This document shows positions 1-45,392 of a stretch of 45,392 nucleotides of DNA, piece after piece; positions within the stretch are counted from its first letter, which is position 1, and every line of letters begins with the position of its first letter. The stretch covers positions 1 to 45,392 of the forward strand of contig PLXM01000153.1 of assembly GCA_003153235.1 (NCBI GenBank), given 5' to 3'. The DNA comes from Rhodospirillales bacterium. GTDB taxonomy: Bacteria; Pseudomonadota; Alphaproteobacteria; Micavibrionales; UBA2020. Below the pieces are notes generated by a model. It was given only the letters and a program-made list of their open reading frames with translations. It searched no databases and was not told the origin of the DNA. A program made the position numbers and the translations under genes.

Positions 1-60
1 CAAAAAGATCAGGGAATTTTTTCAAAGTTTCAGGGAATTAAAAATGATCAGCTGGGAATA
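1..60. repeat. Three short direct repeats with 21-bp period
   Basis: TCAGGGAATT occurs at 9-18 and 30-39, and a looser copy (GCTGGGAATA) at 51-60, all spaced exactly 21 bp, which puts them on one helical face. This is seen directly. Such arrays are typical of transposase or regulator binding at an element end, and an insertion sequence lying left of the window is possible, but no transposase is visible here. Confidence 0.4.
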
Positions 61-68
61 AAAGCAGC

Positions 69-512
69 TTATTTTTGGAGAGCTGCCAACTTGGCCCGGG
101 CGGCGGCGGCTTCTTTTTCATGAAATCTGACTTTAGCTTCTAGGTGCGCAGCATCGTCCGGGCCGTCGTTGTTGAGGAGCTGCATCCCGCCTTTTAGGGC
201 CATTTCGATTTCTCCTCTTTCCAGCCTGCAGCGGGTAGTCTTATTAGACATATCGCCATCCGTGTAAATCCAGAGTTCTGCCGTCCGCGCCGAGATCAAC
301 GCTTCATGGATTCGATACTCCTGCTCGTTGCCTTTTGTAGGGCGGCGATACTCATACAGCCGGCGGTGCAAGTTGCCCGCTTCCCCGATATAAGTGCGCC
401 CATCCTCAAGTTTAATCCAGTAAAGCCCGGGCTCTTTTGGGGGCTTTTGGGAGTACTGCGGCCAGCCCTTGTTGCAGAGCGCGATGGTGCCAATTGTTGC
501 CAGACGAGCATT
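69..512 (-). pseudogene. GIY-YIG nuclease-domain protein lacking a normal start
   Basis: The minus strand encodes a GIY-YIG domain: GLYWI (GIY strand), TYIGEAGNLHRRLYEY (YIG strand and helix) and an Ala/Glu-rich C-terminal helix ending at 69. GIY-YIG domains cut nucleic acids with one metal ion. The open frame reaches 512 before a stop at 513-515 but has no ATG, GTG or TTG upstream of the domain. The only ATG nearby (509-511) is in another frame, and the first permissible start (TTG, 369-371) lies inside the domain and would remove the GIY and YIG strands. I infer a frameshifted or start-less remnant; initiation at CTG 501-503 or ATT 492-494 cannot be excluded. It is divergent from the XRE gene and shares its operator region. 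Confidence 0.55.
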
Positions 513-531
513 TCATTAACCTTGTCATATA

Positions 532-552
532 ATTATCCCTTTTTGGGATAAT
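532..552. promoter_or_regulatory. Perfect palindromic operator
   Basis: ATTATCCC, five T, then GGGATAAT form a perfect 8-bp inverted repeat between the divergent GIY-YIG remnant and the XRE regulator gene. Its place suggests autoregulation by the XRE protein. Confidence 0.5.
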
Positions 553-610
553 CCCAATACAGGATTAACTCTGGTTGCAGACGTTATCAACTGGAAAAGC
601 GCTCGATCCT

Positions 611-841
611 TTGAAAAAGACCATACATTCGGAGAAACAGTCGAAACTATGCGCCCTCCTGGTCAAGGCCCGCGAAAAAGCTGGCATGACGCAGACCGCC
701 CTCGCCAAAAAGCTGGGTAAGCCCCAATCATTCGTCGCCAAGCTTGAAGGCGGCGAGCGTCGGCTGGATGTCATTGAATTTCTTGAGATTGCTAAGCATT
801 TGAAAATAGACGTTAAAACTGCTCTCGAAAAATTAGCGTGA
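611..841 (+). CDS. XRE-family HTH transcriptional regulator
   Basis: Small DNA-binding regulator of the Cro/C1 helix-turn-helix class. The helices are readable in KAREKAGMTQTALAKKLGK followed by PQSFVAKLEGGERRLDVIEF, where QSFVAKLEGGERR is the recognition helix and its cap. Family members commonly begin MKKTIHS, which favours the TTG at 611-613 (76 residues). An earlier in-frame TTG at 575 would add 12 residues, and no ATG is available. The palindrome at 532-552 lies just upstream and is a likely binding site. The gene precedes the phage-like trio and may control it through the promoter at 850-877. The fold call is firm; target and start codon are inferred. Confidence 0.8.
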   Translation: MKKTIHSEKQSKLCALLVKAREKAGMTQTALAKKLGKPQSFVAKLEGGERRLDVIEFLEIAKHLKIDVKTALEKLA

Positions 842-849
842 GCCCTTCG

Positions 850-877
850 TTGAAAAATCTAAAAAGTATGTTATAAT
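850..877 (+). promoter_or_regulatory. Sigma-70 type promoter
   Basis: TTGAAA (850-855) and TATAAT (872-877) are separated by 16 bp, close to consensus. Transcription would start near 883-886 and run through the folded leader into the methyltransferase gene. Confidence 0.6.
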
Positions 878-881
878 TAAT

Positions 882-1067
882 CGTTCTCTGGAATTTGTGT
901 GCGCTGGGCGCGCCAACAGCCAGCGGGTAAGCGGATCTGGGATAGCGCAGCCCTTTAAATAATAAAGAACGTCCATTGCCCTTCGGTGAAGCAAGCGTGG
1001 TCCAAGGATTTAAACATCCGGGGCCGCGTTTTTTATTGCGCGTGGTTCCGGTTCACACAAGGAACGG
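882..1067 (+). ncRNA. Candidate structured leader RNA before the methyltransferase
   Basis: This gene-free stretch can fold into a closed multi-branch structure. Outer helices pair CGUUC (882-886) with GAACG (1062-1066) and UUGUGUG (895-901) with CACACAA (1054-1060). Inside are hairpins at 902-925 (CGCUGG/CCAGCG), about 976-994 (CUUC-GGU-GAAG extended by UUG/CAA), 1005-1018 (GGAU/AUCC), and a 10-bp stem of 1019-1028 with 1041-1050. The 3' strand of the outer helices includes the likely ribosome binding site AAGGAA (1059-1064), just before the ATG at 1073. I infer a cis-acting regulatory leader or a processed small RNA. I matched it to no known family, and the pairings were found by eye. Confidence 0.45.
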
Positions 1068-1072
1068 ATGTC

Positions 1073-2380
1073 ATGCAAAACCTACATATTACTTACATAA
1101 ATATCGACACGCTAAAACCCTATCCGAACAACCCTCGCGAGCACAGCGACAAGCAGCTTCACCAGATTGGGCGAAGTATTAATAAGTATGGCTTCATTGT
1201 GCCTCCCCTGGTAGATGAAAATAATACAGTCGTCATCGGCCAGGCCCGCATTGATGCCGCAAAAAAGATCGGCATAAAAGAAGTGCCGGTTATTTGCATC
1301 ACGCATTTGACGCCGGCTCAGGTCCGCGAATTTCGTATCGCCGACAATAAACTCTCCGAACTTTCCGAATGGAACATAGAGGCTCTCAAGAATGAATTCA
1401 AAGGCCTCTTAGAGTTTGACTCCACGTTGGACTTGACCATTACCGGGTTTGAAATAGCAGAGATTGACACAATTATACTAGGCGAATCTCCAGAAGCCGA
1501 CGCCGCTGACGACACCGACGGACTCTTCAAGCCCGAGCCTGTAAGCCAATTAGGCGATTTGTGGCTCTTCGGCAACAAGCATCGGCTTTTATGCGGTGAC
1601 GCTCTAAAGCCAGAAGATTATGTGCGGCTTATGGATGGATCCCTCGCTCAGGTCGTGTTTAGTGATCCCCCCTATAATTTATATGTAAAAAACATTGGCG
1701 GCCTTGGTAAGGTACAGCACGATGAATTCTCCATGGCCAGCGGCGAAATGAACGAGGGTGAATTCACCGGGTTCCTCACGACCGTTCTTCGCCGCATGGC
1801 TTCCTTCTCTGAAGATGGCAGCATCCATTTTGTGTGTATGGACTGGCGTCACGTCGGCGAGCTCTCCGCCGCCGGGCGCGCTGTTTTTAGTGAGCATAAA
1901 AATATATGCGTCTGGACAAAGGATAATGGCGGCATGGGCAGCCTTTACCGCTCGCAACATGAACTCATTTTTGTCTATAAAAATGGGACTGCGCCGCACA
2001 TAAATAATATTCAGCTCGGGCAGCATGGAAGATATCGCACCAACGTATGGCATTACCCCGGTCAAAATACATTTCACGCCGGACGCGAAGAAGATCTGGC
2101 TGCGCACCCGACTGTCAAACCCGTCCAGCTCGTCGCCGATGCTATTTTAGACTGCTCTAAGCGCGACGGCATTGTACTTGATGCCTTCGGCGGTAGCGGC
2201 ACGACGATCCTTGCCGCAGAAAAAACAGGCCGCCGGGCGCGCCTGCTCGAACTAGAGCCTCAATATGTTGATGTGGCAATCCGGCGCTGGCAAAAGCTAA
2301 CCGGCCAGGATGCCGTGCACGCCGATAGCGGAAAAACCTTCAATCAAATATCCGCGGAGAAGCAAAATGACCAGCAATAA
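1073..2380 (+). CDS. ParB-domain DNA methyltransferase (phage type)
   Basis: A ParB/sulfiredoxin-like N-terminal domain (about residues 5-100, LKPYPNNPREHS and VIGQARIDAAK) is fused to an amino-methyltransferase of the N6-adenine/N4-cytosine class. The catalytic motif DPPYN is at residues 198-202 and the SAM-binding motif DAFGGSGTT at 370-378. This order, motif IV before motif I, is the beta class. The fusion is common in alphaproteobacterial prophages and mobile islands next to terminase genes. I chose ATG 1073 because the ParB domain starts directly after it and AAGGAA lies about ten bases upstream; upstream in-frame residues do not look protein-like. It overlaps the next gene by 14 bp. It probably modifies element or phage DNA before packaging; the recognition site is unknown. 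No partner restriction nuclease is adjacent. Confidence 0.88.
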   Translation: MQNLHITYINIDTLKPYPNNPREHSDKQLHQIGRSINKYGFIVPPLVDENNTVVIGQARIDAAKKIGIKEVPVICITHLTPAQVREFRIADNKLSELSEWNIEALKNEFKGLLEFDSTLDLTITGFEIAEIDTIILGESPEADAADDTDGLFKPEPVSQLGDLWLFGNKHRLLCGDALKPEDYVRLMDGSLAQVVFSDPPYNLYVKNIGGLGKVQHDEFSMASGEMNEGEFTGFLTTVLRRMASFSEDGSIHFVCMDWRHVGELSAAGRAVFSEHKNICVWTKDNGGMGSLYRSQHELIFVYKNGTAPHINNIQLGQHGRYRTNVWHYPGQNTFHAGREEDLAAHPTVKPVQLVADAILDCSKRDGIVLDAFGGSGTTILAAEKTGRRARLLELEPQYVDVAIRRWQKLTGQDAVHADSGKTFNQISAEKQNDQQ

Positions 2381-2756
2381 CGAAAACAAAGAATATACCG
2401 TCGGCTACGGTAAGACGCCCGTCCACAGCCGCTTCAAGTCTGGGCAGTCCGGAAATACGAAAGGCCGCCCAAAACGCGTTGCAAACATTAAAGATACGTT
2501 TCTGCGTGAACTCAGCAGAAAGGTGAAAGTGAAAGAAGGCGGTCAGGAAATGAAGATTAGTAAGCAAGATGCTTTCATTAAAGCGCTTATAAATCGATCT
2601 CTTGCAGGCGACAGACATGCCGCGCGCGAAGTCCTGGTGCTGATAGCACGGCTTATCGGCCTTGATGGCGGCAATGGCCAAACGATGGACCAACTGCGTG
2701 AAGAAGATATTGATATTATACAAAGCCTTCTAAATCGCCGCGCAGAGGAGAAATAA
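2367..2756 (+). CDS. DUF5681 domain protein (possible small-terminase partner)
   Basis: The N-terminal block HSRFKSGQSGNTKGRPKR is the hallmark of DUF5681, a small basic family often encoded directly before phage terminase large subunits. The rest is helical (LINRSLAGDRHAAREVLVLIARLIGL). Position suggests a DNA-recognition or small-terminase role, but that is inference from context. ATG 2367 is chosen because the conserved block begins about 20 residues later. The gene overlaps the methyltransferase end and is followed two bases later by the terminase start, so the three genes form one transcription unit. Confidence 0.8.
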   Translation: MTSNNENKEYTVGYGKTPVHSRFKSGQSGNTKGRPKRVANIKDTFLRELSRKVKVKEGGQEMKISKQDAFIKALINRSLAGDRHAAREVLVLIARLIGLDGGNGQTMDQLREEDIDIIQSLLNRRAEEK

Positions 2757-2758
2757 AA

Positions 2759-4180
2759 ATGAAATTTGATCAGCGCATTCTTGATGCTGCACTCCGTACC
2801 GATCTGGCCAGCTTCATCGGAAAAAGCCAGAGGGTATTGCAACCAGCCAAGCTATATTTACATGGCCCGCATATTGATGCCATCGCCTGGCACTTACATC
2901 TCTGCATGACCGGCAAAATTAAACGCTTAATCATCAACATGCCACCGCGATATTTGAAGTCGGTTTGTACTTCGGTAGCTTTCCCGGCCTTCCTCCTCGG
3001 GCATGATCCGACTTTGCGGCTCCTTTGCTTAAGTTACGGCGACGGACTTGCCGGTGACTTATCTCGCAATTGTCGAGAAATCATGCAATCGACTTTCTAT
3101 CGCGATCTTTTCTCAGGGACCCGGATCAGCGCCAGTAAGAACACCGAGTTTCTCTTTACAATGACGGCTGGCGGATTCCGTCGGGCGGCGTCTTTTGGCG
3201 GCCCCTTGACCGGCCTTGGTGGTGATATGATTATTATCGATGACCCGCTTAAGGCGGACGACGCGCTCTCGCCTTCGAAAAGACAGGAAGTGATAGACAG
3301 GTTTGAAAACACTGTCTCCTCACGCTTGGATAATAAAAATGATGGCTGCATCATTCTCGTCATGCAGCGCCTGCACTTAGATGACTTGACGGGCCATTTA
3401 CTTGAAAAGGGCGGCTGGACCGTCTTAAGCTTGCCCGCTATCGCGGAAGTCGAACAAGAGATCCCCATCGGCTCCAAAATCCTCTGGCGCCGCAGTCCGG
3501 GCGATGTTCTACATCCCGCCTATGAGTCCCTTGAAAGCCTCAGAAAAACGCAAGCCAGCATGGGCAGTTTTCTATTTTCTGCACAGTACCTACAGCGCCC
3601 CGTGCCGGAGCAGGGCGAAATCTTTAAATGGGAATGGTTCAAGATCTACGATGCTCTGCCTGTATTCCGAAACGGCGAAAGTTACGTCATGAGCATAGAT
3701 ACTGCCAAGAAGGATGGCGAGCGGAATGACTATAATGTATTTACCATTTGGCAAATCAAACATGGAAATTATTTTCTTGTCGATGTCTTCCGACAAAAAA
3801 TGATATATCCCGAACTCAAAAAGGCCGTTTATGAGGTTGCGGCAAAGTATCCGAGCATCGATCTACTATTCGAAGACTCCGCCTCAGGCACGTCGCTCTA
3901 CCAAGAAGTATACCGCCTCCGCGGACCGACAATGAACCGCGTAACCGCCATTAGGCCCGAGGGCGATAAAGGTACGCGCGCATCTACTGTGTCTGCCATC
4001 GTCGAAAGTGGTCAGGTGTTTTTACCCCGCCAAGCGCCTTGGCTAGAAGCTTTCCGCAATGAATTTCTGCAGTTCCCAAATGCGCGGCATGACGACATCG
4101 TCGATAGCCTGGTCCAGTTTTTGAAAGAAGAAAAGCGGATTAAAGGTACAGTAACGGCGATGAAATTGGGCGGCCTGTAG
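2759..4180 (+). CDS. terL: Phage terminase large subunit
   Basis: Packaging motor ATPase plus nuclease. The Walker A-like loop MPPRYLKS is at residues 61-68, Walker B MIIIDD at 157-162, and the RNase H-fold nuclease begins with SIDTAKK (D314) and ends with DD (about 445-446). Length (473 residues) and motif spelling match the family of putative large terminases whose C-terminal domain is defined by a methanophage homologue (psiM2 type). No portal, protease, capsid or tail genes follow. It is therefore an orphan packaging gene, either a prophage remnant or part of a satellite or gene-transfer cassette carried with the ParB-methyltransferase. The key residues look intact. Confidence 0.9.
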   Translation: MKFDQRILDAALRTDLASFIGKSQRVLQPAKLYLHGPHIDAIAWHLHLCMTGKIKRLIINMPPRYLKSVCTSVAFPAFLLGHDPTLRLLCLSYGDGLAGDLSRNCREIMQSTFYRDLFSGTRISASKNTEFLFTMTAGGFRRAASFGGPLTGLGGDMIIIDDPLKADDALSPSKRQEVIDRFENTVSSRLDNKNDGCIILVMQRLHLDDLTGHLLEKGGWTVLSLPAIAEVEQEIPIGSKILWRRSPGDVLHPAYESLESLRKTQASMGSFLFSAQYLQRPVPEQGEIFKWEWFKIYDALPVFRNGESYVMSIDTAKKDGERNDYNVFTIWQIKHGNYFLVDVFRQKMIYPELKKAVYEVAAKYPSIDLLFEDSASGTSLYQEVYRLRGPTMNRVTAIRPEGDKGTRASTVSAIVESGQVFLPRQAPWLEAFRNEFLQFPNARHDDIVDSLVQFLKEEKRIKGTVTAMKLGGL

Positions 4181-4283
4181 CCATAAATAACTACGCTGGC
4201 CTGCGATGTTGTGCTATTAATTTGGCATGATACGTACAACCTGATCTATTTGATAGCCTTTCAAAAGTGGAGGATAAACGGTA

Positions 4284-5291
4284 ATGAAATCCCTTCGCAT
4301 AGGCACAAAAAATGTGCAGACAGTTTTTGATCTACTGGGGACGAAAGAAGACGATATGACCTATGGCTTGGGATGGTGTCTTGCCAATAGTGAAAATCTC
4401 CTCCGCATCTTTTGCAACCATTTAGGTTATAAAGGCCATATTGAAGAGGCGAATGTAGCCCTACAAAGATTTGGCGATATAGATAGAGGATTTACAGACC
4501 TAGAGATTACTGTTCCGGGAAAATTTATGTGTGTCATTGAAGCCAAAAAAGGTCATGTACTTCCTGATAGGAATGTTCAATTAAGAAAATACGCCGGACG
4601 TCAGGCTTTAAAAGAAGTAAAACAGTCATTGATTTGTATTCTTTCATCCTATGATAAAGTTCAGCTTGATAGTTTACCGGGCTACATGAATGATGTTTGC
4701 GACATTCCAGTAACGGGAATGTCGTGGAAAACAGTCATCGGACTGGCGAAGGAAGCACAAATCAGAAACGGCCACTTCGAAAAACACCTACTTGAACAAT
4801 ATATCTCATACTTAAAAGGTATAATTACTATGAGAGACCCATTATCAAATCTTGTCTATGTTGTGTCCCTTGGCAACGATACACACGAAGGGTGGAAAAT
4901 TTCATGGATTGATATTTGTAAGAAGAGAGACAGATATTTTCACCCCGTTGGAGGCAAGGGAGGATGGCCCTCTGAACCAATGAATTACTTAGGGTTTCGT
5001 TACAAAGGAAAACTTCAATCAATCCGCCATGTCGAAAATGTCAAAACAGTATTGTATCTTGATAAGGAGTTCCCGGAAATTCCCAAAAGTTACGACAGGA
5101 GAGGTATGCCACATTTTCTTTACACACTTGGGCCAGAAATAAAACCAGAAAATCATAATATCGAAGCAGGCAAAGGATGGAGGGCACAACGGGTCTGGTG
5201 CATGCTTGATACATTACTAACTAACAAAACTCTCAAAGAAGCCGTGAAGATGACAAAGCAAAGGCTACAAACTGCTGGCGATGCTCAATAG
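4284..5291 (+). CDS. PD-(D/E)XK nuclease-like protein
   Basis: 335-residue protein with a restriction-endonuclease-like core early in the chain: TDLEITV (D72) followed by CVIEAKKG (E86, K88), the D...ExK triad of PD-(D/E)XK nucleases. The C-terminal half (WKISWIDICKKRDRYFHPVGG, then a tryptophan-rich stretch) matches no domain I can name. A good GGAGG site lies ten bases before the ATG. It is the first of four same-strand genes (4284-7846) that all look nucleic-acid related, so it may belong to an anti-phage or DNA-processing cluster. Codon use looks more A/T-rich than in the DUF2779 gene that follows, hinting at a separate origin. Nuclease activity is inferred from the motif. Confidence 0.7.
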   Translation: MKSLRIGTKNVQTVFDLLGTKEDDMTYGLGWCLANSENLLRIFCNHLGYKGHIEEANVALQRFGDIDRGFTDLEITVPGKFMCVIEAKKGHVLPDRNVQLRKYAGRQALKEVKQSLICILSSYDKVQLDSLPGYMNDVCDIPVTGMSWKTVIGLAKEAQIRNGHFEKHLLEQYISYLKGIITMRDPLSNLVYVVSLGNDTHEGWKISWIDICKKRDRYFHPVGGKGGWPSEPMNYLGFRYKGKLQSIRHVENVKTVLYLDKEFPEIPKSYDRRGMPHFLYTLGPEIKPENHNIEAGKGWRAQRVWCMLDTLLTNKTLKEAVKMTKQRLQTAGDAQ

Positions 5292-5310
5292 ACAAAGGTA
5301 TTAGTGTGGC

Positions 5311-6801
5311 ATGACGCAGCAACCGCTCCAAATTTCAAAGTCGCAGTACCTGAAGGGCAAGCAGTGCTCCTTGAATCTTTGGTACGCGTTATATCGCAAG
5401 GCCATGAAGCCAGAGATCGACCCTGTCAGAGAGGCTATATTCAATGCAGGCAGGGAAGTGGGGGATTGGGCCAAGAAGCGATTCCCGGACGGCGCAGAAG
5501 TCACGGCGCCGTATTTTAAAACCGCTGAGGGTGCTGCCGAGACCAAGGCCCTGATATCTGCCGGGCATAAGGCGATCTTCGAGGCAACCGCTGTCCATCC
5601 CGCAGACGGCACCCACGCCCGTATCGACGTCCTGAATAAAGGACATGGCGCTGACACCTGGGACATGATTGAGGTCAAGGGCTCCACTGGCGTCGATGAT
5701 TATCACCTGGATGATTTATCATTCCAGTACCGGGTATTTACGGCGGCGGGATACAGAATTAGTAAATGCTTTATTATGCATATCAACAATAAATACGTCC
5801 GGCGGGGCGCCATCGACTCGCAGGCATTGTTCACGCTTGAGGATATCACGGCGCAAGTACTTGCGAAGCAGCCGGAGGTTGACGCGATAGTTGCACGGCT
5901 TCTGACACTGAACCCATCCCGAGAGCCACAGGTGCGTATTGGCGGTCACTGCGCCAAGCCCTTCAAATGCGACTATGAATACCATTGCTGGCGCCACGTG
6001 CCGGAGTATTCGATCTACAACGTCCTGACGAGTAAAAAAGCGGATGAGCTGGTGGAAAACCTTGGCAGCTATGAAATTAAAAGCATGCCGGCCGAGGCCA
6101 TCCCCGCCGGCGCGAAAAAAATCGATGTCAGCAGCCACGTCACCGGCGAAGCGCATATTGATCCGGGCAAGCTTCGCGGCTTCCTTGAAGGACTACAATA
6201 TCCTCTCTATTATCTCGACTATGAGACAATAAGTTCGGCGATCCCCCTGTTTGATGGGACGCGGCCTTTTCAGCAGATCCCGTTTCAGTTCTCCCTGCAC
6301 GTTGAAGAAAGTCAAGGCGCTGAACTCCGCTCCTATGGGTTCCTACACAAGGAACGGACGGATCCGCGCCCGGCTTTCGTACAAGACCTGCTGAAATACT
6401 GCGGTGATCGCGGGACCGTTATCGTCTATAACCAGCAATTCGAAGAAGGCGTAAACGAAGCTCTGGCAGAACATTTTCCTGAGTTTCGTGACGCAATCAT
6501 GGCCATCAATGCGCGGATGGTGGATCTATTGATTCCCTTTAGGAAGCGATGGCTTTATCACCCGAGCCAGAACGGGTCAGCTTCAATCAAAAGCGTGCTG
6601 CCAGCGTTTACTGAACTTTCGTATGACGGCTTGGCTATCGGCAATGGTCAGGATGCTTCGCAGCAGTATCTTGACTTCGTCAAAGACCGTCTGACGCTGG
6701 ACGCCGCTGAAAAGCTCTGGCGCGATCTTTCTGAATACTGTGGCCTCGATACTTTGGCCATGAAGATATTAGTGGATGTGCTGCAGGAGAAAATTTCTTA
6801 A
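5311..6801 (+). CDS. DUF2779 protein: Cas4-like nuclease fused to a DEDD exonuclease
   Basis: Two nuclease-like halves. The N-terminal half carries a PD-(D/E)XK core (D106, then IEVKG with E121 and K123) and four cysteines, C19, C214, C220 and C226. That spacing, one N-terminal and three C-terminal, recalls the Fe-S cluster of Cas4/AddB nucleases. The C-terminal half is the DUF2779 RNase H-like domain: YLDYET (D303, E305), VIVYNQQFEEG, and YCGLDTLAM (D480). Together these suggest processing of DNA ends, with both activities predicted but not shown. The stop overlaps the next ATG by one base (TAATG), so it is translationally coupled to the DUF6884 gene. It follows the PD-(D/E)XK gene by 19 bp. 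Confidence 0.82.
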   Translation: MTQQPLQISKSQYLKGKQCSLNLWYALYRKAMKPEIDPVREAIFNAGREVGDWAKKRFPDGAEVTAPYFKTAEGAAETKALISAGHKAIFEATAVHPADGTHARIDVLNKGHGADTWDMIEVKGSTGVDDYHLDDLSFQYRVFTAAGYRISKCFIMHINNKYVRRGAIDSQALFTLEDITAQVLAKQPEVDAIVARLLTLNPSREPQVRIGGHCAKPFKCDYEYHCWRHVPEYSIYNVLTSKKADELVENLGSYEIKSMPAEAIPAGAKKIDVSSHVTGEAHIDPGKLRGFLEGLQYPLYYLDYETISSAIPLFDGTRPFQQIPFQFSLHVEESQGAELRSYGFLHKERTDPRPAFVQDLLKYCGDRGTVIVYNQQFEEGVNEALAEHFPEFRDAIMAINARMVDLLIPFRKRWLYHPSQNGSASIKSVLPAFTELSYDGLAIGNGQDASQQYLDFVKDRLTLDAAEKLWRDLSEYCGLDTLAMKILVDVLQEKIS

Positions 6802-7223
6802 TGGACATTACATCTCCCATCGTTTGTCTTTCCTGCGTTAAATCAAAGAAAGACCACCCTTGTGCCGCCAAGGACATGTACATCAGCCCTTTATTTAAAG
6901 GAATGTTTTCTTACGCCCAATCCCAGCAGCCAAAGAAGATTTTCATTCTATCTGCCAAATATGGTCTGCTCAAACCAGATGACATTATCGAGCCCTACGA
7001 AAAAACTTTAAAAAGCATGAAGGCGGTTGAAAAGCGCGCTTGGACAGAAAATGTACTTCAAAAGCTGCAGCAGGAAGCTAATTTGCAAACTGATCATTTC
7101 GTTTTTCTTGCTGGAATGCCCTATAGAGAAGGACTCGTATCTTATATCAAGAGCTATGAGATCCCCATGGAAGGACTATCCTTCGGCCGGCAACTTCAAT
7201 GGCTTGCGGAGAAAAACGTATGA
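6801..7223 (+). CDS. DUF6884 family protein
   Basis: 140-residue protein with the DUF6884 signature: an N-terminal CLSCVKSKKDHPCAAKDMYIS, then FILSAKYGLLKPDD and the PYEKTL segment, with a C-terminal QLQWL helix. Related domains resemble the YaaA and tRNA-guanine-transglycosylase neighbourhood and are suspected of nucleotide or nucleic-acid chemistry, but the molecular role is not established. It is coupled to the preceding gene by TAATG and to the following gene by ATGA. Such proteins recur beside GIY-YIG-like proteins in phage and defence contexts, which agrees with this arrangement. Confidence 0.75.
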   Translation: MDITSPIVCLSCVKSKKDHPCAAKDMYISPLFKGMFSYAQSQQPKKIFILSAKYGLLKPDDIIEPYEKTLKSMKAVEKRAWTENVLQKLQQEANLQTDHFVFLAGMPYREGLVSYIKSYEIPMEGLSFGRQLQWLAEKNV

Positions 7224-7846
7224 GCGCGGCTTGTCAGTATCTCCACAAGGCTCTTGCTGCATGGCCGCGTTTTAGATCTGGCTTTGACCGTAGTGAGTTA
7301 CCTAAGAATGGCCTTTATTTCCTTTTTGAAAAAGGGGAGACCGCTCACGGTGGAGAGCGCATTGTTAGAGTTGGGACGCATACGGGACAGAATAACCTCC
7401 CAAAACGTCTTTATGAACATCTTTATACGCCAAATAAAGATCGCAGCATTTTCAGGAAGCATATAGGACGCTGCCTACTCTCTCGTCAGAGCGATCCGTT
7501 TTTGAAATTCTGGGAGCTGGATCTTACAACAAAGAAACAACGGGAAGAATACGGGCGCCACGTTGATAAAAATAGGCTGGCAGAAATAGAAAAGAATGTT
7601 AGTGACTATATAAATGAAAATTTTTCCTTTGCGGTTCTTTTGGCAGAAGATAAAGAAGACAGACTAAGAATAGAAGCCGGTATGCTCAGCACGATTGCAC
7701 AATGCTCTGAATGCAAGGCTTCCACTCATTGGCTCGGCGGACACCACCACAATCACACCATTAGAGAAAGTAGCCTGTGGAATATTCAGGGCCTGAATAA
7801 GATTCCGCTCACCCTAGAAGAAGTTAACTCCTTACTAATCGGCTAA
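7220..7846 (+). CDS. GIY-YIG-like nuclease-domain protein
   Basis: Near the N-terminus NGLYFLFEKGE and RIVRVGTHTG occupy the positions of the GIY and YIG strands, followed by LPKRLYEHLYTPNKDR and a RKHIGRCL helix. The His/Cys-rich stretch TIAQCSECKASTHWLGGHHHNH near residue 165 could bind metal. I start at ATG 7220, which overlaps the DUF6884 stop (ATGA) and has GGAG eight bases upstream; an in-frame ATG at 7199 would add seven residues. The strands are degenerate relative to classical enzymes, so catalysis is uncertain. The stop overlaps by four bases the stop of the convergent regulator gene, which marks a very tight left edge of head cassette A. Confidence 0.68.
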   Translation: MSAACQYLHKALAAWPRFRSGFDRSELPKNGLYFLFEKGETAHGGERIVRVGTHTGQNNLPKRLYEHLYTPNKDRSIFRKHIGRCLLSRQSDPFLKFWELDLTTKKQREEYGRHVDKNRLAEIEKNVSDYINENFSFAVLLAEDKEDRLRIEAGMLSTIAQCSECKASTHWLGGHHHNHTIRESSLWNIQGLNKIPLTLEEVNSLLIG

Positions 7847-8433
7847 CTAATAATTTCATACCGGCCAGTCTTTTTTCCTCCCGCGCGGCGGATAAGATTT
7901 AATTCTTTCAATACAGAAATGTCTCGTCTGGCAGTTCTAAGGCCATCGGGCCATTGCCTGCATATATCACGAGCCGTGATGTTCTGTCCGGTCTTCAGAC
8001 CCTCCAAAAACCACACCTGTCTTTCATTCAGATTCGCGGTTTTGGATTTTATTGTGACATTTATTGTGACATTTTTCTCGACATCTGGAAAAGCCTCTGG
8101 AGCGCTTATGACGGCATCTGTGTCCGTAGTAGAACCCGGTGCTACATGCGGAATCAGATAGCCGTATCCGGATAAATCAAGGATCATTTTTATCACCGCC
8201 GGATAGTGCAGCGCCAGGATGATCAAATGCTCGGAACTTGGTGGATTTTGGCCTGCATGCCATCTTTTGATCGTGTTGCATCCGATGCTGGTTTTGTCAT
8301 GGATAATTTTGACGCACGAAGAATAATCTTGATGCACCTTGTGCAGAATTTCTTTGACCTGATTGGTGATCTCCTCCTCCACAAATGCAGCGGTGACTGC
8401 TGGAAACTTATTACCCATTTTCTTGTAAGACAT
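7843..8433 (-). CDS. Two-domain HTH regulator of head cassette A
   Basis: 196 residues. An N-terminal helix-turn-helix (about 37-75, TSIGCNTIKRWHAGQNPPSSEHL) is joined by a loose linker (95-130) to a C-terminal winged helix (135-196, NERQVWFLEGLKTGQNITARDI, then RTARRDISVLKELNLIRR). The gene diverges from the recombinase operon. Its start codon is preceded by GGAGG, and it shares an 81-bp intergenic region that holds two inverted repeats, so it very probably represses or activates the recombinases and itself. A homologue sits in the same place in cassette B, where it is interrupted by a stop codon. The regulator role is inferred from domains and position; the ligand or signal is unknown. Confidence 0.78.
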   Translation of the reverse strand: MSYKKMGNKFPAVTAAFVEEEITNQVKEILHKVHQDYSSCVKIIHDKTSIGCNTIKRWHAGQNPPSSEHLIILALHYPAVIKMILDLSGYGYLIPHVAPGSTTDTDAVISAPEAFPDVEKNVTINVTIKSKTANLNERQVWFLEGLKTGQNITARDICRQWPDGLRTARRDISVLKELNLIRRAGGKKTGRYEIIS

Positions 8434-8445
8434 GATTTTCCTCCT

Positions 8446-8500
8446 TTGTTACATTGAAAGGAAGTGATGGTGTAACAACCGGGATAAAAAGGCATTATCC
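8446..8500. promoter_or_regulatory. Paired inverted-repeat operators, cassette A
   Basis: TTGTTACA (8446-8453) and TGTAACAA (8471-8478) form a perfect 8-bp inverted repeat with a 17-bp spacer. GGATAA (8482-8487) and TTATCC (8495-8500) form a second with a 7-bp spacer. Both recur in cassette B at the same relative place, so they are constrained. They lie between the regulator and the small recombinase and are likely regulator or recombinase binding sites. Confidence 0.6.
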
Positions 8501-8514
8501 TAAAAGGGGATTTT

Positions 8515-9063
8515 ATGACCGACCAGACTGAAGATAAGGGCAGAATCCAGCCAAGGCGCAATGCAGCGGCCTATTTACGCAGCGCAACTTCTTATGCGCC
8601 CGATAGCACCGAGTATCCGGCGACTAAAGAACAGTCCGAGAGCATTCACGCCTATGCTGCAAAACATGGGATAGACATAGTTAAGACCTATATCGATGAA
8701 GGAAAAAGCGGCCTCACCATTCAAGGACGTGATGGCCTCAGAAGCATGATCGCCGACATTCACTCAGGCGCTGCGGAATATACTGTTATCCTAATGCGTG
8801 ACATCAGCCGCTGGGGCCGAGCGCAGCCGGATGAATCTGCCCACTACGAGTTTATCTGTCGTCGTGCTGGGGTTGATGTTCTGTATGTAGATGAGCCACT
8901 CAAGAACGATGGCAGTGTCATGTCCAGCATGATCAAAGCAATGGTACGCGTAGTCGATGAAGAGTACCGCCGCGAGCGCGCAGCCAAAGCTAAGGCGGTA
9001 CGACTACGCCGAAAAGCCCGCAAGGCTGAAGCTTCAACAGAAACGGAAGGTGTACATGAATAG
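8515..9063 (+). CDS. Small serine-recombinase-like protein without the catalytic Ser
   Basis: 182 residues consisting only of the resolvase catalytic fold and a basic helical tail (ERAAKAKAVRLRRKARKAEA). The active-site strand reads YLRSAT. Aligned with YVRMST of the large partner, the nucleophilic Ser falls on Ala24, with a Ser one residue earlier (S23). The two catalytic-region arginines in SRWGRA are kept, as are the YIDEGKSGL block and the DESAHYEFICR helix. I infer a catalytically dead accessory subunit, possibly a dimer partner or directionality factor, although Ser23 acting in place of the usual residue cannot be excluded. The same Ala occurs in cassette B. AGGGG precedes the ATG, and the gene overlaps the large recombinase by 8 bp. 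Confidence 0.82.
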   Translation: MTDQTEDKGRIQPRRNAAAYLRSATSYAPDSTEYPATKEQSESIHAYAAKHGIDIVKTYIDEGKSGLTIQGRDGLRSMIADIHSGAAEYTVILMRDISRWGRAQPDESAHYEFICRRAGVDVLYVDEPLKNDGSVMSSMIKAMVRVVDEEYRRERAAKAKAVRLRRKARKAEASTETEGVHE

Positions 9064-10612
9064 TCACGAGCCACCATCAGACAACCAGCCTCTGCGCAAA
9101 GCCGCCATATATGTCCGTATGTCGACGGAGCACCAACAATACTCCATCGAGAACCAGACGGCGGCGATGGAACTGTATGCCGCCCGGCATAATATTGAAG
9201 TCGTCAAGACCTATACGGATGGCGGCAAAAGCGGCCTCAGCTTCAGTGGGCGCTTTGGGTTGCAACAACTGATCGCGGATGTTAAGGCGAAAACAAAGGA
9301 ATTCACAGACATATTGGTGCTCGATTTAACTCGCTGGGGGAGGTTTCAGGATGTGGATGAAAGCGCCCATTACGAGTATCTCTGCCGTAGTGGGGGTTTC
9401 AAACTCCATTACGTGGCCGAGCAGTTCGTTAATGACGGCAGCGTCAGCTCCTCCATTATCAAAAACGTGAAACGCGCCATGGCGGCGGAGTACAGTCGTG
9501 AACTATCGAAAAAAGTATTCGTCGGGCAGTGTCGTCTCATCGAAAAAGGCTTTCGTCAAGGTGGCCATGCCGGTTACGGCCTGCGGCGGCTGCTCATTGA
9601 TGAGAACAAGCAGCCCAAATGCGAGCTTCAGCCGGGCCAACGTAAATCCTTCCAGACTGACCGGGTCATACTTGTGCCGGGACCGGATGAGGAAGTGCAG
9701 AATGTCCGCTGGATATATACATCCTTTGTGCAAGATGGTCTTAACGAAGCTGAAATCTCTGCACGCCTGAATGCACGCGGTGTATTGACAGATCTGGGAC
9801 GTCCGTGGACACGCAGCACTGTGCACCAAATCCTGATAAATGAGAAATACATTGGCAACAATGTCTATAACCGTAGATCTTATAAATTGAAAGAAGTGCG
9901 CACAGTCAATCCAGAGGAGAAGTGGGTGCGGGCTGAAGGTGCGTTTGAAGCTGTAATCGAGGCACAATACTTTCTTGCCGCACAACATATTATTCAGGCA
10001 CGTAGCCGTAAGATTTCAGACGAAGAGATGCTGGATAAGCTTAAAATCTTGCAAGAGAGTTCGGGCTGGCTGTCGGGTGTCCTGATTGACGAAACAGACG
10101 GCATGCCCTCCAGCAGCGTCTACGCCAGTCGCTTCGGTGGCCTGATGAGGGCTTATGAACTGATCGGCTATGATTCGGGACGCGATAACAGTTTCATTGA
10201 GGAGAACAAACGTCTACGTGAGATGCATCCGGGAATCATGCGGGATATTACTGATAAAATATACGAATTTGGCGGCACGGTGCAGCAGGATGGAACGAAC
10301 GGCTTTCTGATCGTCAATGGTGAGCTCAAAGTATCCGTGGTTATTTGCCGCTGTATGCAGACCGGTGGGGGCTCCAGTCGCTGGAAAATACAGTTTGATG
10401 CTGGCCTTATGCCGGATATTACTATCGCAGTGCGTATGGATCCTATGAACCTGCATGTTTTTGATTATTACGTCATTCCTTCTCTTGATGTTGAGAACCC
10501 GAAGCTCCGGCTGGCGGAGGACAATCATTTTGCTCTGGATGCTTACAGGTTTGATGATCTGCAGCAGTTTTTCGTATTGATGAAACGTGTTCCTCTGATG
10601 GAGATTGCATGA
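9056..10612 (+). CDS. Large serine recombinase, cassette A
   Basis: 518-residue site-specific recombinase. The N-terminal resolvase domain has IYVRMSTEHQ with nucleophile S23, then TYTDGGKSGLSFSGR and LDLTRWGRFQD with the catalytic arginines. The central recombinase domain (GYGLRRLLIDENKQPKCE, then LTDLGRPWTRSTVHQILINE) binds DNA. The C-terminal region has no obvious four-Cys zinc ribbon of the phiC31 type. ATG 9056 is chosen because the catalytic strand begins about 17 residues later and the start overlaps the upstream stop. It is the fourth-to-last step in nothing else visible: it is the only candidate integration/excision enzyme of cassette A. It is coupled to the ParB gene by ATGA. Most residues are identical to the copy in cassette B. 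Confidence 0.92.
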   Translation: MNSHEPPSDNQPLRKAAIYVRMSTEHQQYSIENQTAAMELYAARHNIEVVKTYTDGGKSGLSFSGRFGLQQLIADVKAKTKEFTDILVLDLTRWGRFQDVDESAHYEYLCRSGGFKLHYVAEQFVNDGSVSSSIIKNVKRAMAAEYSRELSKKVFVGQCRLIEKGFRQGGHAGYGLRRLLIDENKQPKCELQPGQRKSFQTDRVILVPGPDEEVQNVRWIYTSFVQDGLNEAEISARLNARGVLTDLGRPWTRSTVHQILINEKYIGNNVYNRRSYKLKEVRTVNPEEKWVRAEGAFEAVIEAQYFLAAQHIIQARSRKISDEEMLDKLKILQESSGWLSGVLIDETDGMPSSSVYASRFGGLMRAYELIGYDSGRDNSFIEENKRLREMHPGIMRDITDKIYEFGGTVQQDGTNGFLIVNGELKVSVVICRCMQTGGGSSRWKIQFDAGLMPDITIAVRMDPMNLHVFDYYVIPSLDVENPKLRLAEDNHFALDAYRFDDLQQFFVLMKRVPLMEIA

Positions 10613-11514
10613 GCAATGAAAAAACTGGAATCAAGATGGTTCCTATCGAAAAGATCAATATTCTCAACCCGCGTACACGTAACAAAAAGATCTTTGAAAC
10701 TATCATCGATAATATTGCAGAGGTTGGTCTCAAGAAGCCTATTACGGTCACAGCCTGCAAGTCCGGCGCTGAGGGGAAAGATTACGATCTGGTATGCGGT
10801 CAGGGACGTCTTGAAGCTTTTCTGGCCTGTGGTCAGACGCATATCCCGGCCATGATTATCGACGCCAGTGAAGAACAAGCGCTTATCATGAGTCTCGTTG
10901 AGAACCTCGCACGGCGGCAGCATAAGGCCACTGATCTTCTGAAGGCTATCGAGATTTTGCAACAGCAAGGCTACAGCATTACAAAAATTGCGGAAAAGAT
11001 CGGCCTCGCATGGAACTATGTCGATGGCATCCTGAAGCTGATGCAGCAGGGCGAAGAGCGCCTTATGGTTGCAGTCGAGAAAGGGCAAATCCCCTTATCC
11101 ACAGCGATACAGATTGCAGATTCTCCTGATGAGGACACTCAGAAATTTCTACAAACTGCCTATGAAACAAAGCAGCTGCGCGGCCAGAAACTGATTCAAG
11201 CCAAACGTCTGCTTGAAAAGAGAAAATCACGCGGCAAGGAGTTTGAAAAAGGCACAGGCGGTCACTCCAGAGGGCGTACCGGAGAAGTCATTTCTGTCAA
11301 AAGTGTCATGAAAGTTCTGCAGAAGGATGCTGACCGCAAAAAGCTCATGACAAAAAAAGCCCATAAGGCCAGCGAACATATGCTCTTTGTGGTAACGGCG
11401 CTACGAAAGTTGTCTAAGGATCCGCGTTATAATATTTTATTGCAAGCCGAGAAGATGGATACCATGCCACAATCCATCTCTGATATTCTGGCAGAAGGTA
11501 GCTCTCATGGGTAG
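10609..11514 (+). CDS. ParB-like protein 1, cassette A
   Basis: 301 residues with a ParB N-terminal nucleotide-binding fold: IEKINILNPRTRN, GLKKPITV, then VCGQGRLEAF (GQGR at 64-67, the counterpart of GERR) and SLVENLARRQ (ENLARR at 98-103, the counterpart of ENxQR). A helix-turn-helix follows (SITKIAEKIGLAWNYVDGILKLM, about 125-148). ParB family members bind parS-like sites and hydrolyse CTP as clamps. No ParA is encoded in the window, so a role in plasmid-style segregation is doubtful; assembling DNA at the recombination site or regulating the island are alternatives. The start overlaps the recombinase stop (ATGA), and the end overlaps ParB 2 by 8 bp. Confidence 0.83.
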   Translation: MSNEKTGIKMVPIEKINILNPRTRNKKIFETIIDNIAEVGLKKPITVTACKSGAEGKDYDLVCGQGRLEAFLACGQTHIPAMIIDASEEQALIMSLVENLARRQHKATDLLKAIEILQQQGYSITKIAEKIGLAWNYVDGILKLMQQGEERLMVAVEKGQIPLSTAIQIADSPDEDTQKFLQTAYETKQLRGQKLIQAKRLLEKRKSRGKEFEKGTGGHSRGRTGEVISVKSVMKVLQKDADRKKLMTKKAHKASEHMLFVVTALRKLSKDPRYNILLQAEKMDTMPQSISDILAEGSSHG

Positions 11515-12427
11515 ACCACGCAAACTGCTGCGCCCTCCAAAAAATATCCAGATAGGTTTCGATATAGAAACCGTGACGCTGTCACTTGATAAAATTGTTC
11601 CTCTAAAAATAGTAACTCCGCAGATGAAGAAAGACCGCCACTATAGACGGATCGTGGCGTCTATTCGTGTGGGCGGCATTATCGAGCTGCCTATTGTGGC
11701 GCGGCAGGGCAAAGGCCGTTATGTACTTCTGGAGGGACATCTCCGGCTTGAAGCGTTGAAAGAGCTCGGAGAAACAGAAATGACATGCCTCGTCTCTACG
11801 GACGATGAGGCATTCACTCATAATAAGTTCGTCAATCATATTTCCTCTGTTCAGGAACACAAAATGATCCTGAATGCGATCAAGCGTGGCGTTCCGGAAG
11901 AGACCATTGCACAGGCGCTTGATATGGATGTGACGGGCATTATCCGCCGAAAACGCTTACTGGTGGGGATTTGCCCTGAGGCCATCGAATTGTTGGAAGA
12001 CAAAATGATTGCGGCTGAGGTATTTAGTATCCTGAAGCGATTGGTGTCAGTGCGTCAAATAGAAGCTGCAATGCTTATGAATGATGCCTGTCTCTATACT
12101 GCTACCTACGCCAAGACATTGCTAATGGCAACGCCAAAAGAGCAGCTGGTCAATCCGCAAAAGCCAAAGAAGGTTAAAGGCCTTACACCAGAACAAATAG
12201 AGCGCGTGGAAAATGAGTCATCCACGCTGCACCGTGAATATCTGTTGATCAAAGAAAATTACGGGCTGGATCATATGAATTTGACGATCCTTAAAGGATA
12301 TCTGACCACTCTGCTCGGCAATATTAAAATCGTTCGCTATCTTGCGCATGACTACTCTGATTTTCTCAAATACTTCCAAAAAATAACCGAGATGACGTCT
12401 TTGAATGACAAAGGAGAAGCGGCATAA
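11507..12427 (+). CDS. RepB-type ParB protein 2, cassette A
   Basis: 306 residues. The N-terminal ParB fold includes SLDKIVPLKIVTP, SIRVGGIIELPIV and VLLEGHLRLEALKELG (GHLR at 77-80). A helix-turn-helix follows (VPEETIAQALDMDVTGIIRRKRLL), and the C-terminal half resembles the RepB partition-protein C-terminal domain of alphaproteobacterial repABC plasmids. It pairs with ParB 1 in one operon, which suggests a heteromeric DNA-binding complex; the repA, repC and parS partners of true plasmid systems are not visible. The homologue in cassette B is clearly related but much more diverged than the recombinases. A conserved non-coding tract begins directly after the stop. Confidence 0.83.
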   Translation: MGRPRKLLRPPKNIQIGFDIETVTLSLDKIVPLKIVTPQMKKDRHYRRIVASIRVGGIIELPIVARQGKGRYVLLEGHLRLEALKELGETEMTCLVSTDDEAFTHNKFVNHISSVQEHKMILNAIKRGVPEETIAQALDMDVTGIIRRKRLLVGICPEAIELLEDKMIAAEVFSILKRLVSVRQIEAAMLMNDACLYTATYAKTLLMATPKEQLVNPQKPKKVKGLTPEQIERVENESSTLHREYLLIKENYGLDHMNLTILKGYLTTLLGNIKIVRYLAHDYSDFLKYFQKITEMTSLNDKGEAA

Positions 12428-12602
12428 CGACTGAAGCAGGCAGCTCGGTCGCAAGGCCTTGAGCGCCAGCGAAGGAGACCGGGATCCTTATAAGCGCCGG
12501 GACCGTGGGAGATGCCGTCGGATGTCTTTTATCCGGAGATGGAGCGAGCACGGTGGTGGGGATGGCGGCGAACCCGTCCGGAGCTCACCAGGCTGGCGCG
12601 CC
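12428..12602 (+). ncRNA. Conserved non-coding tract after ParB 2, copy A
   Basis: This tract has no plausible ORF but is conserved with the matching tract of cassette B (39312-39498, minus strand), most strongly at 12533-12602. It folds well. Hairpin 12443-12464 is GCUC-GGUC, a GCAA tetraloop, then GGCC-UU-GAGC. Another pairs GGAUGG (12560-12565) with CCGUCC (12574-12579), and GGUG/CACC close outside it. In copy B one C of CCGUCC is U, so the pair becomes G-U and the helix survives. I infer a structured RNA or a recombination/ParB site; it matches no family I recognise. Confidence 0.5.
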
Positions 12603-12663
12603 AAAATGCCCAGCCGCCCGAGCCTGCTCTCGTGGGAGATATAGGCGGGATAATCATGTATGT

Positions 12664-12703
12664 TCCCCGGCAAGTCAGTAGCTTCAGGCTGGTTTGTCGG
12701 GGA
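12664..12703. repeat. Imperfect inverted repeat (hairpin)
   Basis: TCCCCGGCAA (12664-12673) pairs with TTGTCGGGGA (12694-12703), ten pairs with one G-U as RNA. It follows the conserved tract and could end the head-operon transcript, but no T run follows. The rest of 12603-12844 shows no gene. Confidence 0.4.
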
Positions 12704-12844
12704 GGCAAAGAAAAAATCACGATAAGCCATTCAGATCCAGGCCCTTACTTTAGGGGTTTATTCCTTGCGTTTTTTGAACTCTATGCGTAAAAACATAATC
12801 ACCAAGAATTGAAAATTAGAAACTACCGATGGAGTATAAAATTC

Positions 12845-13981
12845 ATGATAAGAGAGCCCCTTCAACGTCATGAGATCATCCTCATGGACAGCGCCCATGC
12901 AAACACGTCATCGAAGACGTTGACTCCGACAAGTTTCGCAGAGCTCAAAGTAAAGGAGCGACAAGACCTCGAAGAGTGGATTAAGCAGAATCCTGCTATC
13001 CTTGGAATGGACCTTCTCTTAATCTCAAGTGAATTTGATGGCTTCGATAAAACTAAAGAGAGGCTGGATTTACTTGCAATTGATAGGGATGGAAAGCTCG
13101 TCGTCGTTGAGCTTAAGCGGGACGTTGCAGGAACACTCGCCGATCTCCAAGCCATTCGGTATGCCGCATTTTGTTCCGCCATGACTTTCGAGAAGGCTGT
13201 TAGCCTACTTGCGGAATTCGCCAAGATCGAGAAGAATGATGCAAAGAAAAAAATTCGTGATTTCGTTGATGATCAAGAATTTTCGACCATCGACAAGAAG
13301 CCCCGAATCATTCTGGCTGCTGGCAGGTTTGATGACCAAGGGGTAACCAGTTGTGTACTCTGGTTGCGGAGCTTTGGCGTTGATATTTCCTGCGTCGAAA
13401 TAACTCCCTACCGTATGCCCGATGATAATCGTCTTATTTTAGTACCTAGAGTGATTATTCCTCTCCCTGAAGCGCAAGATTATATAATTGGAATTGAGGA
13501 GAAAGATGTCGCGGAGGGGCGCCCATCTGGGATGCAGCAATGGTACAGGGAAAAGTACCAGCTTATTCTGGATCGTTTTCGTGAATTAGACCCAGTCAGA
13601 GGAAGCCGGGTCACAACGTCACAAAGATACCTGCAATTACCTACAGGGCGGTCGGGTGTTCACTTCGAATGGTTGTTTAGCGGATCACGGAAAGAGAAGA
13701 TGTTAAGCGTTGAGATACATTTTGAAACAAAATCGAAAGATATGAACCATAAGCTCTGTGCTGCTATAGGCAATCATAAGGCCGTTCTTCAAGAGAAGCT
13801 TGGAGAGGATATTCATGTAAATCCAGATTGGACCTCAGAATGGTCCTCTGTATACATTGAGCGTCCATGTGAGCCCTGGAGCGATGATATTGCTATTTGG
13901 GCTTCAAAAAAGATGTATGCACTAACTGAAATGACTCAACCCATACTTGACGAATTCTGGTCGAAGGAAAAAAAGGCATAG
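12845..13981 (+). CDS. PD-(D/E)XK nuclease of NucS/DUF91-like type (cargo A)
   Basis: The N-terminal nuclease fold reads LEEWIKQNPAILGMDLL, then ERLDLLAIDRDGK (D75) and VVVELKRD (E89, K91): the E...D...ExK core seen in NucS/DUF91-like nucleases. The C-terminal half (QWYREKYQLILDRFRE, then EWLFSGSRKEKMLSVEIHFE) resembles DUF4268-type tails found with such domains. Start choice is uncertain between ATG 12845 and ATG 12884; sequence before the second is not domain-like. It occupies the slot between the ParB tract and the SOS-controlled UmuC, exactly where Zorya sits in the mirror copy, so it is probably a defence or DNA-repair cargo gene. No partner gene is adjacent. Confidence 0.72.
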   Translation: MIREPLQRHEIILMDSAHANTSSKTLTPTSFAELKVKERQDLEEWIKQNPAILGMDLLLISSEFDGFDKTKERLDLLAIDRDGKLVVVELKRDVAGTLADLQAIRYAAFCSAMTFEKAVSLLAEFAKIEKNDAKKKIRDFVDDQEFSTIDKKPRIILAAGRFDDQGVTSCVLWLRSFGVDISCVEITPYRMPDDNRLILVPRVIIPLPEAQDYIIGIEEKDVAEGRPSGMQQWYREKYQLILDRFRELDPVRGSRVTTSQRYLQLPTGRSGVHFEWLFSGSRKEKMLSVEIHFETKSKDMNHKLCAAIGNHKAVLQEKLGEDIHVNPDWTSEWSSVYIERPCEPWSDDIAIWASKKMYALTEMTQPILDEFWSKEKKA

Positions 13982-14005
13982 CAGATCAGTCGTATGAAGG
14001 CCCTC

Positions 14006-14090
14006 TGAAGTCTTGACCTACTTTAAGATTGCGAAAGCATTGGACATATCACTTGATGTCCTCATCAAAAAAGTAAGCGCAGAACCATAG
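14006..14090 (+). pseudogene. C-terminal remnant of an XRE-type regulator
   Basis: In-frame codons to the TAG at 14088-14090 read EVLTYFKIAKALDISLDVL, the end of an XRE helix-turn-helix protein, comparable to EFLEIAKHLKIDV near the end of the regulator at 611-841. No start or HTH precedes it. I infer a deletion scar in the cargo slot. Confidence 0.5.
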
Positions 14091-14115
14091 ATTCAAACGG
14101 CAGGCACGTCCCCGC

Positions 14116-14151
14116 TTGACACATCGTCTAAAATAAGAACAAATAGTGAAC
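14116..14151 (+). promoter_or_regulatory. SOS promoter with LexA box before UmuC copy A
   Basis: TTGACA (14116-14121) precedes GAAC-N7-GAAC (14137-14151), which on the other strand is GTTC-N7-GTTC, the alphaproteobacterial LexA box. The box overlaps the expected -10. The same -35/LexA arrangement lies upstream of the second UmuC gene. Confidence 0.75.
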
Positions 14152-14176
14152 GGAAGAATCAGCGGAGATTTACCAG

Positions 14177-15034
14177 ATGTCTACGTCAACCAGCACCCGT
14201 TTTGCGCCGCCCACTGGCCTCCGCTGGCTCTATGTGGACTTCAACAGTTATTTTGCGAGTGTCGAGCAGCAGCTGAATCCCCGCCTACGCGGCAAACCTA
14301 TCGCGATTGTTCCAGTGGAAACAGATGCTACCTGCGCGATTGCAGCCAGCTACGAGGCAAAGGCTTTCGGTATCAAGACGGGTACACCTATATATGAGGC
14401 GAAGAAAATGTGTCCCGGCCTTATCTGCGTATTGGGCCGTCATGAGCACTATGTAGAATTCCATGAACGCCTTCTGGATGAGATCGACCACCACATACCG
14501 GTAACAGACGTCTGCTCCATCGATGAAATGGCCTGCAGGCTGATGAATAATGAAATCTCTGTCGCCCGTTCAACGGAGATCGCGCATTCCATCAAAGCTG
14601 GTATAGCCAAAAATATCGGAGAATATGTACGCTGCTCCATCGGCATCGCTCCCAGCAAATATCTTGCCAAGGTCGCCACCGACATGAAAAAGCCTGATGG
14701 TCTGACCATTCTTCAGCCAAGTAATATGCAAGACAGATTACTCGAACTGACACTCCGCGACCTTCCCGTCATCGGCCCTAACATGGAGCAGCCCCTCAAC
14801 CGTGCCGGTATTTACGACATGAAGAAGCTTTTCTCCATGCAGCCCAAACACATGCGCGCCGTCTGGGGCAGCCTCTGGGGCGAAAAAATGTGGTATTACC
14901 TTCGTGGTTATGAGGTTCCCGATCAGGAAACTAAACGTAGCTCTATCGGCCATAGCCATGTATTGGCACCGGAGATGCGCCCGCCTGCGCAGGCCTGGCA
15001 TCCTTGCCGAACTTCTGGTTCAGCCTGTCCATGA
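14177..15034 (+). pseudogene. Y-family DNA polymerase, truncated and rearranged
   Basis: Encodes the palm and fingers of a UmuC/DinB-type translesion polymerase: LYVDFNSYFASVEQQ, CSIDEMAC and GEYVRCSIGIAPSKYLAK, ending soon after GHSHVLAPEMRPPAQAW. The intact homologue at 30263-31561 continues about 150 residues further. Here homology stops at the palindrome GCCTGCGCAGGC (14983-14994), a short unrelated tail reaches a stop at 15034, and a C-terminal fragment appears inverted just downstream. The SOS promoter and ribosome site (GGAG near 14160) remain, so a truncated protein may be made. Without the little-finger domain normal synthesis is unlikely. Confidence 0.8.
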
Positions 15035-15134
15035 CGCGCGAGATCTTTTCATTTTTATCACGCTTCTTTTCTTCTACCTTCGAAACGGTATCAAAGAGGT
15101 CCGGCTGCACATACCCTTCTGGCGTCAGCGCATA
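15000..15134 (-). pseudogene. Inverted C-terminal fragment of a UmuC-type gene
   Basis: The minus strand reads ALTPEGYVQPDLFDTV and then VMDRLNQKFGKD, matching GLVPEKDVHVQADLFDAV and AMDQLNQKFGKD near the end of the intact UmuC. It is oriented against the truncated N-terminal part and abuts it at the palindrome 14983-14994. This shows an inversion, or fusion of two oppositely oriented copies with loss of the intervening DNA. Confidence 0.75.
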
Positions 15135-15263
15135 CCGAGGGCAATATCAGCGCTGTTTTTGACGCCGCAGTGGTGACAGAGAAAGATCTTTTAAAATCCC
15201 TTCCTGCTGACCGTTGACAATTTTTTACGATGTTTCCCCATATCTAAGCTCAACTCATTATAC

Positions 15264-15299
15264 TTCCTATGTTCTATATTCGGAGTGCCAACATAGGAA
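15264..15299. repeat. Perfect 10-bp inverted repeat
   Basis: TTCCTATGTT (15264-15273) and AACATAGGAA (15290-15299) are exact inverted copies with a 16-bp spacer. No T run follows on either strand, so a protein-binding site or element end is more likely than a terminator. The remaining gene-free sequence from 15135 to 15387 shows nothing else recognisable. Confidence 0.5.
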
Positions 15300-15387
15300 C
15301 GGGCCAAGACCCTCACTGAGAGAAGTCATGTCAAGAAACCTGCAATTTCTCGTGACCTTCTGCCAATTCAGAACATTGAGAGAACTC

Positions 15388-15640
15388 CTAACCTGCTATC
15401 AGAATCAGGAGTTCGTCTGTATCGGCAGGCTTCACTAAATGATGATCAAAGCCAGCTTCTTTGGACTTCCGGAAGTCTTCCGTCTGACCATACCCGCTGA
15501 GGGCGATCAGCAGGACCTTCCTGGCCTCGGGCAGTTTGCGCAAACGCCTTGCGACTTCATATCCATCCATGACCGGCAGGCCAATATCAAGAATAATGAC
15601 CTCTGGTTTAAATGTCTGTGCTGCCTTAATGCCGGAAGGG
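15388..15640 (-). pseudogene. Receiver-domain C-terminal part, frameshifted from the kinase
   Basis: The minus strand reads [19 protein letters not shown] (phospho-acceptor region), then ALSGYGQ and HHLVKPAD (the conserved Lys-Pro), all hallmarks of a CheY-like receiver. It continues the receiver that starts at the end of the upstream kinase frame ([13 protein letters not shown]), but in another frame. One extra C in a CCC run (GGG at 15638-15640 on the plus strand) explains the shift. No start codon suits independent translation: the first ATG is inside the domain. I infer a recent frameshift, a sequencing error or programmed slippage. Confidence 0.75.
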
Positions 15641-18600
15641 TCCGTCCAGTGCGAACTGAACCTGATGCCCCTGCAGCTCCAGCAGCATCTGTGTGGTCAG
15701 AGCCGCGTCAACGTTATCATCTACGATAAGGACACGACGGCCTGTGGATGGCGTCTTTTTGGGCGCAACGGTTGGCTCTAGAGGAAGAGAAACTTCCGTT
15801 TCTGAAATAATTGGCAGGCGGACAATGAATTCGCTGCCCTTCTTTCGGCCCTCGCTTCTGGCCTCAACGGTTCCGCCGTGTAGCTCAACAAGACGGCGCA
15901 CAAGCGTGAGTCCGAGGCCCAAGCCACCCTGTTTTCTGTCGAGTGAACGTTCTGCCTGAACAAAAAGGTCAAAGATATAAGGCAGAATGTCGGAAGATAT
16001 GCCGATACCATTATCAATAACCCGGATGAGCGCGTTATCCTTTTCACATTCAAGCGTCACGGTAATATGACCGCCGGGCTCGGTATATTTGGAGGCATTG
16101 ATCAACAGGTTAGAGACGATTTGTTCGAGGCGGATGGGGTCACCTTTGATAATCATACCTTCTTTAGGAAGCGACACGGAAAGTTCATGCTGGCGCGCCT
16201 CGAAATGATTGCGCACACTTTCCACGGTCTGATTGACTAATTGCACCAGATCAACCGGCTCTTTTTTGAGGACAATTATACCGCTTGTGATGCGGGACAC
16301 ATCAAGAAGGTCATCGACGAGCCGGACCATTTTCCGAAGCTGGCGATCCATGACGCTCTTGAGTTCTTTTCTCGCTTTTTCATCTACATCATCGCGCTTT
16401 AATATATCCAGGGCGTTACGAATAGGCGTTAACGGATTGCGCAGTTCGTGAGCCAGCATCGCCAGAAACTCATCCTTGTGGCGGTCATTATCTTTAAGGG
16501 TATTAAGCGCCGTTCTGTAATCGGACACATCCTCGATAGCGAGAAGAATCTGGAGTTGCCCGCCTCCGACCAGTTGCGTGCCATTCAGACGCATCGTCTT
16601 CTTCCCAACATTGGGAAAGACATGAGTGATTTCGCAGTCTTTGAACGAGGTGTCCTTTAAAAGAAGAGCTTGCAGGAACTCACGCAATTCAGGAATATCC
16701 CACTGCTTGTCCCCCAGATCATAAAGGAGCCGTCCCTCGGTTGTCTCCGGCGTCGTTTTAAAAGATTTATAGAAGGCCGGATTTGCACGAAGGATGCAGA
16801 GGTTTTCATCCAGTACCAGAAAGGGCTGGGTCACTGTCTTGATCGTTGTCTCAGCATAATTGATCGCCGTTCTATAGTCAGAGACATCTTCGATGGCGAG
16901 AAGAATCTTGAACTGTTCCACTCCGGTTAGATTCTTGCCATTCAAGCGCATCGTCTTCTTCCCGATATTGGGGAAGGCGTGGGTTATTTCACAGTCCTTG
17001 AATGAGGTGTCTTTTAAAAGTAGAGCCTGCAGGAACTCACGCAATTCAGGAATATCCCACTGCCTGTCACCCAGATCATACAGGAGGCAGCCTTCAGTCG
17101 TCTCCGGCGTCGTCTTGAAAGTTTTATAGAAGGCAGGGTTTGCCCGCAGGATGTGAAGGTTTTCATCCAGTACCAGAAATGGCTGGTGCGCTGTTTTGGT
17201 AACTTCCTCGGCATAATTGAGCGCCAGTTTCAGCTTATCGTTCAATACATTGAGTTCGCGATTGCGGTGGTGCATTTCTTCGTTGGTGGTAACGAGTTCT
17301 TCATTGGCTGACTGCAGCTCTTCTTTGGAAGTTTCCAGTTCCTCGTTGGTGCTTTGAAATTCCTCGTTACTGGAAAGAAGTTCTTCCTGAGACGCCTGCA
17401 GCTCCTCTTTGGTGACCTCATATTCTTCCACCATTGTGCGGATATAATCACGCGTATCGTCGAGTTCCCGTTTTGACCGCAACAATTCATCATCATTACT
17501 TCCTTGTTGCGCATCTCTCCTGCCAGACTTCATGCCTTGGCGGACAAATCTTCCGAATTCCAGCCAGAAACCCGGCACCTCCGCCATTGAACGCGCCGGA
17601 TGAATCTTGTCTTCAAAAAAGATAAGGAAGCGAGGCTCTTCTGCTGCAGACCGTTGCACAGGAATCACTTCCAGCGTTATCTCTCTGTTTCCCCCGGAGG
17701 CCTCTACCCGCAGGCCGGGTATGCGTACCGGTGCGCCGTCTTTGCCCGCTTTCTGGACTGCTTTACTGAGCTCGACGATCAGCCCGGGTCTTGCAAGCTT
17801 CTGGAGGTTTGTATCCGGCGGGCCGGAAGGCAGCGTCAGATAAGGATCGGTGTCGCCGCGAAGCTCCAGAATGTTCATATTTTTGTCGCAAAGCACTGAT
17901 GCCGGAACGTAACGGCCAAGAGTTATCCGGTCTACCTCCCGTTTCTGTTGCTCGGCTTCCGTATACTTTTTCTGTGAGAAATCGGGATAAGAAGAAGGGA
18001 ACGGAGGAGGAGAAGAAAGAGAATGTACGGTCTTCCCGGTAGAATCTTCCAGATACTTCAGTTGAGACTGCACAGGAAGGGGTTTCTTGGTATAGAACTT
18101 AATCTTCTTATCGTCCGAAAGAGTAAAGATATCTGTAAATCCGCCGATATTCTCGGCGGGGCCCAGCATGAGAATCCCCTCGGGTTTCAGCGCATAGTGA
18201 AATAACGGAATAACGCGCTTTTGCATCAGCGGATTCAAATAGATCAACAGGTTGCGGCAGCTGATCAGATCCAGCCGTGAAAAAGGCGGGTCGCTCGTTA
18301 CGTTATGGCGCGCAAAAATGCAGAGATCGCGCACGGATTTTGAAACCTGATAATGGTCACCGGTTTTGACGAAGAATTTTTCCAGCCGCTCGGGCGATAC
18401 GTTGCGCGCGATGTTCCCGACATAAATTCCGGCGCGGGCTATCTGAAGAGCATCTTCGCTGACATCGGTGCCGAAGATCTGGATTTGCAGGCCAATACCG
18501 TGTTCCCTAAGATATTCAAGGCAACAAATAGCAAGAGAATAGACTTCCTCTCCTGTTGAACAGCCCGCTACCCAGATCCGCAATGGACCCTTGGTAGAGT

Positions 18601-19573
18601 GCTCCTCTATTATCCGGGGGAACACATAGTGGATGAGGTTGTCGAAAGTATCCGAATCGCGGAAAAAGCTGGTGACGCGGATTAAAAAATCCTGACATAG
18701 GGACTTCAACTCGCCGGGATTGGCCTCAAGAAAGTTAATATAATCCGGCACACTATTCAAATTCTGCAACTTAATGCGGCGTGCGAGACGCCGTTTTATA
18801 GTGCCGCTCTTATAGTGTGTGAAATCCAGATTGCAGGTGCCCTGCAGGAGGCGAAATATCTGTTTCAAGTTTTTTTCATCGCCGACTAAGCGTTCGAGAT
18901 CGTCTGTTGACGTGCCTACCCGTAATGGATGGCGGCTGATACGCACGAGTTCCGAGGCAATTTCTGGCGGCGCCAGAACAAAGTCAACACATCCGAGCCC
19001 TACGGCTGCGCGCGGCATGCTGCTGTATTGGGCCGACATCTCATCCTGCGCAAAGGTGATGCCGCCTTCGTTTTTAATGGATTGTATGCCGAGTGCGCCG
19101 TCCGACCCGGCACCGGAGAGGGATATGCCGATGGCGTTAGACCCTTGATCTTCAGCAAGAGAGTGAAACAGGTCGTCGATGGGCATGGGAAATCCCGCTG
19201 TGTTGCTACGCGGTTTGAGGACGAGACGGCACTCCACGATAGTCAAGGCGGCATTAGGCGGAATGATGTAGACGTGGTTCGGCTCGACCGGATGCCCCTC
19301 TGCCGCATCTGTAACCGACATCCTGGTTTTCTTGGATAAAATCTCGGCCAGCGCGCTCACATGATCGGGTGCCAGATGCTGGACAATAATAAACGCCATG
19401 CCGGTGTCAGGAGGGAGACTTTTTAAAAGTTCGCCAATCGCTTCCAGCCCGCCTGCGGAAGCCCCGATCCCGACAATGGGGAAGGACGCTTTCAATGGCG
19501 GCTGCTCCGGCTTGGCCTCATTTTCTTTATTCTGGGAAGTCGGGGGGGGGCGATTCCTGCTGGTGGGGGTCAT
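15626..19573 (-). CDS. CheB-CheR-PAS-PAS hybrid histidine kinase
   Basis: 1315-residue multidomain sensor. In order: CheB methylesterase (about 25-210, [14 protein letters not shown] and IVQHLAPDH), CheR methyltransferase (about 225-480, [16 protein letters not shown]), a coiled coil of repeated [10 protein letters not shown] units (about 705-785), two nearly identical PAS domains (about 785-1022), HisKA with [10 protein letters not shown] (phospho-accepting H1042), HATPase ([24 protein letters not shown]), then the first third of a receiver. The frame ends in LDGPFRH because of a one-base shift; the missing receiver half lies out of frame at 15388-15640. It is cytoplasmic as far as visible: no membrane segment. 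Such fusions are common sensors in alphaproteobacteria; the signal is unknown. It sits between the two UmuC copies with no cognate regulator nearby. Confidence 0.88.
16504..17217 (-). repeat. Tandem duplication of a PAS-encoding unit
   Basis: Two adjacent units with a 357-bp period (119 codons) encode PAS domains that share long identical stretches such as [20 protein letters not shown]. The DNA copies are still highly similar, so the duplication is fairly recent or kept alike by conversion. The reading frame is preserved. Confidence 0.85.
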
Positions 19574-19860
19574 ACTTAGTTTTCCATTCGCGCTTAATGT
19601 TTTAACGCCAGCTCAGGATAAAGAATGCTGTTCCATTCTTTGCCGCGAATTGATTCTCATGGACTCTGCGCTCATATGAGACAACTACCTAGCTTTATAT
19701 TATCGATATTATCATAATTTTTATTACAGCCTGTTTTATTGGTCAGCAGTGCCATCACGCACTGCACCTTGCGCGTACACCACCACGAGACTGAGCCGCC
19801 AGGAAACGAGAGCAGGATTGCAATACTTTTTTTAATTCACTACTGCGGATCGGAAGGAGA
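19574..19860. other. Gene-free spacer
   Basis: No plausible gene. It contains the 10-bp palindrome CTCATATGAG (19671-19680) and an A/T-rich stretch at 19690-19740 that may hold the kinase promoter on the minus strand. No clear terminator was seen for the restriction gene ending at 19861. Confidence 0.4.
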
Positions 19861-22527
19861 TCAGGCTGCTGCTGCCGGTTTATGACAGTACTGTGTCGAC
19901 AACCCCGCTAGCGTCGTGCTTGGTTTCACAGCATCATGAGGGATCAGGAGATAACGCCAGGGCTTGCCACCATGTTCTTTTTCATGCTGGGAGGCGAACT
20001 CACACCATTTGACGGCAGCCTTGGCTTTCTGCTGCACGTCATCGTCGGAAATTTCATCGGCGCGCTTGATTTCGCAAAGAAATTTCTCTGTTGCGGTTTC
20101 GATGACGAAGTCCGGTTCATAGCCATCATTGTCGCTGTAGTATATTTTCACGTCATTACGGCCCGGCTTGAACCATTTGAGAACGGATTTTTCATCTTCC
20201 AGCAGAACCGCCATTTGTCGCTCTGAATCCGAGTCAAATTTCTGCTGCGGATACAGGCATTTGCTGAAACCCTCAAATATCATCCCGCGAATGTCCTGTT
20301 TCAGATCGACGTTCATGCGGAAGGAACGGACTTTTTCGCCTGAGTCAATCGTGACAGACCCCATTTTTGGGCGCTCAAAACCGCGCGTAATGGATGCCTG
20401 ATAATCCGAATATCCCGCCTTCACATGCTTTGACATCTGTCCGTGGATCAGGTCGGCCAGTTTCTGGCGATAGAACTGGACGACATTTTTGATGTCTTCC
20501 GGCTTCGACAGGTATCCGGAAACGTATTTCACCATCTGCCCTGCCAGCTTATAAAGCAGGTCGGCGTGGTCATCGTATGAAATATCATCAAAATCGATCA
20601 GCGCAGATACGATGGAATCTTCCAGCTTCTCTTCTGCATGAATGCCATTTTGCTGCGTCAACTGTTCTCTCTCTGCCGTACGCAAATGTTGGATCAGGAT
20701 ATTATCATCCACAGGTTGCAGGCGCGGCAGATCGGCGGTCGACAGATCAAAATCCGTAAAGCTGTAACTGTCAGCCTCTACCGGCGTCACCGTGACGCGG
20801 GGAATGTCGATGGTGTTATGCACATAGGCTTCTGTCACCTTGCGAACGATCTTCTCGACATCCTGCTTTTCGACAATACCTTCAAGCGTACCCTGTTTCG
20901 GCAGGAGGAGTTCTGTTACGCGAGCTACGATCTGTCCCTGAATTTCCTCTTTTTGCAGGTTGCGGGAAGACGGCAGTTTTTCGAATTCTTTGATGACGGC
21001 CATAGTTTGCAGAGCGACAGGGCGCTCCACTTCGGTGAACAAAGGCTTTTGCTCTTTTGAAGCCCCCTCGATGATCAGGTCTATTTTCGATTTTATCTCG
21101 ACAGCCTGTTTTGGTCTGGCGCTGATATCTTTGCCGATGATGACGCCGACGCGGATGATGGAGTGCTTGTCATTGGCTTCGCGGATGATTTCATCGAATT
21201 TATCATGCGCGACGATGGTCAGCCGGTCTACGGCGGTCACGCCCGTGCGCTTGCCATACGGCAGACGAAGCCCGCGCCCGATGGATTGCTCCACCAGCGT
21301 GCGCGAATTTGCGGCGCGGAGCGGGACGATGGTGTACAGATTCGTTACGTCCCAGCCCTCTTTCAGCATGTTGACGTGGATGACGATCTCGGTCGGTTCA
21401 TCCGGATTTTCGACAGCCAAAAGACGCTCGACCGTCTCATCCTTCTCTTCGCCTTTTTGGGCGGAGTGGACTGTGATCACGCGGTCTTTATATTTCCCCT
21501 CAAAAAAATCATTCGATTTGATGAGCGCCATGAGACTTTCGGCATGCGTCGTATCCTGCGCCACGACCAGGATGAACGGTTTGACGTAGGGCTTCTGATT
21601 ATTGTCGGCATAGACTTTCAGCTCGGCCTTGACGTTCTCATGGATGCAGATGGCGTCTTCCAGCTTGATTTTCTCCAGCTGGTCTTCGCTGAACGCCTTG
21701 GCATCAAAGTTTTCGCGCGTGGCGACGGCGGGTTCCTTGACGTAGCCGTCTTCCATCGCTTTGAACAGCGGATAAGCATAAATAACGTTTTTGAACGGTA
21801 CTGCTGTTTTGCCGCTTTCGATCTGCGGTGTCGCCGTGAGCTCAAGGCCGATGACAGGGTTCAGCTCGTTGATCGCCTTTACGCCAGCCGATGCCCGATA
21901 ACGGTGAGACTCGTCCATCAACAGGACAAGGTCGTCCAGCTTCGACAGGTATTCAAAATAGCTCTCACCGATATATTCGGAAAGACGTTTGATGCGCGGT
22001 GCCGCTCCGCCCCGGACTTCGGAGTTAATTTTTGAGATATTGAAAATGTTGATGTGGATGCTCTCTGCCTGCCCGAACATATCCGTGCCGCGTACGCCGC
22101 GACCGCTCTCGTAATTGTCGCCGGTGATGATTTCCGGCGGGTGGATGGCGAATTCGGCAATGCCCTGAAAAACGTATTTTTTGGTATTCGGCGTAAAATC
22201 CGCAATCAGCTTGTTGTAAATGGTCAGGTTTGGAGCCAGCACGAAGAAGTGTTTCATGCCATGTGTCAGGTGCAGATAAGAAATAAACGCGCCCATCAGG
22301 CGGGTCTTGCCGACGCCGGTGGCAAGCGCAAAGCAAATCGACGGAAAATCGCGCTCAAAATCCTCCACGCTGGGGAATTCTGACTTTATGGTTTCAAGCG
22401 CGGCGACGACATCACGGTCTTTATTCAGCTTGATGATCTCGCTAATCCGCGCCAGAATTTCGAGAGAATCTTTCTGCGGAACCCGCAGAGACAGACGGTT
22501 CGCGATGGAATTGGCGTTTTTATTCAT
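19861..22527 (-). CDS. res: Type III restriction enzyme, Res subunit
   Basis: 888-residue ATP-dependent restriction subunit. SF2 helicase motifs: Walker A ATGVGKT (69-75), DESH box (205-208), ELTATPQIE (motif III region) and EQSIGRGLRLP (motif VI). A C-terminal nuclease of PD-(D/E)XK type is visible as GYEPDFVIETATEKFLCEIKRADE split as PDF...EIK. Res acts with the Mod subunit and cuts DNA lacking methylation at head-to-head sites. It is the last gene of a four-gene operon, 11 bp after mod. Length is normal for the family and the motifs look intact, so activity is expected. Confidence 0.92.
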   Translation of the reverse strand: MNKNANSIANRLSLRVPQKDSLEILARISEIIKLNKDRDVVAALETIKSEFPSVEDFERDFPSICFALATGVGKTRLMGAFISYLHLTHGMKHFFVLAPNLTIYNKLIADFTPNTKKYVFQGIAEFAIHPPEIITGDNYESGRGVRGTDMFGQAESIHINIFNISKINSEVRGGAAPRIKRLSEYIGESYFEYLSKLDDLVLLMDESHRYRASAGVKAINELNPVIGLELTATPQIESGKTAVPFKNVIYAYPLFKAMEDGYVKEPAVATRENFDAKAFSEDQLEKIKLEDAICIHENVKAELKVYADNNQKPYVKPFILVVAQDTTHAESLMALIKSNDFFEGKYKDRVITVHSAQKGEEKDETVERLLAVENPDEPTEIVIHVNMLKEGWDVTNLYTIVPLRAANSRTLVEQSIGRGLRLPYGKRTGVTAVDRLTIVAHDKFDEIIREANDKHSIIRVGVIIGKDISARPKQAVEIKSKIDLIIEGASKEQKPLFTEVERPVALQTMAVIKEFEKLPSSRNLQKEEIQGQIVARVTELLLPKQGTLEGIVEKQDVEKIVRKVTEAYVHNTIDIPRVTVTPVEADSYSFTDFDLSTADLPRLQPVDDNILIQHLRTAEREQLTQQNGIHAEEKLEDSIVSALIDFDDISYDDHADLLYKLAGQMVKYVSGYLSKPEDIKNVVQFYRQKLADLIHGQMSKHVKAGYSDYQASITRGFERPKMGSVTIDSGEKVRSFRMNVDLKQDIRGMIFEGFSKCLYPQQKFDSDSERQMAVLLEDEKSVLKWFKPGRNDVKIYYSDNDGYEPDFVIETATEKFLCEIKRADEISDDDVQQKAKAAVKWCEFASQHEKEHGGKPWRYLLIPHDAVKPSTTLAGLSTQYCHKPAAAA

Positions 22528-22538
22528 GGATGTCTGCC

Positions 22539-24278
22539 TTATTTACGTTTTACGGATGTCTTTTTGGCATCTGCGTCGTCGCCAAAGAGCGGCAGGTCGC
22601 CGGAGGCCTGTTTTGCTGCACGCTTTGCCCGAACGGTCGGGATATTGGTGGAGGGTTCCGGCTCCAGCATCGGCAGGTTCTGGACGTTCAGGCTGTAGTC
22701 GTCCTTGTCCCATTCGCATTTGTCGAGAACGGCGCGCGGAATTTTCTTGACGGTCAGATTTTCGAATTTGTCGGCATTGCCCCGGAAGGCGGCGCAGCAG
22801 ATAAGCAGGGTGCGGTTCTCTCCCGCCTCCTCGGACAGTGCCGACAGTTGCCCCTGATCGAGCGTCTGCGTCGTCACATATATAAAGTCGGTCTCGGTCG
22901 AATGCCCCTGCTGCCAGTACACCGTATCGCTCGGCGCATAGGTGAAGCCCATCAGCTTGCACATCGCCTGCGACAGCATGACGGGGTTGTATTCTTTGTT
23001 GATGACGGGCTGGTTGTATTTGTCGAAGGTAATCAGCGACGGCGCAAGGCTGTAATACCGGAACCCGCCGCCGCCTTTCCAGCCGACAGCCTCAGAAATG
23101 CCGCCCTGATCCTCGCCAGAAATGACTTTTTGCAGACGCGGGATGATGTGCGTATGGCAATGTTCACCCAGCTCCACCATAATCCAGCGCCGACCCATTT
23201 TTTGTGCGACAGCGCCGGTGGTGCCGGAACCGGCGAAAGAGTCGAGGACGAGGTCATTGGGGTTTGTTGAAAGAGCAAGAATTCTTTTCAAAAGTCTTTC
23301 TGGCTTCGGCGTTGAAAATAGCTGCTCGAGCTCAGGAAGAAGTTTTGCATTTTCAGCCTTTGCCTCTTGGTTATGCCCCACATCCTCAGAAAGCCACAGC
23401 GTAGACGGTACAACGCCGTCTTTCCCTTCTTTTAAATATCTCTTTAAACGGGGCTGGTTTTTTCCATCTGCCCCCCACCATATTCTTCCCTCTGTATTAA
23501 AGGCCTGTATTGTTTCAAGAGAGTAACCCCAGCACCTTCCTTTTGGAGGTAATATCTCCTCGTTATGGGGACTTATTATTGGGAATAGCCCAGAAGATTT
23601 TCCGGTGGCAGCATACTGCTTTCCGCGTTGTCCCGAAGTTAAGCTTACATGCAGAGGGCTTGATGTCCAAGAACCGCGTGGATCATTATCAGGGTTTTTA
23701 TATTCTTCCGTATTCCGATCACTTCTCTCAATCATACCCATTTTAAAGCTCAATAAATTTTTCGCATAAACTAAAACCATATCCGTCGCAGAAGAAAAAG
23801 TGACTGCATTATTGTGAATGCTCGTCGTCTTCTGCCAAGTTATAGTCCCCATAAAATTAATGCGTCCAAAAATTTCATCACAGAGCGTTTTTAAATAATG
23901 CCCCTCGGCATCATCTATTGTAATCCAAATAGAGCCTTCATCTGATATTAGCTTGTTCAAAATTTCAAGACGATCACGCATAAGTCCGAGCCATATCGAA
24001 TGCTCGATGCCGTCATCATAATGTTCGAATGCCGAACCCGTATTGTACGGCGGGTCGATAAAGACGCATTTGACCTTCCCTGCATACTCCTGCTCCAGCG
24101 CCTTCAACGCCAACAGGTTGTCGCCAAAAATCAGCTTGTTGTCGAAAATATCGTTTTCCGTGACGCGGTGTCTGGCGTGATACGTCTTCGTATCGTCCTC
24201 CAGCAGAATGCGCGGCTCCAGCTTCGGGCGATGCTCCTTGCCGATCCATGTCAGTTCGAGTTTCTGTTTTTTGGTCAT
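22539..24278 (-). CDS. mod: Type III DNA methyltransferase, Mod subunit
   Basis: 579-residue adenine-N6 methyltransferase of the beta class: catalytic FIDPPYNTGSAFEHYDDGIE (DPPYN at 75-79) precedes the SAM-binding LDSFAGSGTTGAVAQ. The central region between them, rich in aromatic and charged residues (GTITWQKTTSIHNNA and following), is the target-recognition part and sets the unknown recognition sequence. The start overlaps the stop of the membrane protein gene (ATGA), so expression is coupled. It supplies self-protection for Res and is required for cleavage. Confidence 0.92.
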   Translation of the reverse strand: MTKKQKLELTWIGKEHRPKLEPRILLEDDTKTYHARHRVTENDIFDNKLIFGDNLLALKALEQEYAGKVKCVFIDPPYNTGSAFEHYDDGIEHSIWLGLMRDRLEILNKLISDEGSIWITIDDAEGHYLKTLCDEIFGRINFMGTITWQKTTSIHNNAVTFSSATDMVLVYAKNLLSFKMGMIERSDRNTEEYKNPDNDPRGSWTSSPLHVSLTSGQRGKQYAATGKSSGLFPIISPHNEEILPPKGRCWGYSLETIQAFNTEGRIWWGADGKNQPRLKRYLKEGKDGVVPSTLWLSEDVGHNQEAKAENAKLLPELEQLFSTPKPERLLKRILALSTNPNDLVLDSFAGSGTTGAVAQKMGRRWIMVELGEHCHTHIIPRLQKVISGEDQGGISEAVGWKGGGGFRYYSLAPSLITFDKYNQPVINKEYNPVMLSQAMCKLMGFTYAPSDTVYWQQGHSTETDFIYVTTQTLDQGQLSALSEEAGENRTLLICCAAFRGNADKFENLTVKKIPRAVLDKCEWDKDDYSLNVQNLPMLEPEPSTNIPTVRAKRAAKQASGDLPLFGDDADAKKTSVKRK

Positions 24279-25021
24279 GCCGCCGTCTTTCTATTATCAG
24301 AAATAATACCCCTATCCGGGTGAGTCGGGAATAGTTTTGATTGAACGAGACTTTCAATTTCTTTCATAAGGGGCTCTATTGATTTTTTACACATTTCATA
24401 AGCTTCAATTTTCATTTTATATTCTTTTGAATTTTCACCAACTCTATTGGAAACCCACGCCTTCCAAATAAGATCATCGATAGCATCAAACTTAGCTTTC
24501 AGGTCGGGGCTCAAGAAAATTCTGTTTTTTAAAAGATAGTCATGAAATCCATTAAATGCTGTATTGGCATCATTGATATCCTTCCAATTCAGAATCTCGG
24601 TATAACACTGATTTCTGTCCTGGCTACGGGACAGCCTGTCTTTTTGACCTTCAGAAAAATTAGAGCTCTTAAGAAAGTTTTGAAAATCATCGTCTGGCAT
24701 TTTTTTAAAGTCCGGTACTTCCCGAAATGACATCAGACATCGTTGAAGTGAAATGTGCGCATCATTTACCCTTGACCAGACTTCTGGAAGAACCTCATAT
24801 TCCTTATCGTGAAGTTTAAGCGTTCGGCTCAGCAGTAAGCTGATCTTTGATTTGACTTCCTCCAGCTCCCTTGCCTGTGCACCCCTATATTCTTCTAAAT
24901 TTTTTGCAAATTTATTCTCAATCCATTGAGAGCCTAAAAACCTAAAGAATAGGAAAGCAATAACAACCGCGCCGCCGGAGAAAACGACAATTTGTCCTAT
25001 AAAACTAAAAATTAACTCCAT
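24275..25021 (-). CDS. Membrane-anchored coiled-coil protein inside the type III operon
   Basis: 248 residues from ATG 25021 (254 from ATG 25039). The first 30 residues are one hydrophobic segment (FSFIGQIVVFSGGAVVIAFLFF), followed by a charged helical stretch (WIENKFAKNLEEYRGAQARELEEVKSKI region) and an alpha-helical soluble domain rich in Trp, Asp and Lys. I know no family for it. GGAGG lies eleven bases before ATG 25021, so I prefer that start. It sits between the SNF2 helicase and mod, where related operons often carry a small DUF4391 gene, and is coupled to mod by ATGA. A membrane component in a type III restriction operon is unusual and hints at an added sensor or effector. Confidence 0.7.
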   Translation of the reverse strand: MELIFSFIGQIVVFSGGAVVIAFLFFRFLGSQWIENKFAKNLEEYRGAQARELEEVKSKISLLLSRTLKLHDKEYEVLPEVWSRVNDAHISLQRCLMSFREVPDFKKMPDDDFQNFLKSSNFSEGQKDRLSRSQDRNQCYTEILNWKDINDANTAFNGFHDYLLKNRIFLSPDLKAKFDAIDDLIWKAWVSNRVGENSKEYKMKIEAYEMCKKSIEPLMKEIESLVQSKLFPTHPDRGIISDNRKTAA

Positions 25022-25023
25022 GT

Positions 25024-28000
25024 TTATAAAATCCTCCACTGCACTTCAAAAACTGGCGTAACCTCATGCTTGCTCGCCTCCAACTGCTTTTCCAGCTGTC
25101 CAATCAGTTCTTCCCGCCGCCGGTCGACCCGATCCTGCGAGGTGAAGAGTTCGTGCCGTTTCTGTGAGCGGCGTTTTTCGAGGGTGGCTTTCTTTTTTTG
25201 GAATTCCAGTTTTTCTTTCAGGCTGATCAGCTGTTTTGACTGGCGGTCGGTGTCCTTGATGTCGCGGTCGAGCTGTTTCAGTTCAAGCTCCAGCCCCGTT
25301 TTCAGGTCTTCGGCCCAACGGTCGAGTTTATCGAGTTCTTCGTTGAAATAGTGGTGGTTATTCTGTTCGGACTCTCCGATCAGGGCGGTGACGCGCTGCT
25401 GCCTTTGTAGGTCTGCGGCAACTTGATAGGGGCAGGACTTAAAGCCTTCGCCTGCCACTGCCGGTATCATGAACAGTTTCTCTCCGATTTCCGGTTTCAG
25501 AATATTCCCGTCGGCATCGCAGATCGTAAATATCAGCGTATCCATCTCTTCAAAAGTCTTGATGGTCAGTTTATCCAGCCAGAGCCAGCCGCTTTGACCG
25601 CGATACTCCTCCAGCAGGCTAATTTTTTTGTCATGCCGTGACAGATCGAAGGTGAGCACGGCGGGCGGTGCAGCGATGTCACGGCCTTTGTTGATGACGT
25701 TCTCGCCCATGATATCCGACATGCGGTACGGCCAGCCGGTGACGGGGACCTTGCCAGTGGGGCGCTGGGGCATTTTGAGCGGGTCTGTCGGTGCTTGCGC
25801 CTTCGTTTCGAGGTAATGATAAATCGGGATTCTCTCGCCTTCTGGCGGGCGTTCTCCACGGGCGATAAATTTAGGATCATCGCCAAAGATCAACCTTTCA
25901 TCGTTGAAATGATACATGTCGCGGTAATGAAACTTTGTCAGCTGCCAGAAATGGTGTGTGACGAGGTCAAGGCGCTCTTTGGCTGACTCAACGCAGAATT
26001 TCAGACGGCTGTGGACTTCTTCGTCAAAATGCTCGAACAACATATTCCGTGCCTCGGCAATGCGCGCCTGTATCGGCTCATCGAGTTCTGATTGCAGTTC
26101 GGTAAATGCCCGTTCTATCTCCTCCGGTTTGCGGCAGGTTTCAAAAATATCGAGGATACGTTTTTCAAAGTCGATGCCGGATTCTACGCGACCCAGAATT
26201 TCATCCGATGCGCCGAAAACGCCGTCGAAAAGTTTGAACTTTTCTTTCAGCAGTTGATAAATGCGCTGATCCGCCCAGTTCTGTTCGTTCAGGAAGTTGA
26301 TGACGACGACATCATGCTTCTGGCCGTAACGGTGACAGCGGCCTATGCGCTGCTCGATGCGCTGCGGGTTCCACGGCAGGTCGTAATTCACGATGAGGGA
26401 GCAGAATTGCAGGTTAATGCCCTCGGCAGCGGCTTCGGTGGCGATCATGATCTCGGCATGGTCGCGGAAGCCGTCAACCAGCGCCTGTCGTATATCGACG
26501 TTTGGCGATCCGCTGATACGGCCTGTCGTTTTGTTTTTGTCGAGCCATACATTATATATGTCGCGGGCTAGTTCTTCATTGTTCTGGCCGTTGAAAGTCA
26601 CGATCTTGCCGCGATATCCATTTTCTTCGAGGAATTCCTTGATATAACGCTGGGTACGGCTGGATTCAGTGAAAATGAGCGCCTTACGGGGGCCGCCCAG
26701 CTCCTCCATCCGTGCAAATCCAGCGGTGAGGGCTGTTTGCAGAGCTTTCGCCTTGGTTTCTACTTTTATAGAGCGCGCCATCTCAGTGAAATGGTCGATC
26801 TGCTGAATTTCGTATTCCAGCCTGGCGACGTCGATTTTTCTTTTCGGCTTTTGTGGTGCTTTGGCCTGTTCTTCTTCCTCGCCCACTTCGGCATATTCAA
26901 GGTCGATACCCTGATCTTCCATGAAAGCGCCGCGCAGATTTAGTTTTTCTTCCTTCTGCGTCTGCTTCATGGTTTCAAGGCGCTTTTTGATCGTCTTGAG
27001 CGTGCCGATCAGCGCATAAGCCGATGACGCCAGAAGCTTGCGGACAATCAGCACCACCAGCTTGCGCTGCGCCCATGGAATGGCATAGCTGTCCTGCTCC
27101 AGCAGAAAATCCGAGACGGCATCGTACAGTTCCTGCTCCGGTTTTGACAGCGTAAATGGCTGTGTCATCGCTTCACGCTTGGTATAGCGGATATATTCCA
27201 GCACTTGGCGGCGTAGAGTACGCTGAACGAAAGGTTTCAGGCGAATTTTAAGGTCTTCAATGCTCGGCGTATTATTTATATATGTGGCCTTGAACGTTTC
27301 TACGCTGCCGAAAATGCGGTCATCGATCAAGGATGCAAGGCCGTATAACTCCATCAGGGAGTTTTGCAAAGGCGTTGCTGTCAGCAGAACTTTTTTGTGA
27401 TCGGCAAGGGCTTCCTGAATATTCTTGCCCATTTTATTATCTTTGCGGTACAGGTTGCGCAGTTTGTGCGCCTCATCGATAACGACCAGATTCCAGTTTT
27501 TAGCCTTGATCTGTTTCGCATAGCGGCTTGCGAACTGCATTGACACGATGACAACGCCCCGGAAGTCGAAAGGATCGGCATTCTTTTCCAGCGCCTCGTT
27601 GTAGTTCGCACCCTCCAGTACGACGGACGGCAAGTTGAATTTTTCCTGCAACTCTATCGACCACTGGCGGCGCAAAACTGCCGGACAGATGACCAGCAAG
27701 CTGCGCTTATGCTCCGCCCAATATTGCGACAGCAGGATGCCTGCCTCGATGGTTTTGCCGAGACCGACTTCGTCAGCCAGGATCACGCCTTTGGACAGAG
27801 GGGAACGGAGCGCAAACAGGGCCGCTTCGATCTGGTGCGGGTTCAGGTCGACGACGGCGTCAAACAGCGATGTCGACAGCCGGTCCACTACCGCCGACGA
27901 CCGCCGCGCAGACAGCTCATGGGCATAGTATTTGGCATGGAAGGGGGTAATGGGCAGGACAGGCGTCTTTGCGGTATCACCGTCTGTGATACCTGCATGC

Positions 28001-28047
28001 CTCTCCGTGGCCCCGCCTTGGGGTTCAAACGCCTGTTTTTGTTTCAT
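25024..28047 (-). CDS. SNF2-family helicase leading the type III operon
   Basis: 1007 residues. A RapA/HepA-like SNF2 ATPase: DEVGLGKT (92-99), DEAH (191-194), LLTATPLQN, then IATEAAAEGINLQF and QRIGRCHRYGQK in the second RecA lobe. A long C-terminal region ends in coiled coils (LDRDIKDTDRQSKQLISL and following, about 890-985). It lacks an evident nuclease domain. Homologous helicases head type III modification clusters and DISARM-like systems and may translocate on DNA to help detect invaders. No DrmA, DrmB or DrmC homologue is present, so I do not call DISARM. Its 3' end abuts the membrane protein gene, and it is divergent from the HEPN/RhuM operon across 121 bp. Confidence 0.87.
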   Translation of the reverse strand: MKQKQAFEPQGGATERHAGITDGDTAKTPVLPITPFHAKYYAHELSARRSSAVVDRLSTSLFDAVVDLNPHQIEAALFALRSPLSKGVILADEVGLGKTIEAGILLSQYWAEHKRSLLVICPAVLRRQWSIELQEKFNLPSVVLEGANYNEALEKNADPFDFRGVVIVSMQFASRYAKQIKAKNWNLVVIDEAHKLRNLYRKDNKMGKNIQEALADHKKVLLTATPLQNSLMELYGLASLIDDRIFGSVETFKATYINNTPSIEDLKIRLKPFVQRTLRRQVLEYIRYTKREAMTQPFTLSKPEQELYDAVSDFLLEQDSYAIPWAQRKLVVLIVRKLLASSAYALIGTLKTIKKRLETMKQTQKEEKLNLRGAFMEDQGIDLEYAEVGEEEEQAKAPQKPKRKIDVARLEYEIQQIDHFTEMARSIKVETKAKALQTALTAGFARMEELGGPRKALIFTESSRTQRYIKEFLEENGYRGKIVTFNGQNNEELARDIYNVWLDKNKTTGRISGSPNVDIRQALVDGFRDHAEIMIATEAAAEGINLQFCSLIVNYDLPWNPQRIEQRIGRCHRYGQKHDVVVINFLNEQNWADQRIYQLLKEKFKLFDGVFGASDEILGRVESGIDFEKRILDIFETCRKPEEIERAFTELQSELDEPIQARIAEARNMLFEHFDEEVHSRLKFCVESAKERLDLVTHHFWQLTKFHYRDMYHFNDERLIFGDDPKFIARGERPPEGERIPIYHYLETKAQAPTDPLKMPQRPTGKVPVTGWPYRMSDIMGENVINKGRDIAAPPAVLTFDLSRHDKKISLLEEYRGQSGWLWLDKLTIKTFEEMDTLIFTICDADGNILKPEIGEKLFMIPAVAGEGFKSCPYQVAADLQRQQRVTALIGESEQNNHHYFNEELDKLDRWAEDLKTGLELELKQLDRDIKDTDRQSKQLISLKEKLEFQKKKATLEKRRSQKRHELFTSQDRVDRRREELIGQLEKQLEASKHEVTPVFEVQWRIL

Positions 28048-28168
28048 AACAAGGAGTTAAGCTAAACTATTTATTGGAAAATCGCAATGGAGATAGTCGT
28101 TGCGACATAAGCCCGGATAAGGGAAAATGCCCTGCGCTCCCACTTATTAAATAAATGAGGTTTTTCCC

Positions 28169-28729
28169 ATGAATTATCGGGAAACAGATTTTTTGAAACC
28201 GCTGGATCAAGTCTTGATGCCTGACAGCCGGTGCTTATATAGTTTTCCTAACGCAGACAGCGCGTTACAGGCTCACTATGGGTTTGTTTCCAAAATCGTT
28301 CTTAATGAGCATGTCCACAATGATGTGAAGCTACAATTTGAAACCGCTAAAAATGCTTTCCTGTATTCTTTTTTTGTCTACCGTCTGGCAATGATGGCTG
28401 TTCATCAGGCCATTGCTGCGACGGAACTGGCGCTACGGCGGATGATCGGCGACCCAGAAAAGGAACGGAAAGAGACCTTTAAGCCTCTTTTGCAAAAAGC
28501 TCACGATAAAGGTCTTATTGATGTTAAAAAAATACGACCAGATTTGGAAATAGAAGAATTTAAAAAATTTCTTGGAGACTTTAGAAATGATTTGTCTCAT
28601 GGCACCCACACACTCATGCCGCCCCCTGTCATGATCATGTTTATTGAGGATTGTGCACACATTTTGAATCAGCTTTTTGAAAACGCGCACACACAGCAAC
28701 TCAAACCGAGCTGGAACGCATGGGTGTAG
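28169..28729 (+). CDS. HEPN-like protein, first gene of a three-gene operon
   Basis: 186-residue, mostly helical protein containing FRNDLSHGTH (R139 to H144), which fits the Rx4H catalytic motif of HEPN RNases, including the polar residue after Arg. Upstream helices (AFLYSFFVYRLAMMAVHQAIAATELALRRMIG) resemble the first helices of HEPN and DUF4145-like domains that precede such a motif. HEPN enzymes often act as toxins or abortive-infection RNases. GAGG lies eight bases before the ATG. The end overlaps the RhuM-like gene by 10 bp. The HEPN call is motif-based and would need a profile search; an inactive structural HEPN is possible. Confidence 0.65.
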   Translation: MNYRETDFLKPLDQVLMPDSRCLYSFPNADSALQAHYGFVSKIVLNEHVHNDVKLQFETAKNAFLYSFFVYRLAMMAVHQAIAATELALRRMIGDPEKERKETFKPLLQKAHDKGLIDVKKIRPDLEIEEFKKFLGDFRNDLSHGTHTLMPPPVMIMFIEDCAHILNQLFENAHTQQLKPSWNAWV

Positions 28730-29166
28730 GTCAAGGAAAAATAAACCACGACCTGACAGGTGTGCTTGTTCAGTTGGCAGAAAATGACACGTGGCTGACG
28801 GCGCATGAACTGGCAACGTTATTTCAAATTTCCCTACACGACACCGTCGCACACATAGATTTAATATATGAAGAGAAAGAGCTTGATGCCGCTATAACTC
28901 GCAAAAATCTTCTTAAACCGCAAGGCGCGGGTTTTCAGCGTGTCGATCATTACGATTTTGACGTCATTATATCTCTCGGCTACCGTATCAAATCCTCGCG
29001 AGGCAAAGAAATCCGGCAGTGGTTCACGAAGACTTTACAAGAATATATGGTGAAGGGCTTTGCCCTGGACGATGAGCGGCTCAAAAATCCTGATGCTCAT
29101 AAAAGAGATAGATATTTTGATGAATTACTGGATAGAACATCCTCCAGTACAAACAGTAAATTTTGA
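28720..29166 (+). CDS. RhuM-like protein
   Basis: 148 residues with the RhuM signature: GFQRVDHYDFDVIISLGYRIKSSRG, then the RQWFTKTLQEYMVKGFALDDERLKNP segment. RhuM proteins were named from a Salmonella island and recur in defence islands and beside toxin genes. Their activity is unproven; the N-terminal part here (LTAHELATLFQISLHDTVAHI) looks like a DNA-binding helix-turn-helix. This copy is short, roughly half of the longer RhuM proteins, and ends soon after the conserved segment. It overlaps the HEPN-like gene and lies 11 bp before the membrane protein gene, so the three are expected to work together. Confidence 0.8.
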   Translation: MGVGQGKINHDLTGVLVQLAENDTWLTAHELATLFQISLHDTVAHIDLIYEEKELDAAITRKNLLKPQGAGFQRVDHYDFDVIISLGYRIKSSRGKEIRQWFTKTLQEYMVKGFALDDERLKNPDAHKRDRYFDELLDRTSSSTNSKF

Positions 29167-29177
29167 TGGGGACATGA

Positions 29178-30218
29178 ATGTCTAACTTGGGAAAAATTTG
29201 GGCAGGACGCGTTTACGGCACGAATACTGGCAACCTATTTATTGAATTTACAAAAAGCACTGATACAGTGTCCGGAGTTTTGCGTTTCATGGATTCCAAT
29301 TTTGGTTTAACAGTTTTTGAAATCTCCGGGCGCTTTGACACGTCTCTTAAAATAACCGGCAAACCCATCCAAGTTCCCAATGGGGTCGCTGCTGGAGATT
29401 TAGAAGCTGAGGCTATTTTAAATTCTCAAGGCCATTTACAAGGCATGTGGAAGACATCTCTTGGTACCGGGGGCGCCTTTGTCGCCTATCCCCACGATAT
29501 CATGCCTGTAACGACCGAGATGAGAGATGTTCCAACCATCCCCGAACAAATGCATATCAAAAACATATCCCTTGGCACGATAAGACTGTTTCGTGATGAT
29601 GTTGAACAGCTTTTCAAACACATAAAACAAGACTTTACAACGGGTCGTTTAATCGTGACTTACAATGCTCATGGCAGCGAAGTTACAAAATATGCGGAAG
29701 ACTTTCTACTGGAGGCTAATAGGTTAGAAAACTTGGATTATTTAAAAATAAATATACAAGAACATGAAGCCTATGGGATCAACCGCGTTGTCGTCATAGA
29801 ATTGAGAGCTTTCGGTCAAAATGAAGTGCGCGTGCAGGGTGTGCAAGAATCTTGGGTTATCGGAAAAGCAGAGAGCCTTGCAACAATTTTAAGGCGTCAC
29901 CAAAATTCACTGACTTCTACGTATAAAAAGTTTGGTCTGAACCTTAACCAGATTATATTTTTTGCTATGCTTGTGGCAATGCCCAGTATTGTAACATGGC
30001 AAAATCGAACAATATTTGCTTTCGTGGTTTTTCTGCTGCTGAATTTTTTGCTACTGCTGCATGCTAAATTCATCCCCAATGCATTAATACAAATGTCTGA
30101 GATAAAACCGACATGGTTTTCCCGCGCATGGCCATCTATTTTGTCGTGGATTGGAGGGGTGATCGCATCCTTAGTAGCCTCTGTCATTTTCTACTTATTG
30201 ACAAAAAGCTCCCCATAA
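29178..30218 (+). CDS. C-terminally membrane-anchored protein of the HEPN/RhuM operon
   Basis: 346 residues. The first 130 or so form a beta-rich domain (VSGVLRFMDSNFGLTVFEISG and GDLEAEAILNSQGHLQGMW); a mixed helical and strand region follows. Three hydrophobic segments close the protein: about 252-270 (NQIIFFAMLVAMPSIV), 274-294 (TIFAFVVFLLLNFLLLL) and 318-342 (WIGGVIASLVASVIFYLL). I recognise no family. The layout, a soluble sensor-like part with a membrane tail, is what abortive-infection effectors that damage membranes often show, but this is inference. It is the last gene of the operon and convergent with umuC B, 44 bp away. Confidence 0.7.
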   Translation: MSNLGKIWAGRVYGTNTGNLFIEFTKSTDTVSGVLRFMDSNFGLTVFEISGRFDTSLKITGKPIQVPNGVAAGDLEAEAILNSQGHLQGMWKTSLGTGGAFVAYPHDIMPVTTEMRDVPTIPEQMHIKNISLGTIRLFRDDVEQLFKHIKQDFTTGRLIVTYNAHGSEVTKYAEDFLLEANRLENLDYLKINIQEHEAYGINRVVVIELRAFGQNEVRVQGVQESWVIGKAESLATILRRHQNSLTSTYKKFGLNLNQIIFFAMLVAMPSIVTWQNRTIFAFVVFLLLNFLLLLHAKFIPNALIQMSEIKPTWFSRAWPSILSWIGGVIASLVASVIFYLLTKSSP

Positions 30219-30262
30219 AAATAGGGACAAAAATCCTTCTTCGTTTATATACCCCCGATACA

Positions 30263-31561
30263 CTATTCCAGAAACTCCTCCATGTCTGGTATGCGGGTGA
30301 AGGCGACTTTGGTGCCGGTGAAGGCTTTACCCTGCTGCGGCGTCATGCCGAGGAGCACTGTGTCTTTGCCGAACTTTTGGTTCAGCTGATCCATCGCCTT
30401 TGACAGGCTCTCGTTTCGTGCCTGCTTTTTCACTATCGCGGCGGGGACGACGGCATCAAAGAGATCGGCCTGAACGTGCACATCTTTTTCCGGCACCAGC
30501 CCGTGCAGGACCACGTTCACTTTCTTAATCCGTTGATTCTTGGTCTCCCGCATCAATGCCTGCCAGAGCTCTTCCAGCAACCGCAGAAAGTCAAAGCTGT
30601 CTTGCGCAGGCGGACAGCTGGCTTCAAAGCCGAGACGCGGGCCGTTCTCAACCCGCACCGACAAAGAAAACTTCCCCGCACAGTATTCCATGCGCCGGAG
30701 CCTCGCCACCGCCTTCATCGTCAGACGCCGTGCAATCTGGTAGGCCTGCTGCGGAGGACGCATATCGGGTGCCAGCACATGGCTATGGCCGACGGTGCTG
30801 CGGCTCGTCTCCTCGTCCGTCAGATCATACCCGCGCAGGTAATACCACATTTTCTCGCCCGCAATGCTGCCCCAGACAGCTCGCATGTGCTTAGGCTGTA
30901 GTTTCAGCAGCGCCTGCATATCATAAATACCGGCGCGGTTGATCCGCTGCTCGATATTGTGACCGACACCAACCAGATCGCGCAGCTTCAATTCCAGCAG
31001 CCTGCGCGGTATATCTTCCGGCATCAGGATCGTCAGGCCGTCGGGCTTCTGCATGTCGGTGGCTATCTTGGCGAGATACTTGCTCGGGGCGACGCCGATG
31101 GAGCAGCGGACGTATTCGCCGACATTTTTGGTGATGCCCGCCTTGATGGCCTTTGCTATGGCTGTGACGCGCTCCGGCGACCGCTCGTTTTTCATGAGGC
31201 TGCACGCCATTTCATCGATGGAGCAGACGGCGGTCACGGGGATGTGGTTGTCGATCTCGTCCAGAATACGCTCATGGAACTCGACATAGTGCTCATGCCC
31301 TGCCAAAACGCAGATCAGGTCGGGGCACATCTTTTTGGCTTCATAAATGGGGGTGCCTGTCTTTATCCCGAATGCCTTCGCCTCGTAACTGGCCGCGATG
31401 GCGCAGGTGGAGTCTGTCTCGACCGGCACGATGGCGATTGGCTTACCACGCAGATGGGGGTTCAGCTGCTGCTCCACACTAGCGAAATAACTGTTGAAAT
31501 CCACATAGAGCCAGCGAAGGCCATCGGGCGGCGCCAGAGAACTGTCCTGAGATATCGACAT
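30263..31561 (-). CDS. Intact Y-family DNA polymerase (UmuC/DinB type)
   Basis: 432-residue translesion polymerase. Palm motifs LYVDFNSYFASVEQ (D21) and CSIDEMAC (D116, E117), the helix-hairpin-helix region GVGHNIEQRINRAGIYD, and a little-finger domain from about residue 265. The tail QADLFDAVV resembles a beta-clamp binding peptide (QxDLF), which would recruit it to the replication clamp. Expression is predicted to be SOS-induced through the LexA box at 31633-31647. A rearranged homologue lies at 14177-15134 in mirror orientation. In both halves it marks the inner end of the cargo slot. It may serve mutagenic repair after phage or antibiotic damage; no umuD-like gene is nearby. Confidence 0.9.
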   Translation of the reverse strand: MSISQDSSLAPPDGLRWLYVDFNSYFASVEQQLNPHLRGKPIAIVPVETDSTCAIAASYEAKAFGIKTGTPIYEAKKMCPDLICVLAGHEHYVEFHERILDEIDNHIPVTAVCSIDEMACSLMKNERSPERVTAIAKAIKAGITKNVGEYVRCSIGVAPSKYLAKIATDMQKPDGLTILMPEDIPRRLLELKLRDLVGVGHNIEQRINRAGIYDMQALLKLQPKHMRAVWGSIAGEKMWYYLRGYDLTDEETSRSTVGHSHVLAPDMRPPQQAYQIARRLTMKAVARLRRMEYCAGKFSLSVRVENGPRLGFEASCPPAQDSFDFLRLLEELWQALMRETKNQRIKKVNVVLHGLVPEKDVHVQADLFDAVVPAAIVKKQARNESLSKAMDQLNQKFGKDTVLLGMTPQQGKAFTGTKVAFTRIPDMEEFLE

Positions 31562-31632
31562 GTAATCAACCCGATCTCATAAACTCTGCTCAGCCCCTAT
31601 GCCCATAACATTCTCTACGAAGGTACCCGCGT

Positions 31633-31667
31633 GTTCTTATTTTGTTCTTTTTTGGGGGGGGTGTCAA
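31633..31667 (-). promoter_or_regulatory. SOS promoter with LexA box before UmuC copy B
   Basis: GTTC (31633-31636), seven bases, GTTC (31644-31647) is a perfect alphaproteobacterial LexA box. On the minus strand TTGACA lies at 31667-31662, and the expected -10 overlaps the box, as in copy A. It also lies 225 bp before zorA. Confidence 0.78.
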
Positions 31668-31674
31668 GTGCGGT

Positions 31675-31703
31675 CGATTATTTAATAAAAAAACCGATTA
31701 TTT
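31675..31703. repeat. Direct repeat upstream of zorA
   Basis: CGATTATTT occurs at 31675-31683 and 31695-31703, 20 bp apart, on one helical face. A regulator of the divergent umuC/zorA region could bind here. The rest of 31562-31871 shows the SOS promoter, a G8 run and A/T-rich leader, but no gene. Confidence 0.4.
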
Positions 31704-31871
31704 GTACTCCAAAAATGCAACAATTCCGTGTTGCGATCACTCTGCACCCGTAATGGATACCTCTCTTATATAGATGGTCTTATGCGTCAAACCGATGGAA
31801 TGACATAAAAAAACATTGCATACCCATGGTTTCTCGATATAGATGAGCGATCATAAATAAAGGGATTTGAA

Positions 31872-33740
31872 ATGGTTGAAGGCTTGTTTTCCTTCGGTGA
31901 AGACGTTTTAGGATTTGTTGCACCAGTCTTCGGACTTTTCAAGGAAGAGGGGTTCGCCCCCCTTCTCGCCTTCGCGATGTTAGCGTTTACCGTTTTGCTC
32001 GGCTCCGGCACTTTCTTTTTCTCTATTCTTCCCGGCAGGATAAGTATTAGTAAAGCGCTTGCTGCCGTTAAAGGGATTAAATCAAAGACCGATTTCACCG
32101 CACGATTTGAAGAGATTAATGCTGTCTTTGAAAAAACGCCTCCTCTGAAGCACGGGTGGCATCAGTTTTGCGAAACCTTGATTAAGCCTGATCAGCAGGA
32201 TCAGACACAGGTCATTAGAAATACGATCCGCCCGAACTTTTATCTGAATACAAATGAGGTTGAATCGAAACTGCATCTTAGAATGCTGCATTTCGTTTCC
32301 AATCTTCTTGTTGGCATCGGCCTTCTTCTGACTTTCATAGGTCTTGTAGCTGCACTGACTTTCGCCACTTGTGGGATTTCAGATAGCATCACGGGTGGTC
32401 TTGCCACGATTTGCGGCCATACCGGAAAAGCAGGGCAACTTGATGCCGCTATCAAAGACCTCCTACATGCCGCATCTTTGAAATTCTGGACATCCGTGGC
32501 AGGGCTTGGCTGTTCTCTCATGTTGAGAGTTTTTTATGAGATTCAGCACAGCCGTATCAGAGATATGCTGCAAAAAATCAATGCGGGGATCGAACGTGGC
32601 CTTCAGTTCGTAACGCCGGAATATCTGGCTATCGAACATCTGAGAGAGGCGCGGGAGCAAAGCACCGCGATGAAACGATTCAGCCAAGACCTCGCGATGT
32701 CTTTAGCAAAGGAGATACAGATCGGTTTTACAAGCGCGCTATCACCCGTTCATGATTCCCTGAAAGACATTGGAACTCGTATCACTGGTGGCATAGGGGA
32801 CGCTATCAAGGGTGCAGCGGGCTCTGAAATGCAGCAACTGGCGCAGAATATGGGCAGCATCGTCGAGAGCCTCAATGCATCGCGCACTGAAATGGATGGC
32901 GTCGGTGCAACCTTCCGCATTGCTATGGAGCAAGCCGCAGAGGCTATGAAAGCTGCATCTGGTGAGACGTCCGGTGAGATGTCGCGACAATTGCAAGATG
33001 TCATGACGACGCTGGCGGAAGAAAGCCGCAAGCAGGCGCTAATGTTTGATGACTCCATGAAACGGCTCCTATCCGTTGTCGATCAGGCTGGAGAAAATGC
33101 CGGGGGAACCGTTGAAAAAGCCGCCAACAACCTAGCCTCCGGCATGAATGGGGTGTCGGATGGGGTGCGTGACGCCGCCACGGTGATGGCGGAGCGCATG
33201 ACACACCTGTCTGCTGTCATGCAAAGCATCGAAGAGCGGATGACTTCTCATGTAAGGGCAATGGAAGCACTTACAGGCAGAGCTCAGGATACCGAAAAGG
33301 CGATGGGGGAAACCTCGCGTCACCTGTCCGAGGCTGCTCTACCTATGACGCAGGCAACAACAAAAATAGCAAGCACCGCCGAACAGTTGACCATATCCGT
33401 TCAAACTGCCCAAAGAGCAATTACCGACAGCCACCAGAACCTCATGAGTCTTGCAGGAAAAATGAGTGAAGTTCAAAACATTCTGCAAAAATCGTGGGAA
33501 AACTACGACAAACGTTTTGCCGGGGTGGATACAAATCTTGAGGAAGCTCTGAAGAAGATCGTCGATCACGTTGCCAGCAACCTTCTGAAGATGAAAGAAT
33601 TTGTGGACGGCATGGACAGTAACCTTGGGCGTTCCATTACGATATTTTCTGACAGTCTGAATGGGCTGGCAGATACGGCAGAAACCTTTGAAGAAGCGTC
33701 TTCCAAGCTCCTTAAGGCCACCGACAGGATCGCTGCTTGA
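31872..33740 (+). CDS. zorA: Zorya ZorA, MotA/TolQ-like motor protein
   Basis: 622 residues. Membrane helices at about 26-50 (LLAFAMLAFTVLLGSGTFFF), 140-165 (FVSNLLVGIGLLLTFIGLVAAL) and 205-225 (FWTSVAGLGCSLMLRVFY) match the MotA/TolQ/ExbB channel fold. A very long alpha-helical cytoplasmic tail follows (about 230-622, many Ala/Met/Glu heptads), the trait that separates ZorA from flagellar MotA. In Zorya the ZorA5B2 motor uses ion flow, and the tail is thought to relay invasion sensing to ZorC and ZorD. AGGGA precedes the ATG by seven bases. First gene of zorABCD; the gap to zorB is 15 bp. Confidence 0.92.
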   Translation: MVEGLFSFGEDVLGFVAPVFGLFKEEGFAPLLAFAMLAFTVLLGSGTFFFSILPGRISISKALAAVKGIKSKTDFTARFEEINAVFEKTPPLKHGWHQFCETLIKPDQQDQTQVIRNTIRPNFYLNTNEVESKLHLRMLHFVSNLLVGIGLLLTFIGLVAALTFATCGISDSITGGLATICGHTGKAGQLDAAIKDLLHAASLKFWTSVAGLGCSLMLRVFYEIQHSRIRDMLQKINAGIERGLQFVTPEYLAIEHLREAREQSTAMKRFSQDLAMSLAKEIQIGFTSALSPVHDSLKDIGTRITGGIGDAIKGAAGSEMQQLAQNMGSIVESLNASRTEMDGVGATFRIAMEQAAEAMKAASGETSGEMSRQLQDVMTTLAEESRKQALMFDDSMKRLLSVVDQAGENAGGTVEKAANNLASGMNGVSDGVRDAATVMAERMTHLSAVMQSIEERMTSHVRAMEALTGRAQDTEKAMGETSRHLSEAALPMTQATTKIASTAEQLTISVQTAQRAITDSHQNLMSLAGKMSEVQNILQKSWENYDKRFAGVDTNLEEALKKIVDHVASNLLKMKEFVDGMDSNLGRSITIFSDSLNGLADTAETFEEASSKLLKATDRIAA

Positions 33741-33755
33741 TAAAGGTTAAGATAT

Positions 33756-34508
33756 ATGGCTAAATTTCATTCCATCACAGAACAGCCCCTTGAGGAGGAA
33801 AGTTATTTTGTCTCTATGACTGACATGATGGTCGGACTTTTATTCATTTTTATCCTGATGCTGATGTATTTTGCTTTGCAATATCAAAAAACTACGGAAC
33901 AACTTACAAATGCAAACCAGACTCGTGGTGAAATTCTCACAGAAATAAGGGAGAGTTTAAAAAAGCAGGGTGTTGAGGTCGAAATTGACACGGCCAGCGG
34001 CATTTTACGTCTGAATGAAAAGGTTCTTCGTTTTTCTTCCGGCAGCTCGGTTGTTGAGCCCCAGTACCACGAGGTTATCACCGCTTTAGCAAATGCTCTG
34101 GCGGATGTTCTGCCCTGCTATTCAAATGCAAAAACTTATGACGAAAAGAGCTGTACCGAAAATAAAGAAAAACACTGGCTTGAAGCCGTATTCATCGAAG
34201 GCCATACGGACAACATGCCGTTCCCCGGCAGTAATTTGAAACTTTCTACCGAGAGGGCGGCGAATACTTATGCCGAGTTGACGAGAGCAAGGGCCGACAT
34301 TGAAGCCCTGAAGAACAGTGATGAGCAGCCTTTATTATCCGTCAGCGGGTATGGTGAAAAACGGCCTGTGCCTGAGGCAAAAGACAACGATACACCAGAA
34401 CATAAACAAATGAACCGGCGTATCGAGCTGCGTATCATCATGGCGACTCCGAAAGAAGGCAATCAGAGCCAACCCGTTCTCGATAACCTGAAAGAAAAGA
34501 TCGAATGA
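33756..34508 (+). CDS. zorB: Zorya ZorB, MotB/OmpA-like stator protein
   Basis: 250 residues. One N-terminal membrane helix, SMTDMMVGLLFIFILMLMYF, carries the proton- or ion-binding Asp of MotB-type stators (D23). The C-terminal half is an OmpA-like peptidoglycan-binding domain: FIEGHTDNMPFPGSN (GHTDN at 149-153), GYGEKRPV and NRRIELRI. Together with ZorA it forms the membrane motor anchored to the cell wall. The stop overlaps zorC by four bases (ATGA). Confidence 0.93.
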   Translation: MAKFHSITEQPLEEESYFVSMTDMMVGLLFIFILMLMYFALQYQKTTEQLTNANQTRGEILTEIRESLKKQGVEVEIDTASGILRLNEKVLRFSSGSSVVEPQYHEVITALANALADVLPCYSNAKTYDEKSCTENKEKHWLEAVFIEGHTDNMPFPGSNLKLSTERAANTYAELTRARADIEALKNSDEQPLLSVSGYGEKRPVPEAKDNDTPEHKQMNRRIELRIIMATPKEGNQSQPVLDNLKEKIE

Positions 34509-35881
34509 CGGCATTTGCAGCAGCCATCCAAGACACTTTGCGTATGCGGCTAACAGATATCTTGCTGCCGGAAAAGCCCCCGGCAACCACAAAAGCCTAC
34601 CATTTAGTTAGGTGTCAGGGAGAAGATCAGCTCGCGCCAGAACTAGCGGAAAGAGAGAAAGATCACTGGATTACACTTGCCCGGAACACAGCTGCTCGCG
34701 GGACATGGGGTGAGCTGCGTGTGCGCGAACTAAAAAATATTGGATCATGCTTGTGGCATGGCAATCAACCTCTTGCTGAGGATACGGTATTTCTGACTGA
34801 TTTCCTGAAGGCCTGCAAAATTAAGCTCAAGAAATCTCTCTGCAATGTTTTGATTCGTGCTTATCTCTTATATTACGAGAAAAACAGGCTCGGTATCTCT
34901 TTGCTGGGAAAATGGCTCGCAGAAACCGTAATCGGCTGGGACTGGCCATGGAAAGATAGGCAGAAAGAGTTTTTCTTATTTGACGGTCATGAAGCACCGA
35001 GTGTAATTGCTGACATGGTTATGGGTGGAAAAGAAAGCGTTTCTGACATTCTTGAACGCTGCGGCATTGCCAGAGCCGTGCAATCCGGCGGCATGGCGTC
35101 CTCCGCTTTTGCCGAGGCTCTGCGACGTTACCGGGGGAATGCAGGACTTGAAGACCCGGCAATAACCTTGACCCGGTTAAAACGCATAGTAGAATGGGCA
35201 GGAGTGCAGGGTTGGGCTGGCAACGAAGGAGCTAAATTTTCTTCCAAGCTAAAGGTTTTGTTTATTGAAAGCTTATTGCTGCCTTGGGCAAACAGCACGC
35301 CTGTCGACAAGATCATGCAATCGACGCAGGCGTTTCTTCTGGATTGCTTCAAAGACCCTCGATTATATAAAAGTGTGTGGGAAGATGTGAACAAAATCGC
35401 TACTGCCATTATTCGGCGCTGGCTTGTTGGGCGTTCTCTGGAGCAATTTCTGGATGTGGTAGGAAGACTTGCAGTCGCGCACCAATGGAGCGAGCGTCGT
35501 AAGTTCTGGATGTCCTATTACAAGAAGAGCGTTATTAGCGAAGCGTGGGTCGTCTTCGCAGGAAATGGAAAATCTTTGGCAGAACGTATAGCCGTAGAGC
35601 AAAACGATCCCTCATGGAAAAACTGCGGATATATCCCTGGCAGTGATTACAATCACGCCATTCTTATTATGAAGATCGGCGACCTGACCATTGCTGACTT
35701 CAGCCATAACGGACAATGTAGGATATATAAAAAGGGCAATGAAAGTGCACCCCTCTTATATCTGGATGAATATCTCAGGGCGGACATGATGAATGACGAC
35801 AAAGCAGACTTCCACAAGCGTCACCTGGGCAATTGGCAAGCTGATGTCGCATCATATATACACCGACTTATAGGGGTATGA
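34505..35881 (+). CDS. zorC: Zorya ZorC, EH-signature protein (type I)
   Basis: 458 residues with the EH_Signature domain in the C-terminal part: KFWMSYYKKSVISEAWVVF and GSDYNHAILIMKIGDLTIADFSHNG, containing the conserved Glu and His that name the family. ZorC with ZorD defines type I Zorya (type II carries ZorE instead). It is a soluble DNA-binding partner thought to act with ZorD at the invaded DNA. It is coupled by overlap to both zorB and zorD. Confidence 0.9.
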   Translation: MTAFAAAIQDTLRMRLTDILLPEKPPATTKAYHLVRCQGEDQLAPELAEREKDHWITLARNTAARGTWGELRVRELKNIGSCLWHGNQPLAEDTVFLTDFLKACKIKLKKSLCNVLIRAYLLYYEKNRLGISLLGKWLAETVIGWDWPWKDRQKEFFLFDGHEAPSVIADMVMGGKESVSDILERCGIARAVQSGGMASSAFAEALRRYRGNAGLEDPAITLTRLKRIVEWAGVQGWAGNEGAKFSSKLKVLFIESLLLPWANSTPVDKIMQSTQAFLLDCFKDPRLYKSVWEDVNKIATAIIRRWLVGRSLEQFLDVVGRLAVAHQWSERRKFWMSYYKKSVISEAWVVFAGNGKSLAERIAVEQNDPSWKNCGYIPGSDYNHAILIMKIGDLTIADFSHNGQCRIYKKGNESAPLLYLDEYLRADMMNDDKADFHKRHLGNWQADVASYIHRLIGV

Positions 35882-38800
35882 ATATGGCTCAGCCTCTTTT
35901 TCATGCCGACATCTACGACGATACCGTGCAAATCTCTCTGCGCGAAAAGCAAGGGATTCTTCGGAAGAATGTCGTTATCCCGGTGGTAGACTGGCAGAAT
36001 GTTCTGCCAGAAAACTATCTGTCTATTTTGGCAGTGGTCGATGGATTAATTGAAGACTTTGACGGTTCCCGGTCTGAAAATGCTGTCACTTTGCCGCACA
36101 ATTCCATTGTAGGGCTGACGGAGGTGCAGGCAGGGATGCTCGGCCTGCCGCCGTCTGTGCCTTTTGCCTTCGATATTCGCGCCAACGGTATGATCGACCA
36201 ATCTGGGTTTTCCCTTACAACCCGCTGGGTAACACCGGGCGGAGTGCCGGAATTCGTTACCCGGAAGGGAGCCTTCGCCGTCAAAGGACAGGACACCTAT
36301 CGTATTCCATCGCCGGTGTACGAAATAGTCAAAGCCGCAGAAGCGCTTTCCAGCGCAAAAGACAATGACAATGCCCGTTATCAGGCGCTGGCGGCGCTGC
36401 ACGCGGTCATGCCGAAAGATGAGCAAGGGAACAAAGTGCGGATTGACAGTTTCCTTGGCTCCATCCGTGTGCTGCACGCGTCGTCATTTTCCCTGCAACT
36501 CCCGACGGATGGCGGCGGCTTTCAATTCAATCCCGTGTTGTTCTCCCGCAGGGCCACCGGACGAGCGCAGGACGACGGACGTATTCTCGATGAGGCCGAA
36601 AACCTCCTTACACCGAATTTGCAACATACCTTCGCCGAGGGCAGGTTCAAGCGATGGAATGACGTGAGAGACTGCTATACTGTAGATAATGGCGTTTACG
36701 TCTATATTGATCCTGACCTGAAAAAGGCTCTGGGCGTCGTTCGCAAGATGCAAAAATCCAGCGCGGAAGAACGGAAGGCTTTCATCCGATCTCCTCAACG
36801 CACCATCAGGGAGCATCTTGGGGAAGGTATTGTCGATGAAGCGCTTGAGCGCCTTTTTGTTGAAACAGAGCAATACGCCAAGAATGTCGTCGGCCTTGGG
36901 ATATGGCAGCCTCCGGTTATCCCGTGGCTGATAAAAAAGCCAAACAACTGGCTCCCAGAGAAATTCGGCCTTCAAATAGGCAATACCTATGTCCAAATCA
37001 AGCCTGAAGATGTCGAGCGTATCCGCGATCAGATTGCCGAAAAACTCCGCCCTTCAGGGTTCAGCGACCAACCGCAAGAACCCTTCACATATGAATCTGA
37101 ACAGGGCGCTGTAGAAATCCCCGTCACAGAAGAAACAAAAAAGGGTCTGGATACGCTTGTCGGCTATGCAAACGCCGTTCAGGAAGAAAAAAGAAAACAA
37201 GATCAGGCGGAGAACTTGACGCCAGAACAGGATAAGAATCTAGAGGCAAAGGCCAGCCCGTTTTTTCTTCTTGTCGAGGACAATATTGACGATACCCGCT
37301 ACAGGATTGATCCTGTTAGGCGCATAGGAGTAGCAAATTATACCCAGCCCGTCGCCCTAAAATCAGTTTTAAAATCCCATCAAAAAGATGGACTGAAGTG
37401 GCTGATTGATGCCTGGACACAAGGTGCGCCCGGTGTTCTGCTGGCGGACGACATGGGGCTTGGAAAAACACTTCAGGCTTTGACATTTCTGGCATGGATC
37501 AAGGAAAGAAAAGGCGAAGGGCATCAAAAGTGCAAAGAGCCCGTTCTGATTGTCGCTCCTACCGGCCTTCTGAACAACTGGCAAAAGGAAATAGCGATTC
37601 ACCTGCGCGAGCCCTACTTGGGAGAGAGGGGCGTTTGTAAAGCCTATGGCAATAATCTGTCGGCTATCCGGGGAAGTAAGCAAAATGATCTCACGACGGG
37701 ACAAATGAATCTGAGCCGAGACAGCCTGCGCAACTTTGATGTTGTCTTAACCACATATGAAACGTATCGAGATTATCATCACAGCTTCGCCGGGATCAAG
37801 TTTTCTGCCGCCGTGCTGGATGAATGCCAGAAAATAAAGAATCCGAAATCGCAGGTCAACCGTGCTTTAGCCAGCATGAATGCTGAGTTTGTCATCGCCA
37901 TGACTGGGACGCCGATTGAGAATGCGATGGAGGATTTATGGACGATTCTGGAGAGAGCTTGGCCTGGTTTCCTTGGTAACTTAAAGTCCTTTTCAGCAAC
38001 GTATGCCCCTGAAAACAGACAAGCGTTGTCCGATCTAACGGCGAAACTGAAAGGCGCTGCAACCCCAGCAATTTCTGTTCCCGTCCTTTGGCGGCGCATG
38101 AAGGAAGATATTCTTGATGACTTGCCGAAAAAGATCATTCGCCCGCTCGGTGAAGTTCAAGTAAATATGCCTCGCGAGCAGGCGGATGCTTATCTTCAGG
38201 TCGTCAACAGGGCAAAGGAGCAGGAGCCTCCGCCGATGCTGCACACTCTGCACGCTTTGCGCGGCATATCGTTACATCCTATCGATCCAGACAAGGTTCT
38301 GCGTGAAGCGGACTTCATTAGTTACGATAACTACATCAAAGGTTCTGCCAGACTGATAAAGACTTTTGAGATTTTAGATGTAGTAAAAAAGAGTGGTGAA
38401 AAAGTTCTTTTGTTTATCGAAACTATTGATATGCAGAGCCTTATGGCGGATATCATCAAGAAACGCTATGGACTTAAAAAGCGTCCTAGCATTATCAATG
38501 GAAAGACGGGCAGCGATAAGATTCAGCGCCTTGTTGACGATTTCCAGGCTGACCCGGACTTTGATGTGATGATCTTGTCTCCGAAGGTCGGGGGAGTGGG
38601 ATTGACGCTGACGGCAGCCAATCATGTCATCCACCTATCCCGTTGGTGGAATCCTGCGGTCGAGGATCAATCCACTGACCGCGTTTACCGCATCGGCCAG
38701 AAAAAGGAAGTCCATGTTTATTGTCCGATGGCAATTCATCCTGATACTGCTGTTCGAGAGCATAGCTTTGATCTGAAATTGAATGCCCTACTTGAAAGAA

Positions 38801-39270
38801 AGCGGAAACTGAGCCGCGACATGCTGATCCCCCCTGAAGACTCTGAAGATACAGAAAATCTCTTCAAAGAGACCGTAGGGTTCTCAACAGATGCGTCCGG
38901 CATTAATATCGACGAGATTGACCGCATGGATGCCGAAGGCTTTGAGCGGTGGGCATTAACTCGTGCAACGCAGCGGGGCTATATCGCAAGCCGGACGCAA
39001 CGGTCGTGGGATCACGGCGCTGACGGGATCATCACGCATAAAGAGACCGGGCAGAAATTTATCCTGCAATGCAAGCATTCTGGGCTTGAGAAGATTCAAA
39101 GCGACAAAGTCATCCAAGACCTCCTGCGCGCTAGAGAGGCTTATGACAGCGGTGCCGGGCTAGTGGCATTAACGAACAGCTACTTTGCGACCCCTTTAAT
39201 ACAAAGGATGAAGCAATTAGGAATACGATATTTTGACCGGGACACAATCTGCAATTGGCCAAGGCTGTAG
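35878..39270 (+). CDS. zorD: Zorya ZorD, SNF2 helicase with Mrr-like nuclease
   Basis: 1130 residues. The long N-terminal region is specific to ZorD. An SNF2 ATPase core follows: DDMGLGKT (524-531), LDECQKIKNP (DEAH position), AMTGTPIEN, then LSPKVGGVGLTLTAAN and STDRVYRIGQKK. The C-terminus is an Mrr-like PD-(D/E)XK nuclease, GFERWALTRATQRGY, HGADGI (D1049) and LQCKHS (Q1064, K1066). It is the effector that translocates on and degrades phage DNA. Start at 35878 overlaps zorC (ATGA); an alternative ATG lies two codons on. All domains look intact, so the system should be functional. Confidence 0.92.
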   Translation: MNMAQPLFHADIYDDTVQISLREKQGILRKNVVIPVVDWQNVLPENYLSILAVVDGLIEDFDGSRSENAVTLPHNSIVGLTEVQAGMLGLPPSVPFAFDIRANGMIDQSGFSLTTRWVTPGGVPEFVTRKGAFAVKGQDTYRIPSPVYEIVKAAEALSSAKDNDNARYQALAALHAVMPKDEQGNKVRIDSFLGSIRVLHASSFSLQLPTDGGGFQFNPVLFSRRATGRAQDDGRILDEAENLLTPNLQHTFAEGRFKRWNDVRDCYTVDNGVYVYIDPDLKKALGVVRKMQKSSAEERKAFIRSPQRTIREHLGEGIVDEALERLFVETEQYAKNVVGLGIWQPPVIPWLIKKPNNWLPEKFGLQIGNTYVQIKPEDVERIRDQIAEKLRPSGFSDQPQEPFTYESEQGAVEIPVTEETKKGLDTLVGYANAVQEEKRKQDQAENLTPEQDKNLEAKASPFFLLVEDNIDDTRYRIDPVRRIGVANYTQPVALKSVLKSHQKDGLKWLIDAWTQGAPGVLLADDMGLGKTLQALTFLAWIKERKGEGHQKCKEPVLIVAPTGLLNNWQKEIAIHLREPYLGERGVCKAYGNNLSAIRGSKQNDLTTGQMNLSRDSLRNFDVVLTTYETYRDYHHSFAGIKFSAAVLDECQKIKNPKSQVNRALASMNAEFVIAMTGTPIENAMEDLWTILERAWPGFLGNLKSFSATYAPENRQALSDLTAKLKGAATPAISVPVLWRRMKEDILDDLPKKIIRPLGEVQVNMPREQADAYLQVVNRAKEQEPPPMLHTLHALRGISLHPIDPDKVLREADFISYDNYIKGSARLIKTFEILDVVKKSGEKVLLFIETIDMQSLMADIIKKRYGLKKRPSIINGKTGSDKIQRLVDDFQADPDFDVMILSPKVGGVGLTLTAANHVIHLSRWWNPAVEDQSTDRVYRIGQKKEVHVYCPMAIHPDTAVREHSFDLKLNALLERKRKLSRDMLIPPEDSEDTENLFKETVGFSTDASGINIDEIDRMDAEGFERWALTRATQRGYIASRTQRSWDHGADGIITHKETGQKFILQCKHSGLEKIQSDKVIQDLLRAREAYDSGAGLVALTNSYFATPLIQRMKQLGIRYFDRDTICNWPRL

Positions 39271-39273
39271 GAG

Positions 39274-39283
39274 ATTGCTCGGA
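39274..39283 (+). repeat. 10-bp direct repeat with 44147-44156
   Basis: ATTGCTCGGA follows the zorD stop by three bases and recurs at 44147-44156, overlapping the last base of the regulator stop. Together the copies bracket head cassette B. A 10-mer pair arises often by chance in 45 kb, so only the position makes this notable. Confidence 0.3.
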
Positions 39284-39311
39284 AATGCCGCAGTTTTACG
39301 GCTGATATCTG

Positions 39312-39498
39312 GGCCAGCCTGGTGAGCTCCGAACGGGTTCGCCGCCATCCTCACCACCGCGCTTGCTCCATATCTGCGCCAGATTGCACAGACGGCTTCT
39401 CCTGCGGTCCCGACGTTTGTAAGGGTTCCGGTCCCCTATCTTGTGGGCGCTCGCCGCCAAAGGCTGGTTTTTGGGCTAAGGCGGGGCAACTCCGTTGG
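39312..39498 (-). ncRNA. Conserved non-coding tract after ParB 2, copy B
   Basis: Reading on the minus strand from the ParB 2 stop, this aligns to 12428-12602. Shared blocks include CGGGACCG near the middle and a nearly identical run that ends at 39312 in CACCAGGCTGG. The helix GGAUGG/CCGUUC (39350-39345 with 39336-39331) is kept with a G-U where copy A has G-C. No ORF of substance is present. Structured RNA or recognition site is inferred. The spacer 39271-39311 holds a short GCCG/CGGC hairpin. Confidence 0.5.
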
Positions 39499-40431
39499 TT
39501 ACGCCGCTGTCCCTCTGAGCGACGTTATCTCTGCAATTTTCTGGAAGGTCGACAGAATATCGGAACGATACCGGGCAAGGTAGCCCACGACGCGTGCGTT
39601 ACCGAGAAGAGCACCGAGATAGCCTCTGGCTATAATAAAATCCATCTTGTTCTTATTGAAGCTTTCCTCAGCGAGGAGGTATTCTTCCTGTAGACGTCCC
39701 GACTCACTCTCCATATGAACCATGTCTGGATCACTCAGCCCCTTGATCTTTTTTGGCTTGTCCGGCTCGACTAGCTGACTTTTGGGAGTCCTCGCCAACA
39801 TGGCCTTGGCGAAGGAATGGCTGTAGATGTTGGCGGAATTCATCAGCGTTACCGCCTCGATCTGTCTCATCGGTTTCATACGCTTGAGAATAGAAAATAC
39901 GTTCACAGCCACCATCTTGTCTTTTAGAAGACAGGTGGCTTCCTTGCAAACCCCCGTCAGAAGCGTACGCCTGCGCACGATGCTGGCGACATCGCAGTTC
40001 AGGGCGCGCGCGATCCGCTCCTCCGGCACACCGCGCTTGACCGCCTTCAGAATCATCTTGTGTTCCTGTACGGGAGGGGGATGGTCGGCATGCTTGTTGA
40101 AGGTATAAGCCTCATCGTCGGTGGACACCAGACACGTCACCCGGCTTTTCCCAAGCTCTTTCAGTGCCGCGATGCGCAGGTGTCCTTCGAGCAGTATGTA
40201 CTTGTCTTTTGATCCCTTGTCGGGGAAAACGGCTGGAGGTTCGACGATACCCTCCTCGCGGATGGAAGCGAGGATTTTCTGGAATTGTTTGCCTTTCAGC
40301 ACAGCGGGCGGGATAATCCTGACCGCTGCGATCTGATCCAGAGACAGATCAACCGTCTCTTTCTCGAAGGCAATTTTGATCTTCGTTTGCGGCAGCTTTT
40401 TCTTTTCACGTGGTTTTCTTGCCATGGGCAT
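39499..40431 (-). CDS. RepB-type ParB protein 2, cassette B
   Basis: 310 residues, same layout as the protein at 11507-12427: basic start (ARKPREKKKLPQ), ParB fold with SLDQIAAVRIIPP and ILLEGHLRIAALKELG, a helix-turn-helix (VPEERIARALNCDVASIVRRR) and a RepB-like C-terminal half. Sequence differs at many positions from copy A, well beyond the difference seen in the recombinases, which argues against a fresh duplication. The first ATG (40431) overlaps ParB 1 by 26 bp; ATG 40425 is two codons in. Function is inferred from the family; no ParA is present. Confidence 0.83.
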   Translation of the reverse strand: MPMARKPREKKKLPQTKIKIAFEKETVDLSLDQIAAVRIIPPAVLKGKQFQKILASIREEGIVEPPAVFPDKGSKDKYILLEGHLRIAALKELGKSRVTCLVSTDDEAYTFNKHADHPPPVQEHKMILKAVKRGVPEERIARALNCDVASIVRRRTLLTGVCKEATCLLKDKMVAVNVFSILKRMKPMRQIEAVTLMNSANIYSHSFAKAMLARTPKSQLVEPDKPKKIKGLSDPDMVHMESESGRLQEEYLLAEESFNKNKMDFIIARGYLGALLGNARVVGYLARYRSDILSTFQKIAEITSLRGTAA

Positions 40432-41329
40432 CCTCCTGTTTTTTTATGAAATCGTTAAGCGGTTTCGGCATCGTTGGCAACTTTTCTGTTTGCAACAGCG
40501 CCTTGAAATCTTTTGCCTTCAGCAGGTCACGCAAGGATTTCTTGATAAAGAAAAGATGTTCCGAAGTTCTGTTGGCGTTGTGGACCAAACGCTCCATGCG
40601 GTTTACCTCACGTTTATAGGCTTTGACTACGGACTGACCAGATGGCTTTTTATCGCCGCTTTTATCTCGCTTGCGACCACTTTCGTCTACAAAACCCTTT
40701 CCCCGCCGCCTGCGCCGATCAAGCAGGCTCATGGCCAGCAGAAATTGCCTACCTTTCAGCTGTCCGCTATCAAGGGCTTCCTGCAGCGCGATCTGCTCAT
40801 CGTGGGGAGAGCTTGCGATCCTGATGGCAAGGGCAATCGACAGCTGCCCGGTCTCGACGGCGGCCAGCAGGCGCTCTTCTCCGTTCTCCATCAGCCTTAA
40901 GACACCATACACATATTCCTTGGAAAGCCCGATCTTGTCGGCTATGGCACGGGCATCATAGCCCTGTTTTTTTAGGATTTCGATACCCTGCAGGAGGTCA
41001 GCGGGACGATAGCGACGGCGGGTGAGATTTTCAACGAGGCTCATGATAAGCGCCTGCTCCTCACTCACATCAATGACAAGGGCAGGAATCTCTTTCTGGC
41101 CGCAGGCCATGAAAGCTTCGAGACGGCCCTGACCGCAGACCAGATCGTAATCCTTGCCCTTCGCCCCTGACTTGAGGGGCATAACCGTGATGGGCTTTTT
41201 CAAGCCCACTTGCGTGATATTGGTGGCGATGTCGAAGAATTTTTTCTGGTTGCGTTCACGCGGATTGAGGATATTGATCCGGTCTATAGGGATCATTTTT
41301 ATTTTTGCCGCACCTTTTTCTCTGCTCAT
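40406..41329 (-). CDS. ParB-like protein 1, cassette B
   Basis: 307 residues matching the protein at 10609-11514 along its length: IDRINILNPRERNQ, GLKKPITV, DLVCGQGRLEAFMACGQKE, SLVENLTRRRY and the helix-turn-helix DARAIADKIGLSKEYVYGVL. The C-terminal third is charged and more variable. Its start overlaps the large recombinase stop by four bases, so the two are translationally coupled as in cassette A. CTP-dependent clamping is the family expectation; the binding site is unknown. Confidence 0.83.
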   Translation of the reverse strand: MSREKGAAKIKMIPIDRINILNPRERNQKKFFDIATNITQVGLKKPITVMPLKSGAKGKDYDLVCGQGRLEAFMACGQKEIPALVIDVSEEQALIMSLVENLTRRRYRPADLLQGIEILKKQGYDARAIADKIGLSKEYVYGVLRLMENGEERLLAAVETGQLSIALAIRIASSPHDEQIALQEALDSGQLKGRQFLLAMSLLDRRRRRGKGFVDESGRKRDKSGDKKPSGQSVVKAYKREVNRMERLVHNANRTSEHLFFIKKSLRDLLKAKDFKALLQTEKLPTMPKPLNDFIKKQEDAHGKKTT

Positions 41330-42888
41330 GCGACCTCCAGTATTGAAACGCGCTCCATGAGCACGAAAAACGGCTCAAGATCATTGAGTCTGTAAGCATC
41401 GAGTGCAAAATGGTTATCTTCCTCCAGACGGAGCTTCGGGTTTTCAACATCAATTGAAGGAATAACGTAATAATCAAAAACGTGCTGGTTCGTCGGATCC
41501 ATGCGTACTGCGATGGTGATGTCCGGCATGAGACTTGTGTCGAACTGTATTTTCCAGCGGCTCGAGCCTGCGCCGGTCTGCATGCAGCGGCATATAACCA
41601 CGGACACCTTGAGTTCGTTGTTGACGATCAGAAAACCGTTCGTCTCGTCCCGCTGCACGGTGCCGCCAAATTCGCAGATTTTAAGACTGATGTTTTCCAC
41701 GATGCCAGGATGCATGTCCCGCAGCCGTTTGTTCTCCTCAATGAACCGATCATCTATGCCTGAATCATAGCCAATGAGCTTGTAAGCTCTTATCAGACCA
41801 CCGAAACGATTGGCATAGACGCTGCTGGAAGGCATGTCATCAGTCTCGTCAATAAGGACACCCGATAGCCAACCCAGCCTTTCCCGGAGGTTTTTGAGTT
41901 TATCCAGCATCTCTTCATTGGAGATCTTGCGGTAGCGCGCCTGAATGATGTGTTGGGCGGCAAGAAAGTAGTGCAGTTCGACGACTGCTTCAAACACGCC
42001 TTCCGCCCGCACCCATTTTTCTTTCGGGTTGACAATGCGCTTTTCTTTCAGCTTGAACGATCTGCGGTTAAAGATATTATTTCCAATATACTTCTCGTTG
42101 ATCAGAATTTGGTGCACGGTGCTGCGCGTCCAGCTACGCCCTAGATCCGTCAGCACGCCGCGCACGTTCAGGCGCTCGGCGATCTCGGTTTCGGTCAGGC
42201 CATCCTGCACAAAAGATGTATATATCCAGCGGACATTCTGCACTTCTTCATCCGGCCCCGGCACAAGGATAACCCGGTCGGTCTGGAAGGACTTACGCTG
42301 GCCGGGCAAGAGTTCACACTTTGGCTGCCTGTTCTCATCAATAAGCAGTCGCCGTAAGCCATAACCGGCATGGCCGCCTTGCCGGAAGCCTTTTTCGATG
42401 AGGCGACATTGTCCTGCGTAGACTTTCTTTGACAATTCCCTGCTGTATTCCGCCGCCATGGCCCGTTTCACGTTTTTGATAATGGAGGAGCTTACGCTAC
42501 CGTCATTTTCAAACTGTTCGGCAACATAATGGAGCTTGAAACCGCCGCTACGGCAGAGATACTCGTAATGAGCGCTCTCATCCACATCCTGAAACCGTCC
42601 CCAGCGGGTCAAGTCCAGCACCAGTATGTCGCTATATTCCTTTGTTCTCTCTTTGACGTCCGCGATCAGCTGTTGCAAGCCAAGTCGCCCGCTGAAACTG
42701 AGACCACTCTTACCGCCGTCCGTATATATTTTGACAATTTCCATTTGGCGGCTAGCGGCATAGATTTCCATCGCAGCGGTCTGGTTCTCAATGGAGTATT
42801 GCTGGTGTTCCGTTGACATACGGACGTACATTGCCGCCTTGCGCAGGGGCTGGTTTTCTGGCGTCTGATCCGGATGCTGATTATCCAT
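41326..42888 (-). CDS. Large serine recombinase, cassette B
   Basis: 520 residues, nearly identical by eye to the cassette A enzyme. Catalytic MYVRMSTEHQ has S25 as nucleophile; TDGGKSGLSFSGR and LDLTRWGRFQD follow; the DNA-binding recombinase domain includes GYGLRRLLIDENRQPKCE and RSWTRSTVHQILINE. Differences cluster in the N-terminal dozen residues and parts of the C-terminal region. It overlaps the small recombinase by 8 bp and ParB 1 by 4 bp. Two such similar enzymes in one island could act on each other's sites, which would allow inversion of everything between them. Confidence 0.92.
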   Translation of the reverse strand: MDNQHPDQTPENQPLRKAAMYVRMSTEHQQYSIENQTAAMEIYAASRQMEIVKIYTDGGKSGLSFSGRLGLQQLIADVKERTKEYSDILVLDLTRWGRFQDVDESAHYEYLCRSGGFKLHYVAEQFENDGSVSSSIIKNVKRAMAAEYSRELSKKVYAGQCRLIEKGFRQGGHAGYGLRRLLIDENRQPKCELLPGQRKSFQTDRVILVPGPDEEVQNVRWIYTSFVQDGLTETEIAERLNVRGVLTDLGRSWTRSTVHQILINEKYIGNNIFNRRSFKLKEKRIVNPKEKWVRAEGVFEAVVELHYFLAAQHIIQARYRKISNEEMLDKLKNLRERLGWLSGVLIDETDDMPSSSVYANRFGGLIRAYKLIGYDSGIDDRFIEENKRLRDMHPGIVENISLKICEFGGTVQRDETNGFLIVNNELKVSVVICRCMQTGAGSSRWKIQFDTSLMPDITIAVRMDPTNQHVFDYYVIPSIDVENPKLRLEEDNHFALDAYRLNDLEPFFVLMERVSILEVA

Positions 42889-43438
42889 GCATATCCTCCG
42901 TTTCTACCAGGGCTCCAGCCTTGCGGGCTTTCCGGCGTAGTCGCGCAGCCTTGGCTTTGGCCGCGCGTTCACGACGGTGCTCCTCCTCCATCATGCGCCA
43001 AATGTTTTTAAAAATGGAGGGAACCACGCTGCCATCGTTTTTGAACGGTTCGTCCACGTAATGCACGTCAAACCCGGCACGACGGCAGATAAACTCATAA
43101 TGAGCAGCTTCATCTGCATCCTGAAACCGTCCCCAGCGGGTGATGTCGCGCAGCAGGATTACGTTATATTCGGCAGTACCTGACTGAACATCCTTGATCA
43201 TGCTTCTGAGTCCCGAACCCGCGTTAGCGCCGGATTTACCTGAGTCGATGTAGGTCTTGACGACGTCCATGCTGTTTTCTTCCGCATAGGTGCGGATGAG
43301 TTCAGCTTGCTCACGTATTGCTGGATATTGAGAGTCATCCTGCGCATAAGAAGTTGCGCTGCGCAAATAGGCTGCCGCTTTGCGCCTTGGCTTGCTTTCG
43401 CCCTTATTATCCGTGTGTTCGTTGTGCTGGTTGGCCAT
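42881..43438 (-). CDS. Small serine-recombinase-like protein without the catalytic Ser, B
   Basis: 185 residues of resolvase catalytic fold plus basic tail (RRERAAKAKAARLRRKARKAG). The active-site strand is again YLRSAT, with Ala28 at the nucleophile position and Ser27 before it; arginines in TRWGRF and the ICRRAGFDVHYVDEPF segment are kept. Conservation of the same change in two diverged cassettes makes a random inactivating mutation unlikely. An accessory role beside the large enzyme is inferred. Its start faces the regulator across an 82-bp region with conserved inverted repeats. Confidence 0.82.
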   Translation of the reverse strand: MANQHNEHTDNKGESKPRRKAAAYLRSATSYAQDDSQYPAIREQAELIRTYAEENSMDVVKTYIDSGKSGANAGSGLRSMIKDVQSGTAEYNVILLRDITRWGRFQDADEAAHYEFICRRAGFDVHYVDEPFKNDGSVVPSIFKNIWRMMEEEHRRERAAKAKAARLRRKARKAGALVETEDMHG

Positions 43439-43457
43439 CTGTAATGATCATTTTCTA

Positions 43458-43511
43458 GGATAATGTTTTTCTATCCAAATTGTTTCACCATCTCTCCTTT
43501 AATAGTAACAA
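43458..43511. promoter_or_regulatory. Paired inverted-repeat operators, cassette B
   Basis: GGATAA (43458-43463) and CTATCC (43471-43476) keep the 7-bp spacer seen in A. TTGTTTCA (43480-43487) and AGTAACAA (43504-43511) match the outer repeat with a 16-bp spacer. Conservation across the two diverged cassettes supports real binding sites. Confidence 0.55.
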
Positions 43512-43520
43512 AGGAGAAAA

Positions 43521-44147
43521 ATGATGTCGCTAACGAAGAGTGACCACGTGTGGTCAGGCTGTGAAGCTGCCGTTCTTGAACAAAAAATCGGAGAAACAAT
43601 CATTAAAATTCTGCACTTGGAAGGCGCAGAAAAATCCTGTCCCACGAAAAGAATTTCAAAGAAAACGAGGATAGCTATTCATACCGTCAGAAAGTGGTAC
43701 AGCGCTCGGACAACTCCGTCTCTGACGTATTTTCTGATACTTGCACGGACTTATCCTTCCTTTCTCCGCATGTTTCTGGAGGCTACCGGGCATGACTACC
43801 TGATCCAGCATATCCGGCCTGAAAAACAGGAGACAAAACCGACGACGGGGCAATGCGCAAAACCGGAAGCATTCCAGAATTAAACGGAAAAAAATTTCCG
43901 CTTGCATGTCGATCTTGATCCCCGAATCGCCGGTGAACTCAACCATCGACAGCTATGGTTTTGGGGGCTGGTAAAACAGGAACAACAGGCCAGAGCATCT
44001 GCCATTTGTGCCCAGTGGCCGTCGATAACGGACCGAACGGCACGCAACGACGTGGCAAAACTGGTCAAAATGAACTTGATCCGGTTCACTGGCGTAAAAA
44101 AGCATAGGCAGTATGAAATTATGCCGTCACGACAGCAGACATTGTAA
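43521..44147 (+). pseudogene. HTH regulator of cassette B, split by an in-frame stop
   Basis: The first part (43521-43883, 120 residues) has the N-terminal helix-turn-helix (KTRIAIHTVRKWYSARTTPSL). After TAA at 43881-43883 the same frame continues to 44147 with TEKNFRLHVDLDPRIAGEL and the winged helix HRQLWFWGLVKQEQQARASAI, then RTARNDVAKLVKMNLIRF. Across the stop, PEAFQN-stop-TEKN aligns with PEAFPDVEKN of the intact regulator at 7843-8433. GGAG precedes the ATG. Either a nonsense mutation inactivated it, or two separate domains are made; restart at 43902 would require TTG. Loss of the winged helix could leave this cassette unregulated or altered. Confidence 0.75.
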
Positions 44148-44156
44148 TTGCTCGGA
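44147..44156 (+). repeat. 10-bp direct repeat with 39274-39283
   Basis: Second copy of ATTGCTCGGA, starting at the last base of the regulator stop. See the first copy for the caution about chance. Confidence 0.3.
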
Positions 44157-44192
44157 TACCAGGCTCCCTTGCGTCAAAACCTATAGTTAATA

Positions 44193-44317
44193 TATGCTCT
44201 TAAGGGCATATTAAATGGCTTAATTCGCTCTCAAAAGCAAATATATTGCATAATCTTCAAAACAATGATATGCTCTTGAAGGTATATTAAGCCACTTTAA
44301 ACGCTCTTGAGGTATAA
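44193..44317. promoter_or_regulatory. Three operator-like repeats before hipB
   Basis: TATGCTCTTAAGGGCATA (44193-44210), TATGCTCTTGAAGGTATA (44269-44286) and CGCTCTTGAGGTATA (44303-44317) are related and near-palindromic. The last covers the hipB ribosome site GAGG. Such repeats are typical for autorepression by HipB with HipA. Confidence 0.65.
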
Positions 44318-44318
44318 A

Positions 44319-44660
44319 ATGACAGCCCGTAATCCCCTTCTTTCCGCTCCCCCTTACCCAGTTGAGCAAGCTCTTAAAAAGCTCGGTGCAGACATACGCA
44401 CGGCACGGCTGAGACGTAATCTGACGGTTGCAGAAGTAGCGCAAAAAATCGGCGCCGGGCCGCGCGCCATTGCAGATGCAGAGAAAGGGAAGCCTTCCAC
44501 CAGCATCGCGGTCTATGCCGCCATGCTTTGGGCGTTCGACCTGCTCGACCAACTCAAGCAAGTCGCCGATCCCGGCAAGGATGAGGAAGGTAAAATCCTG
44601 GTACGCGCAAAAGGACGCAGCCGCGCTCGTACCAGTGGGGATTTGAACAATGACTTCTAA
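44319..44660 (+). CDS. hipB: HipB-like XRE antitoxin
   Basis: 113 residues with an XRE helix-turn-helix, IRTARLRRNLTVAEVAQKIG then GPRAIADAEKGKPSTSI (about 30-65), and a basic disordered tail. As antitoxin it would bind the HipA-like kinase and repress the operon through the repeats upstream. ATG 44319 has GAGG six bases before it; an in-frame TTG at 44307 would lie within an operator repeat and is not preferred. It overlaps hipA by 11 bp. Confidence 0.8.
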   Translation: MTARNPLLSAPPYPVEQALKKLGADIRTARLRRNLTVAEVAQKIGAGPRAIADAEKGKPSTSIAVYAAMLWAFDLLDQLKQVADPGKDEEGKILVRAKGRSRARTSGDLNNDF

Positions 44661-45392
44661 TACCCAGCCGACAGAATGTTTCGTATACATCACCCTGCCG
44701 GGACAAACCGTGGCTGTGACCGCAGGGCGATTTGAGCTGCGCCCTGACATGCCTTTAGGCCGATTCGTTTATGGGCGTAGCTACCTTGAAAACAAAGATG
44801 CTGTGCCGCTTGACCCGATAGAACTAAAACTGGCACCTCGCGTCTATGAGACCACAGCGCTTGGCGGTATATTTGGTGCATTACGGGATGCTGGGCCAGA
44901 CTATTGGGGGCGCCGTGTCATCGAGCGCCATGTCAGGAAATCTCCTTTAAGCGAAATAGATTACCTTCTGCATTCTTCGGATGATCGCGCAGGAGCGCTT
45001 GGCTTTGGGCTTGGGCAAAAGCCTCCCGCGCCGCGCCGGGAGTTTAACAAAACGATCGATCTGGCAAAACTACAAGAAATCGCCGACGCCATCGTCAAGG
45101 ATGAAGAGTTACCCGCAGGTGACACCGCCGCCCAGATCGAAGAATTAATGCTGGTCGGCACCTCTATGGGCGGTGCCAGACCAAAGGCTGTAGTTGAGGA
45201 TAAAGACGGTCTTTGGATCGCTAAATTCAACAGGGGCGACGACAAATGGAATACTGCCAGAGTGGAACACGCCATGCTCGTGCTGGCGCGTGCATGCGGC
45301 ATTGCCGCAGCTGAAAGCAAAATCGTGTCAGTTGCAAAGCGTGATGTGCTGCTCGTAAAGAGATTTGACCGTGAAAAAACAAAAGACGGTTA
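44650..45392 (+). CDS. hipA: HipA-like serine/threonine kinase toxin, 3' end missing
   Basis: Partial gene: 247 residues visible, open to the window edge. N-terminal HipA domain (FVYITLPGQTVAVTAGRFEL, then RRVIERHVRK) and the start of the kinase core, SMGGARPKAVVEDKDGLWIAKF, the glycine-rich loop and Lys of HipA proteins, followed by EHAMLVLARACGI and LLVKRFDRE. HipA kinases phosphorylate tRNA synthetases and cause growth arrest; here it pairs with hipB. The active-site Asp lies beyond the window, so integrity cannot be judged. Confidence 0.85.
   Translation, partial: MTSNTQPTECFVYITLPGQTVAVTAGRFELRPDMPLGRFVYGRSYLENKDAVPLDPIELKLAPRVYETTALGGIFGALRDAGPDYWGRRVIERHVRKSPLSEIDYLLHSSDDRAGALGFGLGQKPPAPRREFNKTIDLAKLQEIADAIVKDEELPAGDTAAQIEELMLVGTSMGGARPKAVVEDKDGLWIAKFNRGDDKWNTARVEHAMLVLARACGIAAAESKIVSVAKRDVLLVKRFDREKTKDG

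Follow-up and report, generated by a model that had tools for sequence, protein, structure and literature searches.

In the window (the whole 45,392-nucleotide stretch of DNA analysed here) the same gene cassette occurs twice, once on the forward strand (A) and once on the reverse strand (B), and the two copies stand head to head with a defence island between them. In its full form the cassette consists, in this order, of a divergent HTH-like regulator, a small and most likely dead recombinase (which is optional), a large serine recombinase, two RepB/ParB-like proteins and a structured RNA. In cassette A, the small gene (8515–9063, +) encodes a serine-recombinase-like protein of 182 aa that comprises the catalytic domain only (PF00239, 1.2e-18) and has Ala24 at the nucleophile position, as seen in the motif table and in the structural model. 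It is followed by the gene of the large serine recombinase (9056–10612, +; ATG at 9056), in which Pfam finds the catalytic domain, with the motif YVRMST, and the PF07508 recombinase domain. Then come the ParB_N/RepB-like protein 1 (10609–11514, +; PF07506, 2.2e-13, and PF02195, 2.6e-9), the RepB-like protein 2 (11507–12427, +; PF07506, 1.7e-40) and, 3' of the latter, the structured RNA element (12462–12605, +; model R1, 125.2 bits, and covariation). The HTH-like regulator is transcribed divergently (7843–8433, −), a placement kept in many cassettes, and has no match in Pfam. The divergent promoter region between the regulator and the small gene (8434–8514, unstranded) carries the inverted repeat TGTTAC...GTAACA and is about 80% identical to its counterpart in copy B.

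Cassette B lies on the reverse strand, with a small gene for a protein of 185 aa (42881–43438, −; PF00239, 1.1e-14) that has Ala at the nucleophile position and, according to the motif table, has also lost R45. Its large recombinase (41326–42888, −) is 85% identical to that of cassette A, and the ParB_N/RepB-like protein 1 (40406–41329, −) and the RepB-like protein 2 (39499–40431, −), both identified with Pfam, precede an RNA element at 39305–39448 (−; model R1, 125.4 bits). The divergent HTH-like regulator of this copy (43521–44147, +) is split by an in-frame stop into the ORFs 43521–43883 and 43902–44147; with the intact regulator A as tblastn query, the match runs through this stop with 37% identity. 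The stop of the small gene and the start of the large gene overlap in both copies (ATGAATAG in A and ATGGATAA in B). The coordinates and reading frames that an earlier note on this DNA had given for both small genes, and the start of the partner at 9056, proved to be correct.

The defence island (12809–39270) includes a PDC-S11 candidate, a type III RM pair, a DrmD-like helicase and Zorya ZorA/ZorC. Two Y-family polymerase genes, at 14177–15034 (+) and 30263–31561 (−), encode proteins of 285 and 432 aa, respectively, and are inverted like the cassettes, which suggests two related islands placed head to head. At the right end of the window, beside cassette B, an HTH antitoxin-like ORF is followed by an ORF that looks HipA-like from its sequence (44307–45390). 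Left of cassette A, genes for a ParB/DNA methylase, a DUF5681 protein and a terminase form a phage-like cluster (986–4180).

Active site and fold of the small protein

The earlier note had read the active-site strand of the small proteins, YLRSAT against YVRMST in the large ones, as placing Ala at the position of the nucleophile. Alignment of relatives gathered from genome contigs, IMG/VR and related genomes bore this out: gamma-delta position 10 is Ser in 116 of 116 distinct large catalytic domains and Ala in all ten small proteins of the motif table. The small proteins of the window have an insert of five residues after the YLRSAT motif. Six others belong to another alphaproteobacterial family, f72 (genomes G325, G418, G523 with two, G524 and G525), and are each encoded 5' of a large recombinase gene and of genes for RepB-like proteins; they carry the motifs YLRSAT, YLRSAK or YVHAAT without the insert and without any indel relative to the large proteins (YLRSATELEGESLRKQ versus YLRMSTELQQYSTDNQ). 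Since the f72 proteins have no insert in the motif stretch, the register of the Ala is unambiguous, and an alignment artefact in which Ser23 had slid by one residue is ruled out. Ala also occupies this position in two more diverged small proteins of the same order as the window, L121 (YTRCAS, 128 aa), whose gene adjoins that of its large recombinase, and L124 (YARTAC, 258 aa), whose gene is divergent from it; the branches of both are too long for placement in the tree.

The small proteins have PF00239 and the predicted fold of the serine recombinase superfamily, and lack the Ser at gamma-delta position 10 of its enzymes. With 182 and 185 aa, those of the window also lack both PF07508 and the C-terminal DNA-binding part that characterize large serine recombinases, whereas the partner has PF07508; apart from the catalytic domain, a Pfam search of the small protein detected no domain for DNA binding.

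That the other motif residues remain, as the earlier note had stated, is for the most part correct. Q19, D36, R68 and R71 are present in all ten small proteins and R8 in nine (L208 has lost this residue as well), and small A retains these five together with R45; R45, however, is missing from four of the ten, namely small B and three others, and the Gln at gamma-delta position 14, which is invariant in the large proteins, has eroded, being Glu in seven of the eight YLRSA-type small proteins. In the large proteins, 35 columns of the catalytic domain are near-invariant; of these, 14 are kept in all eight YLRSA-type proteins and only three are altered in all of them: position 9 (Met to Ser or Ala), S10 (to Ala) and one Ser of helix E. 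The helix-E Arg that is invariant in the large proteins is retained in 10/10 small ones, and the small-versus-large conservation of helix E is no better than that of the rest of the domain. Overall, the small proteins are about 48% identical to the large catalytic domains of the same genome.

An AlphaFold2 model of small A (mean pLDDT 82) adopts the serine-recombinase fold. In this model strand 1 ends at R22, A24 lies in the active-site loop after it, and helix E is long (45 residues, 135–179) with a basic end. The best solved structural relatives of the model were TP901-1 integrase (3bvp) and 3guv, and gamma-delta and Sin were also found.

Selection, origin and distribution of the small gene

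Comparison of copies A and B gave a dN/dS of 0.22 for the small gene and 0.058 for the large one, and among the f72 pairs the values were 0.22–0.61 and 0.18–0.33, respectively. Since the small genes evolve about two times faster than the large ones, with a dN/dS up to four times as high in the window pair, the constraint on them is only moderate by these estimates. The frames of all eight YLRSA-type genes are open. Plain decay of a truncated large gene was considered and rejected: truncated large genes at L188, L189, L122, L120 and L057 keep the Ser, so truncation alone does not account for the Ala, and purifying selection acts on the small gene. From the dN/dS values, the truncated large genes that keep the Ser and the AlphaFold2 model, the most likely product of the small gene is a catalytically dead domain that folds and is under selection.

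In the tree of catalytic domains the eight YLRSA-type proteins group together (support 97/95, 98% of bootstraps). The tree suggests one ancient paralogue that was handed down with its large partner; a grouping of the window small proteins with their own large ones, as expected from recent duplication in place, was not rejected by the AU test (p 0.47).

The small gene is not a constant part of the cassette. More than 100 related large recombinases are without it, and most cassettes, in Bradyrhizobium, Sphingomonas, Acidobacteria and others, have the large recombinase and both RepB genes in the same order but no small gene. No Ala-type small protein of comparable length occurred at the related cassette loci collected, and a sensitive search 5' of nine further cassettes yielded no small gene. 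In plasmid and phage collections the matches covered the catalytic domain only and the annotated ones were recombinases; no Ala-type small protein was recognised in an overall look at these matches. In f72 the small and large genes are close together but without the start/stop overlap of the window. Verrucomicrobial cassettes have an ORF of about 50 aa 5' of the large recombinase (L027:5867-6016, L033:5846-5977 and L046:5355-5504), which equals the beginning of a resolvase domain, ends in ATDGES or ATDGVA and has Ser in two cases and Ala in one. At L032:5902-8579 and L088:1853-4934, two large recombinases of the same family stand in tandem, both with Ser.

Possible role of the small protein

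The earlier note had proposed a dead paralogue kept as an obligatory partner. That the protein is a dead paralogue kept as a partner is supported by the conservation of the Ala in two alphaproteobacterial lineages and in two diverged small proteins, by purifying selection, by the adjacent pairs and by the gene overlap in both window copies; "obligatory" found no support, and because most related cassettes lack the small gene, "accessory" fits better. The recurrence of this dead sister with related cassettes of distant bacteria makes it probable that the small protein regulates the active enzyme and is not a damaged copy.

Serine recombinases act as tetramers, in which the DNA is cut by four Ser nucleophiles, so that a dead domain made together with an active enzyme would be expected either to restrain the reaction or to scaffold it. 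The reading that we favour, to which we give about an even chance, is that the small protein is a dead paralogue that serves as a non-catalytic accessory subunit, pairing with the large recombinase via the catalytic-domain/helix-E interface and restraining or shaping recombination. It would be made together with the large recombinase, from the gene just upstream (overlapping in both window copies), and would join the large subunits through this interface. If placed in the crossover dimer it would restrain, and if placed elsewhere it would act as a scaffold; we favour mainly a built-in brake, with mixed dimers at the crossover site that would be unable to cut both strands. The contact with the large protein, the braking and any effect on direction are what we infer from the evidence above.

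The engineered S10A mutants of Tn3 and gamma-delta resolvase carry the same Ser to Ala change and have kept synapsis while losing recombination. In Tn3 resolvase the mutation inactivates the enzyme (PMC4499144, PMC9943657), and with catalysis abolished, synaptic complexes are still formed in good yield (PMC4499144). These resolvases are, however, laboratory mutants with a DNA-binding domain of their own, whereas the small protein is a natural paralogue. Its catalytic fold is shared with the large serine recombinases and integrases (TP901-1, phiC31, Bxb1 and TnpX), to which the large partner, with its catalytic and recombinase domains, corresponds; unlike them, it is without the nucleophile and without all DNA-binding domains. 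The CcrA/CcrB pair of SCC elements, which the earlier note had offered as an analogy, likewise consists of two adjoining serine-recombinase genes in an integrating island. The likeness is weak, given that CcrA and CcrB are both full-length and active, unlike the dead small protein with its catalytic domain only. Many cassettes carry the large recombinase only. Against the NCBIfam models of CcrA, CcrB and CcrC the small protein scored below cutoff (18–20 bits for CcrB and CcrC, versus 900). A limited search of the open-access literature found no natural dead catalytic-domain partner of a serine recombinase.

It is possible, though unlikely, that the small protein is instead an architectural or direction-setting partner, which would occupy accessory positions of the synapse, like Tn3 resolvase at sites II/III, or would act in the manner of a recombination directionality factor (RDF) and be needed in one direction only. 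S10A subunits are indeed tolerated at the accessory sites of Tn3 (PMC9943657). The overlap of the small and large genes is also in line with such a role, and the long basic tail of helix E (KAKAVRLRRKARKAE), apparent in the sequence and in the model, could touch DNA; but the protein has no detectable DNA-binding domain beyond the catalytic domain, and most related cassettes do without it. Moreover, no RDF of a serine integrase is known to be a catalytic-domain paralogue.

We consider it doubtful that the small gene is a vestige, a duplicated catalytic domain that has lost its function and persists in the operon, perhaps with no other use than to lead translation into the large gene. Its absence from most cassettes, a selection less strict than that on the large gene, and the erosion of R45 and of the position-14 Gln would be in keeping with such a fate, but the dN/dS of 0.22 in the window pair, the fixation of the Ala in two lineages, the eight open YLRSA-type frames, the preserved fold and core arginines, and the Ser retained by truncated large genes all argue against it. 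A transcriptional repressor of the operon or a DNA-coating protein, not a recombinase subunit, is improbable: the basic helix tail and the inverted repeat in the divergent promoter could be explained in this way, but the divergent HTH-like regulator, present also where the small gene is absent, is a better candidate for binding the repeat. Finally, that the small protein still cuts DNA through another nucleophile, such as Thr25 or Ser23 (one residue upstream, the case that the earlier note had set against its own claim), is very improbable, because Ser23 aligns with gamma-delta position 9, which is Met in the large proteins and, although Ser in seven of the eight YLRSA-type small ones, is Ala, Cys or Thr in L208, L121 and L124, because the position-14 Gln and often R45 are lost too, and because Tn3 resolvase is dead when S10A (PMC4499144, PMC9943657).

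If the favoured reading of an accessory, braking subunit is true, a conserved natural Ser-to-Ala partner beside an active sister would mean that evolution uses mixed complexes as a means of control. Mixed complexes of active and inactive resolvase have been built in the laboratory and used to study synapsis and cutting by serine recombinases. The small protein would also offer a handle on how the integrases that move defence islands are restrained, and might be used as a natural inhibitor or tuner of tools based on serine integrases.

RepB-like proteins and the structured RNA

With their matches to RepB/ParB_N, two of the cassette genes resemble those of the RepB (PF07506) and ParB-like proteins of alphaproteobacterial plasmids; unlike those, the cassette copies go together with a serine recombinase and with a structured RNA, and many of the loci are on chromosomal contigs. 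It is conceivable, although we regard it as a rather unlikely extension, that the cassette is a new type of serine-recombinase system with several parts: a natural dead subunit would act jointly with two ParB/RepB-like proteins and the conserved structured RNA to assemble and control the recombination complex that moves alphaproteobacterial defence islands. A separate question, raised by the presence of the structured RNA in these cassettes, is whether an RNA takes part in a serine-recombinase/RepB system.

About 140 bases directly 3' of RepB 2 are conserved in both window copies, with 92% identity over 62 nt. This 62-nt stretch was considered as an attachment site, a reading that was dropped given the compensatory changes and G-U pairs, which indicate RNA. 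In an alignment of 26 sequences, 97% of the cells pair in a five-helix structure and 14 of 24 pairs have changed on both sides, versus 38–46% pairing and 1–3 such pairs in slid controls. Because of this covariation and the G-U pairs, the element appears to be an RNA and not a site in the DNA; an Rfam search of the region gave no match, and the RNA is apparently undescribed. It is found 3' of RepB 2 in cassettes of several alphaproteobacterial families and is missing from others. The element also occurs without the recombinase at six loci (L247, L248, L249, L250, L251 and L252). The last of these, on contig C53 of the window's own genome, is a weaker copy with no RepB nearby; five of the six elements lie directly 3' of a RepB frame or of a 3' remnant of RepB, as if left behind after the rest of the cassette had been lost.

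What the first reader, a model, noticed from the sequence alone, without database searches (positions are those of the whole stretch)
12428..12602. Foldable non-coding tract conserved in both heads
Seen: about 175 bp after each ParB 2 gene is conserved without coding potential. A helix (12560-12565 with 12574-12579) keeps pairing in both copies through a C-to-U change that turns G-C into G-U, and copy A has a GCAA-capped hairpin. Inference: a structured RNA, or a recombination or ParB loading site that defines the head's inner edge.
Basis: partly seen in the sequence, partly recalled or inferred. Interest (0 to 1): 0.7.

Follow-up and report, generated by a model that had tools for sequence, protein, structure and literature searches.

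The report
New structured RNA at recombinase-ParB cassettes
The stretch after the second ParB-like gene encodes a previously undescribed folded RNA that travels with the integration genes of bacterial islands, plasmids and prophages; its shape is strongly conserved, but what it does is not yet known.

Summary
Homologues were found in 63 of 80 ParB2 loci across Alphaproteobacteria, always on the same strand, 9-110 nt behind ParB2, as the fourth member of a fixed cassette: large serine recombinase (LSR), ParB1, ParB2, RNA. On 62 sequences, 21 of 27 predicted pairs show changes on both sides; 182 such cells against 47.5 in shuffles. The ten most covarying column pairs all lie in the structure. 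G-U far exceeds A-C in paired positions, so the ParB2 strand is the folded one. No Rfam family matches.

It is not the islands' attachment site: their outer end lies at tRNA-Ser 3' ends on the other side of the LSR. The same RNA, still covarying, sits alone at the ends of prophages next to tail genes, in other families of the phylum too, mostly in genomes without ParB2. So it does not depend on ParB2.

Best explanation: the last, non-coding gene of the integration operon, acting as a regulatory or cofactor RNA. The structure is near certain; the function is inferred. Novel RNA family.

The parts
8515..9063 (+). head A small resolvase-domain protein
   Evidence: PF00239, E 1.2e-18
8957..10612 (+). 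head A large serine recombinase (LSR), ORF as listed; homology to head B starts near 9070
   Evidence: PF00239 + PF07508; nearest curated names are SCC CcrB/CcrC far below cut-off
10609..11514 (+). head A ParB1 (ParB_N + RepB domain)
   Evidence: PF02195, PF07506
11507..12427 (+). head A ParB2 (RepB domain), immediately upstream of the RNA
   Evidence: PF07506 E 1.7e-40; relatives at 547 places
12431..12703 (+). RNA, head A copy, full extent including clade-specific 5' and 3' parts
12472..12618 (+). RNA core found by covariance model R1 (111.8 bits)
12431..12437 (+). CUGAAGC leader, complementary to the apical loop of P6 (possible pseudoknot)
   Evidence: 10 of 11 clade members keep CUGAAGC; 8 of 11 have the full GCUUCAG in register, in two more the end was cut by the stretch taken
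12443..12464 (+). P0 hairpin with GCAA loop
   Evidence: kept in the window clade with loops of different length (77.8% of cells paired)
12479..12500 (+). P1: 12479-12482 with 12497-12500
   Evidence: 97.6% of cells paired; third pair C-G in 38, G-C in 22 sequences
12504..12552 (+). P2: 12504-12507 with 12549-12552
   Evidence: 4 of 4 pairs with double changes
12515..12542 (+). P2a: 12515-12518 with 12539-12542, terminal loop of variable length
   Evidence: 100% of cells paired, 3 of 4 pairs with double changes
12555..12589 (+). P3: 12555-12559 with 12585-12589
   Evidence: 4 of 5 pairs with double changes
12565..12577 (+). P3a: 12565-12568 with 12574-12577
   Evidence: 98% of cells paired
12591..12615 (+). 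P4 hairpin: 12591-12596 with 12610-12615
   Evidence: 6 of 6 model pairs with double changes
12664..12703 (+). P6 long hairpin: 12664-12679 with 12688-12703, loop AGCUUCAG
   Evidence: long stems of unrelated sequence around the same loop in the window clade
39297..39438 (-). RNA core, head B copy (107.1 bits)
39499..40431 (-). head B ParB2
   Evidence: PF07506
40406..41329 (-). head B ParB1
   Evidence: PF02195, PF07506
41326..42888 (-). head B LSR
   Evidence: PF00239, PF07508
42881..43438 (-). head B small resolvase-domain protein
   Evidence: PF00239

Best explanation
The tract encodes a structured non-coding RNA: a core of about 130 nt with six helices, 200-270 nt with flanking hairpins, on the strand of the recombinase operon and its last member (LSR, ParB1, ParB2, RNA). 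Shown here: fold, strand, fixed position, wide distribution, independence of ParB2. Inferred: it is transcribed with the operon, cut or terminated at its 3' hairpin, and works as a trans-acting RNA of the mobile element, most likely a regulator or RNP cofactor that sets when the element integrates, excises or stays episomal. It would thus be tied to serine-recombinase elements in general (islands, plasmids, prophages) rather than to the ParB proteins.
For: Covariation: 21 of 27 pairs with changes on both sides, 94.6% of cells paired against 83.9% shuffled, slid controls 30-48%; 81 compensatory branch events against 1-6 for slid partners, and the ten strongest of 8385 column pairs all in the structure; 21 sequences from outside the class, not used to build the model, again 21 of 27. 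Strand: G-U/U-G 156 cells against A-C/C-A 38, 22 of these at one helix-end pair. Position: 63 of 80 ParB2 loci carry it directly behind ParB2 on the same strand, throughout the ParB2 tree with scattered losses. The same cassette on conjugative Sphingobium plasmids, where the RNA falls at the ParB2 stop and in the unannotated gap of about 500 bp behind it. Independence: RNA alone at ends of prophages whose other end carries another LSR plus a phrog_14161 gene; 12 of 14 RNA-bearing genomes outside the class show no full-length ParB2. Nothing in Rfam.
Against: No transcript was seen; no expression data could be reached. Single-sequence folding energy is unremarkable (z -1.3), as often in GC-rich RNA. 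My crude tree-based null passed only 2 of 27 pairs at family-wise E 0.05. A folded single-stranded DNA site would leave much the same signature. Solo prophage copies border unrelated DNA at their 5' edge, so there co-transcription with an integrase operon is possible only in the circular form, which I infer and did not see. 17 of 80 ParB2 loci lack the RNA.
Confidence: 0.5

Rival explanations
1. Cis-acting 3' UTR element: the fold only stabilises or terminates the LSR-ParB message and has no role as a separate RNA.
For: Always directly behind and co-directional with ParB2; ends in long hairpins after which homology stops; some copies have a run of T right after P3 (L036).
Against: A terminator or stabiliser needs no conserved sequence, yet much of the core is near-invariant, unpaired stretches included; the RNA is kept without the operon at prophage ends; the large hairpins mostly lack a U-run.
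Confidence: 0.2
2. The functional form is folded single-stranded DNA: a transfer origin, single-strand replication origin or folded recombination site of a mobile element.
For: Strand-specific fold in islands, conjugative plasmids and prophages; in prophages the border with unrelated DNA coincides with its 5' edge; covariation alone cannot tell RNA from ssDNA.
Against: Fixed, same-strand position behind ParB2 (63 of 63); strong G-U preference; islands have their outer end elsewhere.
Confidence: 0.15
3. RNA-based replication origin of the excised element, as reported for parABS mycobacterial prophages.
For: Non-coding tract beside partition-like genes in elements that must exist as circles; precedent in PMC7157519.
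Against: No ParA was seen in the cassette; the cassette also sits on plasmids with their own replicon typing; solo copies lack ParB genes.
Confidence: 0.1
4. Protein-binding double-stranded DNA site (ParB loading or recombinase binding).
For: ParB-like genes adjacent; short inverted repeats.
Against: Arms covary instead of keeping a binding sequence; G-U strand bias; most RNA-bearing genomes outside the class show no full-length ParB2.
Confidence: 0.04

Closest known systems
RNA-based prophage replication systems next to parABS (mycobacteriophages RedRock, Alma; PMC7157519)
   Same: Non-coding RNA expressed beside partition genes of a temperate element and required for its maintenance
   Different: There a parABS system replaces the integration cassette; here the RNA is part of an LSR integration cassette and occurs without ParB
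Bridge RNA of IS110 family recombinases (own knowledge)
   Same: Structured RNA encoded beside a recombinase in a mobile element
   Different: DEDD recombinase; bridge RNAs have programmable loops. Here a serine recombinase, and no hypervariable guide-like loop was seen; variable parts are mostly paired
repABC plasmid counter-transcribed RNA between repB and repC (own knowledge)
   Same: Small RNA directly behind a RepB-type gene
   Different: That RNA is antisense, short and controls RepC; this one is sense, larger, and conserved across families
P4 CI / phage c4 antisense immunity RNAs (own knowledge)
   Same: Phage-encoded structured regulatory RNA
   Different: No match to any Rfam model
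Integron attC sites (own knowledge)
   Same: Strand-specific folded element in mobile DNA
   Different: Tyrosine recombinase; cassette arrays. Here one copy per cassette and an island end at tRNA-Ser

Membership tests
Any RNA family of Rfam 15 | Score at or above the curated gathering score | tested here: not met
   No match in the window or in eight homologue loci; at E up to 10 only two weak matches far below threshold
Structured non-coding RNA (general) | Compensatory base changes that keep pairing | tested here: met
Structured non-coding RNA (general) | Absence of protein-coding conservation | tested here: met
   Frames about as open as chance, lengths not in threes
Structured non-coding RNA (general) | A transcript from that strand | not testable with these tools
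   No expression data reachable
LSR attachment site of the tRNA-Ser islands | Island boundary falls in the tract | tested here: not met
   Outer end TGGCGGAG on the far side of the LSR; tRNA-Ser at the other end in three genomes
Bridge-RNA-like guide | Conserved scaffold with hypervariable target- and donor-binding loops | tested here: inconclusive
   Variable stretches are mostly stems that keep pairing; no clear guide loop in A3, but targets were not compared systematically
RNA-based replication origin | Supports autonomous replication | not testable with these tools
   Needs a transformation assay

The most novel reading that the evidence does not exclude
An RNA required for, or controlling, serine-recombinase integration: made as the last gene of the integrase operon, and in prophages that split at its 5' edge made only from the circular form, so that it reports whether the element is free or integrated, or acts as an RNA cofactor of the LSR/ParB complex.
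Probability: 0.15. Interest if true: 0.93.

Novelty: categorically new. Interest (0 to 1): 0.76.

Why it matters
A large, strongly covarying RNA family with no Rfam relative turns out to be a constant companion of serine-recombinase cassettes on islands, conjugative plasmids and prophages of Alphaproteobacteria, and of prophages in other families of the phylum. Large serine recombinases are taken to be protein-only machines (own knowledge); a conserved RNA encoded with them makes an RNA role in integration, excision or element maintenance directly testable. The window's two heads flank Zorya and type III restriction genes, so the RNA marks carriers of phage defence.

Tried and rejected
Rfam at gathering and at E up to 10: nothing credible. 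Tract as attachment site of the islands: rejected after finding tRNA-Ser ends. Tract as coding sequence: no. Folding energy as evidence: not informative, z -1.3 on the sense strand, -0.07 on the other. A tree-permutation null for covariation was coarse (60 replicates) and passed only two pairs; branch-event counts with slid controls were more telling. Complementarity of the conserved UGGCGGCGAACCC stretch to tRNA-Ser: considered, dropped by inspection because its variable position covaries in P3a. Searches of INPHARED phages with the RNA: no match. Literature searches for an RNA tied to serine recombinases or to this cassette found no description; only open PMC papers were searched.

Full report
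What was claimed.

Check in the window. The copies match over 12473-12597 / 39313-39437 at 81%. The alignment of the two copies alone could not decide between coding, DNA-site and RNA explanations, so homologues were collected. Blastn found tracts in 14 of 385 genomes of the class (the window's own among them) and on plasmids. A scan with the ParB2 family brought 80 named loci. A nucleotide profile of the tract hits 63 of these 80, each directly behind ParB2 on the same strand, and where the whole region is held the order is constant: LSR, ParB1, ParB2, RNA. Upstream stands a divergent small HTH-like gene in many loci. On a ParB2 tree the RNA is spread over all major branches with scattered absences, so it is probably ancestral to the cassette and lost repeatedly (14 changes).

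Structure. On 62 non-redundant sequences (A3) RNAalifold gives 27 pairs, 21 with changes on both sides. The count tool gives 94.6% paired cells against 83.9% in shuffles, 182 doubly changed cells against 47.5, and no shuffle of 500 reaching any of the five measures; slid partners pair in 30-48%. Since the structure was derived from these sequences, three checks were added. All ten strongest of 8385 column pairs by corrected G statistic lie in the structure, and 81 compensatory events fall on tree branches against 1-6 for slid partners. Twenty-one sequences from other families of the phylum, not used to build the model, again show 21 of 27 pairs with double changes (they were aligned by the model, which leans towards it). 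Hairpins P2a and P0, and an insertion in P1, change length between relatives while staying paired. My tree-permutation null was strict or crude and passed only two pairs; this is stated as evidence against. Paired positions hold 156 G-U cells and 38 A-C cells, 22 of the latter at one helix-end pair: the folded strand is that of ParB2. That pairing is conserved rather than covarying, and copy B has lost the leader, so it is a suggestion.

What it is part of. In most close pairs of loci homology stops 150-210 nt past the RNA start, and on the left at consistent points. The left end is TGGCGGAG, flanked in many genomes by the same trailer sequence with a terminator-like hairpin: the reverse complement of the tRNA-Ser 3' end. 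Intact tRNA-Ser genes (CGA, GCT, GGA) stand at the other end in three genomes, giving islands of about 61, 6.5 and 34 kb (distances computed). The RNA is therefore the inner edge of the integration cassette and not its attachment site. The same cassette lies on conjugative Sphingobium plasmids, with the RNA at the ParB2 stop and in the unannotated gap before a DUF2493 gene. Genomes mostly have one copy, sometimes two heads in direct or inverted order 5-58 kb apart; the window's two inward-facing heads are of that kind. The window's own assembly holds four copies.

Solo copies. Thirty-three virus contigs carry the core pattern. Several have the RNA without any ParB2, with unrelated DNA up to the RNA's 5' edge and a convergent phage tail gene behind. 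In the three records read to the end (G412, G414, G415) the far end carries a different LSR (phrog_95), with a small phrog_14161 gene behind it where the record continues. In a circle, the RNA would again follow an LSR operon, across the attachment site; this is inference. A phylum-wide search found the RNA in 14 genomes outside the class, often 2-4 copies each, many next to the same tail genes; only 2 of these 14 have a full ParB2. The RNA is thus not a ParB accessory.

Mechanism. Shown: fold, strand, place, spread, independence of ParB2. Inferred: transcription from the integrase operon and a trans-acting role in integration, excision or episomal maintenance. A cis-acting 3' element, a folded ssDNA site and an RNA-based origin remain possible; expression data and compensatory mutants would separate them.

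Known relatives. No Rfam model matches. The nearest published situation I found is the non-coding RNA needed for replication of parABS mycobacterial prophages (PMC7157519), which differs in gene content. A Paracoccus prophage survey (PMC6536676) reports a cluster of serine recombinases without identified integration sites; whether these belong here was not tested. No description of this RNA was found in the open papers searched.

Noticed in passing
window 31872-39270 (+): Complete type I Zorya system ZorA-ZorB-ZorC-ZorD between the two heads.
   Followed up: partly
window 19861-28047 (-): Type III restriction-modification pair followed by a DrmD-like helicase gene, also between the heads.
   Followed up: partly
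window 986-4180 (+): ParB_N-N6 methylase fusion followed by a terminase, the arrangement called ParB-Tls locus in Paracoccus prophages (PMC6536676): prophage genes next to head A.
   Followed up: no
window 14177-15034 (+) and 30263-31561 (-): Two inverted, 73-81% alike copies of a gene that looks like a Y-family DNA polymerase (by eye), the first broken; a second mirrored pair inside the two heads.
   Followed up: no
G000:C92:2970-3100 (-) and G000:C53:34304-34440 (-): Two more RNA copies in the window's own genome: C92 with a full LSR-ParB1-ParB2 cassette, C53 a truncated RNA behind a ParB2 remnant.
   Followed up: yes
L161-L164 (G392): Another two-headed island: two complete cassettes facing inward 56 kb apart, TGGCGGAG-type motifs on the outer sides.
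   Followed up: partly
L126:330-523: RNA directly behind the conserved promoter-side motif GGAAAGAACTTGCCCTTTTT, with LSR, ParB1 and ParB2 all missing.
   Followed up: no
L103, L105, L115, L121, L123, L135, L168: Prophage group with the RNA at the border with unrelated DNA next to a convergent tail gene; in the records read to the end a different LSR lies at the far end.
   Followed up: partly
L071:1626-1800: ParB2 of an RNA-less cassette is followed by what looks like the 3' part of a tRNA, possibly a different attachment arrangement.
   Followed up: no
window 16502-17158: Two 300-nt direct repeats, 82% alike, inside the 1315-codon ORF.
   Followed up: no
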